64,000 nucleotides of DNA, taken from assembly GCA_019044685.2 (NCBI GenBank), contig JAGTXX020000009.1, forward strand, positions 1,178,001 through 1,242,000. Reading direction: 5' to 3'. The notes beneath the pieces are model-generated. The model saw only the letters and a list, made by a program, of their open reading frames with translations, did not search any database and had not been told where the DNA came from. A program made the translations under genes and the position numbers. The DNA is from Nannochloris sp. 'desiccata' (lineage: Eukaryota; Chlorophyta; Trebouxiophyceae; Chlorellales; Chlorellaceae). This document shows, in pieces, positions 1-64,000 of the stretch (positions are counted from its first letter, which is position 1; each line of letters opens with the position of its first letter).

Positions 1-382
1 CATATTTTACTTTACACACCTGGATTGAGGAGGCATCCTGAAGGATGATCTGCCAAAGGTCGGGGCCTCCTGTCACTGCACCGGCGATTGCCCACCCTGT
101 GATGGCTGCCAGAACGCCGCCGAAAAACAAGCGAGAGCCTGCGACGTCGACTGCTTGATCCAGAGCACGGCCGGCGGCGGCTTCTTTTTTCTCTACACTG
201 TATATGGTACCCACAAGCCTCTCAGTCATGGAGTCGTGGTTTAGAGGGACCAATTCAATATCAGCGGTATGCTTGCGGCAATCCCTCGTCCACAGCTCGA
301 CACAACTTCCAACCGCCTGTGGGTCTGCAGCTTCTGCGACGCCTTCACGTCGCCCTAGAGCGCATATATCATTCCAGACCAT
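1..382 (-). CDS. FET4-like low-affinity iron/metal permease, 5' part (runs off left edge)
   Basis: The first exon is 382..20, starting at an ATG with an in-frame stop just upstream, giving 121 residues. It ends at CAG|GTGTGT, a good donor; the remaining exons lie outside the window. The exon encodes a soluble N-terminus, then a hydrophobic segment followed by the pattern GGPDLWQIILQDASSIQ. This closely recalls the fungal FET4/low-affinity Fe permease signature (a Trp-Gln-x-x-x-Gln-Asp-x-Ser-Ser-x-Gln stretch after the first membrane helix). Such permeases are plasma-membrane proteins that take up Fe2+ and other divalent metals. Family assignment rests on this one motif, so it is moderate; the frame and donor are directly visible. 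It is divergent from the glutamate synthase gene. Confidence 0.6.
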   Translation of the reverse strand, partial: MVWNDICALGRREGVAEAADPQAVGSCVELWTRDCRKHTADIELVPLNHDSMTERLVGTIYSVEKKEAAAGRALDQAVDVAGSRLFFGGVLAAITGWAIAGAVTGGPDLWQIILQDASSIQVCKVKY

Positions 383-894
383 CTTGACCGGCGTGACCGC
401 CGTTGGTGGCAATCAATTTGCAGGAAGTTCAAGCCTGGTCGAAGGGAAAAGGCAGAGAAGATAAAGCAAAGTTTGAGAAGTAGTCGTAGAAAGTTACTGC
501 GGCTCATACATTAAAGTAGAAGCCACTGCTCGCTGCGTGTTTGGCGTACTCTCATCGTGTTTCAGAATATTCAAGTGCAAATGAAAGCAATGAAATTTGT
601 CCATCTTGTATAAATATATGTAAAAGCATCTATTAACGTAACAGATGAAAAGCAGCAAATCTCTTTCCGATCGGAGCAGGATTCGCGAAATCAAACTTGA
701 AGTGGGTCCAAAAAAAAAATGTGACAAATGTTGCGGCCCCCCTCGGAGGGCCTCCCCCTGGCTAACACTGCGCAATCAAGGCAAGCTTCATCAACAATCA
801 ATTCATATATAATTGATAGTAATAAGTATAGAAAGTTCCTCATCCTGCCATATAACGCTGTCTTTTAGCGTTGGCAGAAAGGATCGAAATCTTG
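383..894. promoter_or_regulatory. Divergent intergenic region, permease / glutamate synthase
   Basis: 512 bases between the permease start codon and the glutamate synthase start codon. It holds the putative promoters and 5' UTRs of both genes. No coding pattern or RNA gene was recognised; short ORFs here have no family resemblance. Confidence 0.4.
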
Positions 895-3800
895 ATGCCA
901 GTTGGGGTTTACAGGCCGCAGGCCAGCAGCCTGCCGGCTTATCGCCCTGCTTTTAGATCGGTAGCGCCCCATCTAGGCTCGAGCAGTTTGGGTTTGCGCA
1001 CCCAGTACGTTGGACTTCGCAAAGCCCTTGGATTGCGCCATCATAGCTTTACGGCCGCCGCCCAACCATGCACGTTACCCCGCTTCAGACGCGGTGCCTT
1101 ACAAGTAAGTAACTAAAATACGATACATGGGGCGCATACGGGCCGATTTCAATTTGGGTTTTAGCCGCCAAGGCTTTAGCATGAAAACATGATTACAATG
1201 AAGAAGCTGAGGTAACCTACTTCATCTGCCAACTATTTCCAAATTAACCATATACCCAATATCATGCAGGTCTTTAGCAAGCACTCCGACATCCCAGAAG
1301 CCAAGGGCTTGGTAAGTTACCCTTCTCAACCTCCATGCACCTCGATTTAACTCCGCTCCTTTTTAAAATACTGAACTCTCTGATTAAATAACCAACTATA
1401 CTCCCTCTTATTCTTACTGCAGTTCAATCCCGAGAACGATAAGGATGCTTGTGGAGTGGGTTTCATCGCTGACCTGTCCAAAGAGCCTTCTAGAAAAACT
1501 GTCTCTGATGCATTGGAGATGCTGGTAAGAATGACTCACCGTGGTGCTTGTGGTTGTGAAACAAACACCGGTGATGGTGCAGGTATTCTTGTAGCTATTC
1601 CTCACCTCTTCTTCTCTGAAGTTGTTGAACGAGACTCTGGTTTCAAATTGCCTCCCAAGGTAGGTTGATCAATATTATAAAAGAAATACTCCACTGCTAA
1701 TTTTTTTTACCCCTCCTTTTAGACTTTCTAACCCAATATTATTTTGTCTGCACTATAACAGGGTGACTATGCTATCGGTATGACGTTCCTTCCCAACGAT
1801 CCCAAGAAATACGAACAAGCTAAACTCTGTGTCGAACAAGTCGCTGCTAATCAAGGCCACACTATTCTTGGCTGGCGCTCTGTTCCTACCAAGAACTCAG
1901 ACCTCGGTGAGTCTGCCATCAAGACTGAGCCTAAAGTCGAACAGTTCTTTGTCACCCGTGCTACCACTGATTCCGCTATTAAAGCTGGTACTGAGCAACA
2001 GATGTATATTTTGCGTAAATTGTTGGAACAACGCTGGCGTATTACCGGTCTGACTGACGATGATGCATACGTGTGCTCTCTTTCTTCCCGTACTATCGTC
2101 TATAAAGGGCAGCTTACTCCTGAGCAGGTATCCACCTACTACCCTGACTTGAAGTCTGATCGGTTTACTTCTTATATGGCCTTGGTTCACTCCCGTTTCT
2201 CGACAAATACTTTCCCTGCCTGGCACCGTGCTCAGCCTATGCGCATGCTAGGCCACAATGGTGAGATTAATACCTTACGCGGTAATGTTAATTGGATGAA
2301 AGCACGTCAAGGTGTCATGAAATGTGAAGAAATGGGCCTTTCTGAACGTACCCTTCAAAAATTGTTGCCCATTGTTCCCAAGGCGCAATCTGATTCCGGA
2401 GCCTTTGACTCCGTTTTAGAGTTATTGGTCCGTTCTGGCCGTGATTTACCTGAAGCGACCATGATGATGATTCCTGAAGCCTGGCAGAATGATGCTTTGA
2501 TGAGCAGAGAGAAGAAGGATTTTTATAAGTTCCATTCTGCTATTATGGAGCCTTGGGATGGTCCCGCTTTAGTGTCTTTCACTGATGGTCGTTTCATTGG
2601 TGCTACTCTAGATCGTAATGGTCTTCGTCCCGGTAGATATTACATCACCAAGAGTGGCCGTGTTATTATGGCATCTGAAGTTGGTGTTGTTGATGTCGAT
2701 CCTGCTGATGTTGAAAAGAAAGGAAGATTGATGCCTGGTAATATTTTCTTGGTAGACTTCGATGCTCATGCGGTCATTAATGACGCTGATATGAAGAAGA
2801 AATATGCTACTGCAAGGCCTTATGGAGACTGGCTTGAGGAAGAGATTGTCCAGCTAAAAGATATTTTGGAAAGCGTTCCAAAAAGCGTGCTCAGCGTGCC
2901 TGCTATTTTGGGCGCGTCCTCTGCTCCTGCAGCTACTGCTGCTGCTAGTAATGGTAATGGCAATGGGCATTCTCCTATTAATGCTCCTGTTGGTTTACAG
3001 CGTCTCCTTGCCCCTCTTCGGGCCTTTGGCTACACTGTCGAGACAGTCGAGAAGCTTTTACTTCCCATGGCCAAAGCTGGCGCTGATCCTTTGGGATCTA
3101 TGGGTAACGACGCACCTCTTGCTGCCATTAGTCAACGTCCTAAACTCATGTTTGAATATTTCAAACAACTTTTCGCTCAGGTCACCAACCCGGCCATTGA
3201 CCCTCTCCGTGAAAAGTTAGTCACCTCAATGCGTTGCATGGTCGGCCCTGAAGGCGATGTGACTCAGACAGTACAAGAGCAAGCACGTCGTTTGGATCTC
3301 CCTCACCCTTTGTTAAAGCCAGAAGAGATGGAAGCAATTAAAGAAATGAGTTATCGAGGTTGGGTCTCTAAAACAATTGATATTACGTGGCCTGTTTCTG
3401 AAGGTCAAGATGGCCTTGTTCGTGCTTTAGATCGTATTTGCAGTGAATGTGCTCAAGCTATTGATGATGGGTTTGATTTCTTGGTTCTTTCTGATCGTGC
3501 TGCTGGTCCAGATCGTGTGACAGTGCCCTCTTTGATGTCTGTCGGTCGGGTGCACCACTACTTGGTAGAGCTTCAAAAACGTTCTCGCGTTGGTTTGCTT
3601 TTGGAAACTGCTGAAGCTCGTGAAGTACATCATTTCTGTTTGCTTATTGGATACGGTGTCGATGCCATCTGCCCTTACCTTGCTATGGAAACTGTGACCG
3701 CTTTGCAAGAAGACGGCCTGATCCCAGCAAAATATTCCCGTGAGGAAATTTTGAATAGTTACATTAAAGCTTCCACTGATGGCGTTGTTAAAGTTATGGC

Positions 3801-6800
3801 CAAGATGGGTATCTCCACTGTCGCCAGTTACAAGGGGTCTCAAATTTTCGAGGCTCTTGGTGTGAGCCCTGACGTTATTCGATCTTGCTTTGCCGGTACC
3901 GCCTCCCGTGTTGGTGGTGTTGGCTTTGCCCGTATTGCTGCTGATCAGTTGGCTTTACATCATCAAGGTTATGGCTTGGTTGGTGCTGTGGATAACCATG
4001 TATTATCTGATCCTGGTGATTTCCATTTCAGATCTACACCGAACCATGAAGTACATTTGAACGATCCCATTGCAATGGCAAAGCTGCAGGAAGCTTCCCG
4101 TACTGGAAGTACCGCTGCCTACAAGGAATACGCTGCCATTACTCAAGAGTTAAATAAGCGAATCAATTTACGTGGTATGCTGCGCTTTAAGCAAGCTGAT
4201 AGTGGATCTGTCCCTATCGAGGAAGTCGAATCCGCTGCTGAGATTTGCAAAAGATTCGTTACTGGTGCCATGTCTTATGGATCTATCTCTTTGGAAGCAC
4301 ATACCACTCTTGCTATCGCTATGAATACTCTCGGTGGCAAGTCAAATACCGGAGAAGGTGGTGAGAATCCAGCTCGTTTAGTACCCAATGCTGATGGCAC
4401 GAATAACCCGATGAGATCTTCAATTAAACAAATCGCTTCTGGTCGTTTCGGTGTGACTGCCCACTATTTGACCAACGCAGATGAGCTGCAAATTAAAGTC
4501 TCTCAAGGTGCAAAGCCCGGTGAAGGTGGTGAATTGCCTGGTGGTAAGGTGCAAGGTGACATTGCAAAGACGAGAAACTCAACTCCTGGTGTTGGTCTTA
4601 TTTCCCCACCACCCCATCACGATATTTACTCTATCGAAGATCTTGCCCAGCTTATTTACGATTTGAAGAGTTCCAATCCTACGGCCCGTGTCTCTGTCAA
4701 GCTTGTGAGTGAGAATGGTGTCGGTGTTGTTGCGTCAGGTGTGGTCAAGGGCCATGCTGACCATGTTTTGATTTCTGGACATGATGGCGGTACAGGTGCC
4801 GCCAAGTGGACTTCTATTAAAAATGCGGGTTTGCCTTGGGAGCTTGGTCTTGCTGAGACACATCAAACGCTTGTAGCGAATGGTCTCCGTGGGCGTTGTG
4901 TGGTGCAGGCTGATGGTCAGATGAAGACTGGCAGAGATATCGCCGTTGCTGCACTTTTGGGCGCCGAAGAATTTGGATTTGCTACTGCTCCTTTGATCGC
5001 TATGGGATGCATTATGTGAGTTGCTTGGTTTTTTGACTGTTTTATTCCTTAGAAAATGAAGCTACCATTGACGTTTATTTTGGCTAAAATAAACATTATT
5101 GACTTTATTTTTATTATAAAATTTAACCCCATTGCTTGCCTTTTTTCTTTTTTTTCCCTCCTCCTCAGGATGCGTAAATGCCATACCAACACCTGCCCAG
5201 TTGGTATCGCTACCCAAGACCCTGTCCTCCGTGCCAAATTTGCTGGTCAACCTGAACACGTCATCAATTTCCTTTGGCTTGTAGCTGAAGAAATGCGTGA
5301 GCTCATGGCAACGATGGGATTCCGTACAATCAACGAGATGGTTGGTCGTGCAGATATGCTTGAAGTAGACCCTGAAGTGATCGCATCAAACCCTAAACTA
5401 GGAGATATCGACCTGTCCCGTGTCCTTATCCCTGCTGCATCCCTCCGCCCTGGCACTCCTCAAACGTGCGTTGAGAAACAAGATCATGGTCTTGATACCG
5501 GGCTTGACGAGAAATTAATTGCCGCCTGCGCTGATGCCCTTCCTGCTAATCAAAGCACTGCTCCTCACCCTGTGACTGTCTCCATGCCGGTGATCAATAC
5601 TCATCGTGCTGTGGGAACTACCTTGTCTCATGAAGTAAGTCGTCGTTTTGGAGAAGCTGGCCTTCCTAGGGACACCATACAAGTTAATTTGACTGGCCAT
5701 GCTGGTCAGTCCCTGGGTGCGTGGGTCTGCTCTGGTATTACCATCAGACTTGAAGGTGATGCCAATGATTATGTCGGTAAAGGTCTTTCTGGTGGTGTTC
5801 TTGCTGTCTACCCACCCGCGACCGCTACTTTTAAACCTGAAGAGAATGTTATTGTCGGGAATGTCTGTCTTTATGGAGCCGTCAAAGGTGAGGCGTATTT
5901 CAGTGGAATTGCTGCAGAAAGGTTCTGTGTACGTAATTCTGGTGCACAGGCTGTTGTTGAAGGTGTTGGTGACCATGCTTTGGAATACATGACTGGTGGA
6001 ACTGCGGTCATTCTTGGTAAAACTGGAAAAAATTTCGGTGCCGGAATGAGTGGTGGTCTTGCTTTTGTGTATGATCCTGATAGCCGTTTAGGTAAATTGT
6101 GCAATGTGGACGTATCTTCTGATCTTTTCCCTGTTGATGAAGAAGCAGATCTGGCTTTACTTCACTCTTTGGTCGAGAAACACGCTCAGTATACAAAGTC
6201 CCCTTTGGCAACGTCACTTCTTGCTGATTGGGGTCGTTCTGTTCGCAGTTTTGTCAAAGTATTCCCTCATGAATACCGCCGTGCGTTGGATGAAGCTGCG
6301 AAACTTGCTGCTGCACGTAAAGACGAAGAAGATCTCCTTGCGGGTGCTAATCTTAATGTTGATGCCTTTGAACAACTCAAGTCGTTGGCGATGGAGGTAG
6401 TGAAGGCACCACCTGGTCCTAAATCACCTGCTGCCTTTGCTTCTGCTCGCAGAGCAGTTGAAGCTGCTACCACTGCAGCCGCTGCGAACGGTTCCGCACC
6501 CACGCTTGATGCTCAAAAGGAATTTGCAAAGTTACTGCACAACGCCTCTGCGGGTCAGCCTGTCGGCGGTTGGCCCGCTGTTTGGGAAGCTGGTCGTCCT
6601 ACTGTTCTTCCTGATGGTACTGCACAAAAGAATCGTGGATTTGTGTCTTATGAACGTTCTCCTATGCCCTATCGCCCTGTTGAGGAACGCATGGAAGACT
6701 GGGGCGAGGTGCATGCTCATTTACCCAAGGCCGAGCAAGCAGATTTACTCAACACACAAAGTGCTCGTTGCATGGATTGCGGAACCCCTTACTGCCTTAA

Positions 6801-8199
6801 CCGGACCACTGGTTGCCCTCTTGGTAACTTGATTCCCGAGTGGAATGCTCTGGTCTGGCAAGGAAGGTGGCGTGAAGCTTTGGACCGTCTTTTGGAAACG
6901 AATAATTTCCCTGAATTTACCGGCCGTGTCTGCCCTGCTCCCTGTGAAGGTTCTTGTGTGCTGGGTATCAACCAAAATCCTGTCACTATCAAAACAATGG
7001 AAGTTTCCATCATCGACAAAGGCTTTGACGAAGGATGGATTGTTCCTCGTCCTCCCATGTCTCGCACAGGTCGCCGTGTTGCTGTCATCGGAAGCGGCCC
7101 CGCAGGCATGGCTGTAGCTGATCAGCTTAACAAAGCTGGACACACCGTCACTGTATATGAACGTTCCGACCGTCCTGGTGGCTTAATGATGTACGGAGTG
7201 CCTAATATGAAAACCGATAAAGTTGATGTTGTTCAACGTCGTGTCAATTTGATGGCTGAGGAAGGAGTTACCTTTGTTACTGAAGCCCACGTTGGTAAAG
7301 GCGTAGATATCAAATCTATTCGTGCTGCCACTGATGCAGTTGTTCTCGCTGCTGGTGCTACAAAGCCTCGCGACTTGCCTATTGAAGGTCGTGGCTTAAA
7401 GGGAGTTCACTTTGCAATGGAGTTTTTGCATGCTAATACGAAATCTTTACTTGATTCCAACCTTGCTGATGGGAAATACATCTCTGCTGAAGGGAAGAAA
7501 GTTATCGTCATCGGTGGCGGTGATACTGGCACTGATTGCATTGGAACTTCTCTCCGCCATGGTGCGACCTCCATCGTCAATTTGGAGTTGTTAAGTCAAC
7601 CTCCGGAGACTCGTGGAGCAAACAATCCCTGGCCATATTACCCTCGTGTATTCAAGGTAGATTATGGCCATGCGGAAGCTGCTGCCAAGTACGGAAAGGA
7701 CCCTCGTGAGTATGAGGTCTTGAGCAAGCGGTTTATCGATGATGGTGACGGTAATTTGAAAGGAGTTGAGATCGTTTCAGTGGAGTGGGAATTCCCTGCT
7801 GGTGGGCCTCCTAAATTTAAGGAAATCCCTGGTAGTGAGCGCATTCTTGAAGCGGATCTTGTGTTGCTTGCAATGGGTTTCTTAGGCCCTGAGGCTACTT
7901 TGGCAGAAGCGCTTGGTGTTGATCTTGATCCTCGTTCCAACTTCAAAGCTGAATTTGGCCAGTTTGCGACTTCTATTGATGGTGTATTCGCTGCTGGAGA
8001 TTGCCGTCGTGGACAGTCTTTGGTTGTTTGGGCTATTGCTGAAGGTAGACAAGCAGCTGCTGCCTGTAATGAGTATTTAACTTCTCGTCCTGCCAAGTAT
8101 CCTGAAGGTACAGATCGTACTGAAGGTGGTGTAATCCCTGTGTATGAGTTTGAGGAGAGTGGTGGACTCAGAAACAGCGGTCGCCATGCTACAGCTTAA
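895..8199 (+). CDS. NADH-type glutamate synthase (fused GltB+GltD), organelle targeted
   Basis: Five exons: 895-1104, 1270-1311, 1423-1659, 1762-5015, 5169-8199, giving 2257 residues, close to plant NADH-GOGAT (about 2200). It makes two glutamates from glutamine and 2-oxoglutarate. The first 84 residues are a basic, Ser/Ala/Arg-rich presequence. Cys94 in KDACGVGF is the expected N-terminal nucleophile of the class II glutaminase domain after propeptide removal. The central and FMN domains follow; the 3Fe-4S motif [15 protein letters not shown] sits near residue 1252 across the last intron. The GXGXG domain is around 1400-1600. The GltD part starts near 1737 with Cys-rich [10 protein letters not shown] and CPAPCEG, then the FAD site [12 protein letters not shown] near 1885. 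An Ala/Asn-Gly-rich insert lies near 2930-2970 nt. In C2 metabolism it re-assimilates released ammonia. Compartment (plastid or mitochondrion) is not settled by sequence. Confidence 0.97.
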
Positions 8200-8640
8200 A
8201 TTAGCGTAGAATGCTCTCTTTGAAGATCAAAAATTAAATTTTAAAATCAAAGAAGTTTGTATTATGACCACAGACAGGGTTGCTGAGGGTTGCTGTTGTG
8301 AATTTGAATAGAAATATATATTATTAATATTAGTATATAAAATATTAGTGTATACTTGCATAAACGAATGATACAAACGACCTTTGAACTCGCTATGGTT
8401 GATATTTGATAGTCTCATTTCTCCTTGTCTCTCTATTCCCTGATTTTCGCCGGGTCGCTTCGCCGGGTTTTACCTGTTCGCCGGGTTTTTTTACCTGTTC
8501 GCCGGGTCGGATAAGAGCATTCTTATTTGCAAATAATATCATTCTGCACCTTCAAATGTAGTCTATTATCTCCTCAGTAGCAAGGAATTGCTTCAATTAT
8601 CCTTTCATCACCTCCTGGCCCCCATCCATTGTATGATCCA
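8200..8640. other. Intergenic: 3' region and GCCGGGT repeat array
   Basis: After the glutamate synthase stop the DNA is AT-rich to about 8440. From 8446 it carries four direct copies of TTCGCCGGGT (see the repeat entry). No gene seen. Confidence 0.5.
8446..8507 (+). repeat. Four direct copies of TTCGCCGGGT, mirrored by two inverted copies at 9893-9916
   Basis: The decamer TTCGCCGGGT starts at about 8446, 8459, 8477 and 8498. The last two copies sit in a tandem unit TTACCTGTTCGCCGGGT. The reverse complement ACCCGGCGAA occurs twice at 9893-9902 and 9907-9916. The GC-rich decamer stands out from AT-rich surroundings. The arrangement (direct array on the left, inverted on the right, about 1.4 kb apart) resembles terminal inverted repeats of a small mobile element, but no target-site duplication was found. 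Confidence 0.6.
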
Positions 8641-9111
8641 ATGGCTTCATCAGCATATCCCTATCAGGTGCGTTGTAGGACTTCTACAGTATACTATTAC
8701 CACCACAATGTTCACTGGCCGTCTCGCCGTGGCAATAACAACTCTTATTTCTTCTTTTCAGGAACTCCTTCGCTCCCCTCGCGGCAGAATTGTGCCATTG
8801 CAGGGTGAACCCTCTCACCTGCCCAAGGTCAGTGCCTGTTGATTTCTTTCAAGGTGGTATGCTCCCCACATGATATTGTATTGTTCACATGTTTATTGGT
8901 GACATAATTCACTACCCTTGTGCAGCTTCGTAACGATGTGATCGACCATGAGAAAGAGACCCCCAGCAAACGCAGGCTCACGCGCCATGTTGTTGACTCG
9001 CAAAATCAATCCTCTCCTGGTCTTGCATCAACTCCCATCTCCCAACCTGGACCTACGCCAGAGGTGAAGTCAACAAACTTCCCAAGAGGTGAAGTCAACA
9101 AACTCAAGTGA
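8641..9111 (+). CDS. Small hypothetical protein, three exons
   Basis: Not a recognised family. Proposed exons are 8641-8667, 8762-8827 and 8926-9111, all phase 0. The splice sites are good: CAG|GTGCGT, TTTTCAG|G, AAG|GTCAGT, TGTGCAG|C. The join gives about 92 residues starting MASSAYPYQ and rich in charged residues and Pro/Ser, with a basic run TPSKRRLTRH. The 3' end has a tandem 19-base repeat (AGAGGTGAAGTCAACAAAC, twice near 9060-9105). It overlaps the 3' end of a gene model on the other strand, so one of the two may be wrong, or they are convergent. It lies inside the inverted-repeat-bounded segment. Phase consistency over two introns is the main support. Confidence 0.35.
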
Positions 9112-9523
9112 TCCCAGGTGATCCTCGTGAGGTAATTCAGGTGGGTACTTACCCCCTGAGGTTCCGTCATTAAGCCCTTTCCAGTCATCATAGTACGTCT
9201 TGAAGATACTGGGCCAGTCCGGGCTGCTTCCCGTGACTGGTACCAGCAGGTAAGGCGGGTCGAGGTGGGTGACCTCAAAGACAAGCCCAGGCCCCGCATG
9301 CAATCGGTTGAACTGAAAAAGCTTGTGCACAAGCTTTGAAAACTCTTGGTAAACAGAATCTGTAGTTTTGAAGACGCAATTAGGTTTCAGGAAGTAGTTG
9401 TTGTCGCAGACCCAAAAGGTAACAGTTGTTGTAATGAGGAGGTGATCTGATCCAAATGTGAATGGTGAAAGAGGTTAATTAACGGTGCAGGAACTCACCA
9501 CGATATGCAGGATGATCAGACAT
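9070..9523 (-). CDS. Small hypothetical protein, two exons
   Basis: Exon 1 is 9523..9499 (MSDHPAYR plus one base, donor G|GTGAGT). Exon 2 is 9446..9070, joined at GGATCAG|ATC, giving about 133 residues. The exon 2 frame is long and protein-like: VTFWVCDNNYFLKPNC, then HAGPGLVFEVTHLDPPYLL and SIFKTYYDDWKGLND. No family was recognised. An alternative 3' splice at GGGG|GTAAGT (about 9150) joined at about 9050 would end the protein at 9006 instead. It is antisense to the end of the neighbouring small gene. Aromatic-rich composition and low stop density make this more convincing than a random frame, but only transcripts would prove it. Confidence 0.45.
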
Positions 9524-10258
9524 TATGTAAATATGCTGCAATCTATTTACACGCACGCAAGGTAGTTTCAATTATTTGATTAATTGAATTTGAATCAATT
9601 CAATCGAAAATCTTGAGGAGCCTGCGCTTCTTACGGAGAAGAAAGGGAAGAACTTGGTTAGATTAACTTGCAGTGAATATAAGGGGGGCGCGGCTACAAT
9701 GATAAATGCAATTGAGCATCTATTAATTTCTCATCCATTAGCGAAGGATGCTTGCTCGCCTACCTTGACTGAACTTCAATAACACTTGATGAGCGGCAGG
9801 AAATAAGCTTTAAATGAGCTCATAAACAATAATTAATGCAAATGCGTCATTATAAGTTGCTTAGAGTAGCGTTCAGGAATTCAGGAATGCCGACCCGGCG
9901 AATGGAACCCGGCGAAAAGAATGGAATATGTCCTCTTTATAAGTAAAATTCGAAACTCACTAGGACTGGCAGGACTTTTTTTTTCCTTTCTTTTATTTTT
10001 TTTCTTCGTTTGTTTGCTTTATAGTAGTAATAAGTAGTGTTGATTGTTTATCGATGTGGATGATGCGTAGATCGCCATCCCTTGTAAAATAGAATGCACC
10101 ATTAATTGGAAAGAGAAAGAGTGTGGCAAAATTTTAAAGTGAAAGCCTGCGGCCGAGACAAACTGTGTCACAATTTCATTATTTCGTTGCCAGCCTTGAC
10201 TAGCCCCTATCTTGTTATCAATTATACGAGGTATAGTTCGTATTTGAAAGCAGCCAGA
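9524..10258. other. Intergenic region with right-hand inverted GCCGGGT copies
   Basis: 735 bases, AT-rich, with two ACCCGGCGAA copies at 9893-9916 and a pyrimidine-rich tract at 9974-10010 upstream of the oxidoreductase gene. No gene seen. Confidence 0.4.
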
Positions 10259-11414
10259 ATGAAAGGTGTAATTTTTGAACAATTTGGTCCCCCTGAAGTT
10301 CTTCGAGTTCGAAATGATCTGCCAAAGCCAGAGCGAAAACCTGGCCAAGGCCGCTGCCTCGTTCAAATCGCTTCGACAAGTGTGAATCCTATTGATTATA
10401 AAACTAGAAAGGGCGAGGTGCCTCGCTTCATGGTCAAGCTTCCCAATGAAAGTAGTGATCTGTTCCCCGTCGTCTTGGTTAGCCTTGGACGGCCTTCCAC
10501 GGCATGCTTTGAAAGAAAACTGTAATATTCCACAACCACTGAGTGTAAAAATGAAACTCGTCATTTCCTTCCTGCAGGTTCTTGGAGGCGATTTGAGCGG
10601 CGTTGTTGTTGAAAGCGACGAGGGCAGCAAGTTCCCTCCTGGGACCCGAGTATTTGGCTGCACTGAAGGCTTCCAGCTGTATAGCCGCGAAGGATGTTAC
10701 TCGGAGTACTTCTGCGCACCAGAAAATCAACTCGCTGTGGTCCCTGCCAACACTACCCTCTCAGACGCTGGCGCTTTACCGCTTGTGTCTCTCACAGCCT
10801 GGCAATCTTTGGAGGCAGCTTCTCTTTCCCCAGGCAACAGACTTCTTATCCATGCTGGGGCAGGTGGTGTAGGTAGCGTTGCTATTCAAATCGCAAAAGC
10901 ACGTGGTCTCCACGTGACAACCACCTGCTCTACCCGCAATATTGATTTTTGTACTAAGGAACTGGGCGCCGATGTGGCGATCGATTATACCACGCAACAG
11001 TTTGAAGAAGTCTGTAAAAACGAACCTTTCGATGCTGTTATTGACCTGATCGGAGGTTCCGTTGAAATTCGAAGTATGAAGGTGCTGAAAAAGACAGGGA
11101 CAATGGTTACGGTTTTAAACAGTGGGTGGATCAAGGAACGTGGTGTGGGCATGGCTCCACTGTTTGTTTTATACCACCTTGCAAAGAATAAAATGTTCGG
11201 TACCTTACGCCTGGGCCCTAAATATAAAGTTATTTTAGTAAGTCCTAATGGAGAACAGATGGCCGAGGTAGCTACATTGCTGGAAAGCAGGAACTTGAAG
11301 CCTATCATAGATAGAAAAGTGCCATTGGAAGAGGTAGTAGAGGCTCATAAGTACATGGAACAAGGGCATGCAAGGGGTAAAGTTGTTCTGATTGTAAATC
11401 CTGCATTGGAGTAA
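10259..11414 (+). CDS. Zinc-independent MDR-family quinone oxidoreductase / alcohol dehydrogenase-like
   Basis: Two exons, 10259-10477 and 10578-11414, joined in phase 0 (TTG|GTTAGC ... CTGCAG|GTT), giving about 351 residues, normal for the medium-chain dehydrogenase/reductase superfamily. The N-terminus MKGVIFEQFGPPEVL and NPIDYKTRKGEV are the GroES-like domain. LGGDLSGVV follows the splice. AGAGGVGSVAIQIAKARG is the NAD(P)H-binding glycine motif, and the C-terminus ends AHKYMEQGHARGKVVL. Structural and catalytic zinc ligands are absent, as in quinone oxidoreductases (RTN4IP1/plastid envelope types). It probably reduces alkenals or quinones with NADPH; the exact substrate is unknown. It is convergent with the hydroxypyruvate reductase gene. 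The donor is slightly atypical, so the join may shift by a few codons. Confidence 0.88.
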
Positions 11415-11684
11415 GATGGTTAAGTAGTTACGGTGACTGAATTGATGGTGCATGTGACCTAGCGTTGTTCTCTGATTGATGTTTTTTTTTTCTATTTGCT
11501 TACTACTTGCTTAATTTTTCGTGTACGATAGTTTGTTGTGTTATAACTAGCGAATTAATAATTACACAAGAGAAGAAAAAGAGGGGGTAGTTAAAGATAA
11601 AGCTGGCAAAGACGGTAGGATTGAGAAGCAAGAGCAAAGCATCAATTCAGGTTTTGTAACACAGAAAAATATTTAAATTCTTGA

Positions 11685-13053
11685 TTAAACTGTGGGCAAG
11701 TTCAATTCCTTTGCGTTGACAATAGAAGGAGCAGCCTTAGGGATATCCTCAAACGGTCCGTCTACAAACGGCAACACATCGTTCTTTGTCCAAGCAGGGT
11801 AGCCCTTCAAAGTAGCAGCTACGTTGCATGCAGCCAAGGTCGCCATACCAGCTCTGGTCCACAGAGTAGCAGAGGCAATATGAGGGACGACCACAGCGTT
11901 AGGGCAGTCACCAAGACCAGGTTTCATCAAAGGTTCGTCTTCAAATACATCAAGACCACATCTGAAATCAGGATTTGCTTTTAAATGAGCTACAAGAGCA
12001 ACCTCGTCAACACATGGTCCTCGGGCAGCATTCACCAACACGGCATCTTTTTTCATCATATTCAACCTTTCTTTATTGATTAAATGCTTGGTATTTTCGT
12101 CAAGATTGCAGTGAAGACTGACCACATCAGATTCACGAAGTACTTCCTCCACAGTTTCGCATCTTCTTACTGTGACGGGTTTCTCGCCTTTTGATTTTAA
12201 TAAGTTTCCATAGTCTGAAATATACTCTTCCAGGAACTTGTTGGGGTAAGGATCGTAATAGATAAGATCCATTTTATGTCCTTCAACCATCATACGTGCA
12301 TAGGCGCTACCAATACGCCCAGCGCCGACGATACCGACAGTTTTACCTTGAAGTAAGTTTCCGACAAAGAGGGTGGGCAACCATCCTTTGTACTTGTTAG
12401 CACGCATAAAGTTATCTCCTTCGACGACACGGCGGGCAGCTGCCATAGTTAACGCAGCAGCAAGCTCCGCGGTGGTTTCTGTCAAGACTCCAGGGGTGTT
12501 TCCTACAGGTATGCCGCGTTTTGTGGCCTCTGGCACGATGACATTGTTGTAGCCGACTGCATAGTTTGAGTATGCTCTGCCACCTGCAGCTTTGAGAGCT
12601 TCAAAAAGCTCGGAGCTCCAATCTTCAGTGAGCTGGCCAATCAATCCATCGCATTTCTTGTCGAGAAGTTTCTTGATGGTGGCGTTATCGAGGATGGTTT
12701 GTTCAGAAGTGCAGATTTCTACACGGCATCCAGAGGAGGTGAGGACATTGAGCCAGCGATCGCCAGGGAGATTTTTGGTGACGATGACGCGATGTTCGCC
12801 GTCAGGGTTGTGCACCTGTATAAAGGAGGAAGTTGGTTAATAAACGGCTTGATCAGGAGCAGATTCAGCCAATCAAGGCAGACGGGAAGTTGTGATTTTG
12901 TAAGATTAGATATAAAATGCACACCTCGACGGGAATGCCGTTCACACTAGCTTTGGTAGTCATTGATCTTGAAGCTTGGGCAGCAGCAGAGGTCCTCACT
13001 TCAGGTGTAAGAGCCCTACCAGCAATGCGAGAGAGCACACTTCTGAGTGCCAT
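11685..13053 (-). CDS. HPR1: Hydroxypyruvate reductase (plant HPR1 type), mitochondrial-like presequence
   Basis: Exon 1 is 13053..12925 and exon 2 is 12815..11685, joined in phase 0, 419 residues. It reduces hydroxypyruvate to D-glycerate with NADH, the second-last step of photorespiration. The enzyme body matches the plant HPR1 pattern almost without gaps: CDGLIGQLTEDW, VGNTPGVLTETTAELAAAL, the Rossmann motif VGIVGAGRIGSAYARMM, catalytic Arg in NAARGPCVDE, Glu in DVFEDEP and His in VVPHIASAT. The first 35 residues (MALRSVLSRIAGRAL...) are an amphipathic Arg/Ala/Ser presequence typical of mitochondria. The C-terminus NLPTV has no peroxisomal SKL-type signal, unlike land-plant HPR1. The upstream region is shared divergently with the twin-LOV gene. 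Confidence 0.96.
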
Positions 13054-13642
13054 GCCAAACTATCTATTATATATCTGCACGTCTGCACAAGCAAATCTAA
13101 ATAAAATACTATTAGATGACACAATGGAGCCTCGATCAGCTTAAATGGGAGTTCTTGTGCGTCTCTGTTTCTCCACCCAAATCCTCCAACACTTGGAAGA
13201 CCCTGCTTTGCAAGTTGAGTTGTGTATTTGTTATGGCAACCATCAAGTCAATTTTTCTAAGCTGTCACATACATCCTAGGATAATCAAGCTTATATCGGT
13301 ATTCATTCACAATACAACTAAGCACCCTCAGGAGGTTCCTATCTCGTCAATCTATTTACAAGCCTTGCGGGCCGACTCAAGGCGGCAACGGGACAGAGCA
13401 GTTTTTTTCTTCTTTTCTCGAGTTTTTTTCAATTAACTGATTTCTTTTTGTCAGCCGTGTCTAACAAGACTCTGCAGTGTTAATCAAGGAAATACCCATC
13501 AGGATATCTGTTTTTGAAGCCTGTCCAAGTTCTTTCTGGCCCTTTTCGGGCGGAGCTCAGGTGTCACAGCACTCCCAGCTATACATGCTGTCGGGCACAA
13601 AATCAAGTTCACAGTATTACTTTTGGTTACTTATTTAGTACA
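13054..13642. promoter_or_regulatory. Divergent promoter region, HPR1 / twin-LOV
   Basis: 589 bases between two divergent start codons. It contains pyrimidine-rich and homopolymer T stretches near 13400-13450. No gene or RNA recognised. The arrangement would permit co-regulation of a photorespiratory enzyme and a blue-light receptor. Confidence 0.4.
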
Positions 13643-14943
13643 ATGGCTAGTCTACAGTCTCAAGCAGCTGCCCTAGACGCGTTTTTCTCGCAATATTCGC
13701 TCAATTTCGTAATTAGTAACCCTCGCGAGCCCGATAATCCAATTATCTATGCCTCGGAGGGGTTTTTCAGGATGACGGGTTATTCCCCAGCAGAGACTTT
13801 GAACAAGAATTGCAGATTCTTGCAGGTAAGAGAAAGAGATCGCAAATTTGTTTCGAGATTTTTGATGCAAAGCCTTCCCAAAGGGTAGCTTGAATTCTCA
13901 CCATTTTCCCGCGATTCTCGTTTGCTGACATCTTATTGATCCATTAACAGGGTCCCGGCACTTCCCCGCAAGCCATCATGGAAATTAGGGAAGCAATGAG
14001 AGAGGAACGACAAATCAGCGTCCTCCTACTGAACTTCCGCAAAGACGGGCAGCCATTCTGGAACGCATTTACCTTGGCTCCTATCAAAGGCTTGTCTGGT
14101 GTAGTTGAGTATTACATTGGCATTCAAGTAGACGTTACAGAGTTTGTAGGTACAGGAGAAATAAATGAAGAAGCGGTCAAGGCCGTGGCCAAAGAAGAGC
14201 TTGCACAAGCCCAACAAATGGCCCAAGACATAATGCATAATGCTGATTTAATAGCACAGAACTGTCGTCAAACATGTGGGGCCGATAAAAGCATCCCGAC
14301 CTCACTGTTATCTGGTCTGAGCTCTGTTGCAGGCGCCTTTGTTATGTGCGACCCCAAATTACCAGACCTGCCTATGGTATTTTGTAGCCCTGGGTTTTTA
14401 GAGTTAACAGGGTATAGCTGTGCAGAGCTATTAGGTAGAAACTGTCGGATGCTCCAAGGACCTGAGACCAACCCGGATTCTAGAAGAATAATTAGAGAAG
14501 GATTAGCTGCAAAAAAAGCGTTTACAGTGTCTATTTTAAATTATAAAAAAGACGGAACTCCATTTCAAAATTGTTTACATATAGCTCCGGTGAGAGATGC
14601 TGGCGGAGAGGTCAAATTTTATTGTGGGGTGCAATTAGAATTAGGTGAAGGACGGAGCGGTGGTCGATCAAGTAGCGCTGGAGAGGATGCAATCCTGGCA
14701 ACTGATACTAATGGCCATGATATTGGCAATGAAACTGATGGAAATGCCCATCATATTACTGCTCAAGCGACAGGAATGCAAATATTACAGCAAAAAGGTA
14801 CCGTAGGGGCAGTACGGGTAGCAGTACGCTCTCTTGCTACGAGTGGATTACGACGTTCATTATCAGATCAATATAGACCTGGTGCAGAACCTGGGACCAT
14901 TGGAGCTAAGCCAACAAATGCAGGTGAAGGACAGCAGAAATAG
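13643..14943 (+). CDS. Twin-LOV blue-light receptor protein
   Basis: Exons 13643-13825 and 13951-14943 (CAG|GTAAGA ... AACAG|GG), 391 residues, similar in length to plant TLP/PLP (PAS/LOV) proteins. LOV1 covers about residues 15-125. Its motif NKNCRFLQ, with the photo-adduct Cys57, is built across the splice junction into GPGTSP; NFRKDGQPFWN and FYIG-type strands follow. LOV2 covers about residues 180-290 with NCRMLQGPETNP (Cys226) and NYKKDGTPFQN. Both domains keep the reactive Cys, so both should bind FMN and form adducts; many PLPs have lost one. The C-terminal 95 residues are Gly/Ser/Thr-rich with no output domain. The role is inferred to be light-dependent protein interaction. It sits between two photorespiratory enzyme genes. 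Confidence 0.93.
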
Positions 14944-15563
14944 AGAGACAGCAATAGATAGAGTAGAAAACTTTGCACTTTATAGCCACCAATTATATAT
15001 TTTCTTGACGGTATTTACCTTTTTCGACAAGCAGTATACTTTTATCATAATTATTATATTTTTATTTACAGAGGTGTCCTTGAATCAATTAGATACTCAT
15101 AGTACTTAGTATTATTAGTAGTAAATCGTTGCGTGAAATTTATGAAATGGAAAGAAAGAAAGGAAAAGGGGACTTCGTTAGGAGGAATAAAGATTGATTT
15201 CGTTTAGATAAAAATTCGGGGGTGCCGTACAGAGTTGAAATTTGAAATCATTTAATATTATTCGGAAAGAAAAGGTACAAAGTTGGGATGAAATGATCAA
15301 ATCAATTAATCATTCAATCAGGTAACTCTCCAAGGTTGGAAAAAGAGAATTGGGAAAATGAAAAAGGGGAGGAAAGAATAAAAAAAAACATCACAAAAAG
15401 CAACGCCCAGATAAAAAAAGAGAGACGCCTATGAAATAAACCAACAAGACAAGAGAGGCAGTTTTCAAATGCCTACTTTCAAACAAACAAATGCAAACTT
15501 TCCCCTTGATCTTCTCTTTTATTATTACTATTATCTTTCCTAATGGTACTGAACGCAGTCAAG
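14944..15563. other. Convergent intergenic region
   Basis: 620 bases between the 3' ends of the LOV gene and the glycolate dehydrogenase gene. AT- and A-rich, with homopolymers near 15380-15400. Only probable 3' UTRs; no gene seen. Confidence 0.4.
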
Positions 15564-18500
15564 TTACTGTTGTTGCTGTTCAGGTGCTTTCGCTTTTGTG
15601 GCTTCGTCGACCAAATACACTAGACCTCTAAAATTAATACCAGAGTGATTACTCAAAGACATTTCACAAGTACGGGAGGTAGAGTACCCATCGGAGCACC
15701 CGGCCACATTCAAATGTTGTAAAGAAGATCCAGTTAACTCGGGGTATCTCATTCCACGATCACCAGCCATACCACAGCATGGAATATTCGAAGGCACCAC
15801 TTCCTCTGCACACATTGAGGCAACCTTGAGGAAAGATTCTTCAATACCCATTTTCTTGGAAGAGCAAGGCACGTGCACAGCTACAGAATCTTTCACTTTC
15901 GTGAACTCGAGTTTATCTGCCAAGAAGTGGCGAATGAACTCGACAGGCTCATATAAAGAAAACCGAAGAGCGGGGTCGCTGAGACTTGCCTTGATTTGAG
16001 ATAAACATGGGGATGTATCCACAACAATGGGATACTTACCACCTTCCGAAGCCTTCATAAGAGCAGACTCAAGTTCGGTACCCTTCTTTGCAGCAGCATC
16101 CTTGAAGCCACGACTATTGAACATCATCCCACAGCATGTGTTGGACAAGCCCTCGGGGTAGATGACCTCGTACCCTGCTTTATTGAACAAGGAAAGTAAC
16201 TTTTCGTGGACACTGGCTTGCTGATCGTCACCACGGGAAGGTCCCATGATACGGGTAACGCATGCAGGGGCGTAGACGACCTTGCGAGGGATACTACGGG
16301 TTTCAGAATTTGTAGCGGCGACAGGTGCGGCAGGGTTTAAATCCAGTTTAGATGCACCTTTAGGCATGTAGGGGTTCCATTCAGGGATCATATGATTAGA
16401 TACTCTATTTAACGCAGTGGAAATCGCTTGAATAGGGGTAGTTCCAATCACAGCATGCGCAGCAGACACTACATTCAAGGCTTTATTCATTACCCAGGCG
16501 ACTGATGAAAAGTTGTTGGCAATGGCATCGGCAACAGCAGAAGCACGAGGCATCTTTTCCATATCTTCACTACGGATTTGTTTGATTAACTCTCCAGTGT
16601 TGATTTTGACAGGGCATTTCTCTTGGCACATCCCGTCAGCAGCACACGTGTCTTGACCGTCATATTCATAAATGGCAGACATTTCAGCGAGACGAGCTTC
16701 TTGTTGAGGGGTACGAGCTTCCATTTCTTTGAGACGGTAAATTTCTTTGTACACAGCAATACGCTGACGAGGAGTGATAGTCAAATCTTTGGAAGGACAG
16801 TTGCTTTCGCAGAAACCACACTCGATACAACGATTTACCAAAGGAGACGCCGTGGGGGAGGGTTTCAAGTGTTTGACGTGGGCCATAGGATCTTTGTTTA
16901 AGATGACACCAGGGTTGAGGATGTTACTTGGATCAAATAATCCTTTCAATTCCCACATTAATTCGGTAGCCTTGGTACCCCATTCCATCTCAACATAGGG
17001 CGCCATGTTACGACCGGTGCCGTGCTCACCTTTCAAAGAACCACCGTGTTTCACCGCGACGATGTAGCACATTTCATCCATCATATCTTGGAATCGTTTC
17101 ACTTCTTCAGGAGTACGGAATCCTTGAGAAAAGACCAAGTGTAAATTTCCTTCCAAAGCGTGACCAAAGCATGATGCATCATGATATTCAAACTTCTGGA
17201 ACATTTCAATCAAGTCTACAGTCATCTCACCCAGACGGTCAGTAGGGCAAGCGACATCTTCCAAAAGCATGGTAGTTCCAGCCTCACGAGCTCCACCAAC
17301 GATGGGAATTAAGCCTTTGCGTGCGTCCCAATAAACCTTTGCTTCTTTATCGTTGTGGGTGAAGGCATAGTCATCAAGATCCTTGACAACACCAACGTCA
17401 GGGCCATACGGGAAATTGGAGGCACGCAAGGTGGAATGGATCTCGCCAAGACGAGCGTGCAAGTCTTCAGAAGTTTGTCCGCGACATTCAATCAACAAAG
17501 CCGCCGCCATTGGGCCACAGCCCTTGATGTCTGGCACTAAAGTAGACATTTTTTCATCAGCTTCGAATTCTCGTAATGCAGCACGATCAAATAACTCTAC
17601 CGCATCAACTGCAGTTTCGTGACGAAGCACAGCAGCTGCTTTGCAAGCAGACATGATGTCTGGGAATAGAACAAAGGCAGACGCCTTGTTTGGCCATTCA
17701 GGGACTGTGTTGTAGGTCACTTGAGAGACGAAACCAAGCGTACCTTCACTACCAATAATTAAACGCTTCACAATCTCGATAGGATCGTCAACAGGGAAGT
17801 CTACAAGGGCATTTAAAGAATATCCAGTGGTGCATTTGATGGAGAATTTACGACGAATCAAAGAAGCTAATTGTTTATCAGCTTGAACCCTCTTGGCTAG
17901 GTCAACCACACCTTTGACAAGCTCCGCATGATTTTTAAGGAACGCAGCACGTGATCCCTCGTCAGCAGTGTCCAGGATACTACCATCTGCAAGAACGATA
18001 CGAATATCCTTCAAGGTGTGGTACGTATTTTGACTGACACCGCAGCACATACCAGAAGAGTTGTTATTAACGATGCCACCAATCATGCATGAATCAATAG
18101 AAGCAGGGTCAGGTCCAATTTTGTATTGAACAGGGTGGTTGTGCTTGTGCTTGTGATTGGCAAGAATGCGGTTGACTTCACCGCCGATGAGACCAGGCTC
18201 AACTGTAATCATAGAGCCATCACCGTGGACAGTGTAGTTTCTGAAATTGTTTTTACCAGTGTGACTGATTTTTAAGAGCACAGAGTCGGTGAGAGCCTGC
18301 CCAGAAAGGGAGGTGCCAGCGGCACGGAAGGTTACAGGGACACCATGCTTCTCAGCGATAGGGAGAATCTTTTGGATCTCTTCTTCGCTGGTAATTTTCA
18401 AGACCAGTTTGGGGTTGAGTCTGTAGAAAGAAGCATCAGTTCCGTAGGCAAAGGTACGAACAGGGTCAGTGAACTGACGGGCCTTGGGAATGAAGCCTGT

Positions 18501-19034
18501 AGGGGATTGAAGAAAATAAACATTGGTTAGTAAATATCTCTATGGATCAGAAATTAGGGGGTACAGACAGATTTGGATGGTTTTATTAAGTAGAATGAGT
18601 GGAAAAACAAAGTCATCTGGTTTAATCTAAGTTGAACAGATCAGCCCAGGACAAGATCAATGGCGGTGGCCACAAAACTTACTTGAAACATCTTGGATAA
18701 ATGCTGCATAACGGCCATCCTCAATGCGTCTACCATCAACATTCTCCCATTCCTTGGGTACAAAGTCTTTTTCGTGAGGTTCTACGATAGAAATAGCACC
18801 GACTTCATCCGTGTGGGTGAGAGGAAGCACATCGGGTTGGAGTTTGGTAGCCACTTGTTGTGCAGGGAGAGCTGCTGCGCGGATCTGAGACATCGAGGAA
18901 GGTAAATTGCGCTGGACAGCTGGTTCACGGGCTCCATAGAACCCTGAAGCCAAGCTAGGCAAAGTATTCTCTTCGGCCGATGCCACCAGTCCGCGAAGCC
19001 TGCCTCCCAGGAGGGAGGCCGCGCGACGCTTCAT
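15564..19034 (-). CDS. GYD1: Glycolate dehydrogenase, fused FAD subunit and Fe-S/CCG subunit
   Basis: Exon 1 is 19034..18683 and exon 2 is 18496..15564 (A|GTAAGT ... CTACAG|GC), 1094 residues, about the length of Chlamydomonas glycolate dehydrogenase. It oxidises glycolate to glyoxylate, passing electrons to a quinone pool instead of O2. The N-terminus MKRRAASLLGGRLRGLVAS is a mitochondrial-like presequence. The FAD_binding_4 domain starts near residue 145 (FRAAGTSLSGQA, then GPDPASIDSCMIGGIVNNNSSG). An FAD-oxidase C domain follows (LKGEHGTGRNMAPYVEMEWG). Near 670 is the ferredoxin motif CIECGFCESNCP, and near 737 CAADGMCQEKCP. Two CCG modules contain NTCCGMMFNSRG (about 905) and PCCGMAGDRGMRYPEL (about 1024). 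A D-lactate dehydrogenase role is possible because the family uses both substrates; the cluster context favours glycolate. It is divergent from the aminotransferase gene. Confidence 0.93.
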
Positions 19035-19289
19035 GACCAGTTAGTATAGGTTGTTGATATGTGAACTGATAAAAATTTGAGCTCAAATGCCTACCCCACC
19101 ACCTCATAAATCCTCCTACAATGCCATATGAGCGATTTAGAAAGTCGAGTCCAAAAGTGAATGGGTGAACTTGATGAACGTGCGCATTTCAGTGCAGATC
19201 AGGTAATTTAATTGATTTATTCTGCAGCTTTATTCTTATTTGCAAAGCATCAGTACGGGTCACCTTTAAGAAAAGCTTAATAACAGAAG
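19035..19289. promoter_or_regulatory. 255-base divergent promoter between glycolate dehydrogenase and aminotransferase
   Basis: Only 255 bases separate the two start codons, so both 5' UTRs and promoters must overlap or abut. The region includes an AT-rich stretch near 19195-19240. No TATA box or known element was assigned with confidence. Confidence 0.6.
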
Positions 19290-20903
19290 ATGTTGGCCTC
19301 AAGAGCATTACGCAGGAGGTCTTTGCTCCAACGTGCTTGGAGCTCTATGCCCGCTTTTGCTGACGATGTGAGAATCGAAGATTTTTCACTGTTTATAGGA
19401 CCCGCCTAGAGTGCCAATGTGTTAGCTAATCGCCTTAAAATTCTCCTTTGAAAAAATGTAGGTTGTATCCGAAGTACCCAACTTACGCCCTGCCTTCTCC
19501 CACGTTCCTGCTGGACGCAACCATCTCTTTGTGCCAGGTAAGATCCAATCTAAACCCTCAACTCGCTTGCTCAGACACCCTACACCCCACAGATCGCAAA
19601 CCTCTGGGGTAGTAGTAGTAGATTTCTGTCTTGCGTTGAACCTCGATTTCCATTCTTTTTACACAACTATTATCTCTTAAAATAAATTAGGAACACTTTC
19701 TAACAGCCGTATCCATCCTCATTCTTTCCTACAGGCCCTGTCAACATCCATGAGAATGTTATCCGCGCAATGCACGTCGGTGGACAAAACCACAGAGACG
19801 CCTGGTTTGCTGATTTCTACAAGAAATCCCTGGAAGAGTCCAAGATGATCTTTAACACCACTGCTGGGACCCCTATCTTCTATCCTGGTACCGGTACAGG
19901 TGGCTGGGAGTCTGCTTTGACCAACACGCTCTCACCCGGTGACAAGGTTGTTACTTTCCGTTATGGTATGTTCTCTCACCTCTGGATTGACATGATGCAG
20001 CGCATGGGCCTTGAAGTTGAGGTCATTGACTGCCGTTGGGGAGATGGTGCTGATGAAGAGAAACTCGCTGAGGTCCTCGCCAAAGACACTGAAAAGAAAA
20101 TTAAAGCCGTCTGTGTAGTACACAATGAAACTACCACCGGAGTAACCTCCGACATCGGTGAAGTCCGTAAGACTATGGATTCTAAATCCCATCCTGCTCT
20201 TCTTTTGGTGGATGGTGTCTCCTCCATCGGTGCGCTTGATTTCCAATTCGACAAGTGGCGTGTTGATGTTGCCGTCACCGGGTCTCAGAAGGCTCTTTCT
20301 CTTCCTACTGGTCTTGCCGTGATCTGCGTTTCTGATAAAGCTATTGAAGCCTCCAAAACTGCAAAGTCTAAACGGTGCTACTTTGACTGGGCAGATATGC
20401 TCCGTACTAACCCCAGTGGGAATGTTCCCTACACCCCGGAAACTCAAATGTTATACGGACTCCGGGAATCTCTGAAGATGATGCGTGAGGAAGGTGGCAT
20501 GACAGCTGTAGCAGCAAGACATCATCGTTTGGCTGAAGGTACCCGTAAAGCAGTTGAAGGCTGGGGCTTAAAACTCCTTTGCAAGGACCCTCGTTGGTAT
20601 TCAGATTCCCTCACTGTCGTTGAAGTGCCCGAAGGAATCGATTCACAAAAGATTGTGGATATTGCTTATGGAAAATATAACTTATCTCTTGGTATTGGTT
20701 TAGATAAGGTCAAGGGTAAGGTGTTCCGCATTGGACATCTTGGTAACATGGATGAGCTCATGTTGGGGGGTGCCTTGTGCGGTGTAGAGATGGTATTGAA
20801 GGATGCTGGAGTGCCTATTACCATTGGCAGCGGTATTTCTAAAGCCACCGAGTACTGGAGACAGACAGCAAAGCCTATTCCTACCAGAGAGACCCTTCTT
20901 TAG
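19290..20903 (+). CDS. AGT1: Serine:glyoxylate aminotransferase (plant AGT1 type), mitochondrial-like presequence
   Basis: Exons 19290-19367, 19462-19537 and 19735-20903, 440 residues. A PLP enzyme that converts serine plus glyoxylate to hydroxypyruvate plus glycine. The enzyme body reads FVPGPVNIHENVIRAM across a splice, then NTTAGTPIFYPGTGTGGWES, SALTNTLSPGDKVV, VCVVHNETTTGV, LLVDGVSSIGALDF (Asp for the PLP ring), and the Schiff-base Lys in TGSQKALSLPTGL. FRIGHLGNMDELML is close to the C-terminus. The first ~26 residues (MLASRALRRRSLLQRAW) form an Arg-rich mitochondrial-type presequence. The C-terminus ETLL is not the peroxisomal SRI of land-plant AGT1. Its product is the substrate of the nearby hydroxypyruvate reductase, and its glyoxylate comes from the divergently transcribed glycolate dehydrogenase. 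Confidence 0.96.
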
Positions 20904-21331
20904 GTGTATATAAAAAAGAATAAAACTTAGGTTAATTTAGTTAAAAAAAAAATTGAGAAGATTTGCTCCCTGTGCTTTTTTCCTTTTTTTTTTTCCTCCT
21001 CTGGCTTTTTGTTTCATTCGTGCAATGGATTTCTCTCTTTAGGCATCTGCTAACACAGCATTTCGATTAAATTTTTGACGTTCCTTCTCTCATTTTGTTT
21101 CTATTCCCTAATAAGGCTTCTCTTTCTATCCTTCTTGACGTGTATCTTCCAATGAGAAGGGGGGAAAGAGGGAGTGGGAGTGAAAAATCATTTTTTGAAA
21201 AAATTTCATTCTTCTTCTCTCCTTTCCCTTTCTTTTTTTAGAAATGTACCTACTACTTCCCTTTTCTCAATTCAGCAATTCATATAATTACACTATGCAC
21301 AAGTAACGAGATTGTAAAAGGAAAAATTTAA
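20904..21331. other. Convergent intergenic region
   Basis: 428 bases of T-rich and A-rich DNA between the 3' ends of the aminotransferase and the next gene. Likely 3' UTRs; nothing else seen. Confidence 0.4.
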
Positions 21332-22398
21332 TCAATTATTTAAGAATTCAGCTGCAATCTTATCAATAACATCATCATCCATGCTTTTGAAACCGTCACC
21401 GTCACCTCGACGCCCACTCATACCACCAAGTTCTTCTTTTTCAGTATCATTTTCTTCGAAAATTCCAGCTTTATCTCGTTTTAATTGCTGCACGGTATCC
21501 CCCATTACAGTTTCTATAGGAGGCAAAGCTTCCATTGATTCTACAAAGTCCATTGTTGGCTCTTTTTCTAAACATGCAGCATCGGTTGCTTTGGCCAAGA
21601 CGTCACCCAAATCAGCCTCCAAGTCATCTTCTGTGGTGGCAAGGGCGCATACTTTACCTACTGGACTAGATTCAAACATCGTCAGGATAGTTCCTTGAGC
21701 CAAAGATCTGCAGAAAGTTTAGATAAAAATTACTTGGTTGAACAATGGCGACAGATTCTGCTCTCCCCAATTTTTAAAAGACAAGAGATTTTTTCTTTTT
21801 TTTTCTTTAACAAAATGATTTTTCCTTACGCAATGTCATTGAATAAAGCGACTCTTCTTTGTCCCCATCCTCCACCTTGTACCCACGTTTGCGGCATTGG
21901 TTGGTCCCATTGAGGCTCCCCTTCCGCTAATGCTCGATGCAAGGGGAGGTCTAATAGCCACGGCATCGAGGGCACTAGAGTGATATTATGACCCCCTGCA
22001 GCATCTAAAAGCTGGCGAATAGCAGGGAGTTCTTCTAAATAAAACCCAGCGAGGATGATTGTTGGGTTAGGGCCAGTGAAAAGAGGATTCCGTTCCTCTT
22101 TTTGGTTGTCGTCCGACTCTGGAGGCGGGAGCTCAGATGTTAGAGTAGCCCTTGCAATTGTAAATCTATTATGCTGCCACCAGTGATTTAAACCAGTTTT
22201 AGATCTATCCATTCTTGACATAGTAGAAAGCAGCTGTCTAGGGGAGGAGAGCTTAAAGGATACAGAGCTATGGCATTTTAGATTCAACTTGGGATTATTA
22301 TGCATGTATTCCGAAACGCAGCCATGTCGCATTGTCAGATTAATATTCATGGTATCTATAAGGTTGGTAAAAATATTTTTTATGTCTATTAAGGACAT
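21332..22398 (-). CDS. Hypothetical protein, two exons
   Basis: Exon 1 is 22398..21830 and exon 2 is 21707..21332, joined GC|GTAAGG ... CTGCAG|A in a continuous frame, about 314 residues. The start is uncertain; a later ATG in exon 1 is possible. The clearest part is a hydrophobic strand-helix unit, PTIILAGFYLEELPAIRQLL, followed by WGQRRVALFNDIA and GTILTMFESSPVGKV. The layout faintly recalls DUF3783-type plant/algal proteins, but this is not firm. The C-terminus is acidic and ends in FLNN. No catalytic motif, membrane span or clear targeting peptide was recognised. The gene is real by length, intron consistency and composition; function unknown. Confidence 0.6.
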
Positions 22399-22536
22399 AT
22401 GTTACTTCAAGACGACTGGCGAAACTATTTAAATTATATTTCCAAATTCCTTAAAAGCGGCCAAAACCGTTGCATGCTTGCACTCTTATTCATTTTCAGT
22501 TGATTTTGAAGTCAGTTTATAGCCCTCAAAAGGAGA

Positions 22537-22719
22537 ATGGTGCATGCTGTCGTGATTGATTCTCTATCAAGAGATCGAGTCAAGGCAGCGAAAAAAGCTG
22601 AAGACAAGCGGAAAGACGAGAAGAAGAAACGGGACGACAAAATAGCATCAGACAAAGAAAAGAGAGAGCAAATGAAGCACGCAAATAGGAGCACCCATCC
22701 AGCTCAAGTTCCAAAGTGA
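22537..22719 (+). CDS. Possible small lysine-rich protein (60 aa)
   Basis: A single ATG-initiated frame of 60 codons, starting MVHAVVIDSLSRDRVKAA and continuing as an almost unbroken Lys/Asp/Glu/Arg helix (EDKRKDEKKKRDDK). It lies in the 1.2 kb gap between two genes on the other strand. Low-complexity charged ORFs can arise by chance in A-rich DNA, so this is a candidate only. Confidence 0.3.
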   Translation: MVHAVVIDSLSRDRVKAAKKAEDKRKDEKKKRDDKIASDKEKREQMKHANRSTHPAQVPK

Positions 22720-22915
22720 CCCGACGCGACAAAAAGGACACACAACCAATTTTATTCCCAGTATATCCAAATTTTGAACTACATTTTGGTAAATTTCATT
22801 CATCATACTTGACTGTTAAACGATTCATTCATGTAAGTAAGTAGACACATTATATTTGACCTAAATCGCAGCAGGAGGGATACAAAGTTTTCTTTTTCCG
22901 GTGAAAAGTCTCGTC

Positions 22916-23673
22916 TCATTTTGCTGGTGCCCAGAACCCTTTCCCTGTTGCTGGATTGATCTGCCATACCTCCTCGTGATCTATAAATTTGTAGTTTTGA
23001 GGAGCACCTCCCTGCAAAAGACAGAAATATAAATCCTTAACAAAAAAATTAACTGCGAAAAGCAGGCAGCCAAGATAATAATAATAACGTTTATAATTGT
23101 CGCCTAAACTTACGTTTAGGATATCTAGAATCTGGCTTTCCACCTGAGCTACCATCTCTTTCGGTACATCTATCGGTTTTCTAAAAACTCTTTCACGTGC
23201 ATTTCTCATAGGAGGCGTCACTCCGTCTATAATTTCACCAACTCTACATTCTTCTTCCAAGCACGGGCCAACTACTAAAACTTGGCCTATATCGCCAGTT
23301 TTAACTAAATTTACGTCATCATACGTCTTGTAACACTCTGCTATAGTGGGTAAATTGAGTATCGTAAGCTGATAGTCTGTGCCTTCAAAGCGGAGGACAC
23401 CAGCGACGTTGCTGTCTGCACAATTACTTGGCGGTGAAAAAGTGATCAAATCAAGACGTTTGTAATGGGAACAAGACTGAAGCCCAAATCGCACTAGAAT
23501 TGTGATCTACACTAAATTTACGTACCATCAAATATAATTTCTAGTTTTCTTTTTGCTGCTTCTCCTTCATTTTGCAAAGTTGATCGAATTTGTTGTGCAA
23601 GCTCAGGATCTCTTATACGTAGGATGTAAGGCTCCTCTGCCACGAATCTATTGTGTTTCTTATTTGTTGCCAT
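22916..23673 (-). CDS. TAF7: TAF7-like TFIID subunit (TAFII55 N-terminal domain)
   Basis: Three exons, 23673..23526, 23415..23114 and 23011..22916, joined in frame to give 181 residues. The domain starts at EEPYILRIRDPELAQQIR, and TDYQLTILNLPTIAECYKT with KTGDIGQVLVV are the TAFII55 signature. KPIDVPKEMV and GGAPQNYKFIDHEEVW complete it. TAF7 is a TFIID component that contacts TAF1 and holds back its acetyltransferase until initiation. This copy contains little beyond the conserved N-terminal domain, as in compact plant/algal versions. It starts at the first ATG of exon 1. Confidence 0.88.
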
Positions 23674-23950
23674 TACATGAAAATTAATTTAATGCTATTT
23701 TTCAGCGACAAGCTCGAGGAAAATAGATTGAACATTTGTCTGGGTCAATCTGTGCTAAAGGCTGTAATTCTCTCTCTCTCTGGGTCAATCAAGCTCCTAA
23801 TAGAAGGCGAATAAACGCCCACGCGTATTATCAATTTGTATTGTTGTATGATGAACATTAACCTGCAGGATCAAGCCATTCTGAGTCACAAACACCTTTA
23901 ATTTTTCCAATCATTTGAAGTTACTTAATCATTGAATAATTAAAGATACG

Positions 23951-24925
23951 ATGCTTGGTTCAGCGCAATCCTTAGCAAGAAGATCATGTCCAGAACTGCT
24001 AATTTCCCTGCGTTCAGGCTGGGCAGCTTCTCTTTCAACATCATCTTTGCAGCAGACGGCTTTAGAGGCAACGGCGGTAGTCGAACAACCTTCTTCAACA
24101 ACACTAGCGCCAGCAGCTGCACAGACCTCCCACGAAGCACAAATACAAAAAGCACTTAGTACCCCTGTGCAACTACACCCTTCAGCCTACAAGGCATCTC
24201 CTTCTGAAATAGACTCTGCCCTCGAACTTTTCCGTCTCCACAACTCTAGTATGAAGGTCTCTGGTGGTCATATGATCAAAGCACGCGTATTAGAAGTCGA
24301 CCGTAAGAAAATAACATTAGATACCGGTGTTAAAATGGCTAAAATTGCAGTTACAGACATCACACCTGAATGTATCTTGGAACAAATGCCGAGCACTGAC
24401 GGGTCTCCACGAACACCGGGGGAGATCCTCGCTGGGGACATCGTTCAAGTGTATTTAGAGCATGAAGAGACCCCCGAAGGTGATATGTTGGTCAGTGGAC
24501 AACAAGCAGCAGTTAGAAGAAGAGTCAGAGCTGTTTGGAAAGAATTACAAGACCGAATGCAAGATGGAAAGCCGGTAAAGGGAAGAATTTTAAACAATGT
24601 AGCTGGTGGGTATTCTGTTGGGGTTGCTGGCTTAGTATGTTTCTTACCAAATAGTGTAGCTACACGGGCAACTACACGAAAAATTGGAGAGTTACAAGAC
24701 TTTAAAGTAACGCAAATGAATGCTAGTAGAACAAATGTGGTCTTGACTGATTGGCGATATAACCCTAATCAACAAAACAATAGATATCAACGCGGCGGCG
24801 CTAATATGGGGAGGTGGAGGCAACAGCAACCAAGGCAACAGAGAGATGTAATCAAAGAAGCTACGGGGCTGAAAGAAGAGTTGGAAGGTAAGGGACCAGC
24901 ACCAGCATCAGTAGCAGCTGCTTAA
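23951..24925 (+). CDS. Mitochondrial ribosomal S1-domain protein (bS1m-like)
   Basis: Intronless, 324 residues. The first ~60 residues are an Arg/Ser/Ala-rich organelle presequence (MLGSAQSLARRSCPELL). Two S1-like OB folds follow: about residues 98-190 (GGHMIKARVLEVDRKKITLD) and 200-265 (GKPVKGRILNNVAGGYSVGV, GLVCFLPNSVA, then VVLTDWRYNPNQ). The C-terminus is Gln/Arg-rich (NNRYQRGGANMGRWRQQQ). This architecture fits the mitochondrial small-subunit S1-like protein of algae and plants, which helps mRNA binding to the ribosome. A plastid role is possible but less likely from the presequence. Confidence 0.78.
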   Translation: MLGSAQSLARRSCPELLISLRSGWAASLSTSSLQQTALEATAVVEQPSSTTLAPAAAQTSHEAQIQKALSTPVQLHPSAYKASPSEIDSALELFRLHNSSMKVSGGHMIKARVLEVDRKKITLDTGVKMAKIAVTDITPECILEQMPSTDGSPRTPGEILAGDIVQVYLEHEETPEGDMLVSGQQAAVRRRVRAVWKELQDRMQDGKPVKGRILNNVAGGYSVGVAGLVCFLPNSVATRATTRKIGELQDFKVTQMNASRTNVVLTDWRYNPNQQNNRYQRGGANMGRWRQQQPRQQRDVIKEATGLKEELEGKGPAPASVAAA

Positions 24926-25558
24926 AACCCACTTTTGTTATTTGTATATCTTTCTAATTTCTGTCTGTAAGAAAGCAAGGTTTCCAGAGTATGTAAGTGA
25001 ATGGGTTACAGAGATAATCTACACATGCTGCAATTTGCAAGCAAAAAGGACGCCTGGCGAACAGAGGCAACAAAGTTCAAGGTCTGCTGCGCCTGCCGTC
25101 GGCGGTAAATAACGAAAAAAGAAGAAGAAAATAAATAAAAAGACTGTACTTCAAAGGGGGAAAGAAAGGTCTGCTCGCATACTAAAGAATTCAAAGCGAC
25201 GCTGCATAGTTTAAAAAAGGGAGTCGGAATTTTAAATCGGAACTGCGCGTCCACGAGGCCGCAAACCAACATTGAGGCCAAGGACGATTTTATTTTTTTT
25301 CAAGGGGAGCAACGAAAAATAAGCAAAAAAGAGAACAAGCATTTCAAATTTTATTCTTAGCCTGCGAAATGTGAAATTAATATGACAAATGGTATTTAAA
25401 TAAAGCAATGATTGCTGCTGCTGCTCCTGCTGCTGCTGCGAAATGATTATTTCCTGCCAAGTATTAGAAAGCGGGGGTAGAAAAGATAAAACTGAAGCAC
25501 AAGATTTTATTTTTGGAGGAAAGAAAAGAACCGAAAAAGCTGCTTAAGATCTTATCAA
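24926..25558. other. Convergent intergenic region with CTG-rich microsatellite
   Basis: 633 bases with no supported gene. A 91-codon frame here has no family resemblance. It includes a CTG microsatellite (25413-25439). Confidence 0.4.
25413..25439. repeat. (CTG)n microsatellite with one CTC interruption
   Basis: Nine consecutive trinucleotides, CTG apart from one interruption, in non-coding DNA downstream of the polyglutamine gene. Confidence 0.8.
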
Positions 25559-27528
25559 TTAACGCACTGTAGCATCAACGTTAACTGTAAATGCTGATGG
25601 ATGGTTAAAAGAGCTCTTTAGGTTGGGAGGAAAAGAGGCATCATCGTGCACCGCTGCAGCTTCTTGAAGAGCATCAAAGGTAGCATGAACACCAGCAAAC
25701 AGATCATCCAAAGCTGAAGGAGTTGGCGTAGCAACAGAGGCAGTAGCTTCTGGCACATACATGGGAAGCATAGGACTAGGGGTGGTTGCTCTGCCGAATC
25801 CAGTGATACCTACGAGCTTTTCAAGCTGGTGCAGTGCTACTTGCGCTGCGGTCGGTGTCAACGCTGCTGGGTGCTGTTCTTGGTGGCTGAGTGCGGGGAG
25901 CTCAATTACTGGTGGTTCAGAATGCTGCTGTTGGGTTTGCATCATCATAAGCTCAACAAAGGCAGCTACAGGGTCGTCAATTGCGTGGTTTGGTGCAGCT
26001 CCAGCGTTGTGGTGTTCAGCCGCCTGATGACCTTTGTAGTGGTACTGCTGCTGCTGCTGTTGCTGCTGCTGTTGGTGGTTTTGTTGGGGACCAAAGGAAG
26101 TACCGAGCAAAACAGGGAAGTGAGGCTCATAATCAGGGCAGTGAGGTAGAGGAGCATCAGCATCAATACCCACTTTTTGATGCTTGGAAATATGACGCTG
26201 TGACCCTGCAACAATGTAAGGTTGCCTGGTCTGATTTGTGGGATGCGCTGCCCCTGCAGCTGCTGCTTTCGATTCCTCTTCCAACCATGCCGATAAAGAG
26301 CCTTCAGCTCGGAGAGAGTGAGGCTGTGTAAGGTGCGAGACAATCTCCAAAGCAGGTGTCATTCTACCCATGGTAGCTTCTACCAGTAAAGAGGACGGAG
26401 AGTTTCCAGTGGAAAAGCAGATGGGAGATGGAGACGGAGCGGCGTCCTGTTCTTGATGGTAAGGAGCGCGTCCGGTTTGGTAATGGTCTGCAGCTGTGCC
26501 AGAAGACATGCAAAGAGGGGTATTTGCTGCGTGGCCATCATCAGAAGAGGGAGAATCCTCGCCTTCAGATTCATAAACAGCCTTTGCTGCAGCCTTGCGA
26601 CGAGGGGTGGTCTTGGTTGGAGAAGGAGAAATCATGGCAGCAGCGAAACGCTGAGCGTAGGAAATCTCAATAGGATTAATAGCAGATTTCCATCCTTCCC
26701 ACGTAACAGGCAAGGTTACCATAAGCTGCAAATGTGCTGCACCAGTGGGAACATCGTTGTTTGCCAAGACGCGAACGGGAGGAGACACGGCGGTGCCTAA
26801 CAATTTGGTTCTGTTTTCGTCGTAGATAGCAGCAACAAGGCGGAAAGACCTGCAAGCAACGTGTGTGCCAGCTTCATCAAAGGAGAGGTACATGTAGCGC
26901 ATGTCCTTCATGTTGTGGTTTGTGCGATCGGTGACATCGGGAGAAGGAGATCCACCCCAAGAGCGTTTTCCAAGCTTGCCAAAGCGCTGAATGGCGCGGA
27001 GAACAGGTCCTTGACAGCCACGCTGGCATGCACAACGGTCTACAAGAGTCCTGCATAAGAAAAGAGAAAAGAGAAATACGTGATTCTTTTGGTATTAGAG
27101 GGCACCGAAAGCCAAAGTTAAAATAATCCGAATATTTCTACTTTGGGAAAAGGATAGTCAAAAGTTGCTTACCATTCATGTTCTTTCTCAGTTCCTTCAC
27201 CCAAAGCCTTAACAGAGTCGTATACTAGGTATGCATCCAAAGTGAGCTTTTCATCATTGGCCAGCTGAACCTCGAAGGTAACACCACATTTATTTGAGTC
27301 GGGTGCGACGCCAAGGTGGACAGCCTGCTTCACAGTAAGCTGCCTGGCTGTGCCTTCTTCGCACACCACAAGACCAACCTGGTTATACGACCATCTCTTT
27401 TTGCCAAGTTTGTAGGCTCTGATCTCAGCAACGTCCATTCCTGACGCCTCTTGAAGACTCGTAGATTCGGTCGTTCTGATGGGGCAAGCAGGGCCTTGAG
27501 GGCATGGTGAAGATGCGCTAGGAGCCAT
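25559..27528 (-). CDS. Unknown protein with a conserved-looking globular N-half and polyglutamine C-half
   Basis: Exon 1 is 27528..27173 and exon 2 is 27050..25559 (TG|GTAAGC ... TGCAG|G), 615 residues. Residues 1-270 are globular, with KRWSYNQVGLVVCEEGTARQ, a Cys cluster at the junction (DRCACQRGCQG), then MKDMRYMYLSF and SFRLVAAIYDEN. PPVRVLANNDVPTGAAH ends this region. The strand-rich layout with a closing PxRVxANN motif recalls beta-sandwich DNA-binding domains (p53/Runt/Rel-like fold), but this is a resemblance only. The C-half is disordered: Pro/Ser/His-rich with a Q10 tract near 26045 and ELMMMQTQQQHSEPP. A nuclear transcription regulator is the best guess. No family recognised. Confidence 0.65.
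26040..26080 (-). repeat. CAG repeat encoding polyglutamine
   Basis: A near-pure CTG/CAG trinucleotide tract inside the preceding gene, encoding about ten Gln followed by Tyr-His-Tyr. Likely length-variable between strains. Confidence 0.8.
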
Positions 27529-27960
27529 CAAAGTTGATTTTATAAGTCAATATAAAAATATACGGTTGGAAATGATGCAAAATTCAACGAGTAGTGACCG
27601 AATCTGAAATCAAAATTGAGATTCAGATCCACCAGATTTGCCGAGATTTACCAAGAAATCGCTGAGTAAACGCCCACCGCAGCGCTACAACAACTTATCT
27701 TAGTATAATTACAAGTTCTATAATAAAATTAATGGGATATTGCGAAGATTTGAAGTTAGAAAATCAAAATTCCCGTCGGACATCGCCGCACACCGACGAG
27801 TCGTGCTGCGAACCCATCATGCTGCGCCATCGAAAATTAATAATTCGAGGCCTCTCTCGGGTTCTTCAAGAGCACTTCGATATCTTGCAAAGCCGATCTA
27901 AATTACAAGAAACCGCCAGAAGCCACAGGTACTTGATACGTGTCTAATCACAAGGCGAAG
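27529..27960. promoter_or_regulatory. Divergent intergenic region
   Basis: 432 bases between divergent start codons of the polyglutamine gene and the SWIB gene. A 71-codon frame at 27732-27947 has no recognisable protein pattern. Putative shared promoter. Confidence 0.4.
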
Positions 27961-29311
27961 ATGAACCAATTGAATGTTGACCAAGTGCCACCAAGCGAGG
28001 CTCGTGCAGCCCAAGAAGTCGCTTCAGTTGTTCTTAATGCACCTGATGTTGTCATTCCTCAGGTAGAAAAGCCAGCGGAACCTGTTGCTGAAGCTCCGGT
28101 GGAGAATCCCATCGAGCCAGAGAAGATGGCACCTGAGGTTTCCGAGGAGCCTAAGAAGAAGGAGGCACAACCTGCGCCTGAAGCATCTCATAGTGAACCA
28201 GCAACAGCTCCAGAAGCATCCGCTGAGCCTGCGCAGGAGGCCGCTCCAAGCGCTAAAGGACCCCAATCTGATGATGTCCTCGTCGCTCGCCTGGGTGAAG
28301 TGTTGAAAACTGTCGATTTGGGTGTAACTACTGGTGAGATGGTGTCTCTTTATCAGTTTGGAAGCTAATAATATTGTAGATGCTGACAAGTTCATCAAAT
28401 TTCTTACAAAGTTTCTTTTGCCCCTCCATAAAATTATATTATCTTTTGCAGAAAAAATGTTGCGTCGGCAATTGGAAACTGAATTCGGTGCAGAACTGTC
28501 TTCAAAGAAAGCTCTTATCCGAGGCGAGATAGAAAAGTATTTGCAAGCTCAAGCAGATAATCGAAATGCCGATGAAGAGGAAGAAGAAAGCGATGAGGAG
28601 GAAGAAGAGAAGGCGACCGGTTCCCGTAAACGATCTCGAGGTGGTGGTGGTGGCGCTTCTCGTTTTGGCGACATCCTTTCAGAAGCTATGTCCACGTTCT
28701 TGGGTATGGAACGATGTCCACGTACGCAGGTCGTCAAAAAACTCTGGGAATATATCAAAGCAAACGACTTACAGAACCCTAAAGATCGGCGACAAATCCT
28801 TCTCGATGACAAATTAAAGACTATTTTTCCTGGTAAGAGTGTGACGATGTTTAGCATGCAGAAACATCTATCAAAACATGTGTTCACTGCAGATGTCTCT
28901 GAAAGTGAAGATGAGAGCGAAGACGATGAAGGCAGCGATGTTGGTCATGAGAAACCTAAAGCAGCAAAAAAGAAAAAGGTAGTACCAGCTCCTAGAAACC
29001 CTAAAAAACCTGCTGGATCCTCAACCCGTGGGGTAAATAAAAATGGCGCACCGGCAAAACCGAATGGATTTACAAAGCCTGTCAAATTAGCTCCAGATTT
29101 GGCCGCATGGATGGGAAGTGAGACTGCTTCCCGTCCGGAAATTACAAAGAAAGTATGGGCGTATATCAAACAACGAAATCTACAAGATCCCTCGAATAAG
29201 CAATACGCTTTATCGGATGAGACGTTGAAACAGTTGACTGGAGAGGATAGATTCTTAGTGTTTGGATTTGGTAAATTGATTAAAGATAAAATCCTTGGGT
29301 ATGCTGATTAA
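27961..29311 (+). CDS. DEK_C plus tandem SWIB/MDM2-fold chromatin protein
   Basis: Exons 27961-28333 and 28452-29311 (CTG|GTGAGA ... TTTGCAG|AA), 410 residues. Residues 1-105 are an acidic Pro/Ala/Glu leader. The DEK C-terminal domain spans the splice: VLKTVDLGVTTEKMLRRQLE ... RGEIEKYLQ. After an acidic stretch come SWIB domain 1 (LGMERCPRTQVVKKLWEYI, NPKDRRQILLDDKL) and SWIB domain 2 at the C-terminus (ASRPEITKKVWAYIKQRNL, DPSNKQYALSDETL). Between them lies a Lys-rich segment that looks like a nuclear localisation signal (KAAKKKKVVPAPRNPKK). Proteins of this layout, like yeast UAF30/TRI1 and plant SWIB proteins, act in chromatin and rDNA transcription. Confidence 0.92.
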
Positions 29312-29519
29312 CCAGATTTTATTTTTTCCAGTTGAAAGTTTCACCGTCAATATTGTTTTGCAATTGCAACATTTCATGTTCTACACATAAAAAGGAAAAA
29401 ATCAAATACCCAAAAGAAATTATATATCAGCAATCTGAACTTCAATTATTATTTACGCCTCTCTAGCTCTTCTCCTCATTTCCCCTAAAGATGCAATAAG
29501 AAAGAGAGAATAAACTCAG

Positions 29520-30613
29520 TTAGTTGGCAGCACCGTTTGCAATGGCAATGGCTTCCTTGTCTTCAAGAACAGGAGCAGGAGCAGCAGCAGGAATTAACTT
29601 CACATGCCTCAAAATTGCCACTGCACTTTTATCCAAATTTAATGTATACATATGCAATCCAGGGGCACCAGCTGCCAATAACCGTTCACACATCAACGTG
29701 CCCAAAGAAATGCCGTATGCCTTGATGGCCTCATCACTATCCTTAATCGTTTCCAAGACATCAGTAATGTGTTGAGGAACACGTGTTTTGCAGAAAGAAG
29801 TCATACGTTTAAACCCGTTATAATTCATAAGAGGCATAATACCTGGCAAAATAGGCACAGTGATACCAACAGATCTGCAATCTTTGACAAATTGTACATA
29901 GACATCAACGTCGTAGAAAAGTTGTGTAATAATAAAATCTGCACCTGCATCGATTTTCTGTTTAAGGTAATCAATATCTGCCCAGTAGTTCTTTTTCATT
30001 TCTTCGGCATCGTCCACAATCTTCTCTGGATGCGCTTCTGGGTAGCCACTAACACAAATTCCAAAATGATCACCGTGATGCTCACGAATGTATTTGACCA
30101 AATCCAGAGCGCTGGAAAATCCGCCTTCAACTTGAGTAAAGTGTTCCTCACCATGGGGAGGGTCACCACGGAGAGCAAGGATGTTTGTGATGCCTGCTTC
30201 TTTGCATTGTTGTAAAGCTGCCTCTAGTTTTTCGACGGGCATGTTGGTACAGGTTAAATGCATCATAGTTTCAACTCCTACCTGCGTAAAAGGTTCGCAA
30301 AATTGGGTCTAGAACAGTTAGAATGAGATGATTGATACAAAAGGAGGAATAAATGGAGCTATAATTTCTAGCCTCAACTTTGCATCCAACTTGCCTTGTT
30401 CTGCATGTCTGTAGCAATTGTCAAGGTCAGGTCAGCAGTGGAGCCACCTGCTCCCCATGTGATATCACAGAAAGTAGGTCCCAATGCAGCCATGCGCGCT
30501 TGGCGGTCTTGCAAGTTCTTCACGCCCTCATCTGTCTTGGGAGGGAAGTACTCAAAACTGTAAAATGTCTCGCCAGCAGCGATCTTCTCGTTAATTTTAT
30601 CAACGATCTTCAT
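29520..30613 (-). CDS. MTHFR: Methylenetetrahydrofolate reductase, catalytic domain only
   Basis: Exon 1 is 30613..30395 and exon 2 is 30281..29520, giving 326 residues. It reduces 5,10-methylene-THF to 5-methyl-THF for methionine synthesis. The N-terminus has [14 protein letters not shown] (general-acid Glu region) and [16 protein letters not shown]. Across the splice is [31 protein letters not shown] and [19 protein letters not shown] are FAD/folate-site motifs. The protein ends soon after the barrel (NGAAN), so the C-terminal regulatory domain of plant and animal MTHFR (about 590-650 aa in total) is missing. The length is like bacterial MetF. The intron begins with GC (AAG|GCAAGT) and ends CGCAG. 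It links functionally to the serine/glycine one-carbon pool fed by photorespiration. Confidence 0.93.
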
Positions 30614-30851
30614 GGCGATCAACTAGATCTTCCCAAATATATAAATATAGAATAACTCTTAAGAAGGAAAGATACCTTAAGTTCTTGATTTTCTGCGGCC
30701 ACCACAGTCTTCGGAATTTGCAAAAAGAAGAAGAAGTGGACCCCACAAAAGACCCCCTCTTCTCACACTCTATCAGCTAGTATTCCTACTCAATGTTCTC
30801 AAGGTCTGCTTCACGCTTTCTCTTACATTGACATGTAATTCATTAAAAGAA

Positions 30852-32038
30852 TCATTTATCCCGAGCCAAGGCTTCTAAAAGCACTCCAGTTCGTCTCATC
30901 GCCGATGGCAGCTCGTCCAGGAAAATATCCTGTTGAATGGGATTTAACACCGGCCCTAGCTCATCAACAGCTGTACGAAATAATTTTAACGGAGATACAT
31001 CTGTATTGGGGTAGTCTTTGAACGTTTGCACAGCATTCTTTGAGAATAAATCTAATTTCTCTGCAGCAGTGGCGCCGATACGATTCCCTGAAGTGAGCAA
31101 TGTCAGCAATGTAACAAAAAGATGAGCTGAAAGCTTGAGAAGAGACGTATGCAGCTCTTCTATATTTTCAGCTCTCTCACACTGTACAGCGAGTTGTCGT
31201 AATAGCTGAACATACGCAGCAGCGTTTGGCGACGGGTCAGAAGGAAGCACGCGCTGTGCTGCCGTATCACTGGTGCTACTAGCTTTTATATTCTCAAGAT
31301 CTTGTGAAAGAGCTTTGCTACGAGCGAGTTCCCGATTTAAGCCTAACAAATTGCATTTTTCAACAATGTTGTCGCCGCCGCCGCCAGCACCACCAATACA
31401 AAATTGCTGTGCGCTTTGAATAGCTTTCTGAAGAGACTCTTCTAAAGCACTATGAACACTGCACTGATCTACCAGGTACTGTACATAATGTGCTTCAGAA
31501 AATAGCCATTCACTAAACGGCGGGGGTGGCGGGGTTCCAGCTGGTCGTGCCACCTCTAGCGCTCCTTCAGCTTGCAAAGCCTGCAATTGTCTCGCTATAA
31601 ACTCATAAAACGAATCTCCAGAGACGTAGCTCTGTACTGGTTCTGCTACCTCGAGATTTCCTAGATCTTTTGGGTTTCCACTGCCCCAATTTTGGACTTG
31701 GACAAAATCTACCCGACCGCCACTGTCGGTGGTGGCGGTCCCGCTTTTCTTAGGGCCTCGTTGCTGAATTAAATTAACAGCTTTATCTACATCCTGTAAA
31801 TATGGTAATGTATGCATCAAGTGTTTAGCATCAGCCAATAAGGAGCAAACTTAGATAAAGAACAAAGAGCGGCACTGACGTCGACAATTGCCTAGAATAA
31901 ACTAAATTTGTAATTGCAGATTCTTACCTGCTTTCTGTAAGAACTCTTAGATTTCTGTTGTTTATTGCTTTTATTGGCCGGGACAGGCGTTCCAGCCCCG
32001 AAACCTTTGCCTGCTGCGGATACAATGAAGACATGCAT
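30852..32038 (-). CDS. Hypothetical plastid-like protein, possibly heme-oxygenase-like helical fold
   Basis: Exon 1 is 32038..31928 (MHVFIVSAAGKGFGAGTP, a basic Lys/Ser/Gln-rich segment, donor CAG|GTAAGA). Exon 2 is 31793..30852, using the acceptor TTTACAG|GAT, which alone keeps frame. It encodes 350 residues. FVQVQNWGSGNPKDLGNLEV is followed by a mostly helical body (FYEFIARQLQALQAEGAL, SEAHYVQYLVDQCSVHSAL) and a C-terminal helical bundle (LKLSAHLFVTLLTLLTSGNR). The Tyr/His helices faintly suggest a heme-oxygenase/TenA-like fold, without a convincing heme His motif. The call is left open. It is a real gene by length and splicing consistency. Confidence 0.6.
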
Positions 32039-32200
32039 CTTATTTAACCGATCAATCTCGCAGAGATGACAACTCTCTTTGTACAAAAACCCGTTAAAGA
32101 TAAACTAGATAACACTTTTATTCATTTTTTAAACATACAAAATAATACAGCCAAAGAAATAAATACCTAAGATTTAAGCACTGGCGTTGGCACCGACTCT

Positions 32201-33805
32201 CTAATCTTTCCTCAGCACAGCAGCAGCGGGACCTCCTGCCGTGCTCTTCTCATGCAGAATCATTGGATTATAATCTGCCTCATATGGAAACACTCTAAAA
32301 TCTGTATACAAAGCCGATCCGTTGTCATCATAATGCATCGCTGCATAACACTCTTCACACCAAAAGTACGGCGTGTGTGGTGCAGATTTATCGTCATACG
32401 TTACTTTGCGCGCGAATCTAAGACCACATGCTTCACAATCCCGCTTCCGGCGAAGATTTGCACCAGGATCAGCTATTTTATAAGGATATTGGGCTATCAA
32501 TGGGGGGTCTATGGCTGGATCATGGGTGCGCACATCGACAAAGACAAAAAGGTGCTCACAGCCACCTTGATGACAAAACAAACCTGCAGCACCGACCCCT
32601 AACCGCACCCACAGGTCTTCAAATACACGATCTTGCATGGAAGCAACGGAATAGTCGGTTGTAAATGGCCCTAAAGGGCGAGCGGACGGGCCAGGGACCG
32701 GGTGCGGTGGCGCTCTGACATTGATATGTTTTAAATATTTTCTTATTCCTTCCGAAAGATCACTAGCATCGCTGGTATTGGTAGTGACATTGTTATTGTT
32801 GCGAGTATCTATGAAAAAGCTGCCTTCGATGTAGAAATATGATGGCTGTTGGCTGAGGCTCAAAGGAGCGGTCGAGGGGCACCGCATATTTTCATCTCTC
32901 TCTACATTTCCAATATTTGTTTCGGTTAAACAGTAAAGAGAGTCACGTAGCTCTGTTAGATTTTGGGAACCTAGAACGAGCCATTCTTCACTGACATATG
33001 CCGGAGCTTGGGGTAGATGAACAGCGACACGTACTACCACTTCCCCAGCAGGCACAGCAGCAGCTGCGGGCGCAGTGGTAGCCGCAGTAGCGGCAACACC
33101 CCGTCGGCTGTCTCTTCGCCTTTCTACTACTGGAGCTTCAATTACTACTTCTGCAGTTTCAAGAGGTTTTACGCTTGCAAATGATCTACGTCCTAGTTTA
33201 TCACTGCCTTCTAATGGGTATGCGTGTAAGGTATGGAGGTGTTGAGCAGCAGAACCTCGTTCTTCTTCATATCTTAATTTTGCAGCGGCAATTGCAGAGT
33301 TGTAAGCATCTATTGTTTGCTGTTTTTCTATTTGACGCTTTGTTAATTCTCCTGATACGGCTACAGGATGAGCAGAAGATAAAGATTCTCGTTGTGCTGC
33401 TTCTGTTATTAGCTCTAAAGCAGTAGCACGCATGTCTACTTGTTCTTGTGGTTCTGCTTCGCCTAGTAAGTGCCGGAGTTGCTGCCGTTGTTGCGAGGAT
33501 GGCGGTAATGTATTTATTGGAGCTAGATTTGACGGACCAACTTGATCTGAGTCACTGGAAATAGCTTCATCTTCCACTGGTGCAGCAGTGGCAATTTGTA
33601 TAGCTTCTTCTAACGTTTTAAGGCGAAGGTCTGAAGCATCCAATGCCGGGACGGGGGCAGCGGTAGATACCTCTGTGAGGAGCTTTTCAAGGTCATCTAG
33701 GAAATTACGCGCTTCTAATTTAACATCAGCTATTCTAAACGCTTGAGTGGCAGCGTTCCTTAGAAAAGGAGGCTCTACTGTCGCTGTTGGGCGATGATTT
33801 TGCAT
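32201..33805 (-). CDS. SNAPC3: snRNA-activating protein complex subunit 3 (SNAPC3/SNAP50)
   Basis: Intronless, 534 residues. The N-terminal half is low-conservation, helical and Ala/Glu/Gln-rich. The C-terminal half carries the SNAPC3 signature: EEWLVLGSQNLTELRD, FYIEGSFFIDTRN, MQDRVFEDLWVRLG, then GLFCHQGGCEHLFVFVDVR. The Cys/His zinc module continues at RDCEACGLRFARKVTYDD and YFWCEECYAAMHYDDNGS, ending LYTDFRVFPY. In known systems this subunit binds the proximal sequence element of snRNA genes for Pol II and Pol III transcription. Start chosen at the first ATG. High confidence from the spaced Cys pairs. Confidence 0.93.
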   Translation of the reverse strand: MQNHRPTATVEPPFLRNAATQAFRIADVKLEARNFLDDLEKLLTEVSTAAPVPALDASDLRLKTLEEAIQIATAAPVEDEAISSDSDQVGPSNLAPINTLPPSSQQRQQLRHLLGEAEPQEQVDMRATALELITEAAQRESLSSAHPVAVSGELTKRQIEKQQTIDAYNSAIAAAKLRYEEERGSAAQHLHTLHAYPLEGSDKLGRRSFASVKPLETAEVVIEAPVVERRRDSRRGVAATAATTAPAAAAVPAGEVVVRVAVHLPQAPAYVSEEWLVLGSQNLTELRDSLYCLTETNIGNVERDENMRCPSTAPLSLSQQPSYFYIEGSFFIDTRNNNNVTTNTSDASDLSEGIRKYLKHINVRAPPHPVPGPSARPLGPFTTDYSVASMQDRVFEDLWVRLGVGAAGLFCHQGGCEHLFVFVDVRTHDPAIDPPLIAQYPYKIADPGANLRRKRDCEACGLRFARKVTYDDKSAPHTPYFWCEECYAAMHYDDNGSALYTDFRVFPYEADYNPMILHEKSTAGGPAAAVLRKD

Positions 33806-34727
33806 GTTTTGATCTGAAACTAGTGTTGATCAAGAATATGCATGATCATGCGTTAATTACCAAAAATATACGCAAGGGCAAAATTGTTCCTAAAGCAGAA
33901 GATATACGCTCCAACGTGGATTGATCAAGCTTAAGGTTTTATTATTATTTTGTGAGAGTCAGCCTTACTATCAGTATTGAATGCCCACTAAAACAAACCA
34001 TTACCCACATCCCTGTAGAAGACCAATATCTGTAAATAATGGTGATGACTGTAAATAAGAGGATACATGTATTTTAATTACTGTTTTTTGTTTTTATTGT
34101 TGCGTTCGACCGCAATGTACCGGATGGCTTGTTGCTTGATTAATTTATGAAATTGACAGGTGGTACTTTATTACAAACTAAAAAGGACCCCCTTCTACAC
34201 CTGCTTTCTCTATTTTTATATTTTTTCTTTTGTGCGCTTGGGACTGGGGGGTTTTCGTTCCTATTTCCCAATTCTTCTGCAGAAAGAAAGAGCGACCGCC
34301 GTCCCTCTCAGCCCTCTTGGACTTTTAGGGCTGCTCCTCTACTCAACCTCGCTCTATTGGACCGAAGCTGGACGAAACATCTAGCACAATACTAACACCT
34401 CTGGCTGCTATCACGCTCTTGTTGCAGGTGAGCCCCCATTTTTCTGACTTTGATTGATTTTTCTGATCCTCCCGGTGCTCGAGCACCGGCTAATTCCCAA
34501 AATAAATAAGTCTAGCTTCCGGTCTAAAGAATGAAAGAAACAAACCTTGTGAATTACTACACTTAACGCTTTAGTTACATACGGAGTGTGCGTCTGCATC
34601 TTTTGATGCTGATTTATCTCGGGTTCGAAAGAATGTTGCAAAAGAACAAATTTAAATGGGTACATACATTCTCATCAAAAACTAAGGTATCTAGTTGGCG
34701 AAATAAGACCAAACCTAAACAAAGAAA
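33806..34727. other. Intergenic region, no gene seen, with an 18-base perfect palindrome
   Basis: 922 bases of AT-rich DNA. Short frames at 34147-34395 and 34411-34665 show no family pattern. The only structure noted is the palindrome CCGGTGCTCGAGCACCGG at 34472-34489. Confidence 0.4.
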
Positions 34728-35520
34728 TTACCAAAAATGATACCACGGAGTTGAGGCCACCTCTTCCACGGTTTTAGCTACGACCGGTGCAGTAAATGCA
34801 TTAGGGAGACCAGCCCTAATCGTAACTCCAGCTAATGTAATTAACGAAGCGACGAAAGAAGAAATTGCGATAATGCTTGTGACTTTCTTATCAAAAGAAT
34901 AGATTTCAGCTTTCAAGCTGTTCTGCGAGTCCTTCAAGCTTGAGAAGTCAGTTCTCAAGCTGCTCTGCGAGCTTGAAAACCACAGTTAGCAATGCCCCAA
35001 CAGAGCCTGTGACAATGGCGGCACTTCAATTCATGGCTGACGTGGTTGAGTCAAATACGGAGGAGCGACATAGGATGGACGACAAGTTCAATGGGACCCT
35101 TGAGAAACTTTCTTTCAAGCTGTCCAGCGAGCTTGAGAATTCTGAAGGGCCCCATTGAACTTGTCGTCCATCCTATGTCGCTCCTCCGTATTTGACTCAA
35201 CCACGTCAGCCATGAATTGAAGTGCCGCCATTGTCACAGGTTCTGTTATGGCATTGCTAACTGTGGTCATTCAACTGGTGCGCTGGGCTATAAGCTTTCC
35301 AATCGAACGCGAAGTTCTCAGCATCGTGTCCTCTGCGAAAGTAAAATGTAGAGTTAAAGACAGCGGTGGGTCTCATGAACCTGCGGGGCCCAGACTTGGG
35401 GGTGCAGATTGGCTTTCAGGAACTCCCCTCGGAGGTTACAGGGGCAAAGAGAACATAATAACAAACCTACTTTTGCACCAAGAGTCAGAGCTAAGCGTTT
35501 GGCTCAAAGTCTAAAGCTAA
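34728..35520 (-). pseudogene. Decayed coiled-coil, C-terminal membrane-anchor protein, broken by inverted duplication
   Basis: Reading the minus strand from right to left: after an acceptor-like TTTCGCAG comes MLRTSRSIGKLIAQRTS (mitochondrial-type start, about 35324), then an in-frame TGA. In the same frame follow MTTVSNAITEPVTMAALQF and VVESNTEERHRMDDKFNG, then another TGA shortly after the repeat arm. Beyond the inverted insertion another piece (34958-34728) encodes SSLKDSQNSLKAEIYSFDKK, a single membrane span (IIAISSFVASLITLAGV) and the C-terminus WYHFW. The pieces look like one small mitochondrial protein with a coiled coil and C-terminal anchor (DUF1640/MCUR-like layout, tentative). It now lacks a continuous frame. 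An alternative is that several short pieces are spliced, but no suitable donors were found. Confidence 0.45.
34980..35266. repeat. Imperfect inverted repeat, two ~120-base arms with ~46-base loop
   Basis: Arm A (34980-35100) is nearly the exact reverse complement of arm B (35147-35266), with only a handful of mismatches. The arms include the coding stretch for TMAALQFMADVVESNTEERH, readable on the plus strand in arm A and on the minus strand in arm B. A transcript across it would fold into a long hairpin with a loop of about 46 bases. Confidence 0.9.
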
Positions 35521-35759
35521 TTAATTGATACTTCTAGAATCGATCTCTTTGGAGGCGGTAAAACTTCGCCAAGGTCTTATGCAGTGTTTAATATATTTTA
35601 AAATAGTGTTTTATTGCAAAAGCAATTAAATTAAATGACACCGGGAGAGGTGAGGGCTGAACTCTTTTGAAACTTTCACTTTGAAAGTTCAACTATTATT
35701 AAATTTTGTTGGATATCCATAGTTTCCCCAATTAAATCTGTTTTTAACAATTGTAATTT
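35521..35759. other. Promoter region of the BFN/UVR gene
   Basis: AT-rich, no gene seen. Confidence 0.3.
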
Positions 35760-36860
35760 ATGAAGACACATATAAGCGCACCGAGCAGGTGCATCATCTG
35801 TTCGACAGTGGCACATTCTCATAATAGAGAAATGTCAAGCCCGCACCACTTTGCTCACTGCAGGTCTCTAACCTTACCGCACCCGTCATCAAACTTTCGG
35901 AAATATTTTCTTAAGGGCTTTTGCACCCCCTCTAGGCTCCACAGAACCCGAGCAGACGCCCACTACGATCCATTTCCTTTCAAAGCCGACGACTACCACC
36001 GAGCCAACTTGCAACTCCTGCAAGGCCACGACCAGCTAATGACAGGTGTCATGCTCTTCCAGAAAGAGGATGAAACTGGAGAAATTATCGATGACGGGGA
36101 TGGACTCGTTATAGCCATTGGCGGGGACACTTTCCAAGCCATAGTTTTGTTGTTGCAAGGACGCCTCGAGATCAGGCCGCTCACTGTGGATTTATTATGT
36201 CGTGTTTTAGAGCAAGCTCGAACCGTTTCTCAAAAAGACTGGACAATAGTACGTGTCGCTATAACAGATCTAGCGGAATCGACGTTCATCGGTAGAATCT
36301 TCTTTGGAGATAGTACAAGTGAAGAAATTAGTTGGGATGTAGATTGTCGGCCATCCGACGCCGTTTTTCTAGCCTTGAAGCACGGAGCTCCCATTTATAT
36401 CCACGAAAAAGTATGGGCAGCAGTCTCCGCCCCGTTAGATGAGTTGAAGGAGAATGCACAGTGGCAAATGGCTCATGTCAATAGAGAACTAAAAGCTCAT
36501 CGTGAAGGAGACGAATATCAAGGGGCTTTGCTGAGTGGTGGTAACCCTGATCAACAATCTGGCCGGAAAAAGCTGGATGTCGCAACATTAATGACGACAG
36601 TACGCCGATCAGATCCTGAGCCGTTAAAATTACTGAAAATGGAGTTGAAACTAGCTATAGCAGAAGAAGATTACGCTGCTGCAGCAAGAATAAGAGACCA
36701 TGTTTTCATGAAGCTCTCGGTTGCAGCGGCGACGGCAAAGGAAGAAGGTGATCATGAAGCAGCTGCGAATTATGAAAAGACTTTGAGAGGGTATATAGCG
36801 AGTATGGATAGTGGTGGTATGCCTGATCATAGTGATGGTACTGGTGATGAGTCTTTGTAG
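35760..36860 (+). CDS. Bifunctional nuclease-domain (BFN/DUF151) protein with UVR motif, plastid-like
   Basis: Intronless, 366 residues. The first ~65 residues are Ser/His/Arg-rich without acidic residues, a likely organelle transit peptide; several in-frame Met make the exact start uncertain. Residues ~110-225 form the BFN domain: LVIAIGGDTFQAIVLLLQG, RPLTVDLLCRVLE, VRVAITDLAESTFIGRIFFG and WDVDCRPSDAVFLALKHGAP. A helical linker follows, then a UvrB/UvrC-type motif, LKMELKLAIAEEDYAAAARI, near residue 295. This combination is that of the plant BBD/wound-responsive proteins; bacterial and plant members show RNase/DNase activity in published work. Plastid RNA or DNA processing is inferred. Confidence 0.9.
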   Translation: MKTHISAPSRCIICSTVAHSHNREMSSPHHFAHCRSLTLPHPSSNFRKYFLKGFCTPSRLHRTRADAHYDPFPFKADDYHRANLQLLQGHDQLMTGVMLFQKEDETGEIIDDGDGLVIAIGGDTFQAIVLLLQGRLEIRPLTVDLLCRVLEQARTVSQKDWTIVRVAITDLAESTFIGRIFFGDSTSEEISWDVDCRPSDAVFLALKHGAPIYIHEKVWAAVSAPLDELKENAQWQMAHVNRELKAHREGDEYQGALLSGGNPDQQSGRKKLDVATLMTTVRRSDPEPLKLLKMELKLAIAEEDYAAAARIRDHVFMKLSVAAATAKEEGDHEAAANYEKTLRGYIASMDSGGMPDHSDGTGDESL

Positions 36861-38041
36861 AAATAGAATTTTAGAATGAAGGGTTTAAAAATAATAACTG
36901 AAGTTGCAAAAGACGACCTCCAGGAAAACGGTCATGAAATGCCATATAGAGCGGCCGAGCTTCTGGAGATAATATTAAAACCCTTTTTAATGCATGAGAA
37001 ATTAGACAAGCGTCTGGCGTAGTTTCCTTGACCTTTGCCCTCATAGAGCCATCCGCTTGATTCATTTGCTATTAATCAGTTTTTATCCTAATTCCCCCTT
37101 TCTTTTTTTCCTGTTGTCGCGTCAAATTTTTCTGTTTTTCCTTTCTGTTTTTTTGATTCTATTCCATCTCCAGATTCTACTATTTGTAATCATCAACTTC
37201 TTTATTACTACTGTTATATGGTGTTCATGATGGATAAGCATATGCATTGTACAATTGGATAGGAAGAAAGATAGGAACAAGGAGGGCGTGAGATAGGGAA
37301 AAAAGAAAAGAAAATATTAGTCAAGATTGTCAAAAGGAGAGTCAGTTAAAAGCGTTGTTCCTTAAGAGCCGTGCGTAAAGAAAGACTTGCAACGCGGAAA
37401 GAAGGAAGCCTGGGGAGAGAGTTCAAGGGTATAAAAAGATGGTGCCATGGCCGCTGCGCTGTGCAATCAATACTGGAAAAAATGCATGGGAAACAGCTGC
37501 AGAGCAGAGGGGAGCAGAGGAGGGATTTAAGATAAACAAAAAAGACAGCACACTTGAGGGTAAGTCTAAATCGATTATCGGCAGAGCTAGCTTGAAAGCT
37601 CCACAGAAATTCAAAAATAAGAGGATTTTTTTAGGTTTTTTTTTGGTAATCATTGCTGAGCTTTTGGTAATCATAACTCAAAATCCCTGCAAAATCTTCC
37701 TGCTGGGTTCCAAAAGAGCAAAACGCACATCGAGGTATAAAGGTTTTGAATTTGTAGAATTACTAAGAGTAACTGAAAAGATAAACAGGGGCAAAGGTAG
37801 GTTTGAAACTAAGAGGCAAATGGAATAGGGAGGTAAGGTTCTAAGGTATAATCGTAAAACGGGGGGAGGGGGAATCTTGCTTAACGCTTGGACTCAAAAA
37901 AATTTCGAACTAGGTATGTATTTTTCACTCTATACGTAGTAATTATTATTCGACAGACCGACAAACAGACAATATTCTAAAGCGTAGTGGGTAGTGTTGT
38001 TATTATTAATTTGTACTAAAGAATTTCTCTATTTGTACTGA
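36861..38041. other. Long intergenic region, no supported gene
   Basis: 1.2 kb between the 3' ends of two convergent genes, purine- and homopolymer-rich. A 129-codon frame (37439-37828) has random-like composition and no family pattern. A short duplication TTTTGGTAATCAT recurs at about 37640 and 37660. Confidence 0.4.
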
Positions 38042-39295
38042 TTACTTTTCTCCTGGTGATATTATTGTCGGCAATGGCGCTGCATCCACAAGCTCCCGTA
38101 ATCTGAATGTCTGCTCAATATGCGGTCTGACATCAGTTGCTGCTGCAACTTGCTCCAAAAAGGGAATCAGCTTCAACAATTCTGTATCTTCATCATCATC
38201 GTACCAGGATTCAATCGGGACTCCGTTTGCCAATTGAAATCCGAATGCTTGAGGAGAGTTGTCTACGATGAGCGTGTGAGATAGATCCCGTCCAAGAACA
38301 GTTAAATCTTTTAGATAATTGCCCTCCCACAAAACACACGAATCACGGTAGACTCTGTGTTTAATACACTTCTGTCCAGGATCGATAATATCCAAGAGCT
38401 GCTCTGCATAGATTTGCTGACTGGCTGTAAAAACGACGACCTCAAAAAGTTCCGCCACTCGGTTGAGGAAGGTGTGGAGGTGAGGACGCATGCGGACAGC
38501 AACCATATGCCGAGCAGGGCCCATTTGCACTGCGAAAGTGAAATCTGGGGTGCAATCTCCATCTAAAGTGGAATGGACAAGTGTCTCATCGAGATCAAGG
38601 ACCAATGTTTTGCGTTTGCTACGGCGGGTTTGGCGAGGGAGTAAGAAGGAGGTGCGAGGAGCGTTGATGCACTGTTCCAACGCTGGGAGACGTTTGATGA
38701 ATAAAAAGGGATCAAATTCCCATTCTTCTTCATCTCCTTCCTCCTCAACTGCTACGGGTGCAGGTGCGGCCACCGACATTGTGCCACCAGGGGAGGTAGG
38801 TATATGAACCGCTGCTGCTGCTGTTGCTGCTGCTGCCTGATCTAAAGATTCTCCTTGGTCTAAAGACGCAGAGGTTCCAGTCGAAGCATCTGTCGAAGCG
38901 TTATCACCAGGAGGAGTTGACGGCCGTGATGGGGCTACAGCCTCGGCGCCTTCTTTATCTATAAGGTGGAAAGAAGGAGAGAATAAAATGCCCTGTCCAT
39001 CTGAAGACCCCCCTGCTCCGCCATTAGGGCATGGTTCTTCTACTGCTGCGGCTTCGTCTTCTTCTGGAACGTCAACGGGAAGTGGTGGAGCCGCTTCAGC
39101 ATGAGCTCGTTTTTCCAAAGGAGCAGCCTCTGCATCTCTAGGTTCTTTGCGTTTTTCTTTGCGTACGCTTGATGTAATGAAGCTAGGATTTGGACTGGTG
39201 GGCTGTGTAGGAGTGAGCATGCATTGCTGCTGTTGTTGCTCCGTGGTACCCTCCATCTTGCGCTGGACAGACGATAAAACACAGGCTTGGGCCAT
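38042..39295 (-). CDS. FCP1/SCP-type CTD-like protein phosphatase
   Basis: Intronless, 417 residues. Residues 1-225 are disordered, with a polyGln near the start and Ala/Ser/Glu-rich blocks. The C-terminal FCP1-homology (HAD) domain has the catalytic DxDx(T/V) motif as LVLDLDETLVHST, followed by VRMRPHLHTFLNRVAE, VVVFTASQQIYAEQLLDII, HRVYRDSCVLWEGNYLKDL and LIVDNSPQAFGFQLANGVPI with WYDDDEDTELL. This is the small CTD phosphatase/Dullard (NIF) subclass. It dephosphorylates Ser/Thr on the Pol II CTD or other targets. Expected to be nuclear or at the nuclear envelope; no membrane span seen. Another ATG lies 13 codons downstream. Confidence 0.93.
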   Translation of the reverse strand: MAQACVLSSVQRKMEGTTEQQQQQCMLTPTQPTSPNPSFITSSVRKEKRKEPRDAEAAPLEKRAHAEAAPPLPVDVPEEDEAAAVEEPCPNGGAGGSSDGQGILFSPSFHLIDKEGAEAVAPSRPSTPPGDNASTDASTGTSASLDQGESLDQAAAATAAAAVHIPTSPGGTMSVAAPAPVAVEEEGDEEEWEFDPFLFIKRLPALEQCINAPRTSFLLPRQTRRSKRKTLVLDLDETLVHSTLDGDCTPDFTFAVQMGPARHMVAVRMRPHLHTFLNRVAELFEVVVFTASQQIYAEQLLDIIDPGQKCIKHRVYRDSCVLWEGNYLKDLTVLGRDLSHTLIVDNSPQAFGFQLANGVPIESWYDDDEDTELLKLIPFLEQVAAATDVRPHIEQTFRLRELVDAAPLPTIISPGEK

Positions 39296-40198
39296 GAGAA
39301 CCAGTGATCACTGCACTTATGATCCTCCAACTCCTGGAAACGGATTTAGGACTGCATAATGGGTAGAGAAGAGTAGCAAAGGTTAGAAAAAGTGTCTGAA
39401 GGGGTATAATCACCTAAATTTCCCTTCCCAAACAGAAGATTGTTCCAGTAAAAGAACAGTAGTCAACCCCCAGCATCTGTTCCATAGAAGCAAGGCATCC
39501 AAACTATGTTTAATAGGCCCTGAAGTAGTCTGTCAAGCAGTTTGGATTATTCGAGGCATTCGAGCTTGGGGCTCTCTCGCAACTCTCCGCGGCAGCCGTG
39601 CACTGCAACTAACTCTTTGGACTATATCTAGGTTGATCCGGCTGAGCAATGGCAGTGGCACTTCGCCAGGGAGGAGAGATTCAGGTTGCTGGGTCTTTGA
39701 AAATCGCTCCAGAATTCCCCTCAACACCCTCCAGGGTTCTCTGCAGTGCTCCAGCAACCGCGCAGTGTATCCGCAAAGCAAATAACCTTCTATGATCACC
39801 ACGCCCGCACCCTTCAAGTCTTTCCCACGACACTCACCTTTATAAGTCCTAAATTAGCCTTGGGCAATCTCGAAGCCAGGGCCTCCGCTGCTTGACTCTT
39901 AGCAAACGATTCAGTGGGTCAGGGTCGTAAGTTGAAATGTGATAACCCTGATAAAAACTCAGCGGTTATAGCGCAAATGCGTGAAATAGATCTGAATTCC
40001 AGGGTCGATTCGCGAACGATACTTCTCTGTCATTGGCTCCCCATGTAAACATTAAAGCGATTGATGGGTAATACCACATATTAAACTCTGCACAGCATCA
40101 TAACTACTCTTAAGAAGGCAGCAAATACCCCATCAACCTTGCTTTTGGTTACGGGGTGTGATCATTCCATCGCTGGAGAAGGTTTAGAGCAGGATAAA
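39296..40198. other. Intergenic region between divergent genes
   Basis: 903 bases. It contains a 94-codon minus-strand frame (39533-39817) preceded by a possible exon fragment near 39840-39903 reading EALASRLPKANLGLIK. These cannot be joined into one frame, so a decayed gene is possible but not claimed. Confidence 0.35.
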
Positions 40199-40829
40199 AT
40201 GGGCCAAGGTGGTAGTAAACACCGGGATGTTGATGAAGCAGTGTTTTCTGGGGTCAGGGTAAGCATTGGTTTAGGTTTTACTGGAATCTGTATTCTAGTT
40301 GCAAGATCTCCCTTGTCCACCGCCCCATTTTTCTTCTTAAAACTCAAACGCTGTGTTTTCTTCCTTGCAGATAACACCTGAATTAGTAGGCCAGCTATCA
40401 GGAACCCCGGTCTCACGGAAAGACCCGCGATCATCATCATCTGGACGTGGAGATGGTGGAGGTAGAGGTAGCGAAGCTCAAGCAATGAGATCACACGCGC
40501 CGCCCTCTCAAGTTGATCAAGATGTTGCAATGACAATTCGCCGTAGTGAGCTCTTACGAAGAGCTTTAGAACGTAGTCATCGTGTAGGAGATCTGCTTCT
40601 AGCTCGTGAAGATGAAGAGCTTGAGCAGATTGATCAGCTGGCTGAAGAGATAATCAAAAAAGAAAACAGCCAGCCAAGTAGAGCACGGCCGTGTCAGTCG
40701 GAGGCAGCTGCCTGTTTGCAGTGCTATAAACTGAACAGCGAAAATCCTACAGTTTGTGAATCAGCAGTAAATGCATATTCAACATGTGCGAGAGAAGCTG
40801 CAGCCACAGTGCTTCATACAGCAGCTTAA
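40199..40829 (+). CDS. MIC19/CHCHD3-like MICOS subunit, N-myristoylation motif and twin CX9C
   Basis: Exons 40199-40258 and 40371-40829 (AGG|GTAAGC ... CTTGCAG|ATA), 172 residues. The N-terminus MGQGGSKHRD has the Gly2/Ser6 pattern for N-myristoylation. VRITPELVGQLSG across the splice resembles the DUF737 segment of CHCHD3/6. A long helical coiled-coil region follows (ELLRRALERSHRVGDLL ... EEIIKKEN). The C-terminus has CQSEAAACLQC and CESAVNAYSTC, a perfect twin CX9C CHCH fold for MIA40-dependent import into the intermembrane space. MIC19 links the MICOS complex to the outer membrane at cristae junctions. Identity rests on this combination of features. Confidence 0.82.
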
Positions 40830-41121
40830 TTTTTTTTTACTTTGTTCTTTGCAACGCTGTTGATTAGCCTAGAAGGCATTTTTTGTACTCTTTATCCCTG
40901 TTACTGTATATTCTTAGTCTAGTACCAAGTATTCACATTACTAATAATTGTCAAAAAGGATCCAACATTGAAATGAAACAAAAACAGAGAAAATTATCGA
41001 CAGAAAAATAAATAAGCCCAGGAGAATTTTGCTAAAAATACTCTGAAATTATACAAATTAAAAGAAGTATTACTACGATTTTTAAACACCTTGATTGATA
41101 AGTAAGAAATCAGTGTCTTTC

Positions 41122-42429
41122 TTATGTTATTTCATAATTGAGCTGGCGTAATTGCATTACAAGCTCTTCCTCATACCCTCTCCCCCCATTCACCGGTCTG
41201 ATTTCCCGTAAAGGAGTCAACACCTCCCACATATCACATCGCCACCCTTGACACACTTCCTCCAACTGATCTTTGCCCAATGTAGCCAATAACATCCTGC
41301 TACTCCCGTACAATTCATGTGTTAGATCGTACACGCCAAAACTTTCTTCTGGGGGCGGTCCAAGAGTTTCGTAAATATCATTTGTCACATCAATACGGCA
41401 TGTGAGACGTATAACCCCGTCAAATAGTGCCCTTCGTACACCTATTTGTTCTGGAGATTCACCTTGTCCACAGTGTTTAGGTAGCTCCAGGGCTCCGGAA
41501 GCGATGACCTCCCGCCACCCGTCAGTCGCCCACAGCCGACGCATGCCGCCTAAATGAGAAGAACCTACTACCCCGACCACTGCAGCACCTGCTCCTGCTT
41601 CCAAACTTGCAGTATACAAAGATTGAAGTAATACAGCATCCCGTTCTCCTATTAAAATTTGCTCTGTCATGCCAGTGGCAGCGGGATCTTGTGTCGGCGG
41701 TCTCATATGCGCAACGAGATCGTGATAATTAAGAGCACTTTGCAGACCAAAAGCGTAATCTAAATCAACAATACTGGGTTGCCATAACATCCTTTGATAG
41801 GTTACTAATTTTGGTCTGTCTCCGTGGATTAATTGAGCACCTACGGCGAACGCAGCGGCATACGCTAGATGTTCACTAAAAAACATAGGTGAGCGACAGA
41901 TTTCTTTCCAAAGATCACTTTCAATCGGGTTTTGCACGTCGGCAAGCTGTACTCCAATGTGAGCTAACGCACGGGTACGTGCATCCACCATCCCGTACGC
42001 GCTATTCGTAATCATTAAACATTCTTGAACTGATGCTACATTTCCTGTTGCAGACCCATGGGCGGGGTTCAGCGCAGTTTCTACAACCACCGTGTGTGGT
42101 TTGTTTTTAAGGATGAACTCTCCTGTTTCCCAGCCTTCTGGGTCAGCGTGCATCACTCCAAAGATATATATATCAGCACCACCTTCTGGGGGAGGTAGAA
42201 TTAAGTCTGGAGTAGCCCCATAGGCAACATCTACTACATCTATGGAGGCATCATCGCCTTTGATGCTGTCGCTGATCTGTTCTACCTCCTCCTCTTTCGA
42301 GAACGGGAAGTTTGAAGAAGACGAGAAAGAAGATGAATGAACTCGTGTATAGCGTTGGTGTGCTAAGGTATTTCTACTTCTATTTAGCGACAGTAAGCGA
42401 CCAGAACAGCAGCGGAAACACTGCTGCAT
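41122..42429 (-). CDS. TraB-family protein, organelle-targeted leader
   Basis: The model starts at MQQCFRCCSGRLLSL (42429), giving 435 residues. The same frame stays open upstream to 42618, but a TTTGCAG acceptor-like site lies just before this ATG, so the upstream part may be intron. The leader is Ser/Arg-rich, plastid or mitochondrial. The TraB domain reads YIFGVMHADPEGWETGEFIL, TVVVETALNPAHG and LAYAAAFAVGAQLIHGDRP, with IGERDAVLLQSLY and a Gly-rich VVGVVGSSHLGGMRRLW near the end. Conserved Glu/His residues of the TIKI/TraB/PrgY superfamily (GxxHxxP-like, HGDR, GxxHxxG) are present, suggesting a metal-dependent protease-like fold. Plant members localise to organelles; substrate unknown. 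Confidence 0.88.
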   Translation of the reverse strand: MQQCFRCCSGRLLSLNRSRNTLAHQRYTRVHSSSFSSSSNFPFSKEEEVEQISDSIKGDDASIDVVDVAYGATPDLILPPPEGGADIYIFGVMHADPEGWETGEFILKNKPHTVVVETALNPAHGSATGNVASVQECLMITNSAYGMVDARTRALAHIGVQLADVQNPIESDLWKEICRSPMFFSEHLAYAAAFAVGAQLIHGDRPKLVTYQRMLWQPSIVDLDYAFGLQSALNYHDLVAHMRPPTQDPAATGMTEQILIGERDAVLLQSLYTASLEAGAGAAVVGVVGSSHLGGMRRLWATDGWREVIASGALELPKHCGQGESPEQIGVRRALFDGVIRLTCRIDVTNDIYETLGPPPEESFGVYDLTHELYGSSRMLLATLGKDQLEEVCQGWRCDMWEVLTPLREIRPVNGGRGYEEELVMQLRQLNYEIT

Positions 42430-43832
42430 TCGTGTGGCGGCAGCCTGCAAAGAAAAGAAAAAGAAAGACGGATTAGCGTCAGAGCAGATGCTTTTAAACA
42501 AGAAATAGAACAAACAGAGGCGAAAGAACGCTAAAAAGTGCGGCAAATAGGGAAATAAAGGGGATATAAGGGAAGGCTTCAGCGAGTTAGTAAAAAAAAT
42601 ATCTTCAGAAGGCAGCACTTTTTACGGCGCCATCCTTAGTCTGCTATATGCTTGTCATACTCAAAGCATCTTTAGCCCACAAACAATATCCCATATACTA
42701 TTACTAATAAACAGAAGGTTTAGGATCAATAACTAAAGGAAAGGCAAGACCTCAGATAGGAGCGAAAGACAATTAAGCAAGTTTTTCCGCAACGCCTAGT
42801 AAGCTCGGTTGAACTATGCACTGTAATAGAATCATCATAGGTCTTATTTAAATAAATAAAAAGGAGCTGCTCTCTCTAGTAGCATAGAGTCACTGGTCTC
42901 ATAGAAATCCGCTAGTTTTGTGCTTCATGAAAGGATCTGTCGAAGGACCCTCAGTGTGTGTAACAAAAAGTAACAATCATCGACCGTGAAATAAAGAGAG
43001 AACAGCGCGAAAAGAAGCAATCAAGAGAGATTGCATAGAAATTAAAGAAAAGCGTTCTTGAGGATTGCATATGGATTTGTTAGCTCGTGAACTGAACATT
43101 ATTAAAAAAAACTGTTTAACGCATGGGGGGAAGTATCAAAAACAAGGAGCCAGCAAAGTAAAGGTATTAGACGGCGGCCAGCATGTGCTGATGGGAAGGA
43201 AAAAAACCCGCCCTATGCCGATTGATAGGTGAGGAACACGCACCTTGGTAACACATCCAGCCCATTGAAAATTCATGCTTGCCTCACTGCGTCCTCAGCA
43301 GGTTGGCGTAACATCTCATGAAGCATGCATTTAAAAAATATATCTTGCTGAGCCATTGATTGGACAGATCAGGCGCCCTTTCGGCATCTTACAGATATGC
43401 AATATACAAAAAAATGCAAGATGTTGCTGCGGAGTGGGTTTTTCAAGGATTTGCCAATAGAATTCTTGGCGACAAAACCCAGAAGTGGCGATTTTCCCGG
43501 AGTCCCAGGTTTTTGCTGGCGAAATTTTCTGGTTTCTGAAATTTCTGGCGAATTTTATTATTATTCCTATTGCAGCTTCCTGGAATTACTTGCACAGATG
43601 AAGAATGCCAGCCTGCTGTTTTTGATAAGGCTGAAGGAGTGGTTGGCTTTTGAATCGATGTAATAAAAATGGACGGGGCTGCAGCTCCGACCCACCCGCT
43701 TTTGTTATTCTTCCCCCCACCCCACCCTCAAGTTGATTGCTCGTACCTGTTGTTCTGTATATTGCCCACTAGTAAATTGTCTATTGTCAAGTTACAATTT
43801 GATTAATTGATCAAAACCCACGAGTAAAAAAA
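42430..43832. other. Long intergenic region, no supported gene
   Basis: 1.4 kb between the TraB gene start and the 3' end of the MYND gene. AT-rich with poly-A runs near 42840-43130. An 88-codon frame (43397-43663) contains repeated GGCGA-AATTTT stretches and no protein pattern. Nothing else recognised. Confidence 0.4.
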
Positions 43833-45932
43833 TCATTTCTTCTTGCTGGATTTGCCGCCTCCTGCCGCCTTTTTGCACGCTACCTTGTGCGCCTTCCAAT
43901 CCGCCAACTGGCATTCTTTACAACAATACCATACGCTCCGGCAACCAAGACACAGTTTCAATGAAACACTTCCCTCTTTGCCCCCAGTACCGCACCCTAC
44001 AAAGGCACATCCAGGTACACCTTCCGTCTTTACCAAATTTTTAAACTTTTTGTAAATGTACTTGCCGAGATTGTCAAGTGGCCCTGGTCGCTTCCCGATC
44101 CCACTTTTCACCCCTTCAAGTTCAAATTCATCTAATCTACAACCTCGTTCAACGATTATATCCACCATTTTGGTGTAGCTCACGTTGGGCCCGTGCTTCT
44201 TATCTCCGTTGGCGCAGCGGCCGCATTTGGCCCCCCCTCCAACGCATTCTATGCAGCTCGAGGAAGTTATAACGTACAAAATAGATTTGTGTAGGTCTTC
44301 AGAGTTTCCCGTTCGTAATAGGTTCAAACACTCATCAAGCTCTTCCCAATTACCTTGCTCAGCAGCCATCATGATTGGTTTCCTTAACACCACCCCGGCC
44401 GGGCTTCGGAGCAAGGGACTTAAACCAGCGTTCACCAGCGAGCGAAGACAGCTCGCCCACATGCATAATAACATGCTTTATGCAAGGCAGTCAGTCCTGG
44501 ACCTACTTGTATCTTCACATTTGCCCCTGCAGCGATTAATTTCTCTATTATAATGTCAGCGCCTGGTCGTTGAAAAATGGCCATGTGCAAAAGAGGCTCA
44601 TGAGAAGCCTCTTCTCCAATATGCAGCGCATTCGGGAAGATCCCATCATCAATTAGCTTTAATAGAGGGGCTACTTCAATAATGGGGTTAGTCATGTCGA
44701 CTCCTTTGGCCATTTTATCACCTAAAATTTGGGTGTTGGTCATCTTACGAAGATATTCTAAGGCGCCGGGAGTCTGTTCCCACAGATCTAGACAGCTTGT
44801 AGCGTATACAGCTGCCTGAAGAAGACTTTCAGATCCAGGGACATTTGTAGGAATTTTCCCTCCAGGCATACGGCGCATGCCTGTGAGTAGCTCACAGACG
44901 AGTGGGTGATTCCGAAGGAGATAGAGCGGAGCCATCCGGCTTTGTACTGCCTCTTTTGTAAAGTCAGGGTTAGCAGGGCGGGGTTTGGCTTCTGGAAAAT
45001 CGTAGGTGGTGACGTGATCGGCGGCAAATAGGGCCAAGGTAAGGTTCGCATACCAAGGGATCTGGCAACTGTGGTACTCAATGCAGTCCTTGTTCTTGAA
45101 CTTGAGGGCTCTTTTTAAACACTCCTGAGGTCCATAGACGCGCAACCACAGCTCAGGAAGATGTGCATTGTAGTTCATATAACTCATACTGGAAGAACCT
45201 GGATTTTGATCCAACACAGCAAGTTTTTCGTAGTACACCAGCGCCTCTTTAAATTTTCCCATTTTCCTCAAGGTGTTGCCGACACCAAAGAGGCCACGGT
45301 GGTAAGCTCGCATGGGAGGAATACTGAATAAATCCTTGCTTTCTAGCGCTTCCTTCAAGTCGTCTTTATCTTTGATAAGGGTTCCTTGCTCCACGGCTTT
45401 TTTAAAGTACTCGAGCGCTTCTTCATAGTTGCTAGCGTCATGGACGGCGAGGACATTGTAGGCTTCAGGGCACACAGGATGAATCTGTCCAGACACATAG
45501 TAGTTGAAATATAAGATGTACAAATACGACAAATTTTGAAAACTGAAATGAAGTTGAAGAAGAAAAAGCAAATTTTCATCGGTTTCATAGGGACTCGAAA
45601 ATAAAACTCACCGCCAATGCCGCTTTGGCACACTCCACGGCCTTCTTGCTATCATAATATCCATGTCCCTCTAGGGCTTTCAGAGTTGCTTTATAGACTT
45701 TCGCTCCATCTTTGCAGGTGTATGCTATAGCTCCGCCGTGCATACTCAGGGTGGATACCTCTGCAGAAATGTTTCCACTCTCGCCATCATACTCTAGTTC
45801 AGGGTCGTTATACGTTCCACAAAGCCTTTCAAAATTAAGCGGCCACTGTGGATTTTGCATAGATCGGATACTTAGATAGGGCAATCCGCTATTTTGGAGC
45901 GCAGTTTGGAGCAACGACCCAAAGTCATCCAT
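43833..45932 (-). CDS. TPR / ankyrin / MYND zinc-finger protein with an apparent -1 frameshift
   Basis: Exon 1 is 45932..45612 (MDDFGSLLQTALQNSG...) and exon 2 runs from 45484 (GGACAG|ATT). The first frame covers TPR-like helices (NYEEALEYFKKAVEQG, KMGKFKEALVYYEKL) and an ankyrin repeat (LLHMAIFQRPGADIIIEKLI, GPGLTALHKACYYA), then hits a TGA at 44434..44432. The -1 frame continues directly with the missing ankyrin half (SLVNAGLSPLLRS, LRKPIMMAAEQGN). It ends in a MYND finger (CLGCRSVWYCCKECQLADW ... VAC) and a Lys-rich tail. Joined at about 44438 the protein would be about 657 residues. The break may be an assembly error, a mutation, or recoding. MYND fingers bind proline-rich peptides. Overall function unknown. 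Confidence 0.8.
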
Positions 45933-46373
45933 CTTTTCAAAAATGTTGAAGAGATTCAAATTAAGCAAACTTTGTACCTTTATTTGTTTGTTCAACTTTG
46001 ACCACAACTGGAAAGCAGGAGGTGACCCTACATACCTTAAAGTACCTCAAAACACTACATCCCTTGATCCAGTCAACCTTCCCCAGGCCAGCTCCTGGGT
46101 CCAAGCTGGCATAAGTAGCACAAATCCCCTTAAAAACCTCAGTATGCACCAACGCAAGCTCAAAACAACCAACCTTCGATTGAAAGCACTACTCCTCAAC
46201 AAAAATGACCCAGTAGCCCCAATTGACCCCTCCTCCAGTGACCAACACGAAACTCTACCCCCAACTCAGGGACCTTGCTGCTTAAATCAGACTCCGCCAC
46301 CTTCGTCTTTGATTGTTTGTTTATAAAATTCTTCACAAGACCCATATCACACCATCAATAAAATTTTAAAGCG
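45933..46373. other. Intergenic region
   Basis: 441 bases upstream of the MYND gene; C- and A-rich, no gene recognised. Confidence 0.3.
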
Positions 46374-46481
46374 ATGCCCCAGCGAGGCATTTTATACGCC
46401 CTGGTGGCCAGAGGCAATAATGTGTTCCTCGCCGAGTTTTCTTCATTATCTACTTTACTGACGAATGCTGGAGCGTATTAA
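46374..46481 (+). pseudogene. Possible fragment of a longin-domain (VAMP7-type) gene
   Basis: A short frame from an ATG reads MPQRGILYALVARGNNVFLA and stops after 35 codons. The first 20 residues match the first beta strands of longin domains (IxYAxVARGxxVLAEF) of VAMP7/VAMP72 R-SNAREs. No downstream longin, SNARE helix or membrane anchor was found before ClpX. So this is either a first exon with unrecognised partners or a truncated relic. Confidence 0.3.
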
Positions 46482-47328
46482 AATACTCGGGCAAAAAGCC
46501 ATCTTCTACACGAGTACCCGTGGGAAAAGTGCCGATGGGTGGATCAGGGACTACATGGCGCGGCATATTAGCCCCGACCTCTATGTGTTATCAAGTGATC
46601 CCTTGTGCCTTATACGAAAAAATAAAAAAAAAAGTTTTTCAAAGAGTGCCGGCGCCAAAGCAAGGCAAGGTGGCCCTGCCAGCAAGGGCCCGCCCACGCT
46701 GCAGAGAACGATGCCTTTATTGTCCGTAGCCGAGCTGCCCAACATGCGTCACCCGCTGCCCCTGAGTGAGGCATGGCAGGTCAGGAGATAGCTGCCCCTG
46801 AGTGAGGCCGTTTCAGGCGGCGGGGATGCTAAAGGCACGTGAAGAAATGCCGCTTCACTATGAACAGAGGACTCCAGTCCTCGCTTCTGAACTCATGAAT
46901 GTACCGTCGCTGTGGATACATATGTTTTCAATCGTCAAGCTGGGAAAAACAACGTGATCAGTCTCCGATCCTCAGGGCGGATCTCAAACAGCTTCAGATA
47001 GAGCGCCAGAAAATTGTTCCTTTGAGAAGATGTTTTACCCCCAACTGCGCAGAGCAACTGAATAATGCCAATTTTCGATTCTTGCATAGTTTTATTTTCT
47101 CCTCTAAAGCCAGCAAATTGCTGAGCAATCGAAAAATTTGGCGCGCCCAACTTGAAGTGGTGCCCCAAAATTGGCACTGGACCCGCGAGGAACCTTAAAT
47201 GCTGGGGTTGCTTGATGCGCAGGTCTATATCAAACCAAGTTCAGCACCTGCTTGTAGAAAGCGTGGCGCAGGAGCTTAGTATTTTAAAAAGGTGTCAAAA
47301 TATTTGTAAAATCCTGCTTTAGAGTAAT
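46482..47328. other. Intergenic region with an 18-base direct repeat
   Basis: 847 bases upstream of ClpX. GCTGCCCCTGAGTGAGGC occurs at 46755-46772 and 46791-46808. Frames here (108 and 99 codons) have no family pattern. Confidence 0.4.
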
Positions 47329-49546
47329 ATGAGGGCTTCCACCCGAGTGGCAATTCGCCTCAATCAATTGATCAGTCATAGAAAAGGTGTCGAGCGGCTA
47401 TGCCAGCCACAGGTATGTACTGCTGCCATTTCTCTGATCTGAGGTGATTATATTTGAAGAGAGGTTCAATTGATTTTTGAAACTGGACTTCATCGAACCT
47501 CGTTTTCAACAGCTCCTTACTCATAGTTCTCATTAAACTTTCAATATCGATACTACCCTCTACAGATAACAGCTATACCCGTGCAAGTACGGTCGATAAT
47601 CTCTGCCTCTCCTGGTGCTGGCGAGTATGCAGCAGCTGAACCGGTAACCAAACGAGGCCAAGTTGTCCAATACCCCACAGCACAGCCTGCTCCTACCTCT
47701 TCTGCTGGCCCTCAAAGCGCTATTCCTAACTTTGGAGGACGTGCCCCTGATAATACCACCTCTTCCGGGTCTGGCTGGGGCATTGACAAGATCCCAACCC
47801 CTCGAGAAATGGTCGGCTTACTCGATCAACATGTAGTAGGCCAAGCTCACGCCAAGAAAATCCTTTCAGTTGGTGTCCATAACCACTACAAACGTGTTTC
47901 ACACGATCTTGAGAGGCAAAGAGTCGCTATGCTTGCTGCTGCAGCTGCAAATCCCAACGCCCCAATCCCTGGAGCTGCTGGCGGTGGTACCCCTGGTTCG
48001 TCTTCGTCTTCTTCTACTCCTTCTATGACCCATGGTGGTCACGGTCCGCACCCCCCCAGTTACTTACCCCCTTCAGGACATGTCCTTCCTGGGGACGCTG
48101 AACGCTACCTCCAACTGAGTATGCTGGCTAGAACCGACTCGGCTGCTGCCGCTGCTGTGAAATCGTACGCCGAAGCCATGGCTGAAGCAGCAGCAGCTTC
48201 AGATCATCGTAGTGGACATATTCTGTCCTCTACGAACGGTGAAAGTGATCCTAAATCCCATGTTGACGCCTCTAATACGGATTCCACCACGTCTTTTGCT
48301 CTCCCACCGACCCCTTCTCCCCATGCCGACGTGGAAATCGAAAAATCCAACGTCCTGGTTTTAGGACCTACAGGCTGCGGTAAAACCCTACTTGCGAAAA
48401 CACTCGCTCGATTGGTGAATGTTCCTTTTACGATGGCTGATGCAACGACACTGACTCAAGCGGGCTATGTCGGTGAAGATGTAGAAAGCGTTTTGTGGAA
48501 ATTATATCAAGCTTCTGGCTACGACGTCGCTGCCACACAACAAGGTATCGTCTACATTGATGAGATTGATAAAATTACACGTCGTTCTGAGAGTTTAAGC
48601 ATCACCAGAGATGTCAGTGGTGAAGGTGTCCAGCAGGCATTGCTGAGAATGCTGGAGGGGACCGTGGTGAATGTTCCCGAAAAAGGAGGAAGGAAGAATC
48701 CACGTGGGGAATTTATCTCTATCGATACGTCACATATTTTGTTTATCTGTGGAGGGGCGTTTGTAGGGCTGGATAGACAAATCTCTGAACGCCTTGCTGC
48801 TGCATCAATCGGATTTGGCAATCCTGTTCGATCCCGGCACACTTCCGGAGGAGCTCCTCAACTGGCAGCAGTACAAGCTCAAGGAGCTGCACTTCGTCAA
48901 ACTGAACAGAATGATCTTGTACAGTATGGATTAATCCCTGAGTTCGTCGGAAGATTCCCTGTTATCTGTACTTTAGGCGCTTTGACCGAAGATGAATTGT
49001 GTCATGTGCTGACGGAACCAAAAAGTGCATTATTGAAACAATATTCTGCTATTTTTGCTGCAAGTGGAGCCAAATTCCATGCGAGTGACGCTGGAATTGA
49101 GTCTATTGCAAAGAAAGCGTGGTCTAAAGGGGTGGGGGCACGTGGATTGAGGTCAATTCTGGAAGTTTTGCTATTGGAAGCCTCATACCATGTACGTTTC
49201 TAACTAACGATTTGTCGACCACTTTTTGGTTGTTGTTGTTGCTTTCTTTATCAACGAAAAATCACATTATTCGCATCCAATACTTAATGCCCATTTCATT
49301 CCTCCATTTATTATTATTATTATTATTATTCTGATACAGGCTCCTGAACCCGAAGTAGAGGGTGTTATTCTTCATGTCGATAACGACGGTGCCCCAAAAG
49401 CTATCCTCTGCCACGGAGATGGTTCTTTCGAAAAGATGCTGAATGAGCTGGGCGAGCCTAATACTGTGGTTGAGCCTGTATCCGAAGAGAGTGGAAAGCA
49501 AGAAGAACAGATGCAATCTCAGCCTGAAGCTGCTACTGTCTCTTGA
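47329..49546 (+). CDS. CLPX: ATP-dependent Clp protease ATP-binding subunit ClpX, mitochondrial-like
   Basis: Exons 47329-47412, 47566-49191 and 49340-49546, 638 residues. The first exon is an Arg-rich amphipathic presequence ([15 protein letters not shown]). [18 protein letters not shown] opens the AAA+ module. An Ala/Ser/Pro/His-rich insert of about 130 residues separates it from Walker A ([18 protein letters not shown]). Further motifs are Walker [31 protein letters not shown], the arginine finger/sensor [13 protein letters not shown], and sensor 2 [30 protein letters not shown] follows after the last intron. No N-terminal four-Cys zinc finger is visible. ClpX unfolds substrates for ClpP or acts alone, as in heme-synthase activation in mitochondria. 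The long insert is unusual. Intron 2 contains an ATT repeat. Confidence 0.95.
49308..49330. repeat. (ATT)n microsatellite in a ClpX intron
   Basis: About seven to eight TTA/ATT units just before the acceptor TGATACAG of the last intron; it could influence splicing if it varies. Confidence 0.8.
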
Positions 49547-50097
49547 ATATAAAAAAAAAAAGTTGAAGCACCGTCTAAAAGGGATAGTCAAGGGCAACAA
49601 TATTTTTTCTTCTTCTTCTTTATTCTCATTCTCTCTGTCGCCCCAGTCATCCCTTTTCAAATAAACACGAATTTTCCTCTTCTTTTCTCTCTCTATTTAC
49701 ACAAAAATATATACTCTTATGAGTTTTACTATTACCACCGCTATATACAATATATATCTACCTATCTACCTATCATACTAACAAAACATAGGAACAGTGT
49801 ATCACACGCTGCTGCTGCCGTCCCCCGATTTGTATCATTGGCAAAGAGTAAGGGCTCTTCTTTGTCCCTTCCTGGCTATTTTTACACTCAATTTTACTAA
49901 TCTAACCAACAACTTGTGTTTGTGTTTATATCTCGCTGTATCCTAAAATCAGTTCTCGGTCTCTCTGTACTATTTTCCCGCTAGAAAAAACCATAGGAAG
50001 ATAAGAGGAAACTCACAGTGTGTCGAATTAACTTCTGTGTTTTGTCTTCATATCTTCTTGCTTCCATGTAATAAGAATAATAAGAATGAAAAGGGTG
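49547..50097. other. Convergent intergenic region
   Basis: 551 bases between ClpX and the SAM-domain gene, T- and A-rich, with a short CTAC/CTAT repeat near 49760. Likely 3' UTRs only. Confidence 0.4.
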
Positions 50098-52281
50098 CTA
50101 CTTGTTGACAGTGGGAGCGGCTTTGCCTTTGATTGCAACTGGCACCGTCTTTTGCTTTTCTTCCTCCCGAGCTTTTGATTGAAGCTCCTCTCTGTTTTTT
50201 GCTCGACGAGCAGCATCCTCATCCAGTCTTTGTAAAAATGCTTCTTCAGCTTCTTTAGGCAGTATTTTACGTGCAGGGCGTTGAGATTCTTGATCTGCTG
50301 CCTTGGCAACTTTTGCCTCCAATTTTTCACGGTTAGTTCGAAGGAACTCTTGAGCTCTCAGGGCACGATAAGTGGAAAGGAGCTTTTTGGAGCCTTTTAA
50401 AGCTTCAAGGCGGTCAAGCTCATCCTCACGACACTGTGAAAGAAGGTTGACAGTCTCTTGTAAGACAGGAGGACCAGATGCAGGCATGGTTGTTTTTGTA
50501 GCAGTTGAAGAAGACAAAGCAGAGAGTTCGGTGCTTTCGGCTGCAACTGTTGATGGCAGAGATGTTGGTGCTGGTGTAGAGCTGTTGTTAGCGACCTCGC
50601 GAATAAGAGCAAGCAATCCATCTTCTCTGTGGAGTTCCCAATCAACTACCTTTTTGTCCTGTCGTGCGACCTGCGCTGCCCTTGCTCTCTTGAGTAAAGC
50701 TCCCAAAAGATCATTTTCAGTAGTACTGCCATCCTGCATTGCTTCAACAGGCCAACCAAGCTCTGCAAAGACTTCATTTGCCTCTATCACGTCCTTTTTC
50801 TCAGCAGCCTTTGCTGCAGCTGCACGCTCATTTCTTAATTGTTGCCTGAGCTCTTTATTGCGTTGCTCGCGCGCAGAGAGATCTTGCTCCAATCGCTGCA
50901 TAAAGATTGCTTTCTTCACAGCTACAGTAAGTTTCTGCGCTTTTTTCTTAGGGCCTGGTGCTTTTTTAACAATTTCAACGTCCTTGTCATCGATACCAAG
51001 CTCCCCTGCAAGGCGCCCAACGAGATCATCCAGCTTTGCAGCAAGCTTCATTGTGCCTTCTTTATCATTTTCATTTGGTATCTGAAGAAACTCAGTAAAA
51101 CTAGGATCTTTTTCAGCACAGATACCTTGTAGAAACCCGATACACGATTTAAAGCCGCCGTCAGAATCATCGGCGGAACCTGCCTCTCCAGCTGATGCAG
51201 CACCTCCAGGTGAGGCCGCTTCTATCACCTGTTTACTTCCATCTCTCCTGAATTTTCTAGCTGCTAGTTTTGCCTTCTTTTCTCTCGCTTGCATGTCTGC
51301 TTGCAACCTATCCATAAACTTCGTCTCTTCAATGCCAGGCATTTCTTTCTTCTTAATCGGCGATTGCAGGTTCTTTCCTCCTGCTCCCTTGGATGCCATG
51401 CCAAACATGCCACTGCGTGCTCCAATTTCTGCTTCCTTAAGGGCAGCGTTCAAACGCTCTACCTCTTTGTCAGCGAGGTCAGCGTTGCGGGTGGCCTGGT
51501 CGGCGGCTGCACGGCGCTGTGCAGCTCTAGTTTCTGCCTTTGCTAAATCATGCGCTAAGCGGGAACGGTGTTCTTGTGCTTTAATAATTTCAGTTCCAGG
51601 AATAGTAATAACTGGGGACTGAGCTTGAAGCTGTGCAGCTGATTTAGGAGTTGTCCATGGAGAGGCGGAGGAGGTATTCTGGGGGCTGATTGCTTCCTCT
51701 TTCTCTCCTTCCTTTGCCCAGCACTCAAATAAACCGTTTATTGATCTCAGAATCATTTCTCTATGTCCAAGACTCGTCACTCCAAGCTCTTGTTTGATCG
51801 TAGAATCAGTCAGTTTAGGAAGAAGGGAGCCGGTAACTGCGTGGTGAACGAACGCTTTCCTGTATTTCCCAAAAGCCAGGCATTCAAGCCAATCACCCAC
51901 ATCTTTACAAGACCAGGTCATTGGATGTTTGGAAACGAGAGCTGCCAAGCGATCTTCAGGTCTTGGCCGGACGGGACGAGGCCTTGACTTTTTAGGCTTG
52001 GTGCCGGGGGAAGGAGACAATGAAGGTTTCAGCGCGTCATCTTTTAACGAAGAAGACAAATTAGCTTTAGCTTCTTCAACGGAGGCTAATGTGCTGACAT
52101 TGTCTTCGGATAGAGGTGGTTTCGTTGGATTTTCCTCACGGGTCGCCGGTTTGGGTAATAAGTCTGTGTCATTAGAGATCTATAAAAGCGATGACGGGAT
52201 TAGTTTGGACTATGAGTGTATTAAGTGTTTTAAGATTCTAATAGTTTGAGGGCCTACCTTGTGCGCAAACTTGAATTTCAT
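50098..52281 (-). CDS. SAM-domain, coiled-coil protein
   Basis: Exon 1 is 52281..52258 (MKFKFAHK) and exon 2 is 52179..50098 (TTTATAG|ATC), about 701 residues. After a Pro/Lys-rich leader (TKPKKSRPRPVRPRP), residues ~95-160 form a sterile alpha motif: HPMTWSCKDVGDWLECL, YRKAFVHHAVTGSLL, LGVTSLGHREMILRSING. The remainder is strongly helical and charged, with several blocks of the form FMDRLQADMQAREKKAKL, FMQRLEQDLSAREQRNKELR and FLQRLDEDAARRAKNREEL. These are spaced repeats of a ~20-residue (F/A)xxRLxxDxxAREx(K/R) motif. SAM domains mediate oligomerisation; the repeated motif may bind microtubules or RNA, but nothing is proven. No named family recognised. Confidence 0.75.
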
Positions 52282-52627
52282 CCTGTTCTTACTCAAAAGA
52301 TCATATCAATGCTTGACCAACAAATCTATAGGTAAATGTCAACGGATTCAAGGGATACTCTTTTTTAGTTGTGTATATAGAGTTAATGATGGATACAAAC
52401 GAGTTAGACGATCCCAGAATCAGCCAACTACTCAAAAATATTAGAAACGCCAGAGCACTGAGAGAGTCAACCCAAAAACTTTTTGAAAAAGGAAAGAAGG
52501 TAGGAAGAAGATGGGGCAGAAGGATTCAAATAGAGAGTTTTTTCAAGCCATATAGCACAGCAATCCCGAATTCATACTATTGGGTAGTGTTGCATGCTGA
52601 CCATATACAACTCAAATCACTTCAAAC

Positions 52628-53541
<914 letters not shown>

Positions 53542-53948
53542 AGTTAAATACGTAATAATAATTAGATTTTTATTACTCTCTCTCTCTCTCTTTTGATTCG
53601 TTGACTTCTTTATTATTGCTTTTGTGTGCGTGCGTGCTCTTGACTGCTCTTTGTGTTTTAAAATTGAAACTAAAGGATGGTCATATCATTGTCAGAGAAG
53701 TATGGTGATGGGCCACAACCGATTACAATACTAACAACGAAAAAGAAAGAGTGAAAAGAAAGAAACAACAAAAGAAAAATTGAAGCCACCACTCCTCGAG
53801 GTAGCTTGACCCAATAGGATTTACTTATGCTCTCATCAAAATGGAAGGGGAATATATATACAGAAAGATTGCTACTATAATGAATGCACTCTACAGACTT
53901 AAAATTAATCAACTGAAAGATTTATTTCTCTACTTATTTTCTATTCTA
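53542..53948. other. Convergent intergenic region with CT microsatellite
   Basis: 407 bases between the Rab gene and the RAP gene; includes a (CT)n run near 53575-53592. No gene seen. Confidence 0.4.
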
Positions 53949-56900
53949 TTATTGTTGCTCTTTGCCGACCGCAGGCTGCTGCTGGGGCATCTGCATCGGA
54001 AGCACCTCTGGAGCATCAGCAGATTTCTCTTCTCTCATTCCATTCCCTCCAGCACCTCCTCGCCTTCCTTTCCCTTGATCATCTTTTGTCGGGTGTTGAG
54101 AATCCCCAGCTCTTGCTTTGTTCAACAAATTCAACAAAAAGGACCTCCTTCCACCTTCTTCCACACCTTCCCAAGCAAAAAATGGTACTGAAACCACTTT
54201 ATAGTTACGTGCTTCGAGTAAACAGGTACGTGTGAACATATCTGCCATTGGACGGAGTGAGTTTCTAGTAAAATGGTGGGGGCCATCTACTTCAATGGCA
54301 ATACGATCTTCAGGGATACATAAATCAACTGCAAATAAAAGAGGGGTTATAGAGATAGACAGAATAGGTTAGCGTCTCAAAGAGAAAATGAGTTTAAAAT
54401 GAGAGAGAGAGAGCGAGGGTTTGAGAGAATGGTGCAATTGGGATTGGAGAGCGGACACCATTGGAGACGGAGATTTTGAATTAATTTTAAGCCATAAATT
54501 AAAAAGCGTAATTAAAAACGTACCAGAGAAGAGTCCATCGTCAGTGAGATGCTCCAAAGTATGCGTAATCTTCATAGCATTCAATGTTCTAGATACTTCT
54601 CTATGAAACAACGAAGTTTTAATTTCAGAGACCTGACTTCTCCATGCTTTCTCACTTTCTTCAAGCAAGGTCTTTTCAATTGGCCACTCTTTTTGAGAGT
54701 ATCTAGCGATACATAGCATTAGAGACTGGAATACTTGACTAAGAGACTCTGGCCCTAACTCTTCAGGGTTTATTTGACCCATAAGTGCGTCCCACAAATC
54801 ACGATCTAAAACATCGGTGACAGCACAACTCCACAACTGCAACACTAACTGCTGACCTGTCAACTCTGGTGCAGCTGCTAAGCGTGTTTTCAGCTCTTTG
54901 ACTACAGAAGAAAACATTGCCGAGGCATCCACGTTGAGAATAGCGTATGAGTACAAGAGATTTGTCAGATGAAGGTCACTTAGATCTGACAGCTGTTCTA
55001 CAACGCTGGTGGCGACAGAGACCATCAAGTCGGCATGATAATGAGCTAGTTTAGCGTACCCGCTCACAAGCATAGCCTAAAGAAAGCAAGAAGGGATATC
55101 GAGAGGGAAAAGATTAGAAACGCGTTACTTGAACGAAGTTTTTTTTTTGGCAAAAAGTTGAGAGAAGCCGAGGAAAGGTCGCCCATGGGGTCGTATTTTT
55201 TTTTTTCGGAATCAAGGAACTACATAATTAAGATGAAGTTGAGTAATCTTACCATATTTTGCCCACTAAACTCATCAATCCTATTCACAGACTCCTCTGC
55301 GAACACATCTAAGAACTTATCATCGTAGAACTTCAGCTTGCTACACGACCAAACAGCATTTGCCAGCTCTTGCGCGTTACAGAGACTAACTCGAGTGGTC
55401 AATGCGTTGACCACAGCACGCACAGCAGCATCACCAGGGTTGTACTCTACAGTGGCAAGAGCCCAGAAGTAGTTGACGAGATGTTGTCTGCTGAATTCTT
55501 TCTCTTGGGAAGGATCAGAAAGCCTGCAATGAATCTCGTTTGCAATGGCCGACAGCAAACTCTGCAAAGAAGATGAAATGGGGGATAATTAAAAGATTAA
55601 TTAATATATTAGAGATACAATTACACGCCCTGCCAATGTTATCAGCTGCGTTTAATAGTAGCATTACTTCTATGAATCTATCGATCGAGCTAATAAAGCT
55701 CTCGGATATTAGTTGATTCTTTCCAGATTTCTTACCGGCATAACGTTAATAACCACGTCTTCTTCCCTCAGCACGGCCAAACTCCAGGCAGCATTACTCA
55801 AATTCTGAGGAGCCCATTGATCCAATTGACCCACAGCACGCGCAGCAGCAGCACGTAAGAATGCAGCATCAGGTGGTTTGTCCAAAGTAGCGTAGGCCCA
55901 TAGGAAATTCGCAATTGACTGAGGGGTAAAGGCATGCATCGTTTGAGCAGCTTTCCACGCCATGGAAGAAAATAAGGCTGGATCCCATTCACCGAGCTTG
56001 GCAAAGGCCCAAGCGACGTTACTCTGCAGAAAAGTATCAATTGCAGAAAGGGAGGGTGAAATGTAGTTGAAAATGAAATAAAAATGGTGGAACCACCCCC
56101 ACTAGCAAGAAAGCAAGAAAAAGAAAAAAAGAAAGAGAAGAAGCAAAAATCTCACCAAATTCTGAGGTGTGAACTCAGGTATTTTATGCGCAGCCACAGC
56201 AGCAAACTCTTCTAAAACCTCTTTTCCGGGACTAATCCCTAAATTTCCATATGCGTAGATAGTATTTGATAGATTCTGTGCATTGAAATTCTGTAAATTA
56301 GCACGAGCCGCTTCTCCAACCGCTTTAAAAAGTTCCCCATCGGCAATTCCAAGTTTACTTAAGCCCCATAAAGTATTACTTAAAGCTTGTGCGGTGAACG
56401 TAGGCAGCTTTTCCAACGCTTCTTGCCCTAACGCTTCCAAAACAGATGGCTCTATGGCAAATTCGAGCTTCGCAAAGGCCAGGACAACGTTCGAAATGTG
56501 CTGAGACGTGAATTGTTTTCTCATATCCCACACAGCTTTGGCTAAAGCATTCAAAACCTCATCTTTAGGTCTATACGCCAACGCAGATAACGCCCAGAGA
56601 GTATTAGAAACATTTTGAGCGACTCCATTATCTACCTTTAATGGAATCTCGCTGCACAGAGCTTCCATGACATCACTTGATGGTAAATAACTCATTTTAG
56701 CAACGCCCCACAGGATGTTTGCTATATTCCTGATATTTTGTTCACCATGCCTAGTTTTAATAGCCTGCATAAGTTTATAAAACTCAGGGCTTTGGGTGAT
56801 CTGCTCGTGTAAGTTGGGTGCCCCACGTAAAGACCCCAAACGGTGAACAGCTGTAGCAAGCGCAACTGTATCGAAATGATCAATTTCGTATTGGATTATG

Positions 56901-58619
56901 TCCAAGATTTCTTTTGCTGTGTTTGCCTGGGTCATACGTTTGTTGATGTTGATGGCGCGGAACTTAGCAGAGTCCATAGGAGGGCGACCGTGGTGGCCCT
57001 GGTGCTGCTGCTGCTGACCACTGGGCAGCAACCCACTGCCACCACCACCACCGCCTTGGTAGTTGTTGCCAGGAGGGGGTGGGTAAGGAGGTCTTGGACC
57101 CATAGCTTGAGCGTGGAAATGAGGTGGGTAAGGCATAGGAGGTCTGTTATAGGGTGGCATCGTATGAGGTGGCCAGGAAGGAGGAGGAGGGGGTTGCTGC
57201 TGCTGCTGAGGCGGCCATGCTCCATACGACGGGGGAGGAGGCGGCGGCGGGGGCTGCTGCTGAGCTTGTTGAGGAGGTGGAGGATGAGAAGGAGGTTGTG
57301 CAGCAGCTGGAGGATATTGCGTATATGCAGGGGGAGGAGGCTGACCTGCAAATGTAACAAATAATATACAAAATAAATAAAAGTTGAAGGTCAGGGCGGG
57401 TGAGCATTTAATAAAAAAATTTGTGACAAAAAGCCAAACGAATTTAGGGGAGATTTTGGCGCCTAAGATTATAGAACGACGATATTGGACTGGAGTGGGA
57501 GAACGATGAAGCCATAGGAACAATGTGATCAGGGTTGTAGTGGGCTTCCAATTTGCCAATCGACTGGAAGAAGTACAGGCTGTACCCGCTAAATTTGAAA
57601 GACAATCTAGTGCAAAAAATCAGAGCTCAAGTTGCTCAAGGCATTAGAATACAGCAGGAGGTCGGGACAAAAAAAGCAAAAAAAAAGAGAGAGAGACGAA
57701 TTTGTTCATAATAAATCAGAAATAATCCCAAAAATGAAACACGACATTGGAGAAAGCGAAAATTTGTTCTTGAGGCCAAGAATTATTTTTGGACAAGGCA
57801 AAAAAAATGGTCAATAAAAAAGTTGACGCTGGCTGCGTCTTACCTGCTGTGGTTGTGGGTGCTGCCTGCTGTGGAGCAGGAGGCGGAAGCACATGGTGAC
57901 TAGCAGTAGGGTTGGGATGCACAGGTGGGGTCATTACATGTGCTGGAGGTCCACCCCAGGGCGGTGGAGGGTAGGAGTAGTACCCTCCTGTAGGGCCGTT
58001 TGGAGGTGCTGGTGCACCCTGATGTTGCTGCTGCTGGACGTGATCAGGCATAGGCATCCAATGATACCCAGGGTAGTGTTGAGAAGGATGAGGCCAATGA
58101 CCAGCATTATAAGGGCTTTCTAGAGTAGAAGGGGCTGCTGGTTGTGGTGCCGCAGGTGCTGGCTCCGGAGGTGGTGGTGGGAGAGGCTGTTGCTGCTGCT
58201 GTTGCTGATCAGCTTCCTGCTTCTGAAGAGAGCGTTGCTCTTCTTCACTGCTGCATAAAGGGGGAAGGAAATGAGGAAGCTTATAGAAATTACTAGACAC
58301 GAGGCAGGTAACATTAACAGCAGGCGAAGTAAATTTATTTTTCAATTCCTTACGAGCTAAAGCGAGTTCTCTTTGGAGCAGACTGCCCATGAGGAGAGGA
58401 CGGTGGCTCTCCATGGTACCTTGTAGTTCCACCGATATTAGCAATCAAAGGAGCTCGTTTACTAGGGGCTACTTTGAAAGGAGCCACCTTGGGTGGAGCA
58501 GACTCGGAGCCATTTTTGGGAGCACCAGAACCGCTGCCAGAGGAGCCGTTCACGTAGCGAGGAGCCCTCGGTGACTTAGAAGTATTGGCATTAGTATTAT
58601 TAGCCTGATGTCCAGACAT
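53949..58619 (-). CDS. RAP-domain protein with helical repeats, probable organellar RNA factor
   Basis: Seven exons: 58619..58354, 58250..57844, 57345..56156, 56023..55736, 55561..55253, 55076..54524 and 54328..53949, all phases consistent, 1130 residues. Residues 1-~330 are disordered, Pro/Gln-rich. From about 330 a series of ~37-residue helical repeats carries variants of QNLSNTLWALSKLG (NIRNIANILWGVAKM, QNVSNTLWALSALAY, SQHISNVVLAFAKLE, QALSNTLWGLSKLG, QNLSNTIYAYGNLG, SIANFLWAYATL, QNLSNAAWSLAVL), related to OPR/FASTK-type solenoids. The C-terminal RAP domain is spliced at VDLCIPEDRIAIEVDGPHHF and contains YKVVSVPFFAWEGV. RAP proteins process or stabilise plastid or mitochondrial RNAs. No clear transit peptide at the modelled start, so an upstream exon is possible. 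Confidence 0.9.
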
Positions 58620-59358
58620 CTTAGCATAAAAGGTCTGAGAGGAATGCTAAATTTTAGCTAGCTATAGAGCAAAAATGAAGAAAAAGAGGTGAACGGAGTG
58701 GTTGAATTTTCATTTTGGCATAACAAAGTGTGTAGGGCTCAAAGCTATGCAATAAAGGGGCGCCGCCGGGTTAAACGTGTATCTTACCTCTAAGTAAGGT
58801 AATATACGCTAAATATAGAGCAAGTAGTAGAGTGTAGGCTCAACGAGGCTGCGATATAGGAGAGAAATAAGAGCAAAAAAGGCAAGGTTTAAAAAAGCGA
58901 GTCTAGAGGGAACTGGTGCGGTCTGCGTTGCTTTGGAATATAATAGTAGAGCTCAGTGCATATAATGATGGGCGCTGATCACACCTAAGCAGCTAGAAAT
59001 GGCCTCGGGTGACCACTGGTGCACGGAGGAGGCGAAGAGTGTTCGCTTTGCTTCCTTTCTTTGGAGGTTAAATAGCGTCTCAAGGTTCAATTTAAAGTAA
59101 TACACGAGTTAACATAACTTTTGAAGGTTTAAGAAGACGGAAACAAAGCTTGAAATCGAGCCTCGATGAAACCTGTCTCGACTTCCTGAGATGTATTTTC
59201 GAGGCACTGACTTGGATGCCTCGATAGAGGCAAAATTCACCTCGAGCATTTTCTATTTTAGGGGTTCTAGATAATGCGGCACGCTTTAAAAGTTATTAAC
59301 TATAAAGCATACAGTGATACAGGTAAGCCAAAACAACCAGGATCCAGCTTCAAAAATT
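58620..59358. promoter_or_regulatory. Upstream region of the RAP gene
   Basis: 739 bases between the RAP start and the 3' end of the next gene. No gene recognised. A short motif CTCGA recurs near 59155-59240 (TCGAGCCTCGATG, CTCGACTTC, CTCGATAG, CTCGAGC). Confidence 0.4.
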
Positions 59359-60476
59359 TCAAATCCTAATCGCCGCTGCTCCAGCCAAAGGAGGATGGCT
59401 ATAATGCCTCATAAGCTCTTTAGACCCTTCGCCTCCGTCCCCACTACACTTTACAGAAGCTTCCACTAACGTCTGCAGCTTTAAATCCGGATCATAGCAT
59501 AAATTCTGTTCTCTAGGCTTCAAAACCAGCAGCTCCCCCAAGGCGTCTGCCCTCACCTCAGGATCCTCTTGCCCTCCATCTATCAACAGCAGCTGCTCTT
59601 TTAACTCAGCGGAATCAATGCCATTTTGGCTGTTTGTAAGCCTGTATCGTTTTCCAAATAAATAGAAATCAACTGCATGGCCTAATTCGTGAGCTAGAAT
59701 CGCTTGCCACCGTTCCGGCGGCAACAGCAACAATCTAGGTGAAACTACGATAGTAGTTACTCTGTCCTCTATTGCAAGGCCAAATTTGGCGTAGGGAACA
59801 GCGAAAGCGAAATGGCGACAACAATCTCGTGTTGCGGGGTCAAGGGGTATTACTCCAGGTAGAGGACAAAAGGCATACGGAAGGCTACCAGGCGTTAAAA
59901 CAGGCTGAAATCTTCCACAAAAAACGCCACTACCACGTGTTTTATCGCTTTGAAAGTCCTTTGCCGGGTCGCCAGGAATTCCTGATGGCAAATTTGGCGT
60001 ATAGCTATAGATAGCAAGTCTAGATTTGAAATCAGCGCCTATTTGGGCTGCAATAAGAGCTACCCCCTCTGTGAAATATTTCCGAATAGAAGGTGGGACT
60101 TCATCTCCAGCAGGGATGTCAACACGATAAAGCTGCGAAGCTTCTGTTGGAGGTGGGATAATACCGTTGATTGATAACAGTGGGATTAGAGAAACTGCTG
60201 CGTGAAGCATGGTTCTGTAGAGGGAAGAAAAAAGAAGGGTAAAAGATTGGCGACGGCGATGGACAAATGAAAGATCATTGATCCTATCAATTCTGAGATA
60301 TATATTGCAAGATCGTACCTCCTACTGAAAATTGAGATTTCATTGTCGTCTGTAGATGCAGAATGGGTGTTAAAATTGCTATGTGCACGACGAAGGCTAG
60401 GCTTGTGATCTGGTAATTTTGGGGAGATTGACCGATGAAAGTTCACAATCGGGAGCTTTTGCGCATGTATAATCAT
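59359..60476 (-). CDS. HExxH metallopeptidase-like protein with twin-arginine thylakoid-lumen leader
   Basis: Exon 1 is 60476..60319 and exon 2 is 60214..59359, 337 residues. Exon 1 encodes a stroma-targeting-like leader (MIIHAQKLPIVNFHRS ... HSNFNTHSAS) ending FSRR, with the second Arg codon split by the intron. Exon 2 supplies a hydrophobic core and cleavage site, TMLHAAVSLIPLLSING ... TEASQ. Together this is a classic bipartite leader with a twin-Arg lumen signal (RR, hydrophobic helix, AxA-like end). The mature part has a zincin motif WQAILAHELGHAVDFYLFG, a downstream acidic RADALGELLVLKP (possible third ligand region), and Cys pairs. Family not recognised; function is probably a lumen metallopeptidase. 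Intron splicing is required to build the Tat signal. Confidence 0.82.
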
Positions 60477-60715
60477 GCTCTTAGAGTTTCTATTTAATTA
60501 TTCAATAATTAAAAAATGCTCAGTACTGAGATATTTTGTTCAAAAAAATTTGAACGAAGAAATTCTCACCACTTGTACACAAGAGCCTGCCAGCGCTTGC
60601 TCTCTTCATTAACAAAATTTTTAATAATCGGTAAAACATTTTAAAGGCTACTGGACGCCTCTCTTCTTTAATATGACTTAAAATTCAAGAGATTCTAATT
60701 CCTAGATTTGAACTA

Positions 60716-61870
60716 ATGGACGGCCCTCCTGCGTTCCAAGCGCCTGAAAATGGCCAGCCGCAGCGCCAAAGAAAATCTCCACGTAACAACCAGCAACAAT
60801 GGCGTAGAAAAAGTCAGCACAAGTCTAACAATAACAAGCATCGAATCCCTCCCCAGCAGCAGAAAAATTTCAAACGTCGCAGCAGTGGTAAACGCGGCGG
60901 CCAAACTGAGTTAGGATTCTTCGGATCAGTTCCTTCTTTGCAAGACTTGCAAAGAGAGAACCGCAAGCGCACTCGTAGACATTATGGCAACAACACTAAT
61001 CAACAGCGTGGTGCGTTTTCAGGTTCTTCTCCTGCGTCTATTATCACAAAACCTCCTCCTCCTCCTCCTTACTTTCCCCACTATCTTTCCAATGATAACA
61101 TTGACAATATTTATAGAGATAATAACAAGCCCAAGCTTCCTTGGTTATCTCCCACAGGTCGTTTCTTAGCTCCCCCTGCAGCTCCCACTCCTGCCCGCTT
61201 CCCGGGCGCTGAGCTTGCTAACCCCTTGGCCACGCCTACACTCGCAGCCAACCAAAATGGAGCTGCAGATAAATTAGAAGCTGAGGGATTACATGCAGGT
61301 CTGGATTTCTTTGCTACAAATGATGGATTAGTTCTTTATAATGATACCCCCGCGCCAAGTAGCTGGACGGAAGATGAAGATGAGAACGATGGTGAGATGG
61401 ACAGCCATTCTCTCTCAGGCTCTGAAGACGATGATCATGACGGTACTGGCAATGAAGATGCTGCTCATGAGCATGGAAGACGTGCTAGGCTATTACGTAG
61501 GCCTGCTGGATCGACCTTCGCAGGAAACGGATTTGGTGGTAGTGGTGTTCATGCAAGGATAATTCAACGATTAAGAGATAGAGTAGCTCAGCAAGATGCA
61601 TATATAGCTGAATTAGAAGACGATAATCTACGTTATAAAGAAAGATTAGACCTTCTAGTGCATCAACTACGAGAAATACAGGAAGGAAGCGGTGGAAGTC
61701 CTGTTGACGGTATGATGAATAATTTGACGAAAAATGCCGAAACGAATAATGAGCCTGAGCCAACTGCTGCTCCTGCTGCGGCTGCCGAAGTGACAATAAA
61801 GAAGGTTAATGAGAATGATGGAGCTGGCGATGGCTCAGAAATGAATGAATCTCCAGCTTTAAAGGCCTGA
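60716..61870 (+). CDS. Disordered, basic N-terminus protein with C-terminal coiled coil
   Basis: Intronless, 384 residues. Residues 1-60 are Gln/Arg/Lys/Asn-rich (APENGQPQRQRKSPRNN...), RNA-binding-like. A conserved-looking core, GGQTELGFFGSVPSLQDLQR, is followed by a polyproline run (ITKPPPPPPYFPHYL). Mid-region: LPWLSPTGRFLAPP and LHAGLDFFATNDGL. Then an acidic stretch (DEDENDGEMDSHSL) and a coiled coil near 280-330 (IIQRLRDRVAQQDAYIAELE, NLRYKERLDLLVHQLREI). No family recognised. The coiled coil suggests oligomerisation and the basic tail nucleic-acid binding; both are inference. Confidence 0.7.
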   Translation: MDGPPAFQAPENGQPQRQRKSPRNNQQQWRRKSQHKSNNNKHRIPPQQQKNFKRRSSGKRGGQTELGFFGSVPSLQDLQRENRKRTRRHYGNNTNQQRGAFSGSSPASIITKPPPPPPYFPHYLSNDNIDNIYRDNNKPKLPWLSPTGRFLAPPAAPTPARFPGAELANPLATPTLAANQNGAADKLEAEGLHAGLDFFATNDGLVLYNDTPAPSSWTEDEDENDGEMDSHSLSGSEDDDHDGTGNEDAAHEHGRRARLLRRPAGSTFAGNGFGGSGVHARIIQRLRDRVAQQDAYIAELEDDNLRYKERLDLLVHQLREIQEGSGGSPVDGMMNNLTKNAETNNEPEPTAAPAAAAEVTIKKVNENDGAGDGSEMNESPALKA

Positions 61871-62493
61871 GAAGGCTCCTCTGTATAGTAGTAAGTATAA
61901 AATTTTAAAAATTATGATATGACGACGACGATGTCTTTTGTTACAATTTGACTGTTAAATTATCTTATCTAATACATAACAAATTTAGCCTTTAATTTCT
62001 GTAAATTAACTGATTTTTTAGAATCGTACCTTGTAAATGATTATGGGAGGAGCCAGGATCAGTCACCAGTGCGGTGAGGGAGGGCAGCTTGCCGAGAGGT
62101 GTCGGTGACCGGCGAAGCGGGAGGGAGAAGGCTAGAAGAGATCATTTCCGAGTGATGAATAGATAAATCACAGAAAAAGGAAATCTTTAGCAGAAGAAAC
62201 TGATCAAAGGCCACTGGCCTGCTAGGGCTTGGTCTGCCAGAGGCAATTATTTATTAATATAATTATTCATTTTCATTCAATGATTTGGGTAACCGTTAGG
62301 TTGAACCCTAAGGGTTTTAACTTTGTGGAAGAATGCCTTTTAGTTCGGTTCCTCGTTCGGCACTCCAGCTTAAATATACCGTTTGTATTTTTTAATGATA
62401 CAAATTGGCGTTTTTGTTTATTAGATTCGGATAACATTTATGAAATCTGTAGCACAATAAATAATAGATTTTGGGGTTCTAAAATAATTTCAA
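61871..62493. other. Intergenic region with a GC-rich island
   Basis: 623 bases. A purine/GC-rich island at about 62043-62140 stands out from the AT-rich flanks, followed by a GTGATGA ... CTGA pair at about 62151-62203 that superficially resembles C/D boxes. No gene supported. Confidence 0.35.
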
Positions 62494-64000
62494 ATGGCAG
62501 ATGAAGCACTTTCTCTCTGCTTAAACTCCTGTGCGGCGTCTCTAACATCAACATGTGTGCAAGATTGCCTTGAAACATCAGGATACACGGTCGAATCATC
62601 CGGAGGGAGCGGGATCCCTCTCGCTGTTTCCATCTCCTTGGCACCAATCCTCATAACCTTCTCAGCGCTATTCTCTGGGTTGACCTTGGGCCTTCTCAGT
62701 CTAGACCTTGTAACCCTTCAGGTCCTTGAACGCGCAGGGACCCCAAGCGAGCAAAAATGCGCCAAAAAAATCATCCCTGTACGACGCAAGGGCAATCTCC
62801 TTCTCTGCACCTTGCTTCTTGGCAACACATTGGTGAATAGCGGCGTCTCTATCTTGCTTGCAGACCTCACTTCGGGTATTGTAGGTCTCCTATCTTCCGT
62901 ATTTTTAGTTCTGATCTTTGGAGAGATCGTCCCTCAAGCTGTTTGTGCCCGGCATGGTCTTTTCATCGGTGCCCGCGCTCTTTGGATTGTAAAATTCTTC
63001 TTAGTAATCTTTCTCCCAATCACATTTCCTATTGCATGGATTTTAAACAAAGCATTAGGGCGGGATATTGGAAATGTGTACAGTCTAGAAGAAATTAAGC
63101 ATCTTTTGTAAGTCAAAGCCGTTGATTGATTTTCAAACATTAAAATTCAAAATGGCGTCCTTTCCTGTATGATACTACATTTTCTTTTTTTACCTTGATA
63201 GCAAGAGAACCCTCACAACCACATATTTACCCTTTTTTGTTTGTTTGTTTTTACGAATAAGTACAGGGAATTGCATACAACAGATCCAGATGCCCAAGCA
63301 GAAAGCGGCTTAACAGCTTCTGACCACCGTCTCCTCCTCGGTGCACTAGAGTACAAGGACAAGTGTGCGCGGGACATAATGACGCAGCTGGAGCTCTGTT
63401 TTATGCTGGAAGCTAGTCAACGTTTGACGTTTACGCTGATGATGCAGATTTACAAGAGTGGATACACCAGGATCCCCGTATACCGGGGTCAAAGGCATCA
63501 TGTCGTTGGTCTCCTGTATAGCAAAGATTTGATCCTGGTGGACCCCAATGATGAGATTGAAATCAGCACCGTGCTTTCTTTCAGACAACCGCATCGTGGC
63601 CGCGTAAGCGAAGATACTAAGCTTGACCGTTTACTCCAGCAGTTCTTAGCGTCAGGTGAACATTTAATGCTCGTGTACGCACACCCGAGCGGCAATGGGG
63701 ATTCAGAATCGATAGCATTAGGCAGCAAAGACACCTCTACGCATGGAGGTGGCGCTTTTTCTAAAATATCAAACAAAATAAAAGATGTGGTAGCATTGCC
63801 ATCAGGACCCACGGAGGTAGAGCTAAAAGACGTACCTTCCAAGCCCCCATCTTCTTCTGCAGGCACCATAGTCCGCCTCAGTGCAGTCGAAAACAATTAC
63901 ATAGGTATCGTCACTTTAGAGGATGTCCTCGAAGAGCTCATCAAATCAGAGATTGTAGACGAAAGTGATTTGTGGGAAGATGTGAACGCGAGAGTGCCAC
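62494..64000 (+). CDS. CNNM/DUF21 metal transporter with CBS pair, 3' end missing
   Basis: Exons 62494-63107 and 63267 to the window edge (TT|GTAAGT ... GTACAG|G), more than 449 residues. After a Cys-rich luminal N-terminus (CLNSCAASLTSTCVQDC) comes the DUF21 membrane domain: FSALFSGLTLGLLSLDLVTL, KKIIPVRRKGNLLLCTLLLG, a helix before FGEIVPQAVCARHG, and FPIAWILNKALGRDIG. ELHTTDPDAQAESGLT spans the splice. CBS-domain motifs follow: GYTRIPVYRG, VVGLLYSKDLILVDP, and YIGIVTLEDVLEELIKSEIV close to the edge. CNNM/MAM3/CorC proteins export or regulate Mg2+ (and Co2+); the CBS pair binds Mg-ATP. Long linker between CBS2 strands. It is cut by the window end. Confidence 0.94.

Follow-up and report, generated by a model that had tools for sequence, protein, structure and literature searches.

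The 64,000-nucleotide stretch of DNA analyzed here (hereafter, the window) comes from Nannochloris sp. 'desiccata', a green alga of the Chlorellaceae. Four of its genes, all in a span of 20 kb, are identified by homology as encoding glycolate dehydrogenase (GDH), serine:glyoxylate aminotransferase (SGAT), hydroxypyruvate reductase (HPR) and a glutamate synthase of the NADH type (GOGAT). This is probably a conserved, non-random neighbourhood of genes serving the mitochondrial steps of the C2 (photorespiratory) cycle in algae, whose closeness has been kept by selection for joint switching. A preliminary description of the window had proposed a photorespiratory cluster of these four enzymes in a eukaryotic nuclear genome; all four are indeed encoded within the 20 kb, and non-random clustering is supported by two haplotype contigs and by linked parts indicated in other Chlorellaceae. 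The enzyme identities it had drawn from motifs for GDH, SGAT and HPR are upheld by homology to Chlamydomonas counterparts.

Gene content of the locus

GDH and SGAT form a head-to-head pair, with a bidirectional upstream region of 255 bp (19035..19289) separating their start codons. GDH lies on the minus strand, from 19034 to 15564, in two exons whose limits are approximate and taken from a named Nannochloris relative of 1094 aa; the intron separating them runs from about 18680 to about 18495. Its FAD-GlcD part is fused to 4Fe-4S and CCG domains, and it shares 70% identity over 98% with CHLRE_06g288700 (Chlamydomonas GYD1), while scoring 169 bits against the bacterial glcD model, below the cut-off of 568. 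The fused domains, the length of about 1090 aa and the proximity to GYD1 identify the putative product as a GDH of the chlorophyte GYD1 type. SGAT, on the plus strand (19290..20903), has three exons with limits likewise approximated from a Nannochloris relative (440 aa): 19290-19379, 19462-19539 and 19716-20903. It putatively encodes a class V aminotransferase of the photorespiratory SGAT kind, nearest to a solved serine-glyoxylate aminotransferase (PDB 6pk1, 8e-137) and to CHLRE_01g005150 (Chlamydomonas SGA1, 71% identity).

The best NCBIfam model for SGAT is bacterial BhcA, at 517 bits against a cut-off of 650, and gene clusters for pathways are usual in bacteria, both of which would fit the acquisition of a bacterial operon by horizontal transfer. 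However, GDH, SGAT and HPR all have introns, their best named relatives are green-algal, in the falling order Nannochloris, Chlorella/Micractinium, Chlamydomonas, and SGAT in Chlamydomonas carries another chromosome's tag. We therefore regard such a transfer as having a negligible probability.

HPR (11685..13053, minus strand) has two exons, 13053-12922 and 12821-11685, again approximate and taken from a named relative (419 aa). The protein shares 75% identity with CHLRE_06g295450 (Chlamydomonas HPR1) and 81% with a Picochlorum protein named hydroxypyruvate reductase; among generic models and solved structures, its best matches are glyoxylate reductases. Its N-terminus is arginine-rich, and its C-terminus bears no SKL. 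By its closeness to Chlamydomonas HPR1, it is a putative D-2-hydroxyacid dehydrogenase of the HPR1 type. A common upstream region of 589 bp (13054..13642) lies between the start codons of HPR and of a gene for a two-LOV-domain protein (13643..14943, plus strand; start codon at 13643), its two frames being treated as exons of a single gene. Both LOV domains carry NCRxLQ, which we take to be the characteristic motif, and a search of the protein for a kinase domain found none. This single gene separates HPR from GDH, so that the photorespiratory genes are few genes apart. The other gene between the four enzymes resembles PIG3-family NAD(P)H quinone oxidoreductases (10106..11414, plus strand; two overlapping frames with approximate limits) and scores below the cut-off of TIGR02824; to our knowledge it has no photorespiratory role. 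Non-pathway genes are interspersed in the neighbourhood.

GOGAT occupies 895..8199 on the plus strand, the start at 895 being the figure of the preliminary description, and includes two long frames (1759-5019 and 5053-8199) separated by a short presumed intron, with a catalytic-Cys segment at 1450. It scores 719 bits against TIGR01317 (cut-off 448), and its small-subunit domains are fused to the large subunit, whereas the ferredoxin type has a single large subunit, which identifies it as the NADH type. Ferredoxin-dependent GOGAT is the usual photorespiratory form in plants, and a candidate for that type, a 1596-codon frame, is present on contig C15. The fourth enzyme had been described as re-fixing photorespiratory ammonia: its presence stands, but the link to ammonia is weakened by the NADH type, the candidate on C15 and the chromosome-13 tag of Chlamydomonas NADH-GOGAT. 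Of the four genes, GOGAT has the weakest claim to membership of the cluster, given its NADH type and its lack of linkage in Chlamydomonas.

Chance, assembly and linkage in relatives

Chance proximity of these genes, a check proposed along with the cluster, proved to be rare. Of 1,000,000 trials in which 16 pathway loci were placed at random in 20 Mb, 158 had three starts inside a span of 6.2 kb and 7 had four inside 18.4 kb; the limits were a little looser in a separate run of 400,000 trials, which yielded 113 (three genes) and 3 (four genes), all of these figures applying to this one pathway, when many others could have caught a reader's eye.

The second haplotype contig has the same gene order and is colinear over window positions 1-36789 at 99.2-99.8%, broken solely by one 1.49-kb insertion. 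This bears on the idea that unrelated contig pieces were joined in assembly, which other parts of the assembly might encourage: it contains large inverted duplications, including arms of C17 that show 100% identity in a 20-kb comparison. A wider self-comparison found, close to the midpoint of the mirrored portion of C15, a 4.1-kb stretch (C15:627550-631635) that is 99.7% self-complementary and hence a fold-back with almost no spacer, making fold-back joins likely elsewhere in the assembly; the same comparison found no inverted match in C17:325220-335219, and a palindrome test at the calculated centres of the mirrored copies in C17 and C15, allowing for offsets of several bases, was negative. 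At the locus itself, however, two haplotypes that differ by 0.2-0.8% and by an insertion agree in gene order, and the same pairs are indicated in other species and metagenomes by equal-size contigs and tags. An artefact is largely refuted by this agreement, and we consider it very improbable.

Gene tags and contig sizes point to the same linkage in relatives, with the proviso that a shared contig was deduced from identical contig size and that tag order may not mirror position. GDH and SGAT carry adjacent tags in Chlorella vulgaris (D9Q98_005775/_005776), as they do in the Nannochloris annotation (g09647/g09646), where the named HPR tag, g04604, is far away; in Micractinium, GDH and HPR tags are two apart (ABPG77_007858/_007856). 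Cluster members fall on contigs of equal size in 16 distinct exact coincidences, including contigs as small as 13, 40, 40 and 51 kb, and there were no near-coincidences, in which sizes would differ but agree to within 0.1%. Linkage of pairs of GDH, SGAT and HPR, and once of all three, is thereby indicated in Chlorella, Micractinium and metagenomic relatives. By contrast, 14 other named algae have members on contigs of differing size (counted by hand), and in Myrmecia, Symbiochloris, Apatococcus and Elliptochloris the contigs are of equal size but the tags far apart. A scan of viral contigs for stray algal contigs with SGAT gave two pattern matches, neither a relative.

Extent and possible co-regulation

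Beyond the window, 20-25 kb upstream, genes for alanine aminotransferase (AlaAT) and alanine:glyoxylate aminotransferase (AGT) lie head to head, together with an NAD-malate dehydrogenase (NAD-MDH); AGT and AlaAT occupy matching places on the second haplotype. The upstream side also holds an SLC25 carrier, whose best solved relatives are an uncoupling protein and ADP/ATP carriers (about 1e-13), an ETF subunit and an NADP-MDH. The AlaAT/AGT pair and NAD-MDH extend the neighbourhood to about 46 kb, so that the cluster first described as spanning 20 kb holds for its four genes but not for its extent. Other genes of the cycle are on other contigs or more than 150 kb distant: SHMT (C7, C6 and C9:999530), GDC-P (C15), GDC-T (GCV_T matches on C10 and C1), phosphatase-like genes (Hydrolase_6 matches on C1 and C6), GS (C5 and C11) and the Fd-GOGAT-like gene.

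In the neighbourhood that we propose, GDH would supply glyoxylate, which would be transaminated to glycine by SGAT and, further upstream, by AGT with AlaAT; SGAT would also yield hydroxypyruvate for reduction to glycerate by HPR. Amino groups may come from the neighbouring GOGAT and AlaAT, and reductant possibly from the two malate dehydrogenases. Under low CO2 or high light, bidirectional promoters and a chromatin domain that the genes have in common could switch them as a group, and such co-regulation would limit the build-up of glyoxylate and hydroxypyruvate, with selection keeping the genes close. A bolder version, which we think unlikely, is a two-part module of roughly 46 kb for mitochondrial glyoxylate handling, one side made up of AlaAT/AGT, NAD-MDH, NADP-MDH, the SLC25 carrier and the ETF subunit and the other of GOGAT, HPR, GDH and SGAT. 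The SLC25 carrier, ETF subunit and two-LOV protein would then be unrecognised photorespiratory parts, serving as a glutamate or malate shuttle, the GDH electron acceptor and a built-in blue-light switch.

No 8-mer is common to all three divergent upstream regions (GDH/SGAT, HPR/LOV and AlaAT/AGT). GANTTNC, presumably the CO2-element consensus, occurs once in each, near background (0.5, 1.2 and 0.7 expected, respectively). The GDH/SGAT and HPR/LOV regions have six 9-mers in common versus a mean of 1.9 in random windows (0.043 of 300 draws reach six), too weak to be taken as a promoter signal. In Chlamydomonas, published work reports a joint, CIA5-dependent rise of GYD1, HPR1 and GCSP proteins in very low CO2; GCSP is on a chromosome other than that of GYD1 and HPR1, so co-induction needs no clustering.

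Alternatively, the genes may have been joined once in an ancestor of the Chlorellaceae and have stayed together through little rearrangement, with no regulatory value. The failure to find a promoter motif common to the three regions and the presence of unrelated genes among the cluster members are consistent with such inheritance, and the Chlamydomonas chromosome 6 tags for GDH (Cre06.g288700), SHMT2 (.g293950), AGT1 (.g294650) and HPR1 (.g295450), all within 135 tag steps, fit a single old linkage group that is slowly breaking up. Against it, our random-placement trials make an initial chance assembly of pathway members unlikely, and a photorespiration cluster was recovered by the 2020 survey (PMC7826186), which required clusters to be conserved across lineages. 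We judge inheritance without function possible but doubtful, and favor closeness kept by selection.

Comparison with known systems

Clustering of primary-metabolism genes, rare in algae, is extended here to another genus, in which a second haplotype also shows it, and probably to further relatives. The SLC25 carrier, ETF subunit and LOV protein are named as candidates for missing parts of algal photorespiration, and the neighbours could guide a search for the GDH electron acceptor and for the amino-group route to mitochondrial glyoxylate.

The cluster is not a new kind, having a precedent in Picochlorum. Foflonker et al. (2016), as described in citing papers, reported a photorespiration gene cluster for Picochlorum SENEW3/SE3, and Foflonker and Blaby-Haas (2020) recovered it as conserved among green algae. 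Hence the clustering that had been called uncommon in plants and algae is real but not unprecedented in print. The Picochlorum cluster likewise consists of neighbouring nuclear photorespiratory genes in a close relative, a likeness of description rather than gene by gene. The accessible parts of the literature searched on such clusters contained no mention of the AlaAT/AGT/MDH extension or of a Picochlorum gene list, and either may still be in print. Published functional clusters in Picochlorum include photorespiration, and some are co-expressed under salt stress.

The nitrate assimilation cluster, known from Picochlorum and further green algae, is similar in that neighbouring genes belong to a single primary pathway without being homologous. 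It serves another pathway, and its joint response has been demonstrated (in Picochlorum, eight co-localised genes go down together under two herbicides), whereas the Nannochloris cluster is known from its genes. In Chlamydomonas (17 genes in our table), the GDH and HPR relatives also share one chromosome, with the AGT tag between them; in contrast to Nannochloris, the chromosome 6 genes are spread out rather than tightly grouped, and SGAT is tagged to chromosome 1 and NADH-GOGAT to chromosome 13.

Photorespiratory genes in and beside the window

The enzyme identities proposed in the preliminary description hold. Glycolate dehydrogenase (GDH, GlcD-FeS-CCG type; minus strand, start at 19034), serine:glyoxylate aminotransferase (SGAT; plus, 19290), hydroxypyruvate reductase (HPR; minus, 13053) and, leftmost in the cluster, NADH-glutamate synthase (GOGAT) with fused small subunit (plus) were recognized with Pfam, NCBIfam and solved structures, as was a PIG3-like quinone reductase to the right of GOGAT (plus). 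GOGAT is thus present as described, but its proposed role in ammonia re-fixation fits less well: it is the NADH form, whereas in plants photorespiratory ammonia is re-fixed mainly by the ferredoxin form. The top NCBIfam models for GDH, HPR and SGAT (glcD, glyoxylate reductase and BhcA) all scored below cut-off; these genes take their names from their Chlamydomonas matches GYD1, HPR1 and SGA1 (70%, 75% and 71% identical, respectively) and from PDB 6pk1. Their closest relatives among the matches listed in a protein search were Nannochloris sp. 'desiccata' (Ndes2526) proteins (98-99% identity), and their starts were taken from mapped Nannochloris proteins.

GDH and SGAT lie head to head with start codons 255 bp apart. 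HPR lies head to head, 589 bp apart, with a plus-strand gene between it and GDH (13643-14943); the encoded protein has two LOV domains and no kinase domain, and may be a blue-light receptor. The N-termini of GDH, HPR and SGAT (the last taken from its relative) are arginine-rich, their first 20 positions including no more than one acidic residue each, and none of the three has an SKL C-terminus; these sequence features fit a mitochondrial location. Chlamydomonas photorespiration is described as mitochondrial in a passage of PMC12174325.

The left flank (C9:1148001-1178000) encodes NAD-malate dehydrogenase (NAD-MDH; minus; closest in solved structure to plastid and glyoxysomal enzymes, 3e-103), alanine aminotransferase (AlaAT; minus; PDB 3tcm, 1e-153), alanine:glyoxylate aminotransferase (AGT; plus; about 1e-83), an NADP-type MDH (plus; 1civ, 2e-166) and, by eye, a DEAH-type helicase (plus). 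AlaAT and AGT form a head-to-head pair whose start codons are 347 bp apart, the AlaAT one having been chosen by eye. NAD-MDH to SGAT spans 46.2 kb, forming two groups with several unrelated genes between. Near AGT, two frames of segment L029 (423-986 and 3293-4132; C9:1158423-1162132) encode on the minus strand an SLC25 mitochondrial carrier and an ETF subunit (beta by eye), either of which could be a candidate for a photorespiratory role. At C9:1168002-1170581 (segment L030), a GDP-mannose 4,6-dehydratase (2-775, minus) stands head to head with an epimerase (1514-2581, plus) that resembles GDP-fucose synthase; this is a second neighbor pair, and its two steps may be consecutive.

Among genes recognized by eye, the next 10 kb leftward (L053) held unrelated genes only. 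The rightmost 43 kb of the window held no more C2-pathway genes among frames of at least 200 aa viewed by eye, except a methylenetetrahydrofolate reductase-like frame (29520-30308, by eye). SGAT is some 9 kb away from this frame, which might tie folate to the glycine-serine steps or be placed there by chance.

Haplotypes and the remaining pathway genes

Nannochloris is a small green alga (Chlorellaceae) near Picochlorum, and the assembly comprises 18 contigs (21.55 Mb), the window corresponding to C9:1178001-1242000. Contig C9 is colinear with C17 over window positions 1-36789 at 99.2-99.8% identity (40 kb of C17 compared), one 1.49-kb insertion apart, and from this similarity we read the two versions as haplotypes; AGT and AlaAT occupy matching places in the second. 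The insertion, which separates GOGAT from the quinone reductase (8440-9926), occurs on C9 and is missing from C17. Because it is copied on several contigs (99% at C9:1279888; partial on C10, C7 and C5), it is a repeated element, polymorphic between haplotypes and probably mobile.

On C17, matches at 71-114 kb mirror those at 546-589 kb, and the two arms show 100% identity across the 20 kb that were aligned. On C15, Fd-GOGAT-like and GDC-P genes are mirrored about a 4.1-kb, 99.7% self-complementary stretch (627550-631635). An assembly fold-back joining haplotypes seems likely; alternatively, the mirrored parts may possibly be real inverted duplications.

The pathway search of the contigs covered SHMT, GDC-P, the GCV_T and Hydrolase_6 families, GS, GOGAT and the aminotransferases. 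It found SHMT on C7, C6 and C9 (the last at 999530, with NAD-MDH about 152 kb to its right), GDC-P on C15 (two mirrored copies), GCV_T family genes on C10 and C1, phosphoglycolate-phosphatase-like Hydrolase_6 genes on C1 (twice) and C6 (partial), GS on C5 and C11, and a second GOGAT frame on C15 (1596 codons; two mirrored copies), a ferredoxin-type candidate. Since 9 of 22 aminotransferase candidates were scored, that family search is no full list, and the AlaAT gene of C9 was not among its results. Searching with the protein returned this gene, its C17 copies and one C6 paralogue (52% identity). At C7:492360-497303, about 3 kb separates SHMT from a frame for an FAD-linked oxidase that matches part of GDH at 31% identity, a possible further small neighborhood.

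Chance expectation and linkage in other algae

Placement as close as that noted in the preliminary description proved rare by chance, and tags and contig sizes indicate linkage of its parts in some relatives. When 16 or 25 pathway loci were placed randomly in 20 Mb (locus number and genome size assumed; 1,000,000 trials), three starts fell within 6237 bp in 158 or 625 trials, four within 18,395 bp in 7 or 38, five within 41,083 bp in 0 or 4, and six in none. Many other pathways might equally have been noticed, and for that reason the three-gene figure, taken alone, counts as moderate evidence for non-random clustering.

Linkage elsewhere was approximated from locus tags and longest-contig sizes in protein lists (120 listed relatives per enzyme), of which 62 for GDH, 43 for SGAT and 48 for HPR lay on contigs 5 kb or longer. 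Identical sizes occurred for eight GDH-SGAT, six GDH-HPR and four SGAT-HPR pairs, the size 323,881 recurring for all three enzymes; no listed pair was unequal yet within 0.1%. These matches give 16 distinct contigs, one from Nannochloris sp. 'desiccata' itself. If equal size means the same contig, those of 13,245, 51,067, 40,433 and 40,690 bases imply closeness; chromosome-size matches say nothing on it. GDH and SGAT tags are adjacent in Chlorella vulgaris (D9Q98_005775/_005776) and in the Nannochloris annotation (g09647/g09646), and GDH and HPR tags are two steps apart in Micractinium (ABPG77_007858/_007856). The Nannochloris HPR tag, g04604, is far from these, yet HPR and GDH are 6 kb apart, start to start, in the window DNA; the tags may belong to a different contig, or their numbering may not reflect position.

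On the other side, hand comparison of listed relatives found unequal sizes in 14 named algae: for GDH versus SGAT in Volvox reticuliferus, Edaphochlamys, Chlamydomonas eustigma, Haematococcus, Sanguina and Scenedesmus NREL; GDH versus HPR in Scenedesmus PABB004; SGAT versus HPR in Raphidocelis, Monoraphidium, Astrephomene and Bryopsis; SGAT versus both others in Myrmecia and C. reinhardtii; and all three in Pedinophyceae YPF-701. Split assemblies may account for some of these. In Myrmecia, Symbiochloris, Apatococcus and Elliptochloris, tags were far apart despite equal size.

Proposed joint regulation and known clusters

Joint regulation would most likely be what keeps the neighborhood's genes close. 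Indirect support comes from the head-to-head arrangement of enzymes that are functionally coupled and, by analogy, from co-induction in Chlamydomonas; a promoter test over the divergent upstream regions (GDH/SGAT, HPR/LOV gene, AlaAT/AGT) was negative. A passage of PMC12174325 describes Chlamydomonas GYD1, HPR1 and GCSP as induced together in a CIA5-dependent manner. Since this response takes in a gene on another chromosome, it shows the pathway to be switched as a unit but does not show clustering to be necessary.

Conserved green-algal neighborhoods, 317 in number, are reported in PMC7826186, an analysis stated there to capture the photorespiration cluster that Foflonker et al. 2016 had already reported. 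According to text in PMC12198440, functional clusters of Picochlorum SENEW3 include photorespiration, and some clusters are co-expressed in salinity stress; a passage of PMC11092101 mentions functional clusters without detail. The Nannochloris cluster is therefore another example of a known phenomenon, and its AlaAT/AGT/MDH extension may or may not already be in print.

Table 2 of PMC8320531 lists 17 photorespiratory genes of Chlamydomonas; in that source GDH, SHMT2, AGT1 and HPR1 carry chromosome-6 tags from 288700 to 295450 (135 steps of 50). The SGAT tag is on chromosome 1, and that of NADH-GOGAT, according to PMC10216424, on chromosome 13. Taking 17,741 genes, the chance of 4 of 17 falling in such a stretch is about 0.004. 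Like Chlamydomonas chromosome 6, Nannochloris C9 bears SHMT, AGT, HPR and GDH, and a fair reading is a loose ancient linkage group, tightened in Chlorellaceae, with SHMT and AGT as candidate counterparts.
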